Source of the DNA: Parelaphostrongylus tenuis
Taxonomy: Eukaryota; Nematoda; Chromadorea; Rhabditida; Metastrongylidae
Length of the DNA stretch: 64,000 nucleotides
Assembly: GCA_019055375.1 (NCBI GenBank)
Contig: JAHQIW010000296.1
Coordinates: 124,001 to 188,000, forward strand
Direction: 5' to 3'
Shown: positions 1-64,000 of the stretch, piece by piece
How the letters are laid out: every line of letters starts with the position of its first letter
Position numbering within the stretch: position 1 is the stretch's first letter
Made by a program: the position numbers and the translations under genes
Notes under the pieces: model-generated
Databases searched by the model: none
Told to the model about the DNA's origin: nothing
What the model saw: only the letters and a program-made list of their open reading frames with translations

Positions 1-797
1 CTATAAGCTATCGTCATCCTCAACTGTGATGTATTCTTGTCATCGAGAAATTATTAGTGGTTGTCAAAACATCAGTTGTTCATTGACATCTTCTATCATA
101 CATTCTAGAGCTTAACTAATTGGGAACCTCGTTTGATCTCCTGCGCGGCAAGCGCAGATCGTTACAATGATAATGTTGTGGTTTTCCTGTCAATTTAGAT
201 AAATGTCGTCTCTAAACAGAGTTCATTCGTCAATGAAAGATGAACTATGATAAAAAGAGACCTCAGTAAGGCTATTTTCATCTATTAAGGCTATTATATC
301 TAGTAAGGCTATTATTACTATATCAAAACAATCATAAAACAATGATTTTTTTTTTTCGTCAAATGATACTGCACATTGCAATGCGATGTCACTTCATCGA
401 TGATTCGCAGTAACTTTTCGATATCAGTGAATTCTAGGAGTAAGAACTTCTTTGGAGTTGTACGTTTCATCGGTAATAACATTTTATAAATCCACTTATG
501 CTGTGATATGAAAATTATTCCATCGCTGCAACTTGGAAATAATGGCAGTTTATTTCAAAACATCAAATTTTTCGAGAGGAAACCCAGATGCTTCCGATAA
601 GGCCATAATTTGCCCTCTTATTGAACAGTTTTATGCTTTCTTACTTACATTTATCCACTTTTCTTTCATATTCACCATTATTTTCTATGTCAGGAGCAAG
701 TTTTCTTTATTTGTTGCTACAAATAATTGTCAGTATAATAAATTGCATCATTATTTGTATTTCCGAAATCAGAAATTACGATATATGTCTTTAAATG
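1..797. other. AT-rich sequence with no gene recognised
   Basis: No convincing exon was found. A short open frame at 533-838 on the + strand has no splice context or motif that supports it, and its end runs into the foldback element that starts near 798. Confidence 0.4.
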
Positions 798-831
798 ATA
801 TAGCATGTTTTGAGCCGTTTCTGAGGTCTAA

Positions 832-878
832 ATGCTAGACAGGCGCCTGTTTCATCCTCTAAGGTTCTTCAGTTGCAC
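832..878 (-). ncRNA. Hammerhead ribozyme motif, type I, left arm of the foldback
   Basis: Read on the - strand: stem I GTGCAA, core CTGAAGA, a 12-nt stem II region, GAAA, the palindrome CAGGCGCCTG as stem III, TC as the cleavage dinucleotide, then TAGCAT closing stem I. All invariant core bases are present. Stem I has one mismatch, and stem II is weak (A-T, C-A mismatch, C-G, T-G). Predicted cleavage is after the C of TC. The opposite arm carries the matching motif on the + strand. Confidence 0.65.
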
Positions 879-1300
879 AGTCCCTCGGTTCAGTCGATCC
901 CCTGAGGCTATACTCATTTATGGAGGATTAATAATAAGGCCGATTAATAAATCACCTAAAATCAGGTGAGAGAATCCCCTAACACTGCAGAGACCAGCAG
1001 TTGAGCTTATGGCTGCTGAAATGAATCATACCTCTCCATTCGACCCTTTTTTTTTACAGACCTCGCTCAAAACATGTTATATACATGTTATATCATTATC
1101 AGACTATTATTGCTTTTGAGCGAGGTCTATAAAAAAGTGGTCGAATGGGCAGGTATGGTTCATTTTAGCAGCTACAAGCTCGACTGCAGGTCTCTGCAGT
1201 GTTAGGGTATTATACCACCTGACTTGCAGTGATTTATTACTCGGCGTCGATTCCCCCATAGACGAGTATAGCCTCAAGGGATTGGCCGAACCGAGTGACT

Positions 1301-1347
1301 ATGTTACTGAAGAGTCCTGTAGGACGAAGCGGACGCCTGTCTAGTAT
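1301..1347 (+). ncRNA. Hammerhead ribozyme motif, type I, right arm of the foldback
   Basis: Stem I ATGTTA, core CTGAAGA, stem II GTCC-TGTA-GGAC (perfect), GAAG where GAAA is expected, a degraded palindrome CGGACGCCTG, TC, then TAGTAT. Stem I pairs along all six positions using two G-T wobbles. The last A of GAAA is changed to G, so this copy may be inactive, but the fold is plain. Confidence 0.65.
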
Positions 1348-1445
1348 CTAGAACCTCACAAACGGTTCAAAACATGTTATATCTTTATCAGACAATTGTT
1401 TTTAAGCGAGGTCTATAAAGTAACGATCGAATGGAGAAGTATAAG

Positions 1446-2386
1446 TCTTTCAGTTTTGATATGATCTCATCAAATGTAATGCATCAAAATTATCATTGTG
1501 AATGAAACTATAGCATATTGAATATACCAAGTGATGTAGAGCGATGTGCCAAACTTTTGCGACAGGCGGGAAAAGAATTTTATTTGAGCATAATGGATAG
1601 TCTGCCAAAAATATTGCTGAACACTGCATGCATGCAATGCGAATTAATCAATAACCCCTCCAAATTTTCTATTGCTATTTTACTTCAAGGGTTGGGACTT
1701 TTATAGAAATATAGGACGGACTTTGTTCTCTCCTTCAAGGACTATATATATTTTTATTATCCCATATACCGCGCTTTGAACTTTATCAAGGTTACTTTTC
1801 TCAGTAAACATGGACACAAGTTTAGGCGTACTCTCTTTTCTAAATACGCAGCTTTCGTATTGAAAAATAGAGATTTTTGGGATAACTGGGCGTTTTCTCA
1901 CAAAAAAAAAAGTTTATAGTAGTCCCTACAGTGATATTCAATCTTTCATAGCAACCAATTTTGCTTAGAATCAAAGTTTTATTATCTAACATCAAAAAGT
2001 TCGTTGCGGGATCAAGCAAAGGGCTAAGTTTTCTGAACGTGAAATGTAATCTTTTCGTTGCCACTTTACTAAAGTCTTCCAAACAAGGCTTAGTGTTGAA
2101 ATCAGCCTCAAGTTATCGAATAACAATCATTGGTCAGTCTAGTGAAAAAGTGCAGTTGCATAAAAAAGGCAAGGAATCATTCGGAAAGCAAGACGTGATC
2201 CTTATTTCTTAAATAAGAAGTAGTATGAAGGTCGTTTCACAAACTAATCTTAGCATCAAAATCAGCATCGCTCAAGCTATTGAACCATTACAAAAACATA
2301 AGAAATCCTGGCGCGGCGCGTGACTTGGTGAACCGTGGCACATATAAGCATCACGGGTCGCCAACGGGCTTTAGTCAAATGACATG
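1446..2386. other. Intergenic, nothing recognised
   Basis: Short open frames on both strands (for example 1961-2212 + and 1840-2082 -) overlap each other and have no clear splice context. Upstream DNA of the gene that starts at 2400. Confidence 0.35.
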
Positions 2387-2392
2387 TTTTAG
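2386..2392 (+). promoter_or_regulatory. Likely spliced-leader trans-splice acceptor
   Basis: The sequence GTTTTAG ends 7 nt before the ATG at 2400. A TTTTAG or TTTCAG site just upstream of the start codon is typical of SL trans-spliced nematode mRNAs. This supports the ATG at 2400 over the in-frame ATG further upstream. Confidence 0.45.
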
Positions 2393-2399
2393 TTCGGAA

Positions 2400-5300
2400 A
2401 TGGCTATATCCGTCAGCGATCGTACCGTTACGTCGAGTACTGTATGCGAAAATAGTGCTACAAATTCGGCGGCACCTTGTGATAGTGAATTCGAATTCAC
2501 GCTTTCGGCTTATGAAGAAAGTGAGGTAAGAATTCGGTTTGTTTTTAAACACCTACCGTCCTTATTTGGAGAAGGAGGATGAGGGGGGGGGGGGGGGGGT
2601 GGCATGGCCGAGTGGCTAGTGATGCTCGACGCTGGGTCAGTCCCCATTCCTTCATCCTCCCACTCGTGCAGTCAATAACGAACGCCCAACTCGGCTATCT
2701 TTGACATTGCAAAGAGGTATGCTTAAATAGTATTCTACGACGTCATGAAGAAAGCTAGTCCTCAATAAATCAATCGACACGAAGAAGGCGAATGGAATGC
2801 TAAAAGTACTGGGATTTGCACTGTGAGAAAAACCATATTACAAGTCAAATCAAGGGGAACAGAAAGTTCCATAAAATGCCCTTGTCGTGGTGTAGAATCT
2901 TTTGAATGAATACCCTTGTTTTGTTGAACATTTTGAAGAGCTAAAGCGGCTATTTGACGAAATAAACTCATATGCGATTTGCTTCGCTATGCTATCCAAG
3001 TCCCCATGTCTTAGGGTTTGTATTTCTAACTGTTTACATTTGCAGACTTCCTCAAACCTTGGAGACAATGACGGAGGTGATTCGTTATCACAGACTGAAA
3101 TTAAGTTATCGCCTTTCGACCGTCCACTATCCAAAAAAGATATTTGGAAAGGTTTATTGTTTTCTAGCTGTTTCTCTAACTTGTGAATATGTGGTATTGA
3201 TCTATTAAATGTCATATACAATGAGATAGCACAATGGAATACCGCCTAATTCAGCTATGAGGTCACAGCTAACGTCAGAAGAGTTTGAGACATTCAAGAA
3301 TGTTTTACGAAGTGAACCAAGCAGGGATTTGGACGAAAACGACGCTGAGCAAGCGGCAGAGGTGACGGAAAGAGAACAGGAACGGGTGAAAACCGACGAC
3401 AATCGGGAGTCACAGAGTTGGCTGAGTCTCATCTATGATGTACCACCACTCCAGTCCTTTTCAGTGGGTGGTTACTGGAACGACAAACGTTATCTTAGAC
3501 AGAGGTGGGTATACTTCAAGTCTATAGGAATTTATGCTTCGAAAAAACATCAACTTTCCCTTGAACTGCTCGATAATTTCTGTTCCATGTATGGACCTTT
3601 TAGAAGAGAATTCATATTTATTGTCAGAAAGATGAGTCGAGAGATGAGTATAACAAGTGGCACCGAATCCATTTTGGATAAAGGAAATATTGTGTTGGCC
3701 ATGATTCGTGATATTGGTGTTGTTCCGCCTAAAGGAAGAGAATATTCAAGCCACGGTTAGCTCGTTCAAAGTTTGATTATTACTTCGGAACAGCATACTT
3801 CTTCACTCTTGTTCTTTCTTACCACAATTTCCTTTTTATTTCCGATTTTCGAAAATTTTATTGCTTGTTAAGTTTTTGATGTACAACTTTCTTAAGCGCC
3901 CTATCATACATAAATTTTTAGTTCTAAGCAATACGTACTGAGCCCATACACTATTCAAAAACGTAACAGTTATGAGGTCCAAAAATTTCAGATTCCTCAT
4001 TGCGAAAAACGTTATCGCAACTTGATTTGCCAAATATGACTTGTGGTGGATGTGAAACATCTTCCAGTGAGGAGAGTATAAGCGCAGAACGACTTCGCCA
4101 GGTAATCAATTTGTTTTCGTGTCGGAGATAATCAGGCTTTTTGAGTTTGAGGCCAACATCTCTTACCTCATGATTAACCTTGTCAAATTGAATAGAAAGC
4201 ACTAAGAATATATACAGGGAAGGAGTGGCTAACCAAGTTTGACATGAGTTTGATCCCACCCCAACTCTCTTTGGCAATCAATGACGAACGCCTTATGGAA
4301 TTCCCCGAATGCCCTAGTCTGGATATCCCTGAGATGGTGGGGAGATGTGCTTAACACTGTGACGCCCATCGTTAATAGAGGGGCGTCGCGCCGTCGCGTT
4401 CACGGCACCCGCTTGCGGGGGCATCTACGTCATTCTGCGAAAATGTCGTTGTGTCTGCGCGCGCTCTCTTGCAGCAGTTGCCTTCTCCGCCGTCTCGGTA
4501 GGTTATTGAGACCGTGGGAAATTTGAGAGTCACAACAAAGGCAGAGGAGAGTACGCGGTATGGACAACCACTTACTAGGAAGTTGTCACTATCACTACCA
4601 CTAGCACCATCACTAGCATTACCGCTTTCACTATCATTACCACTGTCACTATCATTCCTGATTTTCTTCTCTAAGCCAAATACGAGTTGTTAAACTTTAT
4701 TTGACAACCGGATTGGATTCCAGACAATTTGACCTTTCCAGACTCTGAAGAAGGCGAACTGCCGAAACGTCAGCTGTCAAATAAAGTTTGATGTAACCCC
4801 TCGTGTTTGGCTTAAAGAAGAAAATCAGGAATTATATTGAAGCATGCCGAGGTTAATGGAGAGTTGGTATTGGGAACTGTCGCTATCATTATCACTACCA
4901 CCATCATTATCACTGTCACCATTATCACTATCATCGTTATTACTAATCACTATCACTATCGTCATTATCACTGCTACCATTATCACTAACACAGTGGAAT
5001 TTTTTTTCTGGAGAATGAAATCCTTCTCAAGTAGAGCTCACGGAGCGTTCATTCCCGTTTTCTTAATTTTTTTTTTCTCTTTAAAAGTTGAGTGTTGTTA
5101 GGAGAACCGATAGTTCTTCAGAATGAATCAGTGATCTTGGAGCGACTACCACCATGCTTTCGCCTTTTTAGATCTTTGGACTATTATATATACATCTAGT
5201 TTTGACTTCACCCGTATTTAGATTTCTTGTTGCAAGAATTATTTGAGGTCTAACTGATATGTACATCCAAGGCAAAATTTAGAACAAAACGTAAATATTA

Positions 5301-7837
5301 TTGCATCGTTAACTCAGTCCGGCCCGTACATCTTTTAATGGAGCTGAATACGGCGTGTTTATGGCATAATCTATTCAAACAGTTGACGTTTCGGCGGTTT
5401 CGCCTTTCTCAGAGCTTGGAAAGGTCAGATTGTCCACAACTCACTCGACCAAACACTCATATTACTGCCTAAGAAAAAAATCATCAAACGATTTATACTG
5501 ATCATGAAGGAATAATGAAAATTCGACTTTGTACTTCGGAAAAAATTTTCATGGGATTGTTAGTAATCATTCGAAAGGTGAGACAGGCTGCAGCCCACAT
5601 GGCGGATTTTGCAAAACATTTGCTCTTTTTGACTATTAGTAGTCATTCGATAGCGTAATCGTTTCTAATTCCAACGCTGTGTTTTATCCTGAAAAGACCA
5701 AAACAGCGTTTCTCTAAAATGCATCGGATAAAATATATTGCATCCCCATCTGCAGCCAAAGTGGACTGTGGTCAATTAGCGTGCTGCTGTCTGAGGCAGC
5801 CACGTGACCGGTGCAAGGTCTATTGGATGCCTCAGCCAGCCGCACGTGAACTGGCCGAATTGGCCCTTGATCGCAGATGGAGGTTCAACCTATTTTATCT
5901 GCTGCATTTCAGAAAAACGGTCTTTTCAGAATATAATTACAGCGTTGGAATCAAATTCGATTACGGAACTGTTACGATTACGGGATTATTACTGAAAGCC
6001 CAAAGAAGGAGCTCTGTTCGGCGAGAAGTATGCGTGTCTGAAGCCAAGAAATGTCCTCCTATAGCAGCGTCAGAAGAGTCTTTGTCGAAACCCGCGACGT
6101 GGCGTTGTAGCCTGATGTCTCAGCTTTCGAATGGTTCCCCAATACTCTCATGAAAAGCTCTAGGAAATGAGATCGTTTTTGATTTGTACTCTCTTAATCA
6201 GAAAGAACATATTTGAAATATCTGAAATTCTGAGATGCATCTGCTGGCGTATTTCAAGCGTTCGACGGGGATTGGAGGGAGTTCGCTCTCTCCAACAAGT
6301 CGGGTAATAATCGGCCTTGAAGGAAAGAGGTTTGGTGCTCCCGAAACTGTGATACCAGGTTGAGTTGTCCGCGTAATGAAAGGGGTCATTTGCACAGCTC
6401 CGCCAGCTCCCCTATTTTCTTCATCTAAATCACATAATTCTCAGTAACTGTTTTTAGAGTTTTTTCCCTTTCCTACTAATATTTTTTTTTCTGCAACCGT
6501 TGTGAGTTTCATATTTCTCCAACATTAATATGTGGGAAGGATCTCTGACCTTTTTTCCAGGATGCTTTACTTGTTGCTTCGCAACAGCTTGAGTCCGAAT
6601 CTGACATAGTTACTGCAGTTTCGACAGATACAGCAATGCGCTCATCGAATGAAATACATGATGGGGTTTCCGCCTTACAACCTGCGACATCTTCACAAGT
6701 TAGGTAGGTGAAATATTCTGGATTTTTTTGTCAGATGAGACTGTCGGTAATGAACATATTGCTAAGGCTTCCAGTAAAGTGTGTCGTCTTTTGGACATTT
6801 TTGGAGTTTTGAATTAATGTTGGGAAAAATCTGTGGAATTATTACGCTTGTACATAGTTGCGTTTTATTCTCTGAAAATACAGTGTCTACGTAGTCATAA
6901 ATGAACAAAGGCCATTTGGACTGACAGAGTCCCTCATAATTTAGCGAGTCGTACTGAACAGTGTTGCTCATAATTTTCTCGGTAATCATGAATCCAATGT
7001 GCAGATGGAATTTGGTTTTTTTTAGTGATGGCGAATCTTCTGAAGATGATGACGTATCGGAACAATCAGTTCGTCCAGACGAGGTTGAATTTCTCGCAAA
7101 TGATGCTGGACCACGTGCATGAAATTTCTCGCACTTGTTGAAGCTTCATGTGGTATGAATTTCTCTAGCTTGACAATGAATTTTTATCCTACGTGGTGCC
7201 TATTACTTGGGTTTGATGTCATGGATATGCGCATTTGGAATTTGGGTCATACACAATGTGTTCTAGTCATATATCTCACAGCTCTCCTTGTTTTCGGTGT
7301 CTAAGGAAAATCTCACTGCTCAATGTAACGCTGTATATCTTTGTTGTCTACTCTATTTACACATGCTTGCACGCATTCCATTATATAATGGTAAAGATTT
7401 TCCAGAATTTGTTAAATGTTATTCCTCTGTTAGTATTTTGAACATATTTTGAATATAATTTTGGCTTGGGCCTTGGAATACTGCTTAAAATTTGGTACTG
7501 CCGTGCCGTCACGAGTCCTGCATGTACTTTTTCTTTTTGCGAGTTTCTTATGCCGAATAGACTTTTTCCCGTTGAACCTATCGTAACGGGTCGATGTTTT
7601 TATTTATGTAGATATTCTATCAGGCATTAGTTATGAAACTTTTTTTTTCAATGCCTAATTTACAAAAACCATTTTTCAGACGACTTTGCTCGTTTCGTTT
7701 CCCGCGGCGGGAGAATGTTGATGTTGAAGAAGGGTACTAAGATATCTCCAGGGGCGAGATTAGCACAGATGAAGAGCGTGCGACGTCTCAAACACAAGTA
7801 CATGAGTCATTATATCCCTCAATTATTGACAGAGTAA
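2400..7837 (+). CDS. Acidic, Ser-rich protein of unknown function (7 exons)
   Basis: Proposed exons: 2400-2525, 3046-3151, 3255-3504, 4068-4101, 6561-6703, 7026-7114 and 7680-7837. All junctions agree in phase and give 301 residues. The start MAISVSDRTVTSSTV leads into Ser/Glu-rich sequence. Exon 3 has a polar stretch (ESQSWLSLIYDVPPL). Exons 5-6 are strongly acidic (SDGESSEDDDVSEQ). The last exon is basic (RMLMLKKGTKISPG, then KSVRRLKHKYM). Exon 6 needs a weak donor (CCAC|GTGCAT); if it is not used, the protein ends at a TGA at 7120-7122. Exon 3 may instead read on to 3760. Much of the protein looks disordered. I do not recognise the family; a nuclear or scaffold role would be a guess. The 2.5 kb intron 4 holds a foldback with a hammerhead-like core. 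Confidence 0.55.
2583..2599 (+). repeat. Poly(G) run
   Basis: About 17 consecutive G in intron 1, directly before a tRNA-like repeat head. The exact length is likely to vary and is prone to sequencing error. Confidence 0.8.
2601..2833 (+). mobile_element. SINE-like element, family B (tRNA-Ser/Leu-like head)
   Basis: The 5' end reads GGCATGGCCGAGTGGCTAGT, which looks like the D-arm region (box A) of a tRNA-Ser or tRNA-Leu. The 3' part shares with the copy at 56022-56252 the blocks GTATTCTACGACGT, GAATGCTA and a GCACTGTGA-like end. Other copies are at 58323-58563 (-) and, in part, 4222-4335 (+). Confidence 0.6.
4222..4335 (+). mobile_element. SINE family B fragment
   Basis: Shares a stretch with family B: CCCAACTCTCT, then a GGCAATCAATGACGAACGCC-like block and CTTATGGAA, as in the copies at 2601 and 56022. 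Ends are eroded. Confidence 0.4.
4360..4560. other. GC-rich island in intron 4
   Basis: Locally GC-rich (GGGGCGTCGCGCC, GCGCGCGCTCTC). Similar GC-rich blocks lie at about 130-180, 40300-40370, 43790-44000 and 45235-45300, some sharing GCGGCACGCGGCG-like and TACAATGAYAAYGTTGTGG-like words, so this may be an old dispersed repeat. Confidence 0.3.
4570..4653 (+). repeat. Degenerate (CACTAT)n-like microsatellite
   Basis: Runs of TCACTATCAC, ACCACTAGC and CACTGTCACTATC units. The ORF here is low-complexity and is not a gene. A matching tract lies at 4873-4995 on the far side of the foldback. Confidence 0.8.
4654..4832. mobile_element. Small foldback with a hammerhead-like centre
   Basis: Arms 4654-4706 and 4775-4832 are near-perfect inverted repeats: CTGATTTTCTTC, TAAGCCAAA and ACTTTATTTGACA on the left are mirrored on the right. 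The loop between them holds the hammerhead-like core at 4745-4774. Microsatellite tracts flank both sides. Confidence 0.75.
4741..4774 (+). ncRNA. Hammerhead-like core, minimal stem III
   Basis: GACT, core CTGAAGA, then A-GGC-GAACT-GCC, GAAA, CGTC and AGC. It matches the CUGANGA / stem II / GAAA order but has one extra A after the core and only the palindrome ACGT for stem III. The copy at 5380 shows that stem I may once have been AGCT/AGCT. Probably inactive alone. Confidence 0.4.
4873..4995 (+). repeat. Degenerate (CACTAT)n-like microsatellite
   Basis: Second tract of ATCACTATC, ACCATTATC and similar units, paired with 4570-4653 around the foldback. Confidence 0.8.
5380..5419 (-). ncRNA. 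Hammerhead-like core, same family as 4741
   Basis: On the - strand: CCAAGCT, CTGAGAA (core damaged), A-GGCG-AAAC-CGCC, GAAA, CGTC and AACTG. Stem II is a clean 4 bp. The upstream sequence GACCTTTCCA is shared with the copy at 4741, so the two are homologous and in opposite orientation. Confidence 0.35.
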
Positions 7838-8229
7838 CACAGACTGTTGCTAATAGACTGGTTACTTGATATTTCATCTCTGGGTCTGCGTTTTGCTTGT
7901 CTACGAGTTTACTCGTGCTGTGCACTGCTGCAAAATATGCATTGTAGTGAATATGTTAGGTTGATTATAGCGTTTTCTATGAGAAAATTTGTTGTCTACT
8001 AAGGGTCACATTTCAAATGAAATATCGTGACCAATGTATTCTCGTGACATTTTGGGTCACTTTATAATTGAGGGTCACTTCTCATATATTAATAAACTAG
8101 ACACTTTAATCCACAATGCCTGAAATCGTTCTTTGCTTTGCATAAATGTATGTAATGATTTCGTATATAAATATCTTATAGCTTTCTTCCTAGAACCATT
8201 CATTATCAAAACAGTGTTGTTGCGTAAAA
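7838..8229. other. Intergenic, nothing recognised
   Basis: AT-rich spacer downstream of the first gene. It contains two AGGGTCAC-like words close together, near 8005 and 8062. No exon or RNA gene seen. Confidence 0.4.
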
Positions 8230-8603
8230 GGCTTGAAAAGTTGTACCAGATCATACTGGATTTCAAGTGAGGTCTGAAACACATGTCAATTAGAAAGCAT
8301 TGCTATATGCTTTGTTACTAGCCGTAAGCCATCGACTTAAACCATTCTAGACCGCAACATCAACTGATCTCACTTCGTCTAGATTGGTGCATCTTCGATA
8401 TTGCTACTATTAGTTGTAGGTGTTAGTCGAAAGACATATGGTACTGATGAAGCGTGCGAGTAACGTCGAAACGTACGTATATCACTAGAGATGTCTTATC
8501 AGTTCTCTAAAATAATTGAAAATTTTACCACATTATATCGAATTTCAACCGAGGTCTCAAGCACGGTCGATTGCAAGATACTGCTATATGCTTTGTAGTA
8601 CCT
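8230..8603 (+). repeat. Diverged direct repeat pair around a hammerhead motif
   Basis: 8230-8322 and 8510-8603 share TTTCAAnnGAGGTCT and CTGCTATATGCTTTGTWRTA-like blocks in the same orientation, offset by 282 bp. A hammerhead motif lies between them at 8439-8484. The spacing is close to the 269-nt unit at 18.1 kb, so this may be an eroded tandem retrozyme-like element. Confidence 0.5.
8439..8484 (+). ncRNA. Hammerhead ribozyme motif, type I, partly eroded
   Basis: Stem I TGGTA, perfect core CTGATGA, a 17-nt stem II region (GCGT...ACGT, with an A-C mismatch at the base), GAAA, palindrome CGTACG as stem III, TA cleavage dinucleotide, then TATCA closing a 5-bp stem I (one wobble). Predicted cleavage follows 8479. 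Confidence 0.5.
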
Positions 8604-8771
8604 TTTATTATCGACAGTAATTCAGTTTCCTCCTAACCAAGTTCAAAATTCTCTCGTTTAGTGCGCAGTTGTAGTAAATTTTCTGCTCAGACTAAACAGA
8701 AGGTTTCCTTACTTACCACAGTAAATTTGTTTTGTTTGTGTATTACATCACCATAAACTATTTTTAAACAG

Positions 8772-9354
8772 CATATTTGGATCTCAGGTGGTGGAAGCTC
8801 TTATTATCGAGAACTATGATTCACGAAGTTGCGAATGCTTTGTTTGCGGAAAAATTGTATCAAAAATCACCATGTTGACTGTGATGCTATGATACAAAAT
8901 CTTTAATCCATGTGGAATTCTGATATGAACTATGTTTACAGCTTAAGCTATCGATAGCGATGATGTAATAAACATAAGCTTTATTGGATAGACTGATGGC
9001 CGTTCAGCAGCACCTTCCATAAGTTTTCAAGTAGCCTGTCCGCTTCGGTTCTTTGCTAGTACATCGACGTTATTGTTGCGGATATCGTTATTTTCCGGTG
9101 TCTTTTGTTCAGAACCATATCCATTACTCGCTCCATTACACAACGTTTTCTAGGTGCAGAATAATACGGTGCTCAAAAATCCGGCCCAGACTGGAGCATT
9201 TATCAACTCTGCTCACGGACGATGGATGCTGGTTCAACTTATTTGCGTGAAATTTTAGTTTCTATAGATAACACTATAAGGTCGTTGTTATGTTCAGGAA
9301 GTCAATGTGCTTGCTTTGCCTTTCAAGACGGCAGTGATTTCCATAAGCAGTTGA
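8772..9354 (+). CDS. 3' exons of a gene with a CxCxxC motif, function unknown
   Basis: Three exons fit in phase: 8772-8856, 9154-9246 and 9298-9354 (stop TGA). The first encodes ...SRSCECFVCGKI; the second NNTVLKNPAQTGAFINSA and then RWMLVQLIC; the third EVNVLALPFKTAVISISS. Acceptors are AAACAG, TTCTAG and TTCAG, and the last intron is 51 nt, a usual nematode size. Donors GTATCA and GTGAAA are weak. The upstream end is open (phase 2), so more 5' exons are expected, possibly in 7.9-8.7 kb. The Cys cluster may bind a metal, but I do not recognise the family. Confidence 0.4.
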
Positions 9355-10399
9355 ATTACCTTTCCATAGATGCTTGCGAAGAAATGAAAAAATCGTTCAT
9401 GAAGTGTCTCAATCATTTCGAAGTACACACTTTTAGATTTTATCACGCACAAATTTAGTTTTTTTTCCATCGACGGTTCAGCAGTGGGGATGTTCTTGGT
9501 AGAGATCGTATTAGTTTTCTCAGGCAAGAAAACTTAGTGTACAAACACATTCGGGACGGAGTGCGCTCTTTTGAACTCAAAATGAGTCAGCGCGACACAG
9601 TTGGCAGGGAAGATAGCCTCTGCATCCATGTAACTCAAAGAGGGGTTGTACACAATTCGCTACGTGAAAAATCAGCTGCAGTATTCATCTGAACTGTTAT
9701 AAATTCGTGTGTAAATGATGAAGAAATACACCCAGCCCATCATTGCATATAGATCCTATTAAGTAAAGTAATGGTATAAGTTTCATAATGTGTAGAAGTC
9801 ATTGAATGTGATACTTTTGTAGATCACAAGCCGTGCAAGGATCTGTAGCAACTGGCTTGTATTCAACTGAAATTATCGAAAGGAGATAATGTGCTCAAAT
9901 CTTGAGATAGTGTTAGAAAATTCATTTTGCAATGCTTCACATGAAGAAACAAAGTACATTAAACATGCACTATATATGAATGTTGTGATAAGTATAAGAT
10001 TGAATGACGCCATCAGGCCCTAGCATTTCCACTCTCTTCCGACTTCTGAAAACAACTAGTTTTCAAACCGGAATTTTGTTTTGATATGCAAAAAAAAGAA
10101 AGGATCGGTAAGATCTGTGTGTGTCTTCGATTTAAACTTCACTCTTACAAATATTCTTATCTACCATAGATAGTAACGGAGGACTAGTAGAGGAAATTAC
10201 GTTGAATCGCTAGAAAAATGTTGCATTACAGGGATATCCACTGAATGTAGTGCAAGTTATCTAACATAAGAAAAGGGGCAACAAATCGGACGCACTCCAA
10301 GCACTTGGGGATCAGGATTTTATCGCTTTTCCCTTAGATTTTTGATAGTCATTTGACAGCTCAAATTTCGGCAATTTCAACAGTGTGATTTTTTTGTGA
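9355..10399. other. Intergenic, nothing recognised
   Basis: AT-rich DNA between the gene end and the 3' end of the LINE. No exon or repeat family could be assigned. Confidence 0.35.
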
Positions 10400-13300
10400 A
10401 AAGGCCTGCTCCGTGCGCTTCACCTATATCACCTGTCGTCCCGCTGATCGTCGAGTGACTAGAGCGGGTACCAGCAACACTTCCATTTTTCCCTATCGCG
10501 TGCAAGAGTAGCCCAGTGTGTCCTCCTCGCCCTAGGGATTCGCTGAACATCATATTTTTCTTCTATACCTTTCGTGAAGAAATCGGACCAACGGGTCCGT
10601 GGTCTTCCTGTAGAGCGCTTGGTGTCCCGAGGAGTCCAGTCAGTAACGGCTCTCGTCCATCGGTTGTCGTTGAAGCGCATTACGTGTCCGGCCCACCTTA
10701 TTTTTGATATCCTGGAGTGTAGAATGGCGTCTCTGATTTTCCATCATTGACGTAGGTCGGGACTTCGGATCATTTCTCTCATTTGCGAGATGCGGGATAC
10801 TCCTAGCATCGACCTTTCAAACGCGCGTTCAATAGCGCCAAGTGATCTTTCATCCTGCTTACGTAGCGACCAGATTTCTGCTGCATACTTGAGGGCAGGA
10901 ATAATTGTCGAGTCGAAAAAGTGGGCACGGAGTCGTTGTTCTTTGTCCTCTTCACTACATCTTCGATGCTCTTAAACGTTCCCCAAGCCGCTCGTTTCCT
11001 TCTGCTCAACTTTGGAGCTATGTCGTTCATCATGTTGATTTCACGACCTAAATAGACGCAACTGGAGCATTCGGAGATTGTCGTTCCGTTGACCGTGAAT
11101 GGGGCATTCAAAACTCATCCGTTCCTCATGAACATTGTTTTCGTTAGATTCAGTTGAAGACCAATCTTTCCACAGGCGTTATCGAAATCGGTCAACATTC
11201 GTTCCGCTTGGCTGATGCTTGGTGTTATGAGAACTATATCGTCAGCAAAGCGAAGATGATTTAATTGCAGATCGTCAATTTTCACTCCCATATCGTCCCA
11301 TTCTAATGTTCGCATGACGTTTGTAGGGTGGCAGCTAATAGTTTTGGTGGAATTGTGTCTCCTTGTCGAACCCCTCTTCTTACGTCAATGGTGATATTGT
11401 TGTAGAATAGAGATATTTTGGTCGTGAAATCTTTACACACCTCACGAAGGATCATTATGTACCGAATATGGACGCCCTGGTTATCCAGAGCCTCTATAAC
11501 TGCTTCTGCTTCCACTTAATCAAAGGCTTTTTTCAGATCGTGAAAGTGAGACAAAGTGGTTGTTTGTACTCTCGTGAAACTTCAATGAGTCTTGTGATCG
11601 TGTGGGATGTGGTCTATGGTACTAAATCCTTCTCGGAATCATGCTTGTTCGCATGGCTGTCCTTCGTCCCTTGTTCTGTCAATCCTGTTCAGGATGACTC
11701 AAGTGAAGAGTTTATAGACAACGGACAGCAGGCAGATTGGGCTATAATTGCCCATGTCGTGAAGGTCTCCCGTCTTGAACACCACTACGGTCTTGCTGGT
11801 TTTCAATTGAATGGGAACGTTGCTTTGACAGGTAGCGAGTGAAGAGCCGAGCCAGGTGTTGATGAGATTTGGCGAAAGGTTCTTCAGGTGTTCTGTCTGA
11901 TCCTGCCTGGACCGGATGTTGTTCTGTTCTTCACCCACGATATAGCATGTCGGATTTCGGAAAGGAGGACCGATAGAACGACATATTCATCTTCTTCCAA
12001 TTTATATGACGGTAAGAGGACATGGCTAACGAAGAGATCCGAGTAGTATTGGTGGATGATTTTTCCATAGTCTTTCTGAAGCTGTAAGTGCCCCGTCAAG
12101 GCATGGGAGTGAAATCATCTTGGCCTTATAATTGGCGAAGCTTTCGCTGGGCTTTGCGAATGCTCTTCCCAGCTTTTCCATAACTGCTGCTCGTCTCTCT
12201 TTGAGGTCTTCTCTTATTGCTTCTCTGCAGCGTTCCGCAAGTTCGGACGTAAGGTTTCGGTTGCCTGTAGCTCGTGCGATTCAACGTTGGAGTATCAGCT
12301 CGAGTGTCTGCGGAGACAAGCGTCTCTTCGTGACCTTAGGACTCTCGGCTTTCATAGCGCTAACGTGAAGATATTCAACGAGCCAATCATATTCTTCGTC
12401 GATGTTGTCGACAATGGTATCTTCCCAAGAGCCGACTAATGATTTGAATACATCCCAGTTTATGGTAGTTCTGGGACTTCGTTGTTTGAATTTAGCGGCT
12501 TTCTCTCTCCGCGAAACACGGAACGTTGCGCAAAGGCGGCGATTGTCTGATCCCGTGTAGAACTTAGGAACAACAGCGACATCGGTCAGGCAACACTTTT
12601 GATTTACTAAGAATGGGTCTATTTCGTTAGGGTACTCTCCATTGGGAGACTCCCACGTCCGTCGTTGAGAGTGAGGCTTTTGGATTGTTTAGTTACCATG
12701 GATGGTTTGGGTCGTCATGATAAACTCAGATAGCTTCTCGCTCTGTTCATTCCATTCTAGTCCGTGGTTTCCAATGTAGCGCTCTTCAGACGTTCTTCCA
12801 GGTTTAATTTTTCCATAAAATCTTCGATCCAACATGACCTTGAAGAATGTAAGATCTTCTCTGAAGAATTTTTTGAAGTTTATATAGAACGCTTCAACTT
12901 CGTCTTCGTCATAGCTTGATGTTGGTGCGTAGGCAACGAATATGGTCAAAGCCGGTATTGAGCCACATCGTTTCGACCGCAATCGTCCGATGCGGGTTGT
13001 GAGTTGTTCAAACGAATCGATGTTCACGGTCAAATTCAATTTGACAAGGACGCCAATGCCGCCGACACCTCTGCTGTCGTAGTATGTTCCACGGAACAGT
13101 TCTTCTCCGGTGTCATAAACAGCGTGAAGAGGATGGCGCCTTCTCGTCTCAGCCAGGCCAATGACGTCGTACCTTATTCCCCTTGCTTGAATCAGTAGAT
13201 CTTCTACAACGGATTCGTGAGCAAGGGTTCTTGCATTGTAGGTACAGATCGTCATTTTAGTTCGTTTCGATCTCGGCAGCCTAATTTGGCCCTGAGATTT

Positions 13301-13757
13301 CAGCAGCCTCTCCGTACTCGCCTTACCTGGCGTTGCCGTACCAGGGGCTCTTTCGGGGTCAGGGGAATTAAGCCCATATTTGTTACAGTTTTTGGCATTT
13401 TGATACCCAACGCATAGCTTGCCAGGCTCTAAAAGTGGGGGCTGGGTACTCACGAGTAGCTTGCCAGTCTCTCTCGGAGGAGCGGGAGGAAATTATTGGA
13501 GGCTATTCCTAACCGCCTCCCATGTACTTCCCGGCCGCTTGATTGCAGGGTTTTGACCAACTTGACTCGTAGAAATAGAGTTTGTCAAGTCGGCGCTGGA
13601 GAAGCAGGGAGCTCATCTCCTGAATCCACCTGCATCACTGAGAAGCACACGGTCGCCTTTAGTTCGCGTTTATTCCTCTGTCCACCACCTGGGGACGCGC
13701 CATGTGCCCTCGCAACTAACAGGGCGAGATCCCTCAAAGAGGGAGATCCCTGGTAGT
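10400..13757 (-). mobile_element. RTE-type non-LTR retrotransposon, near full length, inactivated
   Basis: Reads on the - strand. The 5' leader lies near 13757-13460. The APE-type endonuclease is at 13453-12689, with TICTYNART, DVIGLAETRRRH, GVGGIGVLV and YAPTSS segments. A TAA after IHGN interrupts it, and the frame then resumes (RTWESP...NEIDPF). The reverse transcriptase follows in pieces: NYSPICLLSVVYKLF (near 11700-11760), GVRQGDTI (near 11370), and LRFADDIVLITPSISQAE with the FADD active site (near 11210-11260). The C-terminus has GRPRTRWSDFF (near 10590) and ends at 10459. Several frameshifts and stops show it is dead. The layout and wording are those of the RTE family common in hookworm genomes. 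The 3' boundary near 10400 is approximate. Confidence 0.9.
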
Positions 13758-14740
13758 GCGCAATAGCGGCGAAAAATATTATTGAGTCTCAAATTCGGAA
13801 CACATTATAGAGAATATTTTGATATTTATTTGAAAATTTTTTCTCCATTTTGCAGAATTTTCAGGCTTTTTGCATTATAATTGTATAAATAACTTTATTC
13901 TATTGTTCCAATGGCTTGGGTTTTTCTTTTCATTCTAAATTGACAAAATAAATGTGGTGCTAAGCCTAAGCAACCTAAGCCAAGAAGTACAAAGTGTAAT
14001 CTTCTATTCGCTCTTACAGCGCCGTATAAAGACTATCTCAAAAATAAAACAGCTTCAAGATCACCTAAAGCTCTCTATTAAATTATTTCCAGCCTATCAA
14101 AACACTTCCCTGAACCCTGCCCACCTTGATGCCGTTTGTTTCAAATGTTGCAAAATCCCATTCATACCGCCATTTACACTCTGGCCGAGCAAAAACTGCG
14201 CGCCGAGTGTGAGACACAGTTTTATTTCCGCTGCCACACTGCAGTAATATTAAAATAGCCGAGATTTGAGCTATGGAATGATTTTTGAAAATCTAGGGAA
14301 AGTGCTGTCCAGAGAAAAACGCGAATGTGGAACCTAATTCTATTTTCCTTTCTACAGTGCACAAAAAGGACCCTTATAGGAATCAAGCATAATTTTTGAA
14401 TTACCGAATTTTGATTCATCAAACCATCTCTATAGTATAGGGAAATAACAATAAAGGCTTTGTCCTTGAGAGGTCTAAAAATCGATTGCCCCCACTAAAC
14501 TTGGACCGAAAAGGTTGCCACGTTGCCCTATGAGAATTATTCTTAGTAGTGAATATCTAGAGTGTGTTCATACAATCAGACACACGTGGGCGCAGACCGG
14601 AAAAGCCACATTGGACACTATCAACGATCAATTCGGCCGTGAGCATTAAGTGCGACCAATACGATAACACATTCAACGCATAAAAAAGGTTTCGAAAAAT
14701 TGCCCATTGATAAAATTCACAAGATTTCTTCAATTTCAGC
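13758..14740. other. Intergenic, nothing recognised
   Basis: AT-rich spacer between the LINE and the family 2 foldback. Short ORFs at 13954-14247 (+) and 14222-14422 (-) have no supporting motif. Confidence 0.35.
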
Positions 14741-14796
14741 ATGCCTGGCAATTATTTTTTGAGCCATGCATGTGGCCAGTTATGGGCACTTGTACA

Positions 14797-14840
14797 GCCC
14801 AATACACTTGTTTGGGCCTTGGCAGCCTCCTCAGTTGGGC
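14797..14840 (-). ncRNA. Hammerhead ribozyme motif, type I, left arm of foldback 2
   Basis: On the - strand: GCCCAA, core CTGAGGA, stem II GGCTGCCAAGGCC, CAAA where GAAA is expected, CAAGTG, cleavage dinucleotide TA, then TTGGGC. Stem I is a perfect 6 bp. The single core change is G12 to C. Confidence 0.65.
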
Positions 14841-15070
14841 ATGCCCTTCGCCTTTCCCCGATACTCTCGGACGAACACAACTCCTACATAGAGAAGGCGT
14901 AGACGAACTATTTGCATGTGCCATAAAATGAAAATATCACTAAATGCCCTTGTACAACAAAGCCCATTTAGTGATATTTTCACTTAATGGTAGGTGTAAA
15001 AAATACGTCTGCGCCTTCTCTATGTGGAGCTTTGGGTTCCGCCGTGGCAATGGCTAAAGACCAAGGGCGT

Positions 15071-15114
15071 GTCCAACTGACGAGGCTGCCAAGGCCGAAA
15101 CACGTGCATTGGGC
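15071..15114 (+). ncRNA. Hammerhead ribozyme motif, type I, right arm of foldback 2
   Basis: GTCCAA, core CTGACGA, stem II GGCTGCCAAGGCC, GAAA, palindrome CACGTG, CA, then TTGGGC. Stem I is 6 bp with one wobble. The only defect is C in place of U16.1. Combined with the left-arm copy, the family consensus would be a complete hammerhead. Confidence 0.7.
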
Positions 15115-15507
15115 CATACAAGTGTACATAGCATGCCACATGCATGGCTCAAAGAAATAATCATCAGGCATTTTGAGACTTAAGCGTGGCGCATAAGGAA
15201 GCACTTTAAACCGAAAGTATTTCTTGAATTGTTGCACTTGTCTTGCATTTCATCACCAGCCTATAATTTCATCATTTGCTAACGCAGATGGTTTTGTAAA
15301 TGATAAATGTTTCCGCTGTATGAATACCTAGTAGCATACTTATTTGGGTGTCCATGATGTTTTATCGGTTATAAATTATCAATTTTATAACTTCATTGGG
15401 AATATTCGGGTTTTCTTTGACCCGAGAGAGTTAAAGAGGCGCTAATATAGGATTATACAAAGTCTGTTACAATCTCGTAATAAAATTTACTATGAAGCGA
15501 AGTGATC

Positions 15508-18070
15508 CTAGCATCGGACCTGCAATAGGGTGAAGAGTTTGTCAGATGGTACGTGGTCGTTGAGGAAACGTCTCCATCGTTCGTTGTGACGTAGTTGGAT
15601 TAGTTCGAAATCAATTGACGCCAGTTGCATACATGTGACACTCTTCTTCAATTCTGAACCGAGTTCAATGAATCGAATCTGTAAAGAGTCCTATTCGATT
15701 ATCACTGACGGTCCGAATCATACGAATCCTCGAATACAACCTGAATAAATGATTTGTTCCACGACAATCTGGATTTGTAATAACGGCATTCAAAGATTTA
15801 CTTAGTACTGAAACATAACGCCCGGAGGTGGTTAGTCAACGTCTGACAATGATTTCTCGACTATTAAACTATTCATGGAAGTACAGACTACGCACAGGTA
15901 GAAGGAGTTTTGCTCTACTATGCCTTTCGATATGACTGATTTACAGTGCTCGTTTAAATTCAAATATGTTTAAAAGTGGAACTTAAAAAAAAACTGAAAT
16001 CTAACCAAATCAAAGAAAATGGACGATTTACAATTCTTAAATATTATCAGCGATGCTGAAGCTATGAACATAGAGATTTATGGAGTGACGCTATTATGTC
16101 CTACTGGACGAACGTCTGCATGTTTAACTGTTTTTTTTTATCTAAAATACAAGCTTTGGTTCGAGAAAATAGTAAGAAAAATTCCGGAGAGCCAGAATTT
16201 TGTTGTTGTGTGATGGACAAACATATTTTGTAGACAAAGTTTTGCACTTTCTATTTTCTCACTAAAGTCAATGAAACCCAGCATGAGCTGCGATACGTTC
16301 GTATTGGGTTTAAAGACGGGTATTATACTTGAATCAAGCAATGCATACAATACTCTCGAGCGATAGTTCCTAATTACGTTCATCAATAGAGACAAATTCA
16401 ACCATGTTTTATTTAATTCACCGCTACGAGGAGTCCAGAAAAACTGAAAAGTTTAGCAATATATAATTATTTTGATTAAAAATAATACGTTTCATTTCCC
16501 AATCGATTTTAACGGCTTACTTCAATCTTAAGTCGATTAGCATTCACTTCTTCGAGCTCCTTCGTCCAGACGGCCACTTGACGAATCACGCTGGCTATCT
16601 CGGCTTCGAGTGCTTCGAGTTCCTCCGGTGAATCTAAGGCATCATAATGATTTCTGAGGGACAGGAACACTGCAAATTCTTATTAAGAAATTCCTAACAT
16701 GTTTTGATGTACTACTGTCTACATAGGCTGGGTATTACACATGGCAACTGGTCTGAAAGAATCTCACTCGCAAAGCAACGAATCGTTCGCAAATTTACAA
16801 GTGTGGTTTCTGGTGAAGACTTGAACGCACGGTCGTTTATCAGATGATTCGGGGAAGATCAAGACCATATGGCATTCAGTTCTAAGCCGTCAATCATTAA
16901 CAATGATGATAACGAGACAACGAAACAAACAGAAGTATGACACCCTGGGTTATCCAAGTGTTTTGCTGAGTAGTCCGAGTGCTGATTTAGTCTTCCTCAA
17001 CTCTTATGAAGGTGAAAGGTCAGCAAGTTTCATATACACCTGCTATCAACAACCTTGTTCTAAGCAAGAAAAAAATTGACTCAAATGAAAAAGAAGGAAT
17101 AAAATTATGATGAGTCACCAGGACTCTCATTTCCATCAATCTCATATGATTTTACAACCTAGTTTAGCCCAGAGAGGAATAATTTTCAAATGATGTGATG
17201 CTCAACTGAAATAGGAAGTTAGGCCCACACATCATTCTACTACTTCTATAGAACACAATGGGTCGCGGCATTGGATAAGACAATCATGAAAGAACGCTCA
17301 TCATCATAGAACAGAGATAGGTTCTCAATTTCTGCTAATATTTGAAATATCCACTCATCAGGGAACAAATAAGTTGGATCGAGGTTCTGATAACTAAACC
17401 AGTTTGGATCACGAAATTTTCTATTGCATGAAGTTTCAAAGCGAAATAATTTTTTATGATAACTTGCCATGAAATACAAGTTGACAGAATTAAAGCGATA
17501 ATCAATAAGTGCGTTTTGAGCCTTTCTTACTCTCTAATAATGTGAGACAAGCACTCTTTTTATGACTTTATTGTTGAAAATATGGTTATAATAAAAATCA
17601 AGGTGTTGGAGGACCTACAGGAACTTTAAAGAGAATATCTAGTTAATGAAAGTGATAATTGCAGAGCATCCACAGTCAGTTCATTTGTGCTTAATCTGTA
17701 CATTTTTCCACATGTTTTATGAGAAGATGTCGATGTTGATAAATTATCCATAAAAAAATAAAAAATAATAAATGTTGATAAATTAAATTTTTCTCCAGCA
17801 CAGGATTCTGTATAGCGCAAAAGCTGAATTTATCCGTATCCATAGATCTTTTGAATTGGGTTTATTGATGGATGTGAAATGCGCGCAAGAAACAATTGAA
17901 CGGAAAAAGTTAACTGGATGGGGTTTGAAGCTGCTGAAATCAATAAGAAGTTGCACATGTTAAGCATATATATATATATATATATATATTTAGGTGTCCT
18001 TTTATGCAGATCCATAGTGGTCATCCCGTTTCGTCAATGTATTCTTCATCAAATGTCGTGCAGGAGATAT

Positions 18071-18121
<51 letters not shown>

Positions 18122-18808
18122 CAAAAGATCGGGTCACTGACGAGGAGGACGTACCTCCGAAACACCGGTGTATGACCCTGGCGTAACAACCTCGTTTTTG
18201 AGCTTAAATCATTCTTTTCTGGAATTATATTGAATGTTTTTGCGGGGTTTCAAAAACAGTCGATATTTTGATTCAGTTTTGATCTAACAGCAAAAAATCC
18301 ATCGACTGAGGGGTGGTGATGGACCAGTGTCATTGTACACTGTTCCATCACCACATACGCCTCCCTCCTTGCTTCAATGCAGGGCTGAATGTGGGGCGGG
18401 GGTCACTGACGAGGAGGACGTACCTCCGAAACACCGGTGTATGACCCTGGCGTAACAACCTCGTTTTTGAGCTTAAATCATTCTTTTCTGGAATTATATA
18501 TATATATATATATATGCTTTATTTACTTTATTTGATCCGTTGTCACAATGCTTCTTTTCCTTGTGTGGATCCAGTACTTCTAGCATTCAATTCGTTTTTT
18601 GTCTTCTTCTAGAACGTCGTAGTATACTGGTTGAGCGAGTCTCCTTGCAATCTCGAGAGTAGCCTTGCTGCGGTGTTCCATAGAGAGAAGAGGAAATGGA
18701 GCTCGTCTCTACGCGCTCCGTGACCTTCATCACATCCACTGGGCCACTGCGCCCCATATATACGCGTATATATATATATGCATATATATGTATATATATA
18801 TATATATA

Positions 18809-18854
<46 letters not shown>

Positions 18855-21800
18855 TTCTTTAAATATAGACGGGAAAGCCAACAGCCATGCAAGTAAGCTT
18901 TTAGAAGCGCACATGGTAGGAAAACATAACGCTATGGACTTTAATGTGGTAGTAAGATTCTTGGGAGACAATCATAAGCATCAGCGCGTAAAACTCTCGT
19001 AGCCTTTTGCGTTTAACCGCAAAAATCCAAAAATGAATTGGGAGAGTGCTATGGCACCTTATCTCACAGTCATTTTCTAGTCTGAGTATGGTTCATTTTT
19101 ACAGTGTATCACATAAAACCGGTGACCTCTCCCATATAAGTGTAAATGAGGTGCGGATATTTAAAGTGGCCAGACTATTGGAGTGTTTTATACAGGATTA
19201 TTTATTCATACAAGATTTATCTGAGTAATCAGATATGGTATCAATGTATTTCGTCTAGACTCTAACGAAGGCGGCGTGGCCGAAACGTTCGACAGAATCT
19301 GAAGAATTTTCGATTAATCTCAAATCACAAGACAAGAATACGCAATCACTAAAAGACATTGATCCATCTTATCCTAAATGCATAATTGTCAGATACCTCG
19401 ACCCTTTAGCATTTCACACTATGGACTACTCTTATGCGTTGAAATATAAGCTAACGGGAAAGTCTTTTTTTTCTGGTGAATGTAATAGGGATCATAATCC
19501 CGAAACTTTAGCATATCCTTTGAATTATTTCGTGAGAAGAAGTAAAAGCTGAAATGTCTTGATTGTAATAGGTTGGGGAAAAAGTTCTGAGTAAATGCTT
19601 GTAAAACATTTCTTTATGCACCCATCACACCCAAACAAAGACAAAACTAATAGTCAAATTACTCCCATCAAACTCCAAGCACTTCTTGCCACTTCTCCGG
19701 CAAAAGATCGATTCCGCGAGCATAAAATTCCGATTTCTTGCTGTCAAAAAATTTTCTTCAATAGCTCGATGCACAGCTTGACGACCAACTTCTTTTGGAC
19801 GACCTGAACGCGGCTGATCATCCAAACTCTCTTCACGTTCGTCAAACTTTTTGAAGCACCTGTGCATCACACTTTTGCCAACTGTGTCTTCACCCCAGGC
19901 CAGATTGACGCGTTCACTTGCCACCGTTGCATTTGAATCCAACACCCACTCGTACATCATCAACGACCTGATTTGCTCATTTGTTAACTCCATTTTGGAA
20001 TGAGTAGATATATTATATATCAATCGACGCAGGAGAAGACGGGCTTTCAGATGAGCCCAAAAACACAAAAAATGGCCCGACGCTTAAAAAGTTACAAGCA
20101 TTTTCTCAGAGCTTTTTCCTCAACTTATTATCTATCTTGATTCACTCACAGTCTTTCAACAGGTCTACAAAAAATAGAAGCATGACGACTTTGGTGGAAT
20201 ACGGGAAATTAATAGAAAAGATAGAGCCGGTAATTTGTTTAGCTTTTGCTTGCATGAGAGCTGTTGTCTGAATTTAGGTCAACTAGGCAGTGCAAGGTAA
20301 TTAAGACTACGGAAAGTGGAAATACTGACTCTTGTTGGCGAAGCGTGATACGATCAAGGATAGTGTTCCAACACTAATCGTTAGGTAAGAAACTGAACAT
20401 GTCAGGATGTCATTAGAATAAGAGGCATCCAGGTTATATTACGTTGAGTCTGAGACTATATGTTAGCGTTATTCTCTGCTAGAGATCTTTTACGACACAC
20501 GATTTTTCACCAGTCATTTGAAGAGCGAACATGACTAGAAGATGTGACCGCAGTCCCTAGGGTTGAACAGGAAATTCTGGGAATTTTTGAAGTTTCGTTT
20601 TGACGTGAAAGTTTGCAGCAAAAACAACAACAACTAACCTAGTAGTTCTGCAGATTGGAAAAGGCGCGTAATTACTAGGAATGACGTTGACAATAGTTAA
20701 AGCTAGCGTGTGATTTTAGTGCCGCTTGAATAATTGAGTTCTCTTTAAAAATTTAATTAATTAAAGACTCAACTTGTCTTTTAAAGTCTTGTTGAACGTC
20801 GAAAGTAGATTTATTTAGAGTTTGGAAAACGCTCATTGTCGCTCTATGAAAGTGCTGGCGGTTTAACGTAATTAGTATGGAATAAAAAGCTGGTAAGCCA
20901 TGGACGTAAATATCACAAGAGCTCTAAAAGACTTTACATTTACAATTCTGCCTATGAAAATGATTCAGGTGTAATTGAGACCCCTTAAATCACAAATTGA
21001 TGAAGCTCAGAAATTTCCATGAGCGAATGCTAAGCTTCATTTCAAAAAAGTAGGCTCACGAGGTTTTTCATCGATAGTCCTCCTGATCCGAGCGTGACGC
21101 TCCCTGAGTGTCTGAGCAGTTTCGGAGAGTATCTCCAGTTGGGCGTCGTTCATCTGAAGGCTGAGGCTGCAATCGGCGTACTGCCGACAGAGGTCGGCAT
21201 GCCGTTCGCAAGTCGTCTTGATTTCCTTCAACTCCTCCCTATCATCATGCCTCTAAATAACCGACAGTTCAATTCAGCCCTTGGTTTTTGCAAAAACGAA
21301 AAAGAACATAAAAAAAATTGTTCATGAGAAACGGGGTTCTAAGTGGATATTCATAAGAATTTTTACATTCATAGGTGTCGTTTATATTTAGCCCAAATCA
21401 AAGTCTCAGGTCTTTTTCCTCCATTACACCTTTAAGTGTCCGTGATTTTATTCCCAAAGTTCTCCAAAATCGTTCATTTACAAACTTTGCGCCGGATAAT
21501 ACACTTGATAGGATGACTAAAGGCTCACATTTGTCGTCCTGAGCATCGCTGATGACAGTGAATTGAGTATTATCTATTGGTGATTGAGCAATGAATCAGC
21601 TAAGTGAAATTGTCTGAAATATATTGTGTATAAGGATTTGTAACAGTAAATTCTATGAAAATGGAACGCCTCCAAGGGGAAACAAAACTGTGAAATTGAG
21701 TTAGGAGACTTGAGAGGACACATAATTTATAATGGACTTTAACTTCATCGGGCTGTGCTGATACGTCTCGTTAAGGTCGAAACCTGTGAGTTAACGAATT

Positions 21801-24800
21801 AAAAGTCTCTTAATTTTTTGTATGACATAAAAGATAAGTGGAATTAAACAAACAAAAGTTTGCTAAGGATTAGAAGTGGAATGGCAGACGGATGATGAAA
21901 CAACGACGGATTTGCCGGCCATCGTCCGAAGGATGCTGTGCAACCACTGGTTGGAGGGAGTACGCGTCGAACGAGCCGACGAGCCGGTTGCACCACTTCG
22001 AAATGAGAATTCATTGCGGCATTCATTAGCCCTAGTTAGGTTGATCTTTGCGCTCACGGAATCTCTCACGGCACTCTTTGGGTTCGGAATAATTGCACTA
22101 TTACACGTCTCATTCTTCTATGGATTACGAATGGAACATTTAGGGAACAGCTCTATTGCTATTGAGCTGATTATAGGCATTTCAAAATCACTACCTGCCA
22201 TTCTTTGAGAATCGAAATTTCTCAAGTAGATTAAGCGGTCGAGTTCGACAGATAGTATTTTCAAATTCCACATATACATCATGAGACTTCTTTTGAGTGA
22301 TAAAAGAATATTTATATCGAAACCTCTGTTATATTAAAAGAGGCTGAATTTAGTTGCTTTTGAGGTTTATTACGTGAGTGATTTACGTACGCTTTGGCGG
22401 TCTCGCTCGCCTCGCTAGAGCCACACGTCCCACTGGCCACCTCCTAAATGTAGGGAAGAGAGACTCAGTCTATTGAGACCTAGATTTTGTAATGGAACGC
22501 AGAGTGTAAGCCTAGAAGTTCGTGAAGATGATGACTGAAGAGGAAGGTTCTGACTCAGGCGCCGTACACAATCTAAGTCATAGACCAGAGTAGTAGTCCT
22601 TCATCACTAAGCCGCGTTGAGAATGTATTGAATGAAGACTGATCCATATAGCTTGTATAGACGTTGCATTTTGAGGTGCACGACAACAGACAAAAGATTT
22701 TATCCTCGAAGTCTCTTTCAGGATATGTACATGCCCTAAGAATTACATCTTTAATATCTCGACGACGAAGAAACGATTTGGGGAAGAATGCTGCATTGCT
22801 GCAAAGTTTGAAAATCGGACAGCATATTTTGAGTTGAAATAATTCCCTTATCAAACTGTTCAAAAGAATAACAGTAATCTAAGCAATGAATCAAATGCAG
22901 GGATAGGAATGAATAGGGTCGATAGCATACATATGAATTGCAAGCGGCCGAATGAAGCGAAATATGAGAAAAAACGGAATTGTGAAGTTCAAACCGGAAA
23001 CGTAGCGCAATGTTATGGAGTCAGACACACGATCACTCGACCTCTTCGCCATTTAATCAGGAAATATGCACAGTTGAATTATGCGAAACTAAAGAGTAAG
23101 TAGTTGGTGAAATCAATTTAAGGTTGAATATCTGAAGAAATCTATGTATGGCAACGCTCATAATCTTTCTCATCGTTGAAGATATCACTGCCTTCCATTC
23201 CTTCGACGTGAACTAATTGGTATCCAATTTGCGTGAGCTTAGAACGCTGACTTCATGAGGTCAACGCCAAATGCATCATGTCCTCAGATCCATGAGACAT
23301 TAATAAATAGTCTAATACCCAATCATATAAATCAGCAACTGCAGTGAACTACAATTTGAGCGAACAAGTGATAAAATGCGTACTTTCACTTGTACGTGGA
23401 AACATGAAGAAGCACAAATATGAGACGAGGTTGCAGGAGGAACAAGCTCAAGACGTTGTGCACAGCGCTCTTGGTCAACCACCAATTACTGTGACTTCGA
23501 ATCTTCTAAGACTAGCAAATTTTGGTCTCCTAATAAACATCTCGATGTATTCATGCAGAAATTGAGTTAGCGCAGAAGCGCAAGACTATCAGAACTGGTG
23601 CCTGGTGGTGATGTGAATTCTACAGCTCTGACAATGGGCGGTCGATTCGCTAATGCAACGCCCATCACACAGTCGGAGCGACTCCGTTCGAGTATTCTTA
23701 TAAAAAATCGACGAATTCAGTAAGAAGGTAAGAAGAAGCTGAGGATAGATAGACTTAAAAGTTTTGAAGTATTCACTATGGAAGATAAGAAGATAAAGAA
23801 TACGTTGACCAATACCTTAGAGATGTGCAGTGCATTCGGTTTCACTAACACGAATTTTAGAGGCCTATCCGTCTATCAGATCAGTAAAAGGCGTGAAAAT
23901 GTTGTGGAAACTCAACAGCAATCCAGAGCGAATCTAGCAGATTAATTTGGCTTCAGTATCAGTTCTATTCCCTGCGACGTTGAAGTTACAACTGATTTTT
24001 TTGTATGACCCGACATCACTTGCGGATTCCAGTAATTCTTACATTCGATTTTTTTCCTCGCTTTCACAATTCACAAAGTCCCTTGAAGTTTCTCGTGCTC
24101 AGCTATTTCGTTGAATGCTGGCCGAATTAACTCTCTGTCTTGTTAGGATTGCCGATATAGAAGGTTCTCACGTAGATTAGAGCTAGCAAACAATTTCCAG
24201 ACAAGTCTGAAACTCAAGCAAGGGAGACGGAGAACATGTGTGTCCTAGGCGAGTCTCACTAATGCGTCGGTGGAATGGCCCCACCGCTTCATGAACGACT
24301 TCACTACCACTGCGCTACCTGTCTTCTTAGCTGTGATATGTACACATTCTATATTCCAAATCGGAGATTTCTCGCTTTACCCAATTGGAAAGGATATTTC
24401 ACACAGTCTACCGAATACTTTGATTCATGCCACTCTAGATTCTGAATGACGCAACCGCAAAACTACAGAATCAGAACATCATGAGATGTAAAATTCCATC
24501 TCCTGCTTTGCATATACAATGTGATAACCATTTTACCAAATGAGGTCCCTTCAAGAGCCGACTAATGCATAAATTGCATGTAATTCTCTAGCATGAAAAC
24601 CTGTTTCGGCTGGCCAACAGCATATAAAAATAGTTATTCTTAAGCGAACACTGACTTAGTTCTCGGTACAATGTTGATAGTTTGAACCTCGACTAAGGAA
24701 TTTTTGCTTTTCTTAGAAAACTTCAAGGTAGAGGTGAGGTCACTGAAGGCAAAGAGTAAAAAAGTTGCGAAGCTGTATCACAAATGACAAGTCATATAGA

Positions 24801-25599
24801 AAATGAGCATAGACATGAGAAGTTCTATTCAAACGTCGCAATTTTCTGCAAAATACTAAGTTTGACAATGGTTTTTCAGTATCTACTTGCTGAATTGCTC
24901 AACTACGAACTCCATGTACCCCTAAACTTGGCCATCAAAAGGTCAACAAAAGGTGACTGATAAGCGAGATCTTATGATACCTATTGAGAGAGAGAAAAGG
25001 TTGGCTGTAAGGAAAAACCTTGTCAGTACGGAGTGCAAAAAATTATATTTAAGAAGAATTGCCTTATCATGTTGCAACTACTATGGCTTCCGTCAGATCT
25101 CACATGGTCGATTTTACTTTCAATGCAAGCTAGATCACTTAATACTCTAAAGTAACTCAACTATAGAAAAGTAATGTTTGAGAAAAAAAATGATGAAACT
25201 GTTGAAATAGAACCCGGTTTTTCAGCAATCTACCGGCGTGCACAACATCAGTAAAGCCTACGTCTGCGACTTATTTATTGCTGGCATAATGGCGATTTTG
25301 TGAAGGGTGCATCTGTTTGCAGGAGTGCCCGTTGATAAATCGAATCCCCTCGACACCGGCAATGAATTAAATTCAAGAGACAGCGCTGGATACTAAGAAT
25401 ATTGTGTTTAACTGCGAGCAAAGACCACAGCGACGACTGACATCGCGGAATGGACAGGATACGCCGGCGAAGCATCGGCCAGAAACGAAGCAAAACGATG
25501 ACGCCATATTTGTCGTTCGACGTCAATACGATAATGTGTGACGAACACTACTGACCAACAAGTCCAGAAAAAACATGAGTGGCTCAGCATTGGTGTGAC
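15508..25599 (-). CDS. Coiled-coil protein, function unknown
   Basis: Exons on the - strand, 5' to 3': 25599-25530 (tentative), 22031-21890 (tentative), 21252-21060, 16669-16521 and 15678-15508 (stop TAG). Phases agree at every junction. The last three exons are clearly coding and heptad-like: [39 protein letters not shown], then [14 protein letters not shown] and [15 protein letters not shown], ending with [20 protein letters not shown]. The exon at 21890 uses an unusual donor (TCC|GTCTGC). The 5' end is not found. The 4.4 kb intron between 21060 and 16669 holds the 269-nt hammerhead element, a mariner and (TA)n tracts. A role in a microtubule, kinetochore or trafficking complex would suit the composition, but no family is recognised. 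Confidence 0.55.
17965..17989. repeat. (TA)n microsatellite
   Basis: Pure TA dinucleotides in the large intron of the coiled-coil gene. ORFs encoding Ile-Tyr runs here are artefacts. Confidence 0.95.
18073..18118. repeat. (TA)n microsatellite before the 269-nt element
   Basis: TA tract ending 13 bp before the first hammerhead. A second tract begins where the repeated unit breaks off (about 18494-18515), so the element sits within TA repeats. Confidence 0.95.
18131..18178 (+). ncRNA. Hammerhead ribozyme, type I, intact (copy 1)
   Basis: Stem I GGGTCA / TGACCC (6 bp, perfect), core CTGACGA, stem II GGAGG-ACGTA-CCTCC (5 bp, perfect), GAAA, palindrome CACCGGTG as stem III, cleavage dinucleotide TA. 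Every invariant position fits the type I consensus. Stem III is short and palindromic, so two molecules could pair through it. Predicted cleavage is between 18172 and 18173. Confidence 0.85.
18400..18447 (+). ncRNA. Hammerhead ribozyme, type I, intact (copy 2)
   Basis: Identical over the whole motif to the copy at 18131-18178. Predicted cleavage between 18441 and 18442 would release a 269-nt RNA with the 5'-hydroxyl and 2',3'-cyclic phosphate ends that suit circularisation. Confidence 0.85.
18757..18851. repeat. (TA)n microsatellite with interruptions
   Basis: Long TA tract broken by ATGCATATATG and TACTTATA. ORFs on both strands through it are not genes. Confidence 0.95.
19213..19300 (+). 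ncRNA. Hammerhead-like relic, homologous to 34340-34411
   Basis: Shares GAGTAATCAGATATGGT, CGTCTAnG and the core block with the copy at 34.4 kb. The core reads CTAACGA (one change), A-GGCGGCGTGGCC, GAAA, CGTT. Stem I is lost. It is an eroded relic. Confidence 0.4.
19571..20125 (-). mobile_element. Internally deleted mariner transposon with both terminal repeats
   Basis: Inverted repeats of about 34 bp bound the element: GGTTGGGGAAAAAGTTCTGA at 19571 mirrors the end at 20125. TA duplications flank both sides. The transposase frame on the - strand starts with [16 protein letters not shown] at 19993 and keeps the N-terminal helix-turn-helix ([19 protein letters not shown], then [19 protein letters not shown]). 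It then jumps to C-terminal sequence (a one-frame-off version of [14 protein letters not shown]). The DDE catalytic core is missing, so it could only be moved in trans. It lies in an intron of the coiled-coil gene. Confidence 0.88.
22032..25529. other. Presumed intron of the coiled-coil gene, little recognised
   Basis: If the 25.6 kb exon is right, this is an intron. Scattered ORFs such as 22909-23103 (+) and 23344-23565 (+) have no supporting motif. A GC-rich patch lies near 22395-22445. Confidence 0.3.
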
Positions 25600-25754
25600 C
25601 TAAAATGAAATTTCCGAGATAAATTGAAATTAGTGGTGTCAAAACTGAACATTTGTTCAAGATTGAAATCATCACTGTATAATAATAAGTGCCCTCAATC
25701 AGAAAACTAATTCCCGGCTACTGAGGAGATATAGAGTGATATACTGTGCGATAT

Positions 25755-26060
25755 GAGCGCATGTGGCGCAGTGGTTAGAGGTGCCCTGCGTTGCTCACGA
25801 GGTCACTGATTCGATCTCGCGCTCATGGCTCACCAAGCCATCCATCCCTCCGGGGTCGGTAAATTGGTACCAGACAGGTCTCAGACTTGTCTGGGAGGAT
25901 AAGCAGCACTGACTCGGTTCAGCGGGAGGCCACCGCGAGTCATTGTAATGGCCAGATGTGCATTCAATCACCACAAACGAAGTTAAAAATTGAAGTCGAA
26001 TGCATGGCGCACCCCCCAGGGATTGATCAACGCAGAGAGCTTTATCCTTTTTATCCTTTT
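25755..26060 (+). mobile_element. SINE family A (tRNA-derived) with a 14-bp target duplication
   Basis: The head holds box A (TGGCGCAGTGGTTAGAGG) and a box B-like GATTCGATCTCGCGC of a tRNA. The body has CCGGGGTCGGTAAATTGG-like and CACCGCGAGTCA blocks, and the tail is TTTATCC repeats. The sequence ATACTGTGCGATAT occurs just before (25741-25754) and just after (26061-26074), a clear target-site duplication. Other copies: 38686 (+), 51450, 58908, 61306 and 62822 (all -). Confidence 0.9.
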
Positions 26061-26074
26061 ATACTGTGCGATAT

Positions 26075-27150
26075 TTTCAAAAATCCCAGAACAAGGTACA
26101 TGAAGATCACTTCGGATACTCACTTTCACTTCCTTCTTTCTAATTAAGCGCCAACGGAGCAAATCGAGAGTCAGTACGTTGATGCCCTACTTAAACTTCG
26201 CAACAGCAGATACTTCCCGATGAGAGCTTGAATAATTAAGAGAACACGGAAGAGATTGCCTGCTTTTCGTTGGCAATCACGGGTGTGGTGTGGGTGTAGT
26301 TGGGTCTTGGATTCCGGAAGTAGAAAAGCAATAAGGCTGAGAACGAATGGGGATATCAGCCTCAATCAAAGTTTGAGCAAGGTTGCGAAGTAAAAGTGTT
26401 AATGTTCCTTGATCTTTAACCAATAAACATCACAGGTGTGTGAGGGAAAGAGTTTTATTCTGCATATTCCGTGGCTGGAATGACTAGTATTTTTCTGGTA
26501 AAGAATGACTGTTCAACTTTCATTCAACTCTGAAACTCGATGGGTGCAAACACCAACGCCATCTGTCACAGATTTCTGTCTTCTTTTGAGTCTTTGTGAA
26601 TCTCCGTTGATGTTTCCTCCCAAAAGCGATGTTGCCAACTTTTCAAACGGATTATTTAACATTGTACGTGAGTCAGTTTCTAAGATCTCTGTTAGCATAG
26701 TTCTGAATACTCCTAGAACTAAATTTACGCCATTCATCCATTTGCTCAGTTTCTTTCGCTAAAACTCTCAATCCACAAATTATGAGCTTTTCCTTTACTA
26801 GGTTTTTCAAAGTAAAGTTTTTAGGCATACTGCCCTTTTCCGCTTTTTCTGCAGAGGATTTTTCGACGATAAGCAGAATAGACTATGTACTTCTCTAAAT
26901 GTTCTTTATATAGTGTTTTTTCAATTAAGGGCATTATCGTACTGGATTTCGCATTCCTAGGAGCTACTATACTATTCTAATTTATGTCTCCCATTTCTAA
27001 TTTGTTCCTTCCTAATGTTTCCCATTGTTTAAGGAAATCGAAATGACAGTTGTAAATTGTGCCTAAATATGCACTGCATTAGAAACCGTAAAAACTTGAT
27101 ACGCCCTCATGAAGATGTTCCATTTCAGAGTTTGAATTTTGCATTGACAG
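26075..27150. other. Intergenic; possible exon not resolved
   Basis: Near 26505-26762 both strands are open (85 codons + and 74 codons -). Each has plausible splice sites, so no call is made. The rest is AT-rich with nothing recognised. Confidence 0.3.
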
Positions 27151-28120
27151 CTGTGCACGGCTTGCCAACTCTCCATGACAGCCGGTTACATGAGTTCCGA
27201 TGAGTCGCTATGGTCGAGGATGTTTGACTTCGGCTGCGTCTGGTCACTCTACGATTCGCTCAACTCTAGGTCGAAGCACAAACAGTGGAGTGGCATTTTT
27301 TTTTACATTGAAAATCTGTTCATAGTAGCCGATCTCATGGGTAATGAAAAAGAGGATGAATTCACTAAAGTGGACATCTCATCGATGAACTGGCTTTTGA
27401 GTGATTATGCGAAAGTTCCGTAAGTCCAAAGTAACATAGAAACGTGGTAGAATTAGAATAACATTGATGATTATATTACCTTGACTTCTCTCATAAACGT
27501 GAACAGCCTCTCGCATATTTTTCCGGAATTCTCTAAGGATTTGAAGGAAATCAGTACCATGTGTGAACAAAAAAGAAAATGCACAACTCTTACGTCAATG
27601 GAAGCTACTTATCAAGAAAGTTTACTATCGCCTGTCACATGGTTTATCTGTTACATAGGTCTTTTCTTAAGTTGTAATTGCACCAACGATTTTATGTAGC
27701 TGTTGTACTAGCAGATGCTGTTGGTAAGCGTCCGTCGTCTCATTGTAATTTTTTTCGATGACTGATTAAATATGTCGCTTTTTGGGGCATTATTGCGATA
27801 CTGAAATTGATGCATTTGTTGCATTCTCAAGGGAATAATTCAGGTTTTTTGCACTTCCAAGAATTAATCATTCAAGGGTGCCACCAGGGTGTTTCGACAT
27901 CGCGAAGCGATTCTTAAGTGGACAGTGTAGAGATTGATGTACTTTTCAGTTTCATGTCTGAACATCATGATGCCTTCTCGTTTATCGTTGTTATTCAGTT
28001 GGAGGACTTTCAAAGGTGAAGCCTTTTGTCTTTTGTCACTTCTATTACTAAGTTATCAGCGCAAATGCGGCAAGCTCGCAGAACCTCATTATTTCGGAGA
28101 TCGAAGCAAGGCAGACATAA
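27151..28120 (+). CDS. Tentative gene, three 3' exons, function unknown
   Basis: Exons 27151-27419, 27950-28015 and 28060-28120 agree in phase and end at TAA. Exon 1 follows TTGACAG and ends at a consensus donor GTAAGT. It encodes MTAGYMSSDESLWSRMFDFG, later YIENLFIVADLMGNE and MNWLLSDYAK. Exon 2 follows ACTTTTCAG and encodes FMSEHHDAFSFIVVIQLEDF. The last exon encodes a short tail ending EIEARQT; the intron before it is 44 nt. An alternative frame in the last exon stays open to 28316. The 5' end is not found and the family is not recognised. Confidence 0.4.
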
Positions 28121-30194
28121 ATGCTCGCTCATGCCGAACACCATTGACCAAGAACTTGGAATAAATCTTTGTGAAAACAGTAAAGTACCTGCAAAACCAG
28201 TTCTAATGAGGACTCAGATAGTGCGAAACTCTTATCTTAAAAAAGACAAGACGAAGATGAAGACAACAATAAAAATGAATGACCGTGAGAGAATGCACTC
28301 CAGTCCACCAATGTAAATACTTTCTGAACATCTATCGTAATCACTTTTATGATAGGTTTTCGGAGAATAGAGTAGCTACTAGGAGAAAGGAAAATAAGAC
28401 GTCACGTTAGATTTTAGTGAATTTGTTAATGGATCAAGTGTCACGTTGCAATGGGAGCTATTATTCATACATATATGCTTGACATGCCATGACGATAAGC
28501 CGAAAGTGCATCGGATGTTGGAAATGGAGTGTCCCAATCGGTTGGAATGTTGTCAAAAGTCCTCGAAAGTCCAGTTGCCCCCAAGTCCAACCGTCCTTAG
28601 CTCAGCATTTGCTATGGAAATGTTCTCATTTGTACTTTGAGATCTTTCACTGCAAATAAAAACTAGAAATTATTCCATTTAGCACATATAGATCGATGTA
28701 GGAGAACAGGAGAGTTGTGCAGAAGGTGAATGACATCTCATCAACTCTATCGTTTCCGCGATCGAAATCTTCCTCGTGATATTGAGGAACAGAGCACTTT
28801 ATGAAGATTACGAAGCTCACTGGGCTTTGGAGCAGTATAGTAAAAGTAATAAGCGTATTCTGGCTGTTGTCGATGACACCAACACCAGACACAATCAATT
28901 ATGTTCGTGTCATTACAAAACTCTCCACAACAGATGTTTTCTCATCAATTAGATCCAATCTGCTTTGTGGTTTGTTGTAAAAATACTACTGCTATTATTG
29001 CAATTTGCAGAGCAGACTTAGAATATTTCGAGGAATTGTTTAATGTACTATATAGTTGCATTCAGTAGAAAAAGTTATGAGTGTTACTTGATGAGTTTGG
29101 GCTTTTTCATCCTGAGATAATCGCTCTTGAAGTTTTCGCCTAATGAAAGTTATACAACCAGTAAAATGATTCTGAGAAAGAAGTTTGGTGCAGCGTTCAG
29201 CGTTTGCAAGGGAGCGGAAACTGCCCCCGTAATCCAGAGAGTGACACCTTGTCAAAATGATCTCAATAGGATGATCAGATCTTGGAACTCAATTTTAATG
29301 ATTTAATAAAAATCAAAAACGGTCGTATAAGGTGTAAGAGATTGATGAGGTAAATTTTTTACATAAGGAGATTGTTTATGGGGTTTTGAAAGTAAAAATG
29401 TTACAGATCACGGGAATAGAAGCGCTGCACGTCAACCTTGATTTCGTAATCCATTCCATAGAGCATTTGATAGAAAAAGGAAAATCGTAGTGCTTTGAAC
29501 AAATATTACGTCTCTGTATTTTAACCACAAACCAAAAGTATGCAAAAAAAAACTACACGAAACTAATGACGATTGGGATCGAAATTAGTCTTCTTAAAAA
29601 TTAGTCATGCATGTCAAGCAAATGGCCAAATGTGCGCATGCAATCGCAGCTGCGACTCCATTTGCTGGCTCCGCTATTCTCAAAGAATCGCTTTTTCATT
29701 ACTCGATGAACACGCACTCATAGAGAAAGAAAAGGAGACTATAACTTTGAAGTTAGGTTTTTTTATGGCTCCAAATAATGCCACAGCTCACCACGGTAAC
29801 CCATTCATATAGGTGTACTACCAGCAATCCATCGGCTAACCACTGATGTGCAATCGTCCTACATCTCTGATGAATCAAAAAGGTTTTCCACGTTTGAATA
29901 GGCCAAACACATAAGTCCTTTTTAAATACTAATTATTCTCCTCAAAACTCAGTTTTAAGAAATTGAACAATCGAAAGATGTTAGGAGAACCCAGTGAGCC
30001 ATAGCTATTACGTATATCAGAAGAATTATACCAAGTTGATGAAAAAGTTCCTTGACGCTCCCGAAAAACTCTAATTTTATGTTTGTTTTACACAGTATCG
30101 GTTATTGTAAATTTATGAATACCTCAGGGATACTTGGATAAGAAAATCCCACGGAAGCGCTAGTTATAGTGCATTAAATTTTAATTTGATCTTC
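28121..30194. other. Intergenic; an exon is possible near 28.8 kb
   Basis: A + frame at about 28775-28930 (LRNRALYEDYEAHWALEQYS, then KRILAVVDDTN) looks protein-like, but the opposite strand is also open and no splice sites settle it. Nothing else recognised. Confidence 0.3.
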
Positions 30195-30601
30195 GGACAT
30201 CTAGCGCGAGCTGTTTCAGCAGGACAATGCCAAACCTCATACCGCAAAGAAGACTGAGAAGAAGTTTGATATCTTGGAGAAAGTTGAGATTTTGCCGCAC
30301 CCAGCTTATAGTACAGATGCTCTGGCGTCCGATTGTGTCCGATTTCCGTTCAACGGAACATTTCCTACGACGACGCCGATTCGAGACATTTGTTCAAGTT
30401 GTCGAGACATGTAAGACAAGTTTTAATTCAAAGCCCAAGGAATAATATTTCGAGCAGACCCGGATTCTTGGACTTTTGGCAGAAGATCATGGATAATAAT
30501 AATTTTTATTTCAAAGAATAATTATTGCTTTTCATGAATGAATTTATATATAAAAACTTCAAATTTTCAACGGGTGTGAAGGAACTATTTCCTCAACCTT
30601 G
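30195..30601 (+). mobile_element. Mariner transposon, 3' fossil
   Basis: Encodes ELFQQDNAKPHTAKKTEKKF and then LPHPAYSTDAL, the second catalytic aspartate region and the HPAYSPD-like motif of mariner transposases, followed by frame damage. The end at 30573-30601 (GGAACTATTTCCTCAACCTT) matches the terminal repeat of the element at 19571-20125. The 5' part is gone. Confidence 0.82.
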
Positions 30602-33600
30602 TAAAATGATTCGGGGACACATAGATATCTCTCTGCAATCGAGATCTCCCTTTAGTCGTAAGTCACTGGCTGATGGTACCCACTGCGGTTAAATTATGAA
30701 AACAAAGCTTTTAGCATTCACCAGTCGCTTGAAAATGAGTCATGTTAATCGACTTTGAATGGGTAACAGTGGTCGGAATGCATATTTAGCCTGTACTGGA
30801 CTGTGGTCTTCTAGCCAAATGAATGATCTTCTTTAGAGAAGTATGGTATCAATCTGGAAGTTACAAAAGCTCAGTTCTCCGTAGTGAGAGATGAATCGAC
30901 GAAGTTTTATTTTAGGGCACTTCTAATCCGTGCATCACACGCGACATGTTGAGGTTTGTAGGTGATTAGCGACATTATATGTACTAATGGCTTTATATGA
31001 ACTGTTAAGTTGAAGTCAAAAGTGAGCCCTGTAACTTGCTACTGAATGGGCAGGGAACATCACCACAGTTCGTCATAAAAAAAGCACCGCGTGCTTCAAT
31101 TAATCTTATAAAGGACAATTGCATCCTGAACTGCCTTCATGCTTCTCTAGTTCTAATAAAGCGAAAAACTAAATACAGAGTGGAAATTAGTGAGCTGAAA
31201 GTGTTCAGATGATTATCCGGAGAAAACTTGAATAAATTGACTATCAATTTTGAAACTACTGTGTCCTCCAGAAAAAAGTGCTTTCGAATTTTATCCCTTC
31301 TTATACTTTGTCACCTTCTTCTGAACGAAGATTTCTGCTTTTGGAGCGTTGCCTCTACTCTATATTTTTTCTCATTCGCCATTTAGGTCAATGAATGAAA
31401 ATGGGAAGCAAAGATATTCCAACACACTTTATCTGAGGGATACAAAACATGAGCATAAGCCTTCCAGAAGCGGCTTGTACGGTGAAAATTTCATCGCATT
31501 TGACTAGAAAACAGCTGTCTATAGTACCGTAAAAACACTAATGTCAAAATAAGCCAGACTTAAGCCGAAGTGAAATAAGCTCTACTGAGCCGGATGTCCG
31601 GACAAGCAAAGGAATACTGCAAAAAAAAAGCGAGAAGATCGTTATCGTAAAAAGACTCCTTTTGCGTGACGGAAGATTTAATTTCTCAGTCGACTTCTGC
31701 TGTCATGCTAAAAATATATTTTACACTTCAGTCAACCATGTTTACTAAAAGATGGATATGGAAGAAGTAGCGAAATACTTCACAAAGCCATGCTTGTAAA
31801 AGCTCACTATGAGCAGTTCAGCATCATCATTACGGCGGAGAATTATCGTCATAATATCGAGAATAAAACACATTAAAATTTGTAAGGCCCACAAATGCAA
31901 ACGGTGATGAAAAGCGTAGGCTTAAAGTCATCGAACAGCAAACATTTAGCTTCACCTGCTAGTATGACCAGCACAGAAAAGCACATTACAATCACCGAAT
32001 CGATGACATCTATGCAAATGCAGCGCATGCATCCAGGCGTGGTGCATCCAACAGATGAGATCCAATATTGTCGATTACGGCAATGCTCAAGCAAACTTCG
32101 ATATTTGCCGCTCAAAAAGTTGAATAACGTGAAAGAAGAAGTCGAGCCTCTTCTAACGCAACTCACGGTCCTTTCATCAACTAATTTGCATTTTTTATGC
32201 TCCTACGCAACTATTCTCTTCAAGCAGTCTCCAGCAGCAGACCAAATGTGTAGCAATGCTTTTTTCAAGATCCGGAACTCTAGAAGGCAAGACTCATGCC
32301 TGGATAAAAAATCACTTACAAGTTGGAGAGAATCTATATACTCTAATAGCTTCTATTTTGATTAGAGAGTTTAATCTGCGCTGCCTTATGCTCATTTTCA
32401 GATGAAGACTGGAAGTGGAATAAACTATAACTTATTCAACTCATATAAACACTTCACATTTGATATCATCCCTTACATTAATCGAATGTAATCTTTCCTA
32501 CAATCCTGAAGCGAAGTACCTCGAAATTTTTTGAAGCAGAGGAAAAAACTGTCGAATTAACGAAAGCCGAGCTCTTTTAAGGTGGTTTTGTAATCGTTGC
32601 TGGCTGCGCAATTCGAGAGGCGCACAAAACCGGTTAATTATACATTTTTTTCTCCGTTTCGGAAGGATTTTTAGATCCATTTTATTGCTCTGATATAACA
32701 CGATTTTCACTAGACGTTCATACGGTTTTTGTGCGCATATCTCCAAGTGCGACATGTACATTTTTTGATTTCTAAAGGTCTTTTCGGAACCAAATTTATT
32801 CCTCTGCTATCAAATTTATTTTCGAATTCCCATTTTCATGCTATCGAATAATAGCTAAAACTCTGCTGAAAATTATCCACAGTCCCTACGAACAGATTTT
32901 CCGCAGAGTAGCTGAAACGTAATGTTATCTCTGCCGCTACAACACCATAGAAAAGCGCTTTGGAATCCAAATGCAGCATTGAAATGGCCACGATTTGAGC
33001 TATCGCTTAATTCCCTTAGAGATTTTGAGAACTCTTTTGTTTTCACATCGACCATAAAGTCAGTGATGTCAGTGATATTGTCAATTTCATCGCATCAATT
33101 TTATCCATCTTTGAGTTGTATAGTTACAATTTGACTTCTTTTGAGGTACATGAATGCATATTTGGCCTTCACAATTACTTTTTTATCCTTTATAGTTACA
33201 AATCAGAGCGCTTACAGTACAGTGGTTAAGAAGTACCTCGTGTACTCACCACATCAATAATCCTATTCTTTATCTCGAGCCCGTCGAACCTCCCATATCC
33301 CTTGTACACTTTATGATATTAGATAGATTTGCCTGCAGAAAGTTCCATGCCATACCAAAAGGCTAACGGCTACATGTAGCGACGAGCCAGGAGTGTTCTG
33401 CCACCACTGCCTAGCTATTCTATTATCATTCATTCTTATTATTATTGCTATTATCATTATTTGATACCAGTCATTATTATCTATGAATGTCATCAACGGT
33501 TAGTCGAGTCAAATTCCCATGAAATTCGTAAGGGGTTACGATATTTCCCTAAGACTGCTGCCGGCTGTTGTAGACTGGAGGCAGTGTGGTGATCTAGAAA

Positions 33601-34188
33601 TTACTTTGTTACCAATTCTCAGAGCTGACTTTCCATTAACCTCGGCTAAATGAGATTTATTTGATACTGATCGACCGAGGAAAAGGCCGAATTACAAATA
33701 AAAAAGACCAAAAGTCATCAGACAACATCCGTCTCAATACGCAACATCTTAAAAGGTCAGACTATCAATAAAGAAGACCAAAAGTCATCAGGCAACAGCC
33801 TTGCTAATACGCGACAACTGAAGACTTACGCGCAAGATGGATGAGCGGATGCAGATTTGCCCCTTCGGGAACGAACGAAAACACTTGTTAATATTCTCTT
33901 CTCCACAATTCATTCTATCATGGAACTGGGCATTTTTGTTCCCAATTTTTTTCATATAATGGAAATCCGATTACTCACGTTGTACTTTGATTCGGATTTT
34001 TTGTGATTTTTTTTCCAAATATCTCTTCAAAATGCACAGTTTCGCACATTGCAGAGGAAATAGCACTAACAGAACAGTCTTTAGAGTGATAACTTGGAAG
34101 CTCAACTATCTTTAAGCTTCGGCATGACTAGAGAAATACAAAATTTCTTATAAACTGTACTTTTCTTTATATAAGATTGCACGAGGTT
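30602..34188. other. Intergenic, no secure gene
   Basis: A 156-codon + frame at 31895-32365 is the longest here, but the - strand of the same segment is open too (31873-32166), with no motif on either. It may be an exon of an unidentified gene. The remainder is AT-rich with nothing recognised. Confidence 0.3.
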
Positions 34189-34449
34189 GGTACTCTTTTT
34201 CCTCAAAATTTGATGGCTAACGTTTTTCATATGCATGAAGAATCCAATTGAAAAATTCTATAGTTTTCCATAAAAATCTATCTCTATCTAGAATTCTGTA
34301 GAATTTTCAATTGGATCCTTGATGCATAGGAAATATGACCCGAGTAATCAGATATGGTGTAATATATACGTCTAAGGCTCTGACGAAGGCGTTGCCGCCG
34401 AAACGTTAGCCATCAAATTTTGAGGAAAAAGAAATACCAACTTCGTGCA
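34189..34449. mobile_element. Foldback element with a hammerhead-like core in one arm
   Basis: Left arm 34189-34260 is mirrored by 34299-34327 plus 34403-34449: GGTTGGTA, CCTCAAAATTTGATGGCTAA and TCCAATTGAAAA all recur inverted. The right arm has about 75 bp more, and that extra piece contains the hammerhead-like core. Confidence 0.7.
34376..34411 (+). ncRNA. Hammerhead-like motif with loopless stem III
   Basis: GGCT, core CTGACGA, A, stem II GGCG-TTGC-CGCC (perfect), GAAA, CG, TT, then AGCC closing a 4-bp stem I. Differences from the consensus are one extra A after the core and a stem III that is only the palindrome ACGT. It could act only as a dimer, if at all. Confidence 0.45.
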
Positions 34450-35307
34450 AGTTTTGAATAGAGAAAAGGAAAGCCTTTAAAGTGTTGACTGTTGTGTTTA
34501 TAAGGGCACGATATGTGTGTTGCGATTCATCTTTCACAGATTTTTTCAGGAGCATATGATTATCTGAAAAAGTATTTGAACACAGCAAGAGTTTTTAGTA
34601 ACAGCAAGTGTAGAAATCGAATTTAATCAAGGTTTTATAATTCGTCCCTATCAAGTGCTCTGGCTCTTTTCCGGAATCATTGAGATGTAACACAGCAAAT
34701 CTAGATCAAACTGAAAACCGCACTATATCAAGAAAAAAGTGGTCGCTGCATTACTTTGAGTATAAGGATCTCTCACCTACTATGAAACACGTGACATAAT
34801 TTTTTATTTAACGGAGAAGTTTTTGCGATGCGTGGCCTTGTCTATATCATTGTTGTGGAGTGAAATTATTGTACTGATTTTTTCAATTAATATTCTACTT
34901 TTCATCGATTATCTTGGCAAAATTCAGCTTTGATTACCTTTCCTTTTATGCACTCAATGTTTAGCTACGTTGTTTAGGTCAATGTGATAAAGAGAATACA
35001 GAATTTTATGAAGTACTGACTTGATTGATTTCTTACTAGGATAAAATTTGAACTCTTTCTAAATGACAAGATAAAATTTCATTTCATCTTACTAACAGTT
35101 ACATTTCCAAAAATGCTTGATCACTTATCGGACATGACGTAACACGGCCATCAAAAAATTTATCCACTTTCGACAGCAGATAATACAAGCAAATGAGCTA
35201 CTACATTTCTTGTCTGATTCTGCACAGTCAGTTCATTAGGCTTTTAGGGCTCTTTTCTGCTTTTCTCGACCCTCATAAGGTTTATGCATGATATTTTTAT
35301 ATTTCAG

Positions 35308-35367
35308 CCGCTTAATACACTCAATGAGACTGACAAGGACAGTCAGGAAACTTGGATGAGTGTATAG
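35308..35367 (+). CDS. Possible terminal exon
   Basis: After a good acceptor (TATATTTCAG) there are 19 codons, PLNTLNETDKDSQETWMSV, then TAG. No upstream exon was linked to it. A further open frame at 35382-35657 has no support. Confidence 0.25.
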   Translation, partial: PLNTLNETDKDSQETWMSV

Positions 35368-36139
35368 CTATGTACTGATAGATGACTGTCATTGCTGAAC
35401 ATCTACAATCAAGTCCTTTCTTTTATAGGATATTCACCATACTATGTATGACACTTAATGGCGATACAAAAAAGACAAGTGATGTTGAGGCCTATTTCCT
35501 ATACTGTCGAAATGACATAGCGCAATGTAATGAAGGATTTTCTACATTGCAAGGATACCCAGCGATCACACAGTTCCACTTGAGACAGTTAGCATACTTT
35601 GAAACGTATGAGCCGTGTATAAATCATGTCGTCAGCGATATGATAAAAATAAAGTAATATTGCTCAAAAAACGAGAACAATATGAAGGTTATCAATAAGT
35701 TTTCATATTTTCAATGCCTTAATTTAAAGAAATTCAAACGCTAGATAAACACGGTTTCCAGGCAAAAGTATCCTTTACAAAGTTTAATAATACTATCTAA
35801 TAAGAATACAAAAGCTGCACTTTAGTCGAGTCTTTTATCGTCTCTTTAGGCAGTTGCACTTAATTAATGCGAGTTTCTATCGATCTTGAAAAGAAGCAGC
35901 GCAAATTGCAGTGAATCTCTTTGAATAAACCTCAATTTCAGATGAAATACAAAGAAAAACTCAATTGCTTTCGACCGACGCAAAACGGAGAATTCCAAAA
36001 TAAAGTGAACTTGAACCTATTGATATTAATACCGCATGCAGTGCTATAAAAATCAGAATGAAGTGAAAATGTGACAAATTCGCATCACCCGTAATGGCCA
36101 ACCGAATAATTTTTTTTGTTCTTGGAAAGTCATCCATAG

Positions 36140-36815
36140 TTTAAATAACATTAATTATTACCTAAGGGAATTGAGTGCTGAGCAAAAACATGACCTTGGG
36201 CGGAAATCGAGCCCGCGTTTCATCCATACCGGGGCCGCGTGCTGCTAGCACCACACCATATAGGTACACTTGCGCCACCACTCATGCTTCAACATCTCTA
36301 TTTTAGCTATCAGCCACCAGCCTTTGATATGTTTGCTCGCGGGTGCGACTTCGCTTCATAAACCCAGTTGAGCTGACAGCCACTGTTAGATGTAATACTC
36401 CGAAATTCCAGTATTTTTAGCGATTTTTGTTCTTTCTCACCACTCACTTCTCTTAGATTTATGTGTAACATCATAACACTGCGAAAAAACAGTAAAAAGA
36501 TCAGATTTTCGGAGTGTCACATCTTGCAGTGGTTGTCAACTCAACTGGGTTTATAAAACGAAATCGCATACCCGACCAAACCTGTTAAACGTTGGTAACT
36601 GATAGCTAACATAGAGATGTTGAAGAATGAGTGGTCGGACAAATGTGCCTCGGTAGTGTAGTGGTAACATGAAGCGTCCGCGGTATGGAAGAAACGCGGG
36701 CTCGATTTCCGTCTAAGGTCGTGTTTTTGCTCACCGCTCACTTCTCTTAGGTATTTATGTAATATCATAACACTGCGAGAAAAGCAGTAAAAATACTAGA
36801 ATTCCGGAGTATTAA
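36140..36815. repeat. Inverted pair of tRNA-like repeats, family C
   Basis: The left unit (about 36170-36270) reads on the - strand as a tRNA-like head with box B GGGCTCGATTTCC. The right unit (about 36640-36745) has the same head on the + strand (GGTAGTGTAGTGGTAAC, then GCGGGCTCGATTTCC). Each is followed by GTGTTTTTGCTCA-like sequence and a CATAACACTGCGA block. That last block is also repeated directly at 36436-36520 and 36731-36815. Related units are at 60.35, 60.9 and 61.8 kb. Confidence 0.65.
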
Positions 36816-37190
36816 TCATTACCATTGGAAAAATTCAGAGAAGTTGAGAATTCCCATAGTTCTCGCTTATCGGCTTCACACTTAATTGCCAATTTTTGCT
36901 TTATTAAACCTGAATTGCCTCTCATCCTTTCGTTTTCGTGATAAAAAAAAAGCCAGAAAACGATTTTTTTATGATCTGACAATTTACAATTGTCAAAGAA
37001 CCTTTGTTGTGGGAGCTGAAGAGATTTATCAAAACAATTTATTTCAAACATTTTCGGAAGCGATAACAAAATGAAGTCATGTTTATTGCATGGATGCTGT
37101 TATTTCTCCTGGAATTTACCATCGTGTACGACTTACTCCGCATTGACACACATCGTCCCTCGTTTCTGGTCTCCTACGCACTGGACTGGT

Positions 37191-38602
37191 TCAGCGTTGT
37201 AGAGGTGGACACAGTTCTGCCGTGTCAGGATATGTGCTATTCATACGCTCCTTGAAGGCAAGTAGCGCCTTTTCGAATCTAGAATTATGTCATTCAAAAC
37301 CAAGCATTTTCTACTTGCCCATTTAGTTGGAGCCAAAGTGAATCCGGTTTTTTCTGATTATAAGGAAACAAATGAAGAACTAATCTCATTCTTAAGACAG
37401 GAACTTTCATAGGAGTATTAATCACTCGAAAGCTTGAATCCGTGGCTAAAGCCCCACGTGGTCGGTTTTCCAAAACACTTTTGATGAGGCTGCAAAATCC
37501 AAAATAAAATGTGTTCCACGACACCACGGTTTTGGGAAAAGCTCTTTTGATAGCGCAGCAGGAGAAAGAAAAGATTCATGCTGGGCACTTCGCCGACAGA
37601 GCTTTTCTTCAGACTAGTAATTACTCGATATCGTAAGTTCCAATGATACCAACGTTGTGCTTATTTTCTGGAAATACCGTTTAGGGAAAATCGATTAAGT
37701 TTTACATTTTCAGAGACCTTGTTTATCGGCCATTCCATGGGGACGGAGAGATCGATCGCGTTTGAAACACTGTTATTTAATTGGGGATTATTTTACCGTA
37801 TTGACGGAAACTTCAGATAAAAACGTATGATTCTGATGCTATGGAAAATTCACCACACGCTGATATGCTTTTCGCGCTACCAGGGAATCATGAGCGTATA
37901 GATTTGAAGGCGCGGGGTGGGTATGAAACGTAATTTTTTTCCTGGATGCTACATCGTTATGAAAGGTGTTTTGAAGAACCGGCGGCGTGGGGATGTAGCC
38001 TCGAGTCTCATTTTTTGAACAGTTACTAGCACTTCTAAGAAAAGTTTCTCTCTAGTGAATGAGATTGGTTTTTTTTCTTCCTTATAATAAGGAAGAACCA
38101 GTGGATCTGTTACATTGAATTTTTCTCAAGTGGTTGATCTCGACTTTTAAATCCACTCTGTATTTGTTTAGAATCTAAAATGGCGAACAATTATTAAGAC
38201 CAGATATGCTATAAACCGTCCATAAAACGCCTGTCGTAATTGTTAAACACAATGAAAAAAAAATTAATGTAAATCGTACAACAATGTTAGAAAAACCTAA
38301 TGGTGCTTATAGAGTCGTCCAAGGTGACAAGGATTTGGCAGTTCGATCGGGTCTAGTTAAGAGTAAATTTACGCTACATCAAAATGAACAGAGCCATCTG
38401 TGGCTACCACTTCGCCAAAAGCAACAAAAATAGTAGTTTCAAAAAAACGTGAAAGTTTTTCTTGGCTTTTCAAGGGAGTGATGCCCATTGAAGGTCTCTG
38501 GAGCAGGAGATCTCATCACACTTTCAGCTGACAGAATTATAGGTGATTTGAAGAGTAAAGACTGAGCAGCTGAACATACCATTATATATATATATATATA
38601 TA

Positions 38603-38647
<45 letters not shown>

Positions 38648-38983
38648 ATATATATACTTATATATATATATATATATATATATATGAGCGCATGTGGCGC
38701 AGTGGTTAGAGGTGCTCTGCGTCGCACACGAGGTCAACGGTTCGATCTCGCGCTCATGGCTCACCAAGCCACCCATCCCTCCGGGGTCGGTAAATTGGTA
38801 CCAGACAGGTCTCAGACTTGTCGGGGAGGATAAGGAGCACTGACTCGATTCAGCGGAGGCCACCGCGAGTCACTGTAAAGGCCAAATATGCATTCAAGCA
38901 CCTCAAACGAAGTTAAAAATTGAAGTCGAATGCATGGCGCGTCCCTCAGGGATTGATCAACGCCGAGAGCTTTATCCTTTATA

Positions 38984-39017
<34 letters not shown>

Positions 39018-42000
39018 TATATATATATATATAATTTGGTCAGTTAACAGTTGAGAACACATTTCAAATTAAGTCTTTACCGTTTTCTCAGCGTAAAAGA
39101 TTTCCGTGGAATGAAATGAGAAATATTGAGTCTACCCATAAACAAATTGCTTTCTGCCCATGCAGGAACGGCGTGTGAAGGAAAATGCTACTGAAGCGGT
39201 CAGTTGACTATCTCGAGGACAGCTTGACGATCAACTTCCTGATGGCTAATCCTCTAGATTGCTCTTTCCAGTTCTGAATCTCGCGAACCACTTCCTAGCC
39301 GTCCTTCGTACCACCATATCACCGTCCCAAGCTCCACTAATCTTGCGAGCCACTTCACCAACTTTTTTCCCCACGTGCCATTCGAGCATGAGTAGCAATC
39401 AAATTTGTTTCCATGACAACTCCATCTCAGAGCAAGTCTACGCAAGTTGTATACCAAAATGTTCGCAAGAAAATGCGCGCAATTGAATAACGTTGTTAAG
39501 CAATTTTGAATAATTCTGGCTAATGAATTTGTTGTTCATTGCCCTAGTGTCAAAACTAAGGAGCTCTTAGGTTTGAAGAGTACGTACCGAGCTGCATTTC
39601 TCTTCTGCACGGCTAGAACTTTACCACCGACGGACATCCGCTTGATTCCTCGGTGGAAGACGAACACATCATCCAGGACATCAATCGTATAGTTCGCTCG
39701 ACACATCTCCCACCTCTTAAGAACTTCTCCTGCTCAATATATTCAGAACTGTATGCTTTGAAAACGCGATTCACTTTTCTTATCTAAAAATCACTTGTGC
39801 CTTTTAACCTAAATCGCAAAGGTCATAGAATCTCTCTAAAATGGCAGGTTCTCATTCCTTAAAAAATACTAAAGGAGCAACTCACAAGTACGGTATTGTC
39901 CCTTAGTTGGAACGGAAAATTCTCGTCGTGCAGTGGAATTTGCCAATGTGACACAAACTGGGGTTCCCAATTCCATCGAGTGTACCTAGAATCACAGCAC
40001 ATCTAATGAAAGATTGTTCTTAGTGGGCGTTTCCTAACAACTTCAAAAGCTGTGTCCAAAACTTTCTTACATGGCCATCATCTCGGACACTTGGAATAAG
40101 ATCTCTTGTTCAAATATATCTGTTTCCCTCTCTTTTTTTTGCCAGAACGGGCGGCCGCCCTACCAAATAACATCAAAAGCTTCATTTTATTTGTGTGAAC
40201 CGTAGACAAACTACTTCGTGTTGGCCAAGAGTTTCCTGTTTTTTGAAACAATGGACGATAATGGGTCAATAACTGAAAGACTTAACACGTTGACAATGGC
40301 GTTGAAATCTTGCGCGGCACGCGGCGTCGTCACGCGGAGAGCACAGCAGCTACAATGACGTTGTGGTAATCTAATGAAATGGGGATTTTCAGCGTCACTA
40401 AAGGGATTGTCGTCGTCAGTGAATGGTAAAATATCGCAGAGCGACATGGTAAAGCTATCTGTAGCAGAAACAATGGCGATGCTTTCTCCTAAAACCTCGA
40501 ATCTCGAGGGAAAAGGCAGATTCTCAGTAAAACGAACTCTGCCTGCAAAACGTTAGCTTTTTTCGTTAGCAGAAAATAAAATAAAAGTCTTTTTACAAAG
40601 CGAACTTTGAGAGAATGGGCATTTCTCACACTATCGAATGACTACAAGAAAATGGATGAAAAAGAAAAAAAGAAAGTTATATTACAGCTGAAAACATGTT
40701 CCCCCTCACAACAATGTAATTTTCCCGTTGAGACATAGATGATCTTTTGATATACGGACATTCTCTTAACTAAAAAAAAACTTTTTAGAAAGGCCTAGTC
40801 TGCTATTAAAGACCAGATGAAAACCTTTTTGTTTGACTTCTTCTAGCGGTAGTATGATGTTTTAAATATACCCATTGATGTACAGTGATGTGCTTGTTAA
40901 ATCAATTAAAGGGTTGTACCGATTCTACTCTCTACATGTTATTATCACAAAGTCGTAAATCCTTTTTTTTATTGTCATAGATTGATTTTCATTGCTGTGG
41001 ATCTCGCCTGTATATAAAAAATTGGACATCAAAGACCTCTACATAGAAAAAAATTGTAAAAAAAAAAAGTTGGAGCTGCGGGCTATCATGTGGAACCTAC
41101 TGCGTCGCCCATCGTAGAGCTTGGAGGAACCAGCGATCATTGTTTCAAATTGTAGCGCCTCGCAACCACCGAATATCCGAGGATAGACAAATTTCGCTTC
41201 TATGTACAAAGTCGATAAATTCCAATGAATTATCTATTGCCAAAACTGGAGAAATAATCATAATCAAGATGAGATGAGACACGAGGAATAGAAGAATATG
41301 ATGCGGAGAGCTCAGGTGCCAATGTGAGCTTGTTAGAAGGAGATATCAAGTGAAAACTCAATATAAATAGCTGCAGATCAATTAGATAACATTAAATGTA
41401 TATCTTTGGTATAATATTTGCTTTCAATAAGGAAACGCGTGAATGTACGAATAGCATATCTTAGTCAGAAATTCTTGATTACAAGTATAAATTGAAACTG
41501 ATACATATAAAAAGTGGAATAAAATGTAAAACATGTTAACTTCATGTATACACTGAAAATTGTTCAAAAGATAGTATTCCCTTTCTCTCAAAGGACCAAA
41601 GTTCCCAAAAACCCCCCATGCATTCAGTTCTCTAGCACTCGTTTGTATACATCTATATCCGTTGATGATTCCGTGACATGTAATCAATCCTGCTCAGCAA
41701 TAAGTCATTTCACAAAGTCTTTCTCCTCATTGCGTTTTTTTTTTACAGCTTGAGCTCTCATTAATTCGCTGACGCGCTCTGGTGTGCTGGCCTATTCCAC
41801 CAACTCTACAAAATACCTACTGGTGTATTCTGTGGCGCACTTGTTGACCCTATTACCATACTACCGTTTGTATTGCTTAGGTATCGTCAAATAGTGATTA
41901 CTGTATGCATTACGTGAAGTGTTTGATCAACCAAGTTTGAGTTTGCATGTGGGAACAAAGCAAAATTTCCGTGTGGCCAACCATGAAAAGGCGAGCAGTC

Positions 42001-45000
42001 AAGTATCAAAAGTGGAAGACAATTTCTCATGAACCACACCTAATAGAACATTTATGTAGTCTAGCCGGAAAAATAGAACAATGAACAAGAATGCATGAAA
42101 TTCAATACATGCTGTTCACCATGTTCCCACCATGTCCGCACTGCTCAAAATGCATGAAGACAATCCGAGCGTCATGCTCTGGTGAATGAGATAGAATGTT
42201 TGCCCGTTAGTCGCCGCTTTTACACCAGCTCAATCTACTAAGAAAAGTATAAATTCAAAAAATATTGCTTTTGAGGTCATTAAATCCAAAGTGTGCCTAT
42301 TAATTTAACACTCTTTGCCTGATAGTTGAACTTTTCGCTGTATTTTACTTTCTTAAAAACATCGGCTTACATTGAAATATATCACGATGAAAAGCTGGAA
42401 AAAATCACTCATTTATAACAAATATCGTATAGGCAAATTCGTTAATTCCCAACAAAAATGCAAGCATTTGGCCCCTACAGTTTGCGTTAGTCATGGGAAA
42501 TCAATAAGCAACTGTACCTGAGGTCCTTCATAAAAAGTCCATCAACGCTTCCATTCTTCTTGAACCACTCATTAAGCCCATCAATATCGTGCGCTCCTAA
42601 AGAAATGTGTTAGATGTCGATTCTTACGAAATACGTGTCAATCCTTCAAACACCCATGGACGGCTATAGAAATCCATGCGCGTAGAGCCAACTGAACGAT
42701 TTTCGTGGTTTGATCAGAGTTACTTCTTCGTTTGGCGAAAATTTTTGGAATTCTTGGATTAATTCGATAGAATACGAATTTCTCTACTCGCTAATATGCT
42801 TTTAGTTTAATTATACGTGTCTTCTGCAGAGAAAAACACTGGTTGACTACGCAATTGTACCAAATTTGGCATTTAATTTATTATATTGCATTGTACAAAG
42901 GGGACATTAAGTACAATCTTTAGTTTTGCTCCTTCCCTTCCTGCTCCTTTTATGTAAAAACCCAAAGTCCAAAGTAAATAAAAAAATGGATAACAACTAC
43001 TAATTTATCGAAAATGATGATGCATGTTGTATTCGATACGTGTTCATCCAAAACTCCCACCATAATTATATTTACATCAATCATTCGTTTATTTTGATCA
43101 ATCAGAGTTAAGGTACGTGAGAAAAGGTCGAGCACTTATGGATAGTGGAAGAATGCTGAGCGGAATGGAACAACCGTGTTTGACTAAAAGGCTTAAAACA
43201 CCGACATTATGCAAACTATTGGTCGGAAATGTGTGCCTCCGGAGAAGAATTCCCGGTACTTTTCCTCTATCCGCACCAATATTCAAAAAGGTATTTTTTA
43301 ATCCTTTTTGAGACTTTAGTATATTTGACCAAGCATCTTTCGTTGGACAGAGGTTTTCATTCAGACTTTCAATAACCATTCGATAGCACAAATCTCAACA
43401 ATTTAAATGAAATGCTTGGTTTTTGAGAAGAACGTCTTAATGCGTTGTTACAGCGAAAAGATTATTGAGTTTCTTTATTTCCTAAAGTTTTCTAACAAAA
43501 CTTTTGTGAAAGTCCATATTGAAGCCCCAGCCGAGCAAATGAAGAAAATTGAGTGTGTAACATAATTTTATTTTCGTTGTGCAACTTAACAAAAAGCGTT
43601 TTTTTTAACTGAATAGATTTCTGAAATCGCAGAGATTTAGGGTTTCAAACAATTACCGAATATCTAAGAGCAAATGTTTATGCAGCGAGAAAGGCTTTCA
43701 AACAATCGTGTACCTCAGCTGTTACACCTCAGGGATTAAGGATCGCGAGAGTTATTTTCATGTCACCACACGACGCCAAATCTCACTCAGCTATTGTGGC
43801 AGAGGCGTGCGTCTCGTGGGAAAGTAGGCAGACGGACAGACACGCATGCACAGACGTGTAAAGTCATTTGTCTAACCGCTTGTCTGACTGCCGCACAAGT
43901 AACGGCACGACGCCGCGTGCCTATCAACGTTGTTCCTCAAGCGGTTGACACGTTTGTAACTGCGTTGATTTTTCGTATGGAAGGCGGCGCAAGCACCAGT
44001 TGACGAGGCGCCCTCCAATGATAATGTCATAGTTTCGTAATGAAAATTAGATTTTTATCGTTACTGGAGAGGATCTTTTCTTCTACAAATGGTAGGATAT
44101 GATTGAAGAGACCCCAACAGTGCTATGCGCAGTTGAAACAACGTCAATGCTTCTTCTGATCATTTTTCGTTCTAAAGAAGAAAACCAGATACTCACAAAG
44201 AGGCCACCTTCAGACCACTAAACATTCTCATTGTATCTTATTTATAATTCATCATATTTATGTCTCATTTAATATGTCATCACCAGATCATTTTTGCACA
44301 TAGCCGCAAGTGAAAAAATTCGTCAAATAAAATACATTATCATTTTGCACTTCTAAAATCCAATAATATGACATAGATTTTGCAATTTTGAATTCTCCCA
44401 TTTCACAAGACTCAAAAGTCACCGCAGGGCTTGAAAATGAAAAGAATGAATAGTTTGTCAAAAATGATGCACACTGCATGTAATGCACTTTATCGGTGAC
44501 GGGCAGTAATTGTCCGATCATTGGTGCTTGGGACATAAATAGAATTATTAAACAAAACGTACTTTCGCTCAAGGAGTACAAACTTTTACTATTCATCTTT
44601 TTCCTACTATGGGTATATTTTATCCTGTCAACTATTGGCACAGGACAAAGACCTTTTGGAACTAAACTTAGTAACTATCAGGTTGAAAAGAAAGTTCTGG
44701 GGCATCTTAATAAGCATGAGATATCTCCCATACATATCATGGGGATATTACACTTTCTTATGTAGGAAATCCCACTGAAGGCCTAGATATTCTTCGTCTT
44801 TATTTTCACTTTCTTATAAGCCTCCGCCATGTCCAACGATACAATATAAGTTCGTGTTTTATTGCATCACTATTGGACAAAAGGATCTTTTACAACGAAC
44901 TGCAGTTGACGTGAAATCAGCGAAATTGCAGAGGAAGGCACAACAAGAAAATCTGCTATTGGACGTTGGTTTCAATGTTCCTTAATGTCGAAGATATTGA

Positions 45001-48000
45001 CTTCGAAGACAAGCCTCGTTCAGTGCTGCTTTGAGGGATGAACCGTCGTCAAAAGCTTGCTAACCAGATTCGACCAGATCCGAAACTTGGCGGACCGATG
45101 ACCGATTGCCGTTGAACACGATGGTCTTTATTTTGAAAATAGTTGTTATTGTTCTTGTTTAAAATTCATGCATAAGTTTTCAATTCTTTACAAGTGCCTT
45201 AGAACTTTATTTCCAACCGGTTTTCCAACACAGATTTTTTGGGCCACGCGCCAATAAACCTGGCGGACACGCGGCGCGTGCCGGAAGTGCGCCGAAAACG
45301 ATGCATTTCATCCCAAACGTGTCTTAAAAGGGCCACTGGATTTCCCGATGAGGTAGCACAACAAAGGCCGTAAAACGCTGTTGCACTTCCAAATGTATTC
45401 AAATAACAGGAATAGTTCCCATTGTCCCATTGTCTAGATTTTTAGTGACTTACGAAGAACTCTGCATACCTGGATAGTACATAGAGTGGAAAACTACAGC
45501 GGCACCAGTTCGGTACAGTTTGTACAAGTCGGCTTTGTTCTTTGGAAATCTGAAGAGTTTCAAACGATGGTAAATTGATGGTGGATATCCACGGTGGTTC
45601 AATTAATTGGAGAAAGGATATTTGGAACAAAACGGCTGAAAAATGATTTATACCTCATTCGCTTTGGCTTCTTCAATTTTTGTTGGAAAGAATCAAAAGT
45701 TCTCTTCAGAATTTCGTCAACTTGTTCTTTAACCCTTCTTTTCTTTCCTCTACAAATATTTCTTTCCTCGTCTACTCTCAAAATCGTTCCTTAGAAAACT
45801 CACTCGTTAACTCGTTCATCAACCTCGAAAATTCTGTAGACAAGCATTGTTTGTGGTTTCTCGGTCAGACGGCTGTGAGCCACTGCTCGCACAGTTTTTT
45901 TCAAAACCTAAAGAAAAAATGTTGGCTATCACATTCTTCATATCCACTTCGTTTATACTGCCATCAAGCTGATTCTTTCCGATATAATATTTTTCTCGAA
46001 AATCAAAACATTGTGCTATCGAGTGCAGTTTTTCCCAGCTGGCTTCAGTACCGATTTGACATTTCCAAATCGTTCTCTTTAATAAGTGATGGCTCATGGC
46101 AATAATATAGTGGAAACATGGCTAAGACAACGGCATAGTTTCACGAGTTAGTGTGTTAGTTACCACGTGAGCTTGGGAACGAGTTGTCGAAAGTTTGAAG
46201 TTCAACTGAGGTTTTATTTCGCTTATGCCAAAGCACGCTTGTGATCGTATTTCAAAATACTTTTTTGAAGAAACAAAAGCACGACTTCTGTTGTCCAAGA
46301 TTACCACACTGTTGTTGATTTCAATCGGTTGAGGTCACTTAACCTGAACCTAATCTGATACGTTTCGGTTACTTCCGTCTATTTCTTTTCCTCGGCTTTT
46401 CAGTGAGAAGAAAAACTTTTCACAATAGGAATGGGTTGTCGGGAAGGAACCGTATCCCTCGTAGCTATTTTCACTTGGATGACTTAGGTAGATGTCTAAA
46501 TAAGTGAGAAGCCAAAGTTTCTTTTCACCACTCACCAGCCTCAAAAAGTTGAAAAACATCTCTAGTATATTTTATAAGAATGGGTCCCTGATCCTAGAAG
46601 TCAAAATACTTTCTATATATATCTTTCTACTTTCTACTGTATATACTTTCTATATAGCCCAATACGATAAGCTTATCTGGAAGGCACTGACAAATAGACA
46701 GAACCACACACTAACCTTTACTGAAGAAGTGTTCGTAGTCGGTAATCACTATATATTTCGAGGCAGAAAACTGTAAACAATATTAATTAAATCTATGATG
46801 CGGATAAACCTCATTATTTTTCCTTTCCAAGTTAAATAAATCTAAGTTCTGTAAGCCTATGGAGTTAAATCATGTCACTTCATCGCAGTTATCCACGCTT
46901 GATTTCACTGCCTACCCAAGTTTGAACGTTTCAGATGATACTAGAGATGATGTATTTTGTCATCAGAAGCCACCGCTTCCTCTAAATTTACATTGAACAA
47001 TGTAGACTGTTCCTTCGTAGCTTCTTTGCTATCGTTACAGTTTCCGCATATATATAACAACATGATGTGAATTCTTCTACAACAAGAAAAAATGACAGTC
47101 AGCTTTGTTGGTGGAATAATGCATTCATTTAGAAAAGAACTGCGTATGTCAAACTCGATTCCTCCGCTCAAAAGTCAAAGGAGTGAAACCATCAACTGAT
47201 AGCCCTAATATCGTTGTTCCACTGGGAAGGCAAAGAACCTGAAGCAGAAGAGGACTTGACTGACTAAACGGATCTGATGGTGAAAGTTCATAACAATGAG
47301 GGGTACTAATCGTACAATATATAGACGCTTTTAGTCGTACATATTTCAGAATGCTCATAGTTCTATAAAACTTGTAACACACTATGCGAGCGATATTTCT
47401 TGCAGTATTGACAGGATAGAGAGCGACTTGCTCGACGCTGGCCTTCTGATGCTTTTCACATACAGAAGCGAACGACAACGATGGCAGAACGAGGGAAGCA
47501 GAACAATTTGTCGTCCACGTCTTCGGGAACACCAAATGGGCTCGAAGATGTTGCTCTACCTCAGTGGACAATCGACGAATCTTCTTCAGCTGAAAAATAA
47601 AATATTTTTGAAAAACATTTGCATTACCAACTTTCAGTCATAACTTGATTATGCCTTAGTTCTGCTCTTTTCCCAAGTTATGGAACGGAGCCGTTGATCT
47701 CCTGGATCTGAATTACTCCAAACTGCGTTCGATCATGAAGAATGGCATGTGGCAAGTAGTGCAAAATGTTAACATCATGGAGCAAAAATTTTTGAGACTA
47801 TACTTTGTCTACCACGGATATGTTGAGAAGTTGTATGAGTTTCGCCCATTATTTCGAGATCGGAAAGAGTAATTTGCTAAATTTGCTGTGTCCTGCATAT
47901 CGGAAGACACCTTGTTCACTTCCTTTGTTTTTTTCTTCACGACATGAGTTCCTAGTTTAGTTGTCTTTGTTTCTTCAGCGGTAAAGAATATAGCCCAACT

Positions 48001-48282
48001 TACGAAGCGAACAGTGCAATCGTATTGGGCAATGGATCTGAGCACAACACTCAACGAGACCGGTCCATCCCAGTTCGCCACCTGAATTCACAACTCCACA
48101 CTAACCACTTGTAATTCTCTAGAAGCCGTCAGACCTGCTCAATAATTGTGTTGTCCAGAAAATCAGCGCTAACATGCATTATTTGTGTGATTCGGTCGAA
48201 ATCGGAGATCGTAGGAGCTATCACATTGTAGTGAACACAATATTTATCATAGAGCGTTGATGACCTCGTCGAATCGGAATAA
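37191..48282 (-). CDS. Glycosyltransferase family 49 (LARGE/B4GAT1/bgnt-1-like), incomplete and with a frameshift
   Basis: Exons on the - strand, 5' to 3': 48282-48135, 48081-48004, 47589-47383, 46770-46716, 45907-45804, 45749-45654, 45549-45470, 42596-42518, 39985-39886, 39783-39588 and 37278-37191 (stop TGA). Signature segments in order: VANWDGPVSLSVVL, LYPVNTARNIARI, SKYIVITDYEHFF (acidic sugar-nucleotide site), MLVYRIFEVDE, NKADLYKLYRTGAAVVFH, WNWEPQFVS, PLHDENFPFQLRDNT, YTIDVLDDVFVFHRGIK and a C-terminal YPDTAELC. Family members are type II Golgi enzymes that extend glycans such as O-mannosyl glycans. Phases agree except between 46716 and 45907, where a small exon is missing. In 39783-39588 the frame shifts by one base inside TTCTTAAGAGGTGGGAG: either damage or an assembly error. 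The N-terminal membrane anchor was not found. Confidence 0.75.
38584..38685. repeat. (TA)n microsatellite
   Basis: Interrupted TA tracts directly before the SINE. Another tract follows it (38981-39032). Confidence 0.95.
38686..38980 (+). mobile_element. SINE family A inside (TA)n, in the GT49 last intron
   Basis: Close to the 25755 copy throughout: same tRNA-like head (TGGCGCAGTGGTTAGAGG, then CGGTTCGATCTCGCGC), same body and a TTTATCCTTT tail. TA repeats on both sides hide any target duplication. Box B is nearer the tRNA consensus here than in the first copy. Confidence 0.88.
38981..39032. repeat. (TA)n microsatellite
   Basis: TA tract with a few TTTATATT interruptions, directly after the SINE. 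Confidence 0.95.
39175..39425 (-). mobile_element. Mariner transposase N-terminal fossil
   Basis: From an ATG at 39425 the - strand encodes MELSWKQI, a TGA, then LLLMLEWHVGKKVGEVARK, ISGAWDGD, ARKWFARFRTGKSNLED, a TAG, and in another frame KEVDRQAVLEIVN-like sequence. This is the helix-turn-helix half of a mariner transposase with two nonsense changes and a frameshift. It lies in the last intron of the GT49 gene. Terminal repeats were not located. Confidence 0.75.
39986..42517 (-). other. GT49 intron of 2.5 kb
   Basis: Bounded by the donor GTACAG at 42517 and the acceptor TTCTAG at 39986. It contains a GC-rich block near 40300-40370. Open frames inside (for example 40211-40447 -) are not supported as exons. 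Confidence 0.5.
42597..45469 (-). other. GT49 intron of 2.9 kb
   Basis: Lies between exons 45549-45470 and 42596-42518. It holds a mariner fossil (44848-45100) and GC-rich blocks at 43790-44000 and 45235-45300. No other gene seen. Confidence 0.5.
44848..45100 (+). mobile_element. Mariner transposase N-terminal fossil
   Basis: The + strand encodes, across broken frames, EIAEEGTTRKSAIGRWFQ and then DIDFEDKPRSVL. These are the second helix-turn-helix and the EDxPRSGRP linker of mariner transposases. Stops and a frameshift interrupt it. Its wording differs from the 19.6 and 39.2 kb copies, so it may be another mariner lineage. Confidence 0.6.
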
Positions 48283-49001
48283 CTGCAACGAAATCTATCC
48301 GTTCTCTATTGGCGGCAAAGCGATGCGATAGTGATTTCCCTACACAAACAACAAATTAATCATCTAATACTCACAAAGCAACCTTACAACCGCATGAAGA
48401 TTTTCATTCAAAAAATTCTAATCAAAAGCTCTAACGAGTAATGAGATGAGTTAACTCGTCTCTACGAAAATAATTTGATTTCAGCACTAACTATGGATAT
48501 TACGTACGAACGCTAGCCATACAGTTTATGGCGATTTTTGAAATACAAAGACTTTGTGGTTTTTTTTCTGCAGAAAAAAAAACGCACCTGATAATGTCAT
48601 TTTTCGGCATATCTACAATATTCGGCAGCTAAAATTAGAAGAAATACAAAGCAAAAACACAGGAAAAAACGCCAGGTGGCGACGATGGCCCACAGTGTTT
48701 CATCTTTTCTACACATTCCCTAGTTCTCCCATCCTAAAACACAACACGATTTCATTAGGAGTAATTGTTGTCATAAAGCTAAACAGATCATACACAAAAC
48801 AGGACTTCCTCGGGTTGGAATGACAAAAGAGGACAGAACGTAGGCAGTTTCATGATTGGAAATGAGTTTTTGTTTCTGGTGTAAAACTATATCTCCAAGC
48901 GCGTTGTCGTCAGTAGCAAGGATAAGTGATAGAATGGCGGACTTTTGTGTGATCCTACGACTGTGTATGTCAGATTTTAATGGTAAGAAAAAAATTTTTT
49001 C

Positions 49002-49253
49002 ATGTATCTCGTCAATCACTGTGCAATTGATGTCAATGGACCAGAAACTGAACGGACATTGACAAGGGTCGAGAAACTGATAAAAGATCAAGGCGGATAC
49101 AAAATGGAATCAAATGACAAAAAAAGAAGAAGACAAGTTCAAGATAAACAAAATGCTCAGCTGCATCGGCCAAATCGACTGCAGTTCGTGGAGTGTTTCA
49201 GATCTCAAGTGAGCATACCCGTCACAAACTCCAAATTCTCTATATATCTGTAA
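49002..49253 (+). CDS. Possible exon, basic polar protein
   Basis: An open + frame encodes VEKLIKDQGGYKMESNDKKR, then RRQVQDKQNAQLHRPNRL. A GTGAGC donor-like site follows ECFRSQ at about 49210. No clear acceptor or family. It overlaps the region where the missing 5' exons of the GT49 gene on the other strand might lie. Confidence 0.25.
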   Translation: MYLVNHCAIDVNGPETERTLTRVEKLIKDQGGYKMESNDKKRRRQVQDKQNAQLHRPNRLQFVECFRSQVSIPVTNSKFSIYL

Positions 49254-49974
49254 GTTTTTCAATTTCTGAAGTAGTTTTTCTATTCGTAGACAGAATTCTT
49301 AACAAAGTGCATATTGCTGAGTGCGGGAAATGAGAAAAATCCGAGGAACTCAAATAGGCAGTTCAACGGCTGTGAGAAGAGGAAAAAACCATCATAAACT
49401 TAGATTATTCTACGTTTCTTATGAGATGAGGTTCGCTTTCATGGCAATTGTCTGACATAATTGAGAAAATTGCAAGGTCATAGAGAATTTCACTAACGGT
49501 TCAACAAAGACATCCGGTTTCCGGAGATCAACACACTTGTGAAGGGATTCCAAAACGATTCAAGCCAGAACTCATTTGAACCTTCTGCATAACAAAACAG
49601 CACTGTATATTCGAAAAGAAGAGATGACGACGTCAAACATTATAAAGGGCTTTAAGTCAACGTTTTCAATTCAAAACACTAATCTGAATGTGAGATAGTC
49701 TTTGTAAGAGATAATTTGGCCTAATCTTTTTTGCGTTTCACAGAATGGAAAGTTGGTAGAATTGCTTGGAATTAATCGACGTTTAATGTCTTCGGCCTCT
49801 ATCATGTTCAGAAAAAACTCACTGTTTTCAAAAATCATCATGTTTGCAGGTGAAAATACTTTCAAAATAACTCCATATAAATGTTATATGGAGTTTATTG
49901 TTGATTGAGTCTATAGCACGAAGTGGATGAAAAATTTTTGAGGTGACACATCGGTGTCTTTCCTCTTTTTTCAA

Positions 49975-50300
49975 AGGCGTTGATTTGAATCGTTGCCTAC
50001 AGTCGTCATCCTCGTTGAGGCCTTTGTGTTCGTCTTCGTTCGAGGCGGATCATCCTAGATATCACCGTTCCATGAAGAACCTCACTCGGCGATGCTCTTA
50101 TAGACAGGACAGTTGTTGATGATAGTGACTGTTCGCTGAGAATATTTCTTTTCAAGAGAACAAACAATGCCCACTGAGAAACATTCGACTCTAACGAAAC
50201 AAACACGATGACCACAGCGAGGGTGAACTTCTGTGGGCATCTATTCGAATCAACGCCTCCGAAGAAGATGAAACGCGTCGAAACGTCAGCCGAACAACAT
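49975..50300. mobile_element. Foldback remnant with an eroded hammerhead-like end
   Basis: AGGCGTTGATTTGAAT at 49975 is mirrored by ATTCGAATCAACGCCT at about 50243-50258. The right end continues CCGAAGAAGATGAAACGCGT, then CGAAACGTCAGCC, which resembles the 4741 and 34376 hammerhead-like cores. Here the CTGANGA box has become CTCCGAAGA. Confidence 0.4.
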
Positions 50301-53300
50301 TTTTTGCTAACTTTTTGATAATGGCTCATTCAGCAAAAAACATATGACTGATTATAATACCGAAGTCAGATGAAAGTCGGATTAGAGATTAATATCAAAA
50401 TATGGACTTTTATCACAATATCTAACTATATGGAGATATTTTTTTTGTCCCTCTAATGGTTTGAGACTTCATCGCTAATGAAGCACTCTGTGGATGTCCA
50501 TCAGCTAAGCAGATGGGAAGCTTATTCCCTTTCTCATGAAATCACAAAACCGGTCTTGAAAGCAGACAAGAGAGTAGACTCTGCGAGGGGCAAACTCAAT
50601 GTCGCGGCAGAGTTTAGCAAATCCAGTGAAATTTAATTGAGACGAAAGTAAAAAGGCCCATGGCAACTCTGTGCTTCTCTGATGTGCGGAACCTGCGCGA
50701 CCCAGAGCGCACCTTTCGTGCACTGAATCTAATTGGGAGATTGTAACGAGAGAAATGTGGTATGTACTAATCACAGTAAGTCGATGCTGTACTGGAGAAT
50801 CCATTGTTGCTCTCACTTGCGAAATTAGTGTTTAAGACGATTGTGCTCAGTTCGCATCATGTCTCCGATGGCAAAGTGTTAGAATAAACGTATCCTTACC
50901 AGTAAACAGTTAGTATTGGAACTCATGAAGTACGGGCCTACTAATGCAGATATGTGCAGAAGATTGTGATTCAATTTTGATGCTTTCTCAAATCCACTTC
51001 TTTATCCCATTACATCGTTCTCAAGCTTTCTCGACTTAACGCCAGATTCATTATCGCAGAGCCTCTGTCTTTCTGGAAGAATTCGAGACGAGAGGCAGCG
51101 GGGCCCCTTCAGTCCCACAAAGACCAGCGACTGCCTACGATGAATACCGGTCTAGCACGGCTATCCCGGGATTTGATGGATAATCGCATGAGACCATCAT
51201 ACCATGAAGAGATGATAACAGATTTCCAAACTGCAGTTTAAACACAAACATAACCACCTTCATCGATGACGGCTGGAAGGAAATTGCAGACATGTTGGGA
51301 TCAGCTCGAGATGTGAAAACAGACGAATTGTTCAACCCTCAAGTAAGGTCCTTGAAAAACGAAAACAAAATTTGAGCTATGCTTTTTCTTAATTATTGAA
51401 TACGACATCATCAATAAACAGAAATATATCATCAGGACGAATAAAAAATATGGGCAAAGCTCTTGGCACTGCTCAATCGACAGGGGATATGTTATGCATT
51501 CGACATGAATAAGCATCTTTAGTTGTGACTGGATGCACAAGTGGCCTTCAGAATGACTCACGGTGACTTCCGATTATACTAAAGTCAGTGTTGCTGCTCT
51601 ATCAAACAAGTATGATACTAGTTTGTCGACCTTGGATGAATGCTAGGTTTGGCAAGCCTTTGACGTGTGATCGATCGAACCAATGACCATGTATAGATTA
51701 AGAGTATTTGTAACCACAAAACTACATGCGCAACTGTATAGATGCAGACAAGAAATCTATCACAGGCACAAAAACCAGCTTTAGAAAATATTCTCCAGCG
51801 GAGAAATATGGGAACAGAAATCCCTCACTATCACTCTCTATGAAGCATCCACAGTAGCAAATGCTATTGCACCACTAAGACTACAGATCTTTCAGAAAGT
51901 TTGCAACACGGAGTAGGATGAGTTCTACAGAGAAAGGAGCATCTCAACAGTGTTCGCTGCTGGTTGTATAGTAGACATGATAAAATGCTCATATGATAGG
52001 ACAACACTAACTACGCAAACCAAACCTTCTCCTATTCTTAAAGAATATTTCTGAAGAAGATCTGAGGCTTGGAATAATTCAAGTAAAAGAAATTACATGA
52101 CCGTGATGATCGGAATCAAACATATAGGCAAAGTTTGGTGTCAAAAAGAGCGTATTGATCCAGATGAGCTATCGATCAGGACTGACAATAACAAAAAATG
52201 TTTATTGGAGAAGCGCAAGCAGATATTGCTATCTATCTAGGGCACCACATGAATAGAATACGTGACCTGATCAGAGGGCCACAAATGAGAAAGGGCAGCA
52301 AAAGCAGCTGTTCCTTTTGTGAAGGCACCATCTACTATGTAGCGTGAAAAAAACTTCTAAATTATTATTTTTGTCTGATAAGTTAGACCATCCTTGTCAA
52401 CATTTGCACCAAATGGAAGGTGTCAAAAACGGTATATACCGCTCACATTACTCTCAAAAAACTTCTAAAAAGTAACGATCACACCGAGCATCAAACTGAT
52501 TACACCCTCGAAGTATGCTACTGCAAAGTCACCGCAAACTTACATATAAGCAAAGATGTAATATAAGTATATAAGGGCAATAAAATGTGTGAAAAAGAAA
52601 TAGATTAGAGCGCTGCAAAGCGAATGTGAAAGAGCCGTAAACCACAAAACCAGTCCACCGGGTGTTCTCCGATTGTTTGGATTATGGAATGATGATAACA
52701 TTTTCTTTTCCCTTTCACTGACGTATTTTACTATACAGTTCACAGAAAATAATTCTGTAGGTGGATTTTTCAATCCATTTCATTTATTTAGTCATCGAAC
52801 GTGTTTAATTATTTTTATTAAGGCTAGGCGAAAAAAGAACATGTCAAAATGCTCAATGGAATGAGTCTGAGGAAGCCTACAGATTTGACATTTCTTTGGC
52901 AACAGGTGATCAAATCTTTGCCCTGAGTTTCACCATGAAGATTTTTTCTGTATTAAATAATCCATAAAAGACTTTTTCCTGTGACTTCATTTCTTTATGA
53001 GAGATTACTTCTTTCGAAGAGAGTACGCACTACAGAGAATATTGTCGATGAATATGGAACAAAGATGTCTCTTCTGCTGTTTATAAACACTTAGCTTTAG
53101 CATCTAGAAAATGTTTTCACTATGATGAGGTGACTAATCGTTATGAAGACTTCTTTCAAAATGTTTCGACGCTCACTGCTGACCTTCCTGCTTTTGGCCT
53201 TCTGTAGGAGGATCACAATATTCGTTAGAATGCTGGCTAATGTGACCTGTGGCCTCAGGGATGTTGTGAAGATCGGTGTCAGAAGTGGCTCTACTCATCC

Positions 53301-53386
53301 AATAGATGAAATGCAGCAAAAATCATCATGGCATTTCCATCGCGCTAAGTTCTGCAAAAGTCTCAATAACAATCTTCATAATCTGA
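50301..53386. other. Intergenic, with one decayed SINE
   Basis: AT-rich, with overlapping short ORFs on both strands (for example 50505-50816 - and 51135-51335 -) and no motif or splice support. The only feature assigned inside is the SINE remnant at 51450-51700. Confidence 0.3.
51450..51700 (-). mobile_element. SINE family A, decayed copy
   Basis: Recognisable on the - strand: GGCAAAGCTCT near the 3' end, ATGCATTCGACATG, GAATGACTCACGGTGACTTCC, and the box B region CGATCGAACCAATGACC. Much more diverged than the other copies, hence older. Confidence 0.6.
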
Positions 53387-53518
53387 TAACATATTTTGAG
53401 CCGTTCATGATGTCTGTTATGGTACTTAGACAGCGCAGTACACATATTTCGGCATTACAGCCTCGTCAGTAGTACAAGTGCCACAAGAGACCTCATGAAA
53501 GGCTCAAAATATGTCATC
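53387..53518. mobile_element. Short foldback, TTTTGAGCC termini, with a hammerhead-like core
   Basis: The left end TGATAACATATTTTGAGCCG is mirrored by GGCTCAAAATATGTCATCA on the right. The outer TTTTGAGCC resembles the ends of family 1 and family 2. A hammerhead-like motif lies on the - strand at 53435-53475. Confidence 0.6.
53435..53475 (-). ncRNA. Hammerhead-like motif, eroded
   Basis: On the - strand: GTACTA, perfect core CTGACGA, stem II GGC-TGTAAT-GCC, GAAA, TATG, TG, then TACTGC. Stem I pairs at five of six positions. The base before the cleavage site is G, which is not allowed in active hammerheads. Confidence 0.45.
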
Positions 53519-55559
53519 ACATCGACTGTTTTGAGCGACGTCTCAAAAACACTCGAGAAGAACTATTCTCTTAGTTGATGAGTTTGATCACTTCTCACTA
53601 GATTTTCCATTTGACTTCGTAACCGTACAGAAGCACCTGCTGATCACTGAGGCTCGGTTACTGGTCTTTGAGACATCTAAATCACTTCCAGTAAGATCTT
53701 ATAGAAGGATTTCTTGTATTTTCAGATAGTAATCGGATTCCAGGAGGTCTGTCGCCATAACTATGATGATATTAGCTAATCGGACAAGATTGATTAACTT
53801 ATTTCGCGCTTAGGTGGGCTTCTCAGTGGCAACTTCTCAACTCGGGAGATTTTGTTTGAAGAACGAGAGAGTATACATCTTAGTCCACGAACTCTCCGAA
53901 ATGGTAAACCTGAGGTGTCACTCACTTACATACAACTTATTTATATGATCCGTCATTACAGCTACTGCACGAATCCTGCTACTTACCTCATTCGCTTCGC
54001 TTCTTCGCCATGGTCCACATACTCTTCGAAATTTTGGTATTGTTTCAGATGTTGCTAGAATTACATCTTTTCCAAGAAAGTCGTGCTAAGCTGTTCGAGT
54101 CGATCAGCCTAGCAATCTTGGAGGTAGCTGAGCTACGACGTTCCCAGGTGATTGCAGGAGCGCGTTGAGGGTGAGACTCAAATCAACACTATACTTTTTG
54201 ATGGACTGCAGCATTAACTACTTTGCTATCGTTTCACTCCTTTCTGTTGCTGACTATATGCCTAAAATGCAAAAGTTTTTAGTATTTTTGAACCTGAAGA
54301 AAAAACAACACCAAACAAGAAAAAGCCTCAAATAACATGACAGTAACTGTAAAACTCGTATGCAAGGTTTAAAGAGGGCGAAACATCTGAGGCATGAGCT
54401 GCATTAGGAAAAACTATGGATCTATGCGATCAAAGTTAGAAAATGAAGGGCACAGATGTCACTAAGTGACTGGATTTAGTTTATTGAGAAGTTAGCGTGT
54501 AAAACGCGCAAACATTGCAACGAAAAACAAAAGAAATATCCCCTTCCAAAAATAGCTTATTTACCTAGAAGAAACGAAATTGAACAGTCACGTGGATTAC
54601 GGCTGATCCATGATATTACTATCACTTACATCTGGCAGTATTAATCAAAGATGACAACTGAAGTCTTCGAAGTCTTATAGGAAATTCCTTGTGAATTATT
54701 GGTGACTAAATAAAAAATGAAATGACTGCATAAATGATTTTTTGAAGCACTACACTCGTGGCAAAGTTGTTTTTCAAAAAATTCAATCTTTCGATTCGAG
54801 TATTTAAAAATGCAGAATCAAAATTTTCAAAAAATCGAAAAAGTCAAAATTTTGAAATTTCAGTACAATCACAATAGTATCAATAAAAGACCTCATAGGC
54901 TCACGTATGCCGTTAAGGGTTGAGATGACACTGTCAATGTCGAAAGACTATTTTCGTTCAATCACATATCACGTGTGATTCAATGTTTTTGAGAAAGCAA
55001 GAAACAAGAAGCAAAACATAGAATGAATGCAAAACTTATGAAAGGACTTCGATTCATAGAGTCGGCATCAGGGAACCATACCATTTACGAGTAAATGGAT
55101 GAGATGTCTACCTCAGCTATCGCAATGAGGATAATCACCATCTAATCCTTTAGGTTCAGGGACGGCGAGTATTCAGGTGAATACGCTTACTTACAAATTT
55201 CTTTCGCTGGACAGAGCTTTTCCACTATGCTTTCAGCAATCTTTCAACAGTGCGAGAAGCGCTGGTTCTAACGCTCTGATTGGTTTCTGGAAAGGTCTTC
55301 TTTCTTTCTGACTGTGCTGTAACAACACGAATAATATCCGTTTCGCCGTTGTACTTAATCCGTTGTTCTCACCCCATAGCAGAATCATTGGTACTTTTAC
55401 GGTGAAACAAGGATTAGCTTTGAAGGATCTTTATCTTATTGCGATTCTGTACGAGTCTCAACAATGCTAATAGTGGGACTTCTCATATGCTTCAGCACTG
55501 AAGCAACAAACACTAAATTTTCCAACTAGAAATAATTAAAACTGCTCAAGAACACTATC

Positions 55560-55670
55560 CAAATTATGAGCCATCAGCCTGAACGCACATTTCTGCCATC
55601 TCTCAGGCAACAGATCAATACCGCTTGGTGCAGGATTTTCTAAGCTTTTTTTGATACTAAAATTGTTTAA
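55560..55670 (-). mobile_element. Mariner transposase C-terminal scrap
   Basis: The - strand encodes SGIDLLPERWQKC, the GI(D/E)xLPxRWQKC motif at the C-terminus of mariner transposases. The related reading at 19.7 kb is [13 protein letters not shown]. No terminal repeat was identified. Confidence 0.55.
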
Positions 55671-56021
55671 ACTTGCCGCATCGTGGCCCCCGTCGCATCC
55701 TAGCGCTACTCAGCAAGGAACCAAAACGCTGTTAGCCTAAAAACAAATCCTTGAGCCTTTGCACGGCTGATGTTCTCGGAGGTAGTCTGTGTATCGCGTC
55801 CCAATTCGTACTAGTAAAGCAGCAAATTGCAATAAAAGCTTCGTTGAGCGGCCATGATGCGGCAAGTATGGACAAATTCCGTGCTGAAGATCTATATCGC
55901 AGTATCCTTTGCACATCTTACTAAAATTAATTCAGTGTCAAGAGCATTATGATTACGCAGTAAACGAGCGCTTTTTCTTCAAACATTAGAGTATTCAGTG
56001 TGAATGAAAAACCAGTTTTTG

Positions 56022-56252
56022 CGGGACGTCGTGGCTGAGTGGTTGCGATGCTCGTTGCGGCGCGTCGTGCAGCCGAGCTCCATCCCTCAACTCTCTCCGG
56101 CAGCCAACAGCAACACCTTATGGAACGCCACAGCGAGGCTATTCTGGAAATTGCAAGGAAATCCTTTCAAGCAGTATTCTACGACGTTCAAGAAGAAGAC
56201 GAGAAAACGAATTGAATGCTAGAAGTGCTGAGATCCGCACAGTGAAAGAAAC
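56022..56252 (+). mobile_element. SINE-like element, family B
   Basis: Head GACGTCGTGGCTGAGTGGTT (tRNA-Ser/Leu-like box A). Then CAACTCTCTCCGGCAGCC, ATTGCAAGGAAATCCTTTC, AGTATTCTACGACGTTCAAG and a GATCCGCACAGTGAAAG end. This is the best preserved of the four copies in the window. Confidence 0.65.
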
Positions 56253-57866
56253 ACTGTGAAGACGGTTCAATAAAGTCTCTAAGATTAGAGTTCTATATGC
56301 ATAAAAAAATGGGAGGTTATATAGAAGTTTACAGGGCATAGAGATAATACGAGAATTCGAGGCATTTTTGAAGCAGAGAAAAAACCCACTTAAGTAGCGG
56401 AAGTCGCGCATACATTCCGAATTGCACCTACGAAAGCAATTTCAACTACCTTCCCAACGTTTTAGAGAAGAGCAAAAATCTTTACCTATTGCTATACTTT
56501 CCTTAGAAGGGTTTGTGCTTTTGACCGGATCTAAATGTGTTGAACTCGATAAACCAAATGACTCTAACCTCAGTAGAAGAGGTACGCCTAAGAAATAAAT
56601 TCGACTAATGAGATTCCGCATGCCAAGATAGCAGAGAGCACTCACCGCAGCCTACTTTCCTGTTCCAAAGGGCATCCTACTTAACATGGGAATGTTCAAA
56701 TTCGTTAACAGGACTGACTTTTCAATCGACGACTGTCAAAATAGAAGCTTCTGCAGCATTTGGGATTCGTAACGAGGAAACGTCGTATCTTATGAAAACT
56801 CTCGCTCCTAAAATTAGCGTCATCGTCCCTATCGCGTTTAGTGCGTAACTCTTTCGGATTCCTTCTGCTTTAGAGAACTCACATCCATAGACGCCCCTCA
56901 TCTATCCATCGATCTGATCCCGTCTGTTGCTCCTATCCAAAAATGGCTACCATCGCGACATGCTCCCAGTTACCTTGCATCAATCTTCCTTCCCATTCAC
57001 TGAGGGCGATACAGTGTGATGGAGACCGAAATCTCCTCGTTCGGTATTCTAAGGAATTAACCATTTCCTTCCGACTACTGATGAACATTTTAGTGCAAAA
57101 ATAAAACTTCGGATTCCCAATCAACACTGGAACCTATGTGCGAACCACACTCTGAATGGACGACAAGCCCAGATTAGTAAGAAGGAATAGAAGATATTCC
57201 GAGAGATACACGGCAAAAGTGGCTATGTGTATAAGCATGACTTAGTCTAGGCAGTAAAACCTAATATCGTCCGTGGTGGAATTTTCGCCATCGTGACTCC
57301 ACACCACAATATCGCATCTTTCTCGAACAACTTATGGCCCGTACAACGTAATTAGATGTTTCAATTCCACTCAATTCTTCCTCATTTCATGAGCAAAATA
57401 AAGCACTTGAAAACATTAAACTCACTTCCTAGCATTGCGCAGTAGTTGCCCGGAAAGATAACATTTCCTTAAATCCACTTCTTGGAAAATCTGCCTCAAA
57501 TGATTCTCATCAAATTTGATATTTTTCAAGAGAGAGGTCACGATTCATCAACGTTTTTTTTCAGTGTACAATAGTCACACCTATTTCCTGGCACTTCTAA
57601 AGTTTGGATTGCATTGATATGTATCCAGAACACTAGAAGAACAATAGATCGCATTCACATATATATAACTTTATACTCAAAAACAAAGAACAGAGATAAC
57701 AACAACGTAGATACAAACGTGTGACCCAACTTTAATTCTGAGTGAAGCTAATTACTAGTGAACAGACTTGAAGAGTAGATACTTCAATTAATATTCATGT
57801 GTATGATATTCTTAATTATGAATAAGCATTAGGTCAACATGGAAAACACTAACTAGCAACTAGTTC

Positions 57867-60800
57867 CTATGCGATTTCTACTGTGGCGCCGGCCTTCTCA
57901 AGGGCTGCTTTCATTTCTTCGGCTTCGGTCTTACCCATGTCTTCTTTAACAACAACTGGTGCTGATTCCACGAACTAAAACATTTTCTTTCATTCGATTA
58001 TATGTTCCTCCTTTTCATCGATGAAAACTTCTTACCATACCTTTTTCGCTTGGACAAGGTTGAGGCCAGGGATAGTAGCTCGGATTTCCTTGATAAGCGC
58101 TATCTTTTTCGAATCATCAAACTTCGTCAACTTCACGGAAAATGTCATCTTCTGAGGAGCATCGGATGAGGCATTCTCTTTTGTTTCTGACAATTGTACA
58201 TAATATAATCAGTCTAAGAAATCAAACTTCTTCTCGGTCCTTAGTTGAAAAATAAGATTTTGACTCTATGAGGGCCAAGTTTTCACGTAGAAATCTTACT
58301 TTATTTCTATACGACCCCTCCTCACAATTTACTGTGCGGATCCCAGTAATTGAGGAATTCGAATCACACCCTTAATCGCATTAATCGCTTGCTTGAGGGT
58401 TTCGTCTTCAAGAACGTCACAGATACTGGAAAGGGCACATTTCGTTGCAATTTCAACATAGCTATGCTGAGACGTTCCCTACGGGCGTTCGTTGATTGTA
58501 TACCAAGAGTGATGCGTGATCAAGCCCGCACCAGGCATCACTAACCACTCAGCCAACGCCCCAGTTCATATAGGAATAGTGCGCAAAAACCATGCATAAT
58601 AGAGAGTAATCCTTGTTGAGTAAAAAATCATGATATTGAACATGTGCGTGTTAAAATTCGACAATGTATGCAGCAAAATTAAGTAAGACCTGTACCAAAC
58701 TGAGTCATGCTACAAAGTTTAGACACGAAACGTTTCTGGAAGCTAGCAACAACAAGGTAAGGAGGATTTTGAGGGTATGTTAACTTGAGTACACGTCTGG
58801 TCACTGGATGGATATCTCTGCCGTATTTATACTTACAACGAACAAAAACGGTGAAAGGCACTTTTTACAATGTACTGGAGCAAGCATCTCTACAAGTGCA
58901 AGCCCTAAGGAGAAGATGGGTGAACTCTCGACGCTGATCAATCCCTGATGGATGCGCCATGCTATTCCTTTTCATCAAGAATCATTTGAGTGATTTGATG
59001 CATATGTCGCTTTTACAATGACTAGCGATAGCTACCGATCCGTCAAGTCACTGTTGCTCTATCTTTGCAAACATAGTCAATACAAATTCACCGATCCCAG
59101 CGGGATGGCAAACTCGGTGAGCCTTGAGCGAGAGATCGAACCACTGACCATCGATTGATGGACCACATGTATGTCGCAGAGAACTCCTATCCACTACGCC
59201 ACATGCATTTTTAGTGCAAGCGTAAAAAGTGGATAAGGGTGATCAGCAAGACATCGAAGCTGATAGTAAAGAGTTGGTAACAAAGAAAGCTAATGGCAAG
59301 AAATGAACGTACCTCCTGCGGAAGCACCACTAGCCGAATGAGCGGCCATCATCATACCAGCGGGCATCATTGGCTGATCAGCAATATTGAGGCGTTTTTT
59401 CAAGGCTCGATTTAAATCCGCTACCTGAACAAAATCAATAAAACAATGCTCGTTCCTAACATCTGTCATCTAAGAATAACCTAAATAAAACGGACTTCAA
59501 GCAAACTCAAGTTGGCTATCTCATCGACAAGCGCCGCAACTTTTGGTGAAACAACATCATCAGAAGGAAGAGGCATTGGAGGGCCATCATCCAACTGCAA
59601 GCCTGCAATAGGAAATATAATGATTATGATAAATAACCGACGCATTGGAAAACACTGATAGCCTGATAATGATATAAAGTGATTTTGAGCCGTTTGTGAG
59701 GTCTAAATGCTAGGCAGGCGCCTGTTTCGTCCTCCAGAACTCCTCATTAGCACGGTCCCTCGGTTCAGTCGATCCCGAGGCTGTACTCCTCTATGAAGGT
59801 ATGAACGCCGAGCAAAAAATCATTGCAAATCAATATGCCTGATAATCATTTTTCAGCCACGCATGTCAGTGGTCTGTCAAGCAGGGCTGACTTCAAGAAC
59901 AGTGTATCGGGCTCTATAAGTCAGCCCTCCTTGACAGACCACTGAGATGCGTGGCTCAAAAATGATTACCAGGCATTATGAAATTTGAGTTGTGGTCTTA
60001 AGAAAACACTCGAAACGAAAATTACGATACATTGCAAATCAGTGTTAGAATCCCCTGACATTGCAGACACTGGCAGTCGAGCTTGTGGTTGCTAGAATAC
60101 ATACCTGTTTTTTTTTGAGCGAGGTCTATAGAAAAACGGTCTAATGGAGAGGAATAGGAAAACTTTAATGAATCGTCGCTCTTCCAAGACATGACACTAC
60201 TCCCTTTTCAATCGAAATACATTAAACTGATAATATAATCACTTCGTGGATCTGTGAACGACTTCTAAATCATTCTGTGGAAGTTCAGCTAGGTTATAGA
60301 TAAACATCTTACAGAAGCAAGTGGTATGCAAAATACTCGATTTCAGGCGAGAGTTGAACCCGCGTTTCACCCATACTGAGGGCATATGCGACCACTACAC
60401 CACCGAGTTTCCCGATATGAACTATCGCAACTTAGCAACCAACCTCAACGTTTTCTAACAGCTAGGATAGCTTATATTTACGGAAAATACTCGCTGAAGT
60501 ACTTGTGGCTGCCTCCTCTACCAAAGCAATAGATAAGGGGGTGATAGAAAATGTGGAGACCCATCGAGCAAATGAATTCGGCGAATAGCAGTGATGCCTA
60601 ACAGGGATGAATGAACATTGGTGATGCCCGTATTAGTGGATCATTTGCAGTACCATGGGCTTTCGACGGTACTTCGCAGTCTCGATGTCCTCGAACCATC
60701 TTCGTAGCGATTTCAGAGTGGATTTCATACAAACGATCTGATTTGTTTACACTGTTTAACGCATCATCATAGCGATGACTTCTCGGATTTTGAGTAGAAA

Positions 60801-63301
60801 AGATTAGCATGTAAATTCTTTGATTTTAGTGGATAACAGCAGTACAATGATGCCATGAATATACATGTGAGAAATCAAGTAGTATGCAAAGCATGTGGCG
60901 ACTCCACATGGGAACTGAACCCGTGTTATATCCATACGGCGTACGCGTGTTAGCACTACTACACCACTGAGACCACCGCTCCCGGTAAGGGTGAGACGCG
61001 AGTTCGACTCCCGTCTGGGCCCGAATGTTTTGCATACAAGTCAACACGACTCAAAAAGCTGACTGTAGACTTCTGCTCCTGAGTGGCGTTAAACAGAACA
61101 AATAGAAGTGAAGCGAGCTGCGTTTCAAGCAGGTTCATCGCCGTTTTCGGTCCACTTTTACCTTCTATTCACAAATAGTTTACTCACTGTCTCGCGGTCC
61201 CCCACATGGATATGCTCCGCGTACTCCTGACATTAAAGGGAAAGAAACACCCATAGGACTCATACATAGCGGTGACTGCAAGGAGAAGCTGATTTGTTAC
61301 CCATAAAAAGATAAAGGATAAAGCTCTCGGCGTTCATCAATCCTCGAAGGATGCGCCATGCATTCCTCTTCAATTTTTGACTACGTTTGAGGTAATTCAA
61401 AGCATATCTGGTCGTTACAATAACTCGCGGTGACTTCCTGGTGAATTGAGTCAGCGCTGCTTATCATCCCAGACAAGTCTGCAACCAATTAGGTCCCAAT
61501 ATACCAACCCCAGAGATATGGATAGCTTAGTGATCAATAAGTGTTAGATCGAACCATCGATCTTGTGAGCGATGCAGGGCGCCTCTAACCAATGCGCCAC
61601 ATATGCTCTTTGTTACCCATACGACTGAAATTTTGGCTATACACCCTACACCTCCTCTCAGGGTTACGGAGGTATTTCGCTGACTGAGTTGCACTCATTT
61701 TGATCTCCTCAAGCTCTGTAGGAAGCGAAATGCTTCGGAAGGTCAGTTGTTGAAGCATACTGTATATCAACAACCTTGTATTTGCTCATCAAGAAGAACG
61801 AAGAAGAACCCCCATTAGTTGATGTCTACCCAATAATGTGGAGTGCTGTCAAAAACATTTGCGTCAGCCGGGATTCCAACCCAGATCTCACTCTTTACGG
61901 GAGCTATGTTAACCGTTGCACCACCGGCGCGTCGTCGACGTCGAGATCTGGGTTCGAATCCCGGCTGACGCAGATGTTTTTGCACAGCACTCCACATTAT
62001 TGGGTATATTGTAACATCATACCACTGCAAGCGGCAGTCAAATGAAAAGAATTTTAAGTTGATGTCTACGTCACGTTTTCAAACCACATTTGGATGCCTG
62101 GCTCAGAATGTAAAGGAGCCCCTCTGTCAATCCGTGTTACAACGTAAAAAGACGTTCAACACCACAAAATTCGGTAACAAAAGTAATTTCGGCAGTATTT
62201 CTTGACCGCAATTCATTTTCAATCCTACGGACAGGTCCTTTCTGGCTTTTTTTCGGATTTCACTATCGATGCGATAGCTTGAATCTCGACGATTTCACGA
62301 CTACGCTTCCTTTCAAGAAAGGTCTTCTTAGTGCGGAGTGGCAGCAAAAATGAAATTGTGTTTCACCTTAGTCGAGCTTTCGAGTTATCGCGCTTCGCGC
62401 AGCCACCTGACGGCGGGCTTGAAAAGACGTGATTTTCGTTATTTATTCGCAGATTTCTGCTCCGTTTCAAGAAGAAATTCCACATTTCTCGCGTGGAATT
62501 GCGACAAAGGCCTTGTCTTATCGTTATGTAGGGACCGGCCTTTCATTTTCATTCTGTGTTACCATAGAAATCCGCTATGAATTCAAACAATGGCCTGATT
62601 ACTTAGAGTTCACGATGCAATCTTCTCCTCGTTCCCACAGCGCACTGAGGAAGCTCTCCTGGAATTGAATTTAGTCCCAGAATTGTCGTCTCCCAAGCTG
62701 TCGAACGGCCACTAAAATTTTGGAAAAAGGGAAAAAGCTCTTGATTTATAAGGGTTGAAAAATGAGATGCGACATAGGAGTGATATCGGAGATTTGAGAG
62801 AAGGCAGACGCTAACAAAAGAGATAAAGGACAAAAGGTCTAAAGCTCCAGGCGTAGATCAATTCCTGAGGTATGCGCCATGCATTCGATTCTATTCGTAG
62901 GATCAGTAGAGGTGACTAAATGCATATCTGGCCTTGAGAATGACTCGCGGTGGCTACCGCTGTGTCGAGTCATTACTCCTTATCCTCCTAGACGAGTCTT
63001 AGACCAGCCCGGCAGCAATTTACCGACACCGGAGGGATGAATGGCTATGTGAGCCATGAGCGCAAGATCGAACCATAGACCTCGTGTGCGACGAGCACCT
63101 CTAACCACTGCGCCAAATATATAGTCTTACCAAAACACAAAAAAAATTATAGATTGTAAAAAGTGTAGTAAAAACTTTTTAGAATCGTCTATAACTGAGA
63201 GAACGCGACGTACCAGCACTCGGTTTTGGAGTCGACAAATGGCGAACGCCGAAACTCGCCATTCCCAGAACTCTCGTGCGAAATTTCGGTAGCAGTGACA
63301 T
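57867..63301 (-). CDS. mrpl-12: Mitochondrial ribosomal protein L12 (bL12m), 5 exons, complete
   Basis: Exons on the - strand: 63301-63214, 59602-59496, 59424-59313, 58186-58041 and 57974-57867. All junctions agree in phase, giving 186 residues, close to the 198 of human MRPL12. The N-terminus (MSLLPKFRTRVLG, then RHLSTPKP) is an Arg-rich mitochondrial presequence. The dimerisation domain includes VAALVDEIANLSLLE and VADLNRALKKRLNI. A flexible Met/Ala hinge follows, then the bL12 C-terminal domain with FDDSKKIALIKEIRATIPGL, NLVQAKKFVESAP and EEMKAALEKAGATVEIA. bL12 forms the stalk that recruits translation factors to the mitoribosome. Exon 2 needs a non-standard donor (GAA|GTCCGT). The 3.6 kb first intron is packed with repeats. 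An in-frame ATG at 63385 is possible but less likely as the start. Confidence 0.95.
58323..58563 (-). mobile_element. SINE-like element, family B
   Basis: On the - strand it starts GGCGTTGGCTGAGTGGTTAG and ends GGGATCCGCACAGTAAATTG. It lies in the mrpl-12 intron between exons 59424-59313 and 58186-58041. Confidence 0.65.
58908..59212 (-). mobile_element. SINE family A, diverged copy
   Basis: Same order of blocks as the 25755 copy, reversed: TCGACGCTGATCAATCCCTG, GATGCGCCATGC, box B region AGATCGAACCACTGACC, and box A region CACTACGCCACATGC. It shares an mrpl-12 intron with the B copy at 58323. Confidence 0.75.
59707..59753 (-). ncRNA. Hammerhead ribozyme motif, type I, one core change
   Basis: On the - strand: GTGCTA, ATGAGGA in place of CTGAGGA, stem II GTTC-TGGA-GGAC, GAAA, perfect palindrome CAGGCGCCTG, CC (U16.1 to C), then TAGCAT. 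Stem I is 6 bp with one terminal wobble. Two core substitutions, so probably inactive. Confidence 0.55.
59835..59976. mobile_element. Small foldback with family 2 termini, nested
   Basis: Arms of about 59 bp: ATGCCTGATAATCATTTTTC, GCCACGCATG, AGTGGTCTGTCAAG and GGGCTGACTT are mirrored on the right. The loop is about 24 nt. Its ends match the family 2 element at 14741 and the partial copy at 63972, but the interior is different and lacks a hammerhead. Confidence 0.85.
60350..60420 (-). repeat. tRNA-like repeat unit, family C
   Basis: On the - strand: ACTCGGTGGTGTAGTGGTCG, then GCGGGTTCAACTCTCGCC, which are box A and box B of a tRNA-like head, followed by TATTTTGCATAC. It lacks paired acceptor-stem ends, so it is not called a tRNA gene. 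Confidence 0.55.
60882..61037. repeat. Palindromic tRNA-like repeat, family C
   Basis: The left arm (GTATGCAAAGCATG, then GGGAACTGAACCC) is mirrored by the right arm (GAGTTCGACTCCC, then TGTTTTGCATAC). Both arms carry a box B, on opposite strands. The loop carries one box A-like piece (GGTGTAGTAGTGC on the - strand). Confidence 0.6.
61306..61608 (-). mobile_element. SINE family A with a 13-bp target duplication
   Basis: TTTGTTACCCATA flanks the element at 61293-61305 and 61609-61621. On the - strand the head has GGCGCATTGGTTAGAGGCGC and the box B region GGTTCGATCT; the 3' end has GATAAAGG-type repeats. It lies in mrpl-12 intron 1. Confidence 0.9.
61828..62036. repeat. Palindromic tRNA-like repeat, family C
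   Basis: Arms 61828-61889 and 61943-62005 are almost perfect inverted repeats, containing CAATAATGTGGAGTGCTGT and GCGTCAGCCGGGATTC. Each arm ends in a tRNA 3' half (box B GGGTTCGAATCCCGGCTGAC on one strand). The loop supplies one box A-like piece (GGTGGTGCAACGGTTAAC on the - strand). A CATCATACCACTGC block follows, as in the 36.7 kb unit. Confidence 0.7.
62822..63115 (-). mobile_element. SINE family A
   Basis: Full-length by its blocks: GATAAAGG tail, ATGCGCCATGCATTCG, ACTCGCGGTGGCTACC, TTTACCGACACCGGAGGG, box B region AAGATCGAACCATAGACC and box A region CTCTAACCACTGCGCC. It lies 99 bp inside mrpl-12 intron 1, close to the donor of exon 1. Confidence 0.85.
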
Positions 63302-63971
63302 CGTGTCTGAAGCGGGTGAAAGAGAGCGCTCGAAGGGACCGGAAGAGCAAATGGGCGAATCTAGCCAGGAAAAAAACCGATTCAAAAGGAGAACTGACGA
63401 GCAGAAGTGACTGCGTCGGCGCCAACGACTGGAGAAAGACGCCTGTGCGGTGCAGCAGAGATTGCCTACCTTCAGCTGCCCGTCACAATCTTCTCCTGTC
63501 TCCTACGGCGAGGCGACTTTATGTTGTTGTTCTTGTTTACGTTTTCTGTTGACGTAAACAAATTTGTCTCTTTATTTGTTTGTTTATCTCTTTGTTTGTT
63601 TGTTTGTTTGTTTACTTCACGCGATCCGGGTTCCTACAAGTCAATAGGCGCATCTCGACACTACTTGCATTCGAGTCGTTTTCTCGCTTTCCTGGATCCT
63701 CCCCGAATGCTTCGAGCATCCCACATGTTCCCTCGGCTACCGCTTGGGGATCTATCGTCTTCTCTGTGAATGCCGCAGAATACTGGTCCGCGCAGGCTAC
63801 GGCAATGTCAATCGCTTGCCAACGATGTGAGTTGTTATTAGCTCACATCTCTCTCTCCATCTCTTGTTCGTCTCGCAGTAAATGTGTTGGCGTGCGCTTT
63901 CTTGCACATCTGGTACTCAGTTGATGAGCTTATTCCATCATTCCTATTTTTATTTCAGATATTTGATGAAT
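63302..63971. other. Upstream region of mrpl-12
   Basis: 5' flank of the gene, fairly GC-rich for the first 200 bp. Open frames on the + strand (63226-63552, 63407-63769, 63580-63924) are shadows or low-complexity, and no divergent gene was identified. No TATA-like element stands out. Confidence 0.4.
63573..63613 (+). repeat. (TTTG)n microsatellite
   Basis: Repeats of GTTT with two short breaks, about 270 bp upstream of the mrpl-12 start codon. Confidence 0.9.
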
Positions 63972-64000
63972 ATGCCTGATAATCATTTTTTGAGCCACGC
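63972..64000. mobile_element. Left terminus of another family 2 foldback, cut by the window edge
   Basis: ATGCCTGATAATCATTTTTT, then GAGCCACGC, matches the outer 29 bp of the elements at 14741 and 59835. The rest lies beyond the window. Confidence 0.75.

What the first reader, a model, noticed from the sequence alone, without database searches (positions are those of the whole stretch)
18131..18499. Retrozyme-like tandem element with two intact hammerhead ribozymes
Two identical type I hammerheads lie exactly 269 bp apart in the same orientation. Core, stem I (6 bp) and stem II (5 bp) are perfect in both, and the cleavage dinucleotide is UA. The unit between the cuts has no ORF and a strong internal hairpin. 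Small hammerhead-bounded retroelements that make circular RNAs are known in plants and some animals. I infer this is such an element in a hookworm-like nematode, within an intron that is transcribed in the opposite direction.
Basis: partly seen in the sequence, partly recalled or inferred. Interest (0 to 1): 0.92.

Follow-up and report, generated by a model that had tools for sequence, protein, structure and literature searches.

The report
Ribozyme-flanked mobile element from a roundworm
A 269-base unit lies between two identical copies of the hammerhead self-cutting RNA motif in DNA that is likely from a parasitic roundworm; it is likely a tiny mobile element predicted to spread through RNA circles, a kind known from other animals.

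Summary
An exact 100-bp direct repeat (18131-18230, 18400-18499; offset 269) carries two perfect type I hammerhead cores with 6-bp stem I and 5-bp stem II; a strict scanner makes 1 such hit in 3,000 shuffled windows. Rfam has no hit at gathering score; a permissive search of 62 bases puts a hammerhead model on the core at a sub-threshold 13.7 bits. Stem III is a 10-nt palindrome, and the predicted fold of the 369-nt transcript is a double hammerhead, 14.4 kcal/mol better than two separate ones. Size, GC, lack of ORF and stable fold match the metazoan non-LTR retrozymes of PMC7229834. The element is 1.37 units long between TA tracts, as expected if a circular RNA was reverse-transcribed at an AT-rich nick; that step is inferred. 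A nearby retroelement points to a strongylid nematode. Copy number, cleavage and circles are untested: the genome search did not complete (14 calls). Likely a new member of a known kind; I found no nematode retrozyme in the main texts and listings searched.

The parts
18131..18178 (+). hammerhead copy 1 (type I): stem I 18131-18136/18173-18178, stem II 18144-18148/18154-18158, stem III palindrome 18162-18171, predicted cut after A18172
18400..18447 (+). hammerhead copy 2, identical; predicted cut after A18441; here stem I can be extended by one G-U pair
18131..18230 (+). left direct repeat, 100 bp, 100% identical to the right one
18400..18499 (+). right direct repeat, 100 bp; its end TTATAT merges into a TA tract
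18173..18441 (+). 269-nt unit between the two predicted cuts; 46% GC; no ORF of 70 aa or more inside; fold z-score -3.99 (0 of 200 shuffles fold as well)
18313..18354 (+). internal hairpin of the unit (folded as 18310-18357: -28.7 kcal/mol)
18073..18118 (.). left flanking perfect TA tract, 46 bp, ending 12 bp before the element
18119..18130 (.). 12-bp stretch between TA tract and element; 11 of 12 bases match the reverse complement of the unit (29 of 12,666 sampled window 12-mers match the unit as well)
18495..18515 (.). right flanking TA tract, overlapping the end of the right repeat

Best explanation
This is likely a non-autonomous retrozyme: a 269-base non-coding unit bounded by two identical type I hammerhead motifs whose transcript is predicted to fold into a double hammerhead, would cut itself at both ends and would be closed into an RNA circle that a reverse transcriptase would then copy into new sites. 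Shown by sequence: the exact repeat, intact cores and stems, the palindromic stem III, the TA tracts on both sides, the 1.37-unit length. Predicted by folding: in the tandem transcript the two copies share a 10-bp stem III and swap stem I strands, which puts both cut sites in complete junctions; in the monomer circle stem III has only 3 bp and is rarely formed, so the circle would be cut more slowly than the dimer. Inferred: read-through transcription (no Pol III B box was found; Pol II promoters were not tested), ligation by a host RNA ligase, and reverse transcription primed at an AT-rich nick by pairing to the UUAUAU of the unit, running once round the circle plus 100 nt. The helper enzyme is most likely a Penelope-like element elsewhere in the genome, with the endonuclease-bearing non-LTR element of the window as second candidate; neither was tested.
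For: Exact 100-bp repeat at offset 269; perfect cores, strict scanner 2 real hits against 1 hit in 3,000 shuffled windows. MFE of 18131-18499 is the double hammerhead, -129.5 kcal/mol; inter-copy stem III 0.92-1.0 in four contexts of 369 to 901 nt, stem I pairs 0.53-1.0; two forced single hammerheads -115.1. In the circle, stem III probability 0.01-0.02. Published metazoan retrozymes: type I hammerheads, repeats 150-450 bp, RNAs about 170-400 nt, GC below 50%, no LTR, dimer cleavage when helix III is weak; newt and viroid hammerheads that work as tandem dimers. A Penelope-like endonuclease prefers AT-rich DNA and its reverse transcriptase starts inside the RNA. Perfect TA tracts of 16 bp or more make up 290 of 64,000 bases, yet lie on both sides of the element.
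Against: No copy number: the genome search did not answer in 14 tries. No Rfam hit at gathering score. No expression or cleavage data. No clean target-site duplication; 5 of the 11 TA tracts of the window lie within 17966-18852, so the neighbourhood is TA-rich anyway and the flanking tracts could be coincidence or slippage; the left one stops 12 bp short of the element. In PMC11167929 the RT start is not homologous to the cut DNA, unlike the pairing that I propose. The circle is 61% paired, below the 'above 70%' of PMC4918200. Forcing the single hammerhead in the circle costs only 2.0 kcal/mol, so a monomer lock is weakly supported. No Penelope-like protein was seen in the 17 ORFs scanned of 184 listed, nor in the short exon.
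Confidence: 0.78

Rival explanations
1. Deletion derivative of an autonomous Penelope-like element: two hammerhead-bearing pseudo-LTRs left after loss of the coding part.
For: Penelope-like elements carry hammerheads and occur in tandem with pseudo-LTRs; minimal hammerhead-like motifs that I recall as typical of such elements occur at about four other places of the window.
Against: The unit has no ORF of 70 aa and so no long RT or GIY-YIG remnant; each copy can form up to 5 bp of stem III, not the nearly absent helix III described for Penelope hammerheads; blastn finds no other copy of the element in the window.
Confidence: 0.08
2. Local tandem duplication or short satellite that happens to carry a hammerhead, without retrotransposition.
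For: Only 1.37 units are present and the copies are identical, as in a recent duplication; no second locus is known.
Against: Satellite units of this make-up with hammerheads are what the retrozyme papers reinterpret as retroelements; a tract of TA on either side fits insertion better, though weakly.
Confidence: 0.1
3. Endogenised copy of a viroid-like RNA replicon that replicates RNA to RNA.
For: Small, circle-sized, stable fold, self-cleaving motif.
Against: The strict scanner finds no hammerhead on the minus strand, so symmetric processing by hammerheads in both polarities is not supported; exact searches for the core found nothing in viral contigs, a weak negative.
Confidence: 0.03

Closest known systems
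Metazoan non-LTR retrozymes (Cervera and de la Pena 2020, PMC7229834)
   Same: type I hammerheads in tandem a few hundred bp apart, unit size within 170-400, GC below 50%, non-coding, predicted stable fold
   Different: host phylum: 'nematod' has 0 occurrences in the main text and in the review PMC7761336; dimer-type cleavage is described there for amphibians, while most invertebrate ones cut as monomers; loop 1 - loop 2 contacts not recognised with confidence here; copy number and circles unknown here
Newt satellite hammerhead and other dimer-acting hammerheads (PMC6155905, passages)
   Same: weak single-copy stem III that becomes long when two tandem copies pair
   Different: different host; sequences not compared; activity only predicted here
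Penelope-like element hammerheads (PMC11167929, abstract and passages; Cervera and de la Pena 2014, known only from citations)
   Same: hammerhead in tandemly repeated retroelements; AT-rich target preference of the endonuclease
   Different: no coding region here; helix III present
Plant LTR retrozymes (PMC4918200, passages; PMC7761336, passages)
   Same: hammerhead-bounded non-coding element that makes circles
   Different: type III hammerheads, longer units, PBS and PPT, 4-bp target duplications

Membership tests
metazoan non-LTR retrozyme | type I hammerhead with intact core | tested here: met
   but Rfam stays below gathering score
metazoan non-LTR retrozyme | hammerheads in tandem, 150-450 bp apart | tested here: met
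   offset 269
metazoan non-LTR retrozyme | GC below 50% | tested here: met
   46%
metazoan non-LTR retrozyme | no coding sequence | tested here: met
   no stop-to-stop ORF of 70 aa or more inside the unit; shorter ones not examined
metazoan non-LTR retrozyme | no LTR, PBS or PPT | not tested
   no search for primer-binding site or polypurine tract was made
metazoan non-LTR retrozyme | stable, highly self-paired monomer RNA | tested here: inconclusive
   z -3.99, but 61% of the circle paired
metazoan non-LTR retrozyme | target-site duplications longer than 4 bp, when present | tested here: inconclusive
   TA tracts on both sides hide any duplication
metazoan non-LTR retrozyme | multiple dispersed genomic copies | not testable with these tools
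   one locus in the window; the genome search gave no answer in 14 tries
metazoan non-LTR retrozyme | self-cleavage and circular RNA in vivo | not testable with these tools
   needs bench work or RNA reads
metazoan non-LTR retrozyme | loop 1 - loop 2 tertiary contact | tested here: inconclusive
   by eye, loop II ACGU (18149-18152) could pair with GCGU (18181-18184); not modelled
Penelope-like element | RT and GIY-YIG coding region between pseudo-LTRs | tested here: not met
   no ORF of 70 aa inside the unit

The most novel reading that the evidence does not exclude
A strongylid nematode lineage carries its own hammerhead retroelements: a retrozyme whose ribozyme is built to work only as a tandem double hammerhead, so that multimers are cut and monomer circles persist, and which uses TA microsatellites as landing and priming sites on the RNA circle; beside it, palindromic elements of the same window carry hammerhead-like motifs in both arms and thus in both polarities.
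Probability: 0.25. Interest if true: 0.68.

Novelty: new member of a known kind. Interest (0 to 1): 0.52.

Why it matters
Retrozymes are reported in many animal phyla, but 'nematod' has 0 occurrences in the main texts of PMC7229834, PMC7761336 and PMC4918200; their supplementary species lists were not available to me. The one paper holding hammerhead, retrozyme and nematod together was seen in the listing only. A small copy with identical repeats and a clear double-hammerhead design, in a group that I recall as related to Caenorhabditis, would allow tests of how hammerhead circles form, persist and are reverse-transcribed.

Tried and rejected
Rfam as the deciding test: negative at gathering score and uninformative at E<=10 in 801 bases, where TA tracts dominate the 23 matches; I rest on motif plus repeat instead. 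A motif at 1301-1347 (score 14 in the relaxed scanner) was dropped because 5 of 100 shuffles reach 14. The loose pattern search gave 7 matches (two are the element's own) against 1.93 expected, 6 of 100 shuffles reaching 7, so the extra motifs are leads only. Pol III boxes: A-box-like matches only with two mismatches, no B box with up to two. Exact searches of prokaryote genome contigs and viral contigs found nothing, which says little about a worm element. Host gene: the exon candidate gave no Pfam family and only weak PDB matches. In one search the 12-mer control sampled every fifth position and left out 18060-18520 and TA-rich 12-mers.

Papers: PMC7229834 abstract, part 1 of 3 of the results, discussion and passages; PMC7761336, PMC4918200, PMC6155905 and PMC3088659 passages; PMC11167929 abstract and passages; all others in search listings only (one search listed none). 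One search listed 20 of 58 papers, 20 of 1,105, 5 of 6; I judged those by title and start of abstract. Three papers were not held, among them Cervera and de la Pena 2014. The look of Penelope hammerheads (GAAACGUC) is recalled.

Full report
What is there. Window 18131-18230 and 18400-18499 are identical over 100 of 100 bases, offset 269; among exact direct repeats of 25 bp or more with TA-rich words left out, it is the longest of the five listed. Each copy begins with the 5' strand of stem I and holds a complete type I hammerhead: CUGACGA, a 5-bp stem II with loop ACGUA, GAAA, then ACACCGGUGU overlapping the last A, then A, and the 3' strand of a 6-bp stem I. The predicted cuts follow A18172 and A18441 and would release 269 nt. 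A strict scanner finds these two and nothing else on either strand of the window; 0 hits in 200 shuffles, 1 in 3,000; with shorter stems allowed, 7 of 3,000 shuffles have a hit. A laxer scanner reaches the score of these copies in 1 of 100 shuffles.

Rfam. The window has no hit at gathering score and no hammerhead among 23 matches at E<=10 in the surrounding 801 bases. In a 62-base search the best family is RAGATH-1-hammerhead, aligned on the core without broken pairs, at 13.7 bits against a cut-off of 56.3 and E 2.3. I weigh it lightly, because stem III of this motif has no loop of its own and I recognise no loop 1 in stem I, but it is a result against.

The double hammerhead. ACACCGGUGU is its own reverse complement. 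Alone, a copy can make a 3-bp stem III with a CCGG loop; neither the MFE nor the centroid of the 48-mer does so. With two copies in one RNA, stem III can be 10 bp between copies. The MFE of 18131-18499 (-129.5 kcal/mol) is exactly this double hammerhead, with inter-copy stem III probabilities of 0.92-1.0 in four contexts of 369, 431, 601 and 901 nt; forcing two separate hammerheads gives -115.1. Dimer-acting hammerheads of this sort are described for newt and avocado sunblotch viroid (passages of PMC6155905). In the 269-nt circle stems I and II form (0.51-0.95) but stem III is at 0.01-0.02; forcing it costs 2.0 kcal/mol, so slow monomer cleavage is not excluded. These energies ignore the non-canonical core.

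Insertion. The element is one unit plus 100 nt. On the right, the repeat ends in TTATAT and runs on into a TA tract; on the left lies a 46-bp TA tract, then 12 bp, then the element. Perfect TA tracts of 16 bp or more cover 290 of 64,000 bases, but 5 of the 11 tracts lie within 17966-18852, so the neighbourhood is TA-rich in any case. The 12 bp match the reverse complement of the unit at 11 of 12 bases; 29 of 12,666 sampled window 12-mers match it as well, a suggestive, after-the-fact figure. I infer that a nick in the TA tract primed on UUAUAU of a circular RNA, and that the copy went round 1.37 times. A Penelope-like element cuts AT-rich DNA and starts inside its RNA, though at a site not homologous to the cut (passages of PMC11167929), which differs from the pairing that I propose.

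Host. A Mos1-type HTH lies at 19628-20083. The species is not identified. The exon candidate at 16524-16667 on the minus strand does not by itself prove that the element lies in an intron.

Known or new. Features match the metazoan non-LTR retrozymes of PMC7229834; 'nematod' has 0 occurrences in the main texts of PMC7229834, PMC7761336, PMC4918200, PMC6155905 and PMC3088659. A search for hammerhead, retrozyme and nematod gave one paper, by its title on human ribozymes; wider searches listed none on point by title (one search lists 20 of 58). Subscription papers and supplementary species lists are not covered, and they could name nematodes. So: likely a new member of a known kind, in a phylum where I found none in print within that limit.

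Other motifs. The window holds more hammerhead-like sequences, in a 457-bp palindrome (14728-15184), a 142-bp palindrome (53381-53522) and about four short repeats. They suggest a genome rich in such repeats, but none passes the strict scanner.

Noticed in passing
14728-15184: Imperfect 457-bp palindrome (arms 78% alike) with a hammerhead-like motif in each arm: 15071-15114 on + and 14797-14840 on -, each with at least one lesion (a C at position 16.1 on +, a C at G12 on -). In the predicted fold of the minus motif stem I continues past an internal loop.
   Followed up: partly
53381-53522: Shorter palindrome related to the one at 14728-15184 (76% over 82 bp), with a hammerhead-like motif at 53439-53469 on the minus strand whose stem I does not pair.
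   Followed up: partly
4740-4782, 5379-5434, 19223-19289, 34342-34418: Four related repeats with a CTGA.GAAGGCG...GCCGAAACGT motif or a damaged form of it, resembling, from recall, the minimal hammerheads of Penelope-like elements.
   Followed up: partly
12284-13492 and nearby minus-strand ORFs: Remains of an endonuclease-bearing non-LTR retroelement common in strongylid nematodes (ORF 12692-13492); the neighbouring ORFs gave no Pfam hit.
   Followed up: partly
19628-20083 (-): Fragment with the HTH domain of Mos1-type mariner transposases.
   Followed up: no
25751-26010 and about 12,930 bp downstream: A dispersed direct repeat with exact stretches of 31-50 bp.
   Followed up: no
47152-47637 (-); 31886-32362 (+): Sub-threshold Pfam matches to Glyco_transf_49 and to the N terminus of the intron-binding protein aquarius, possibly host exons.
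   Followed up: no
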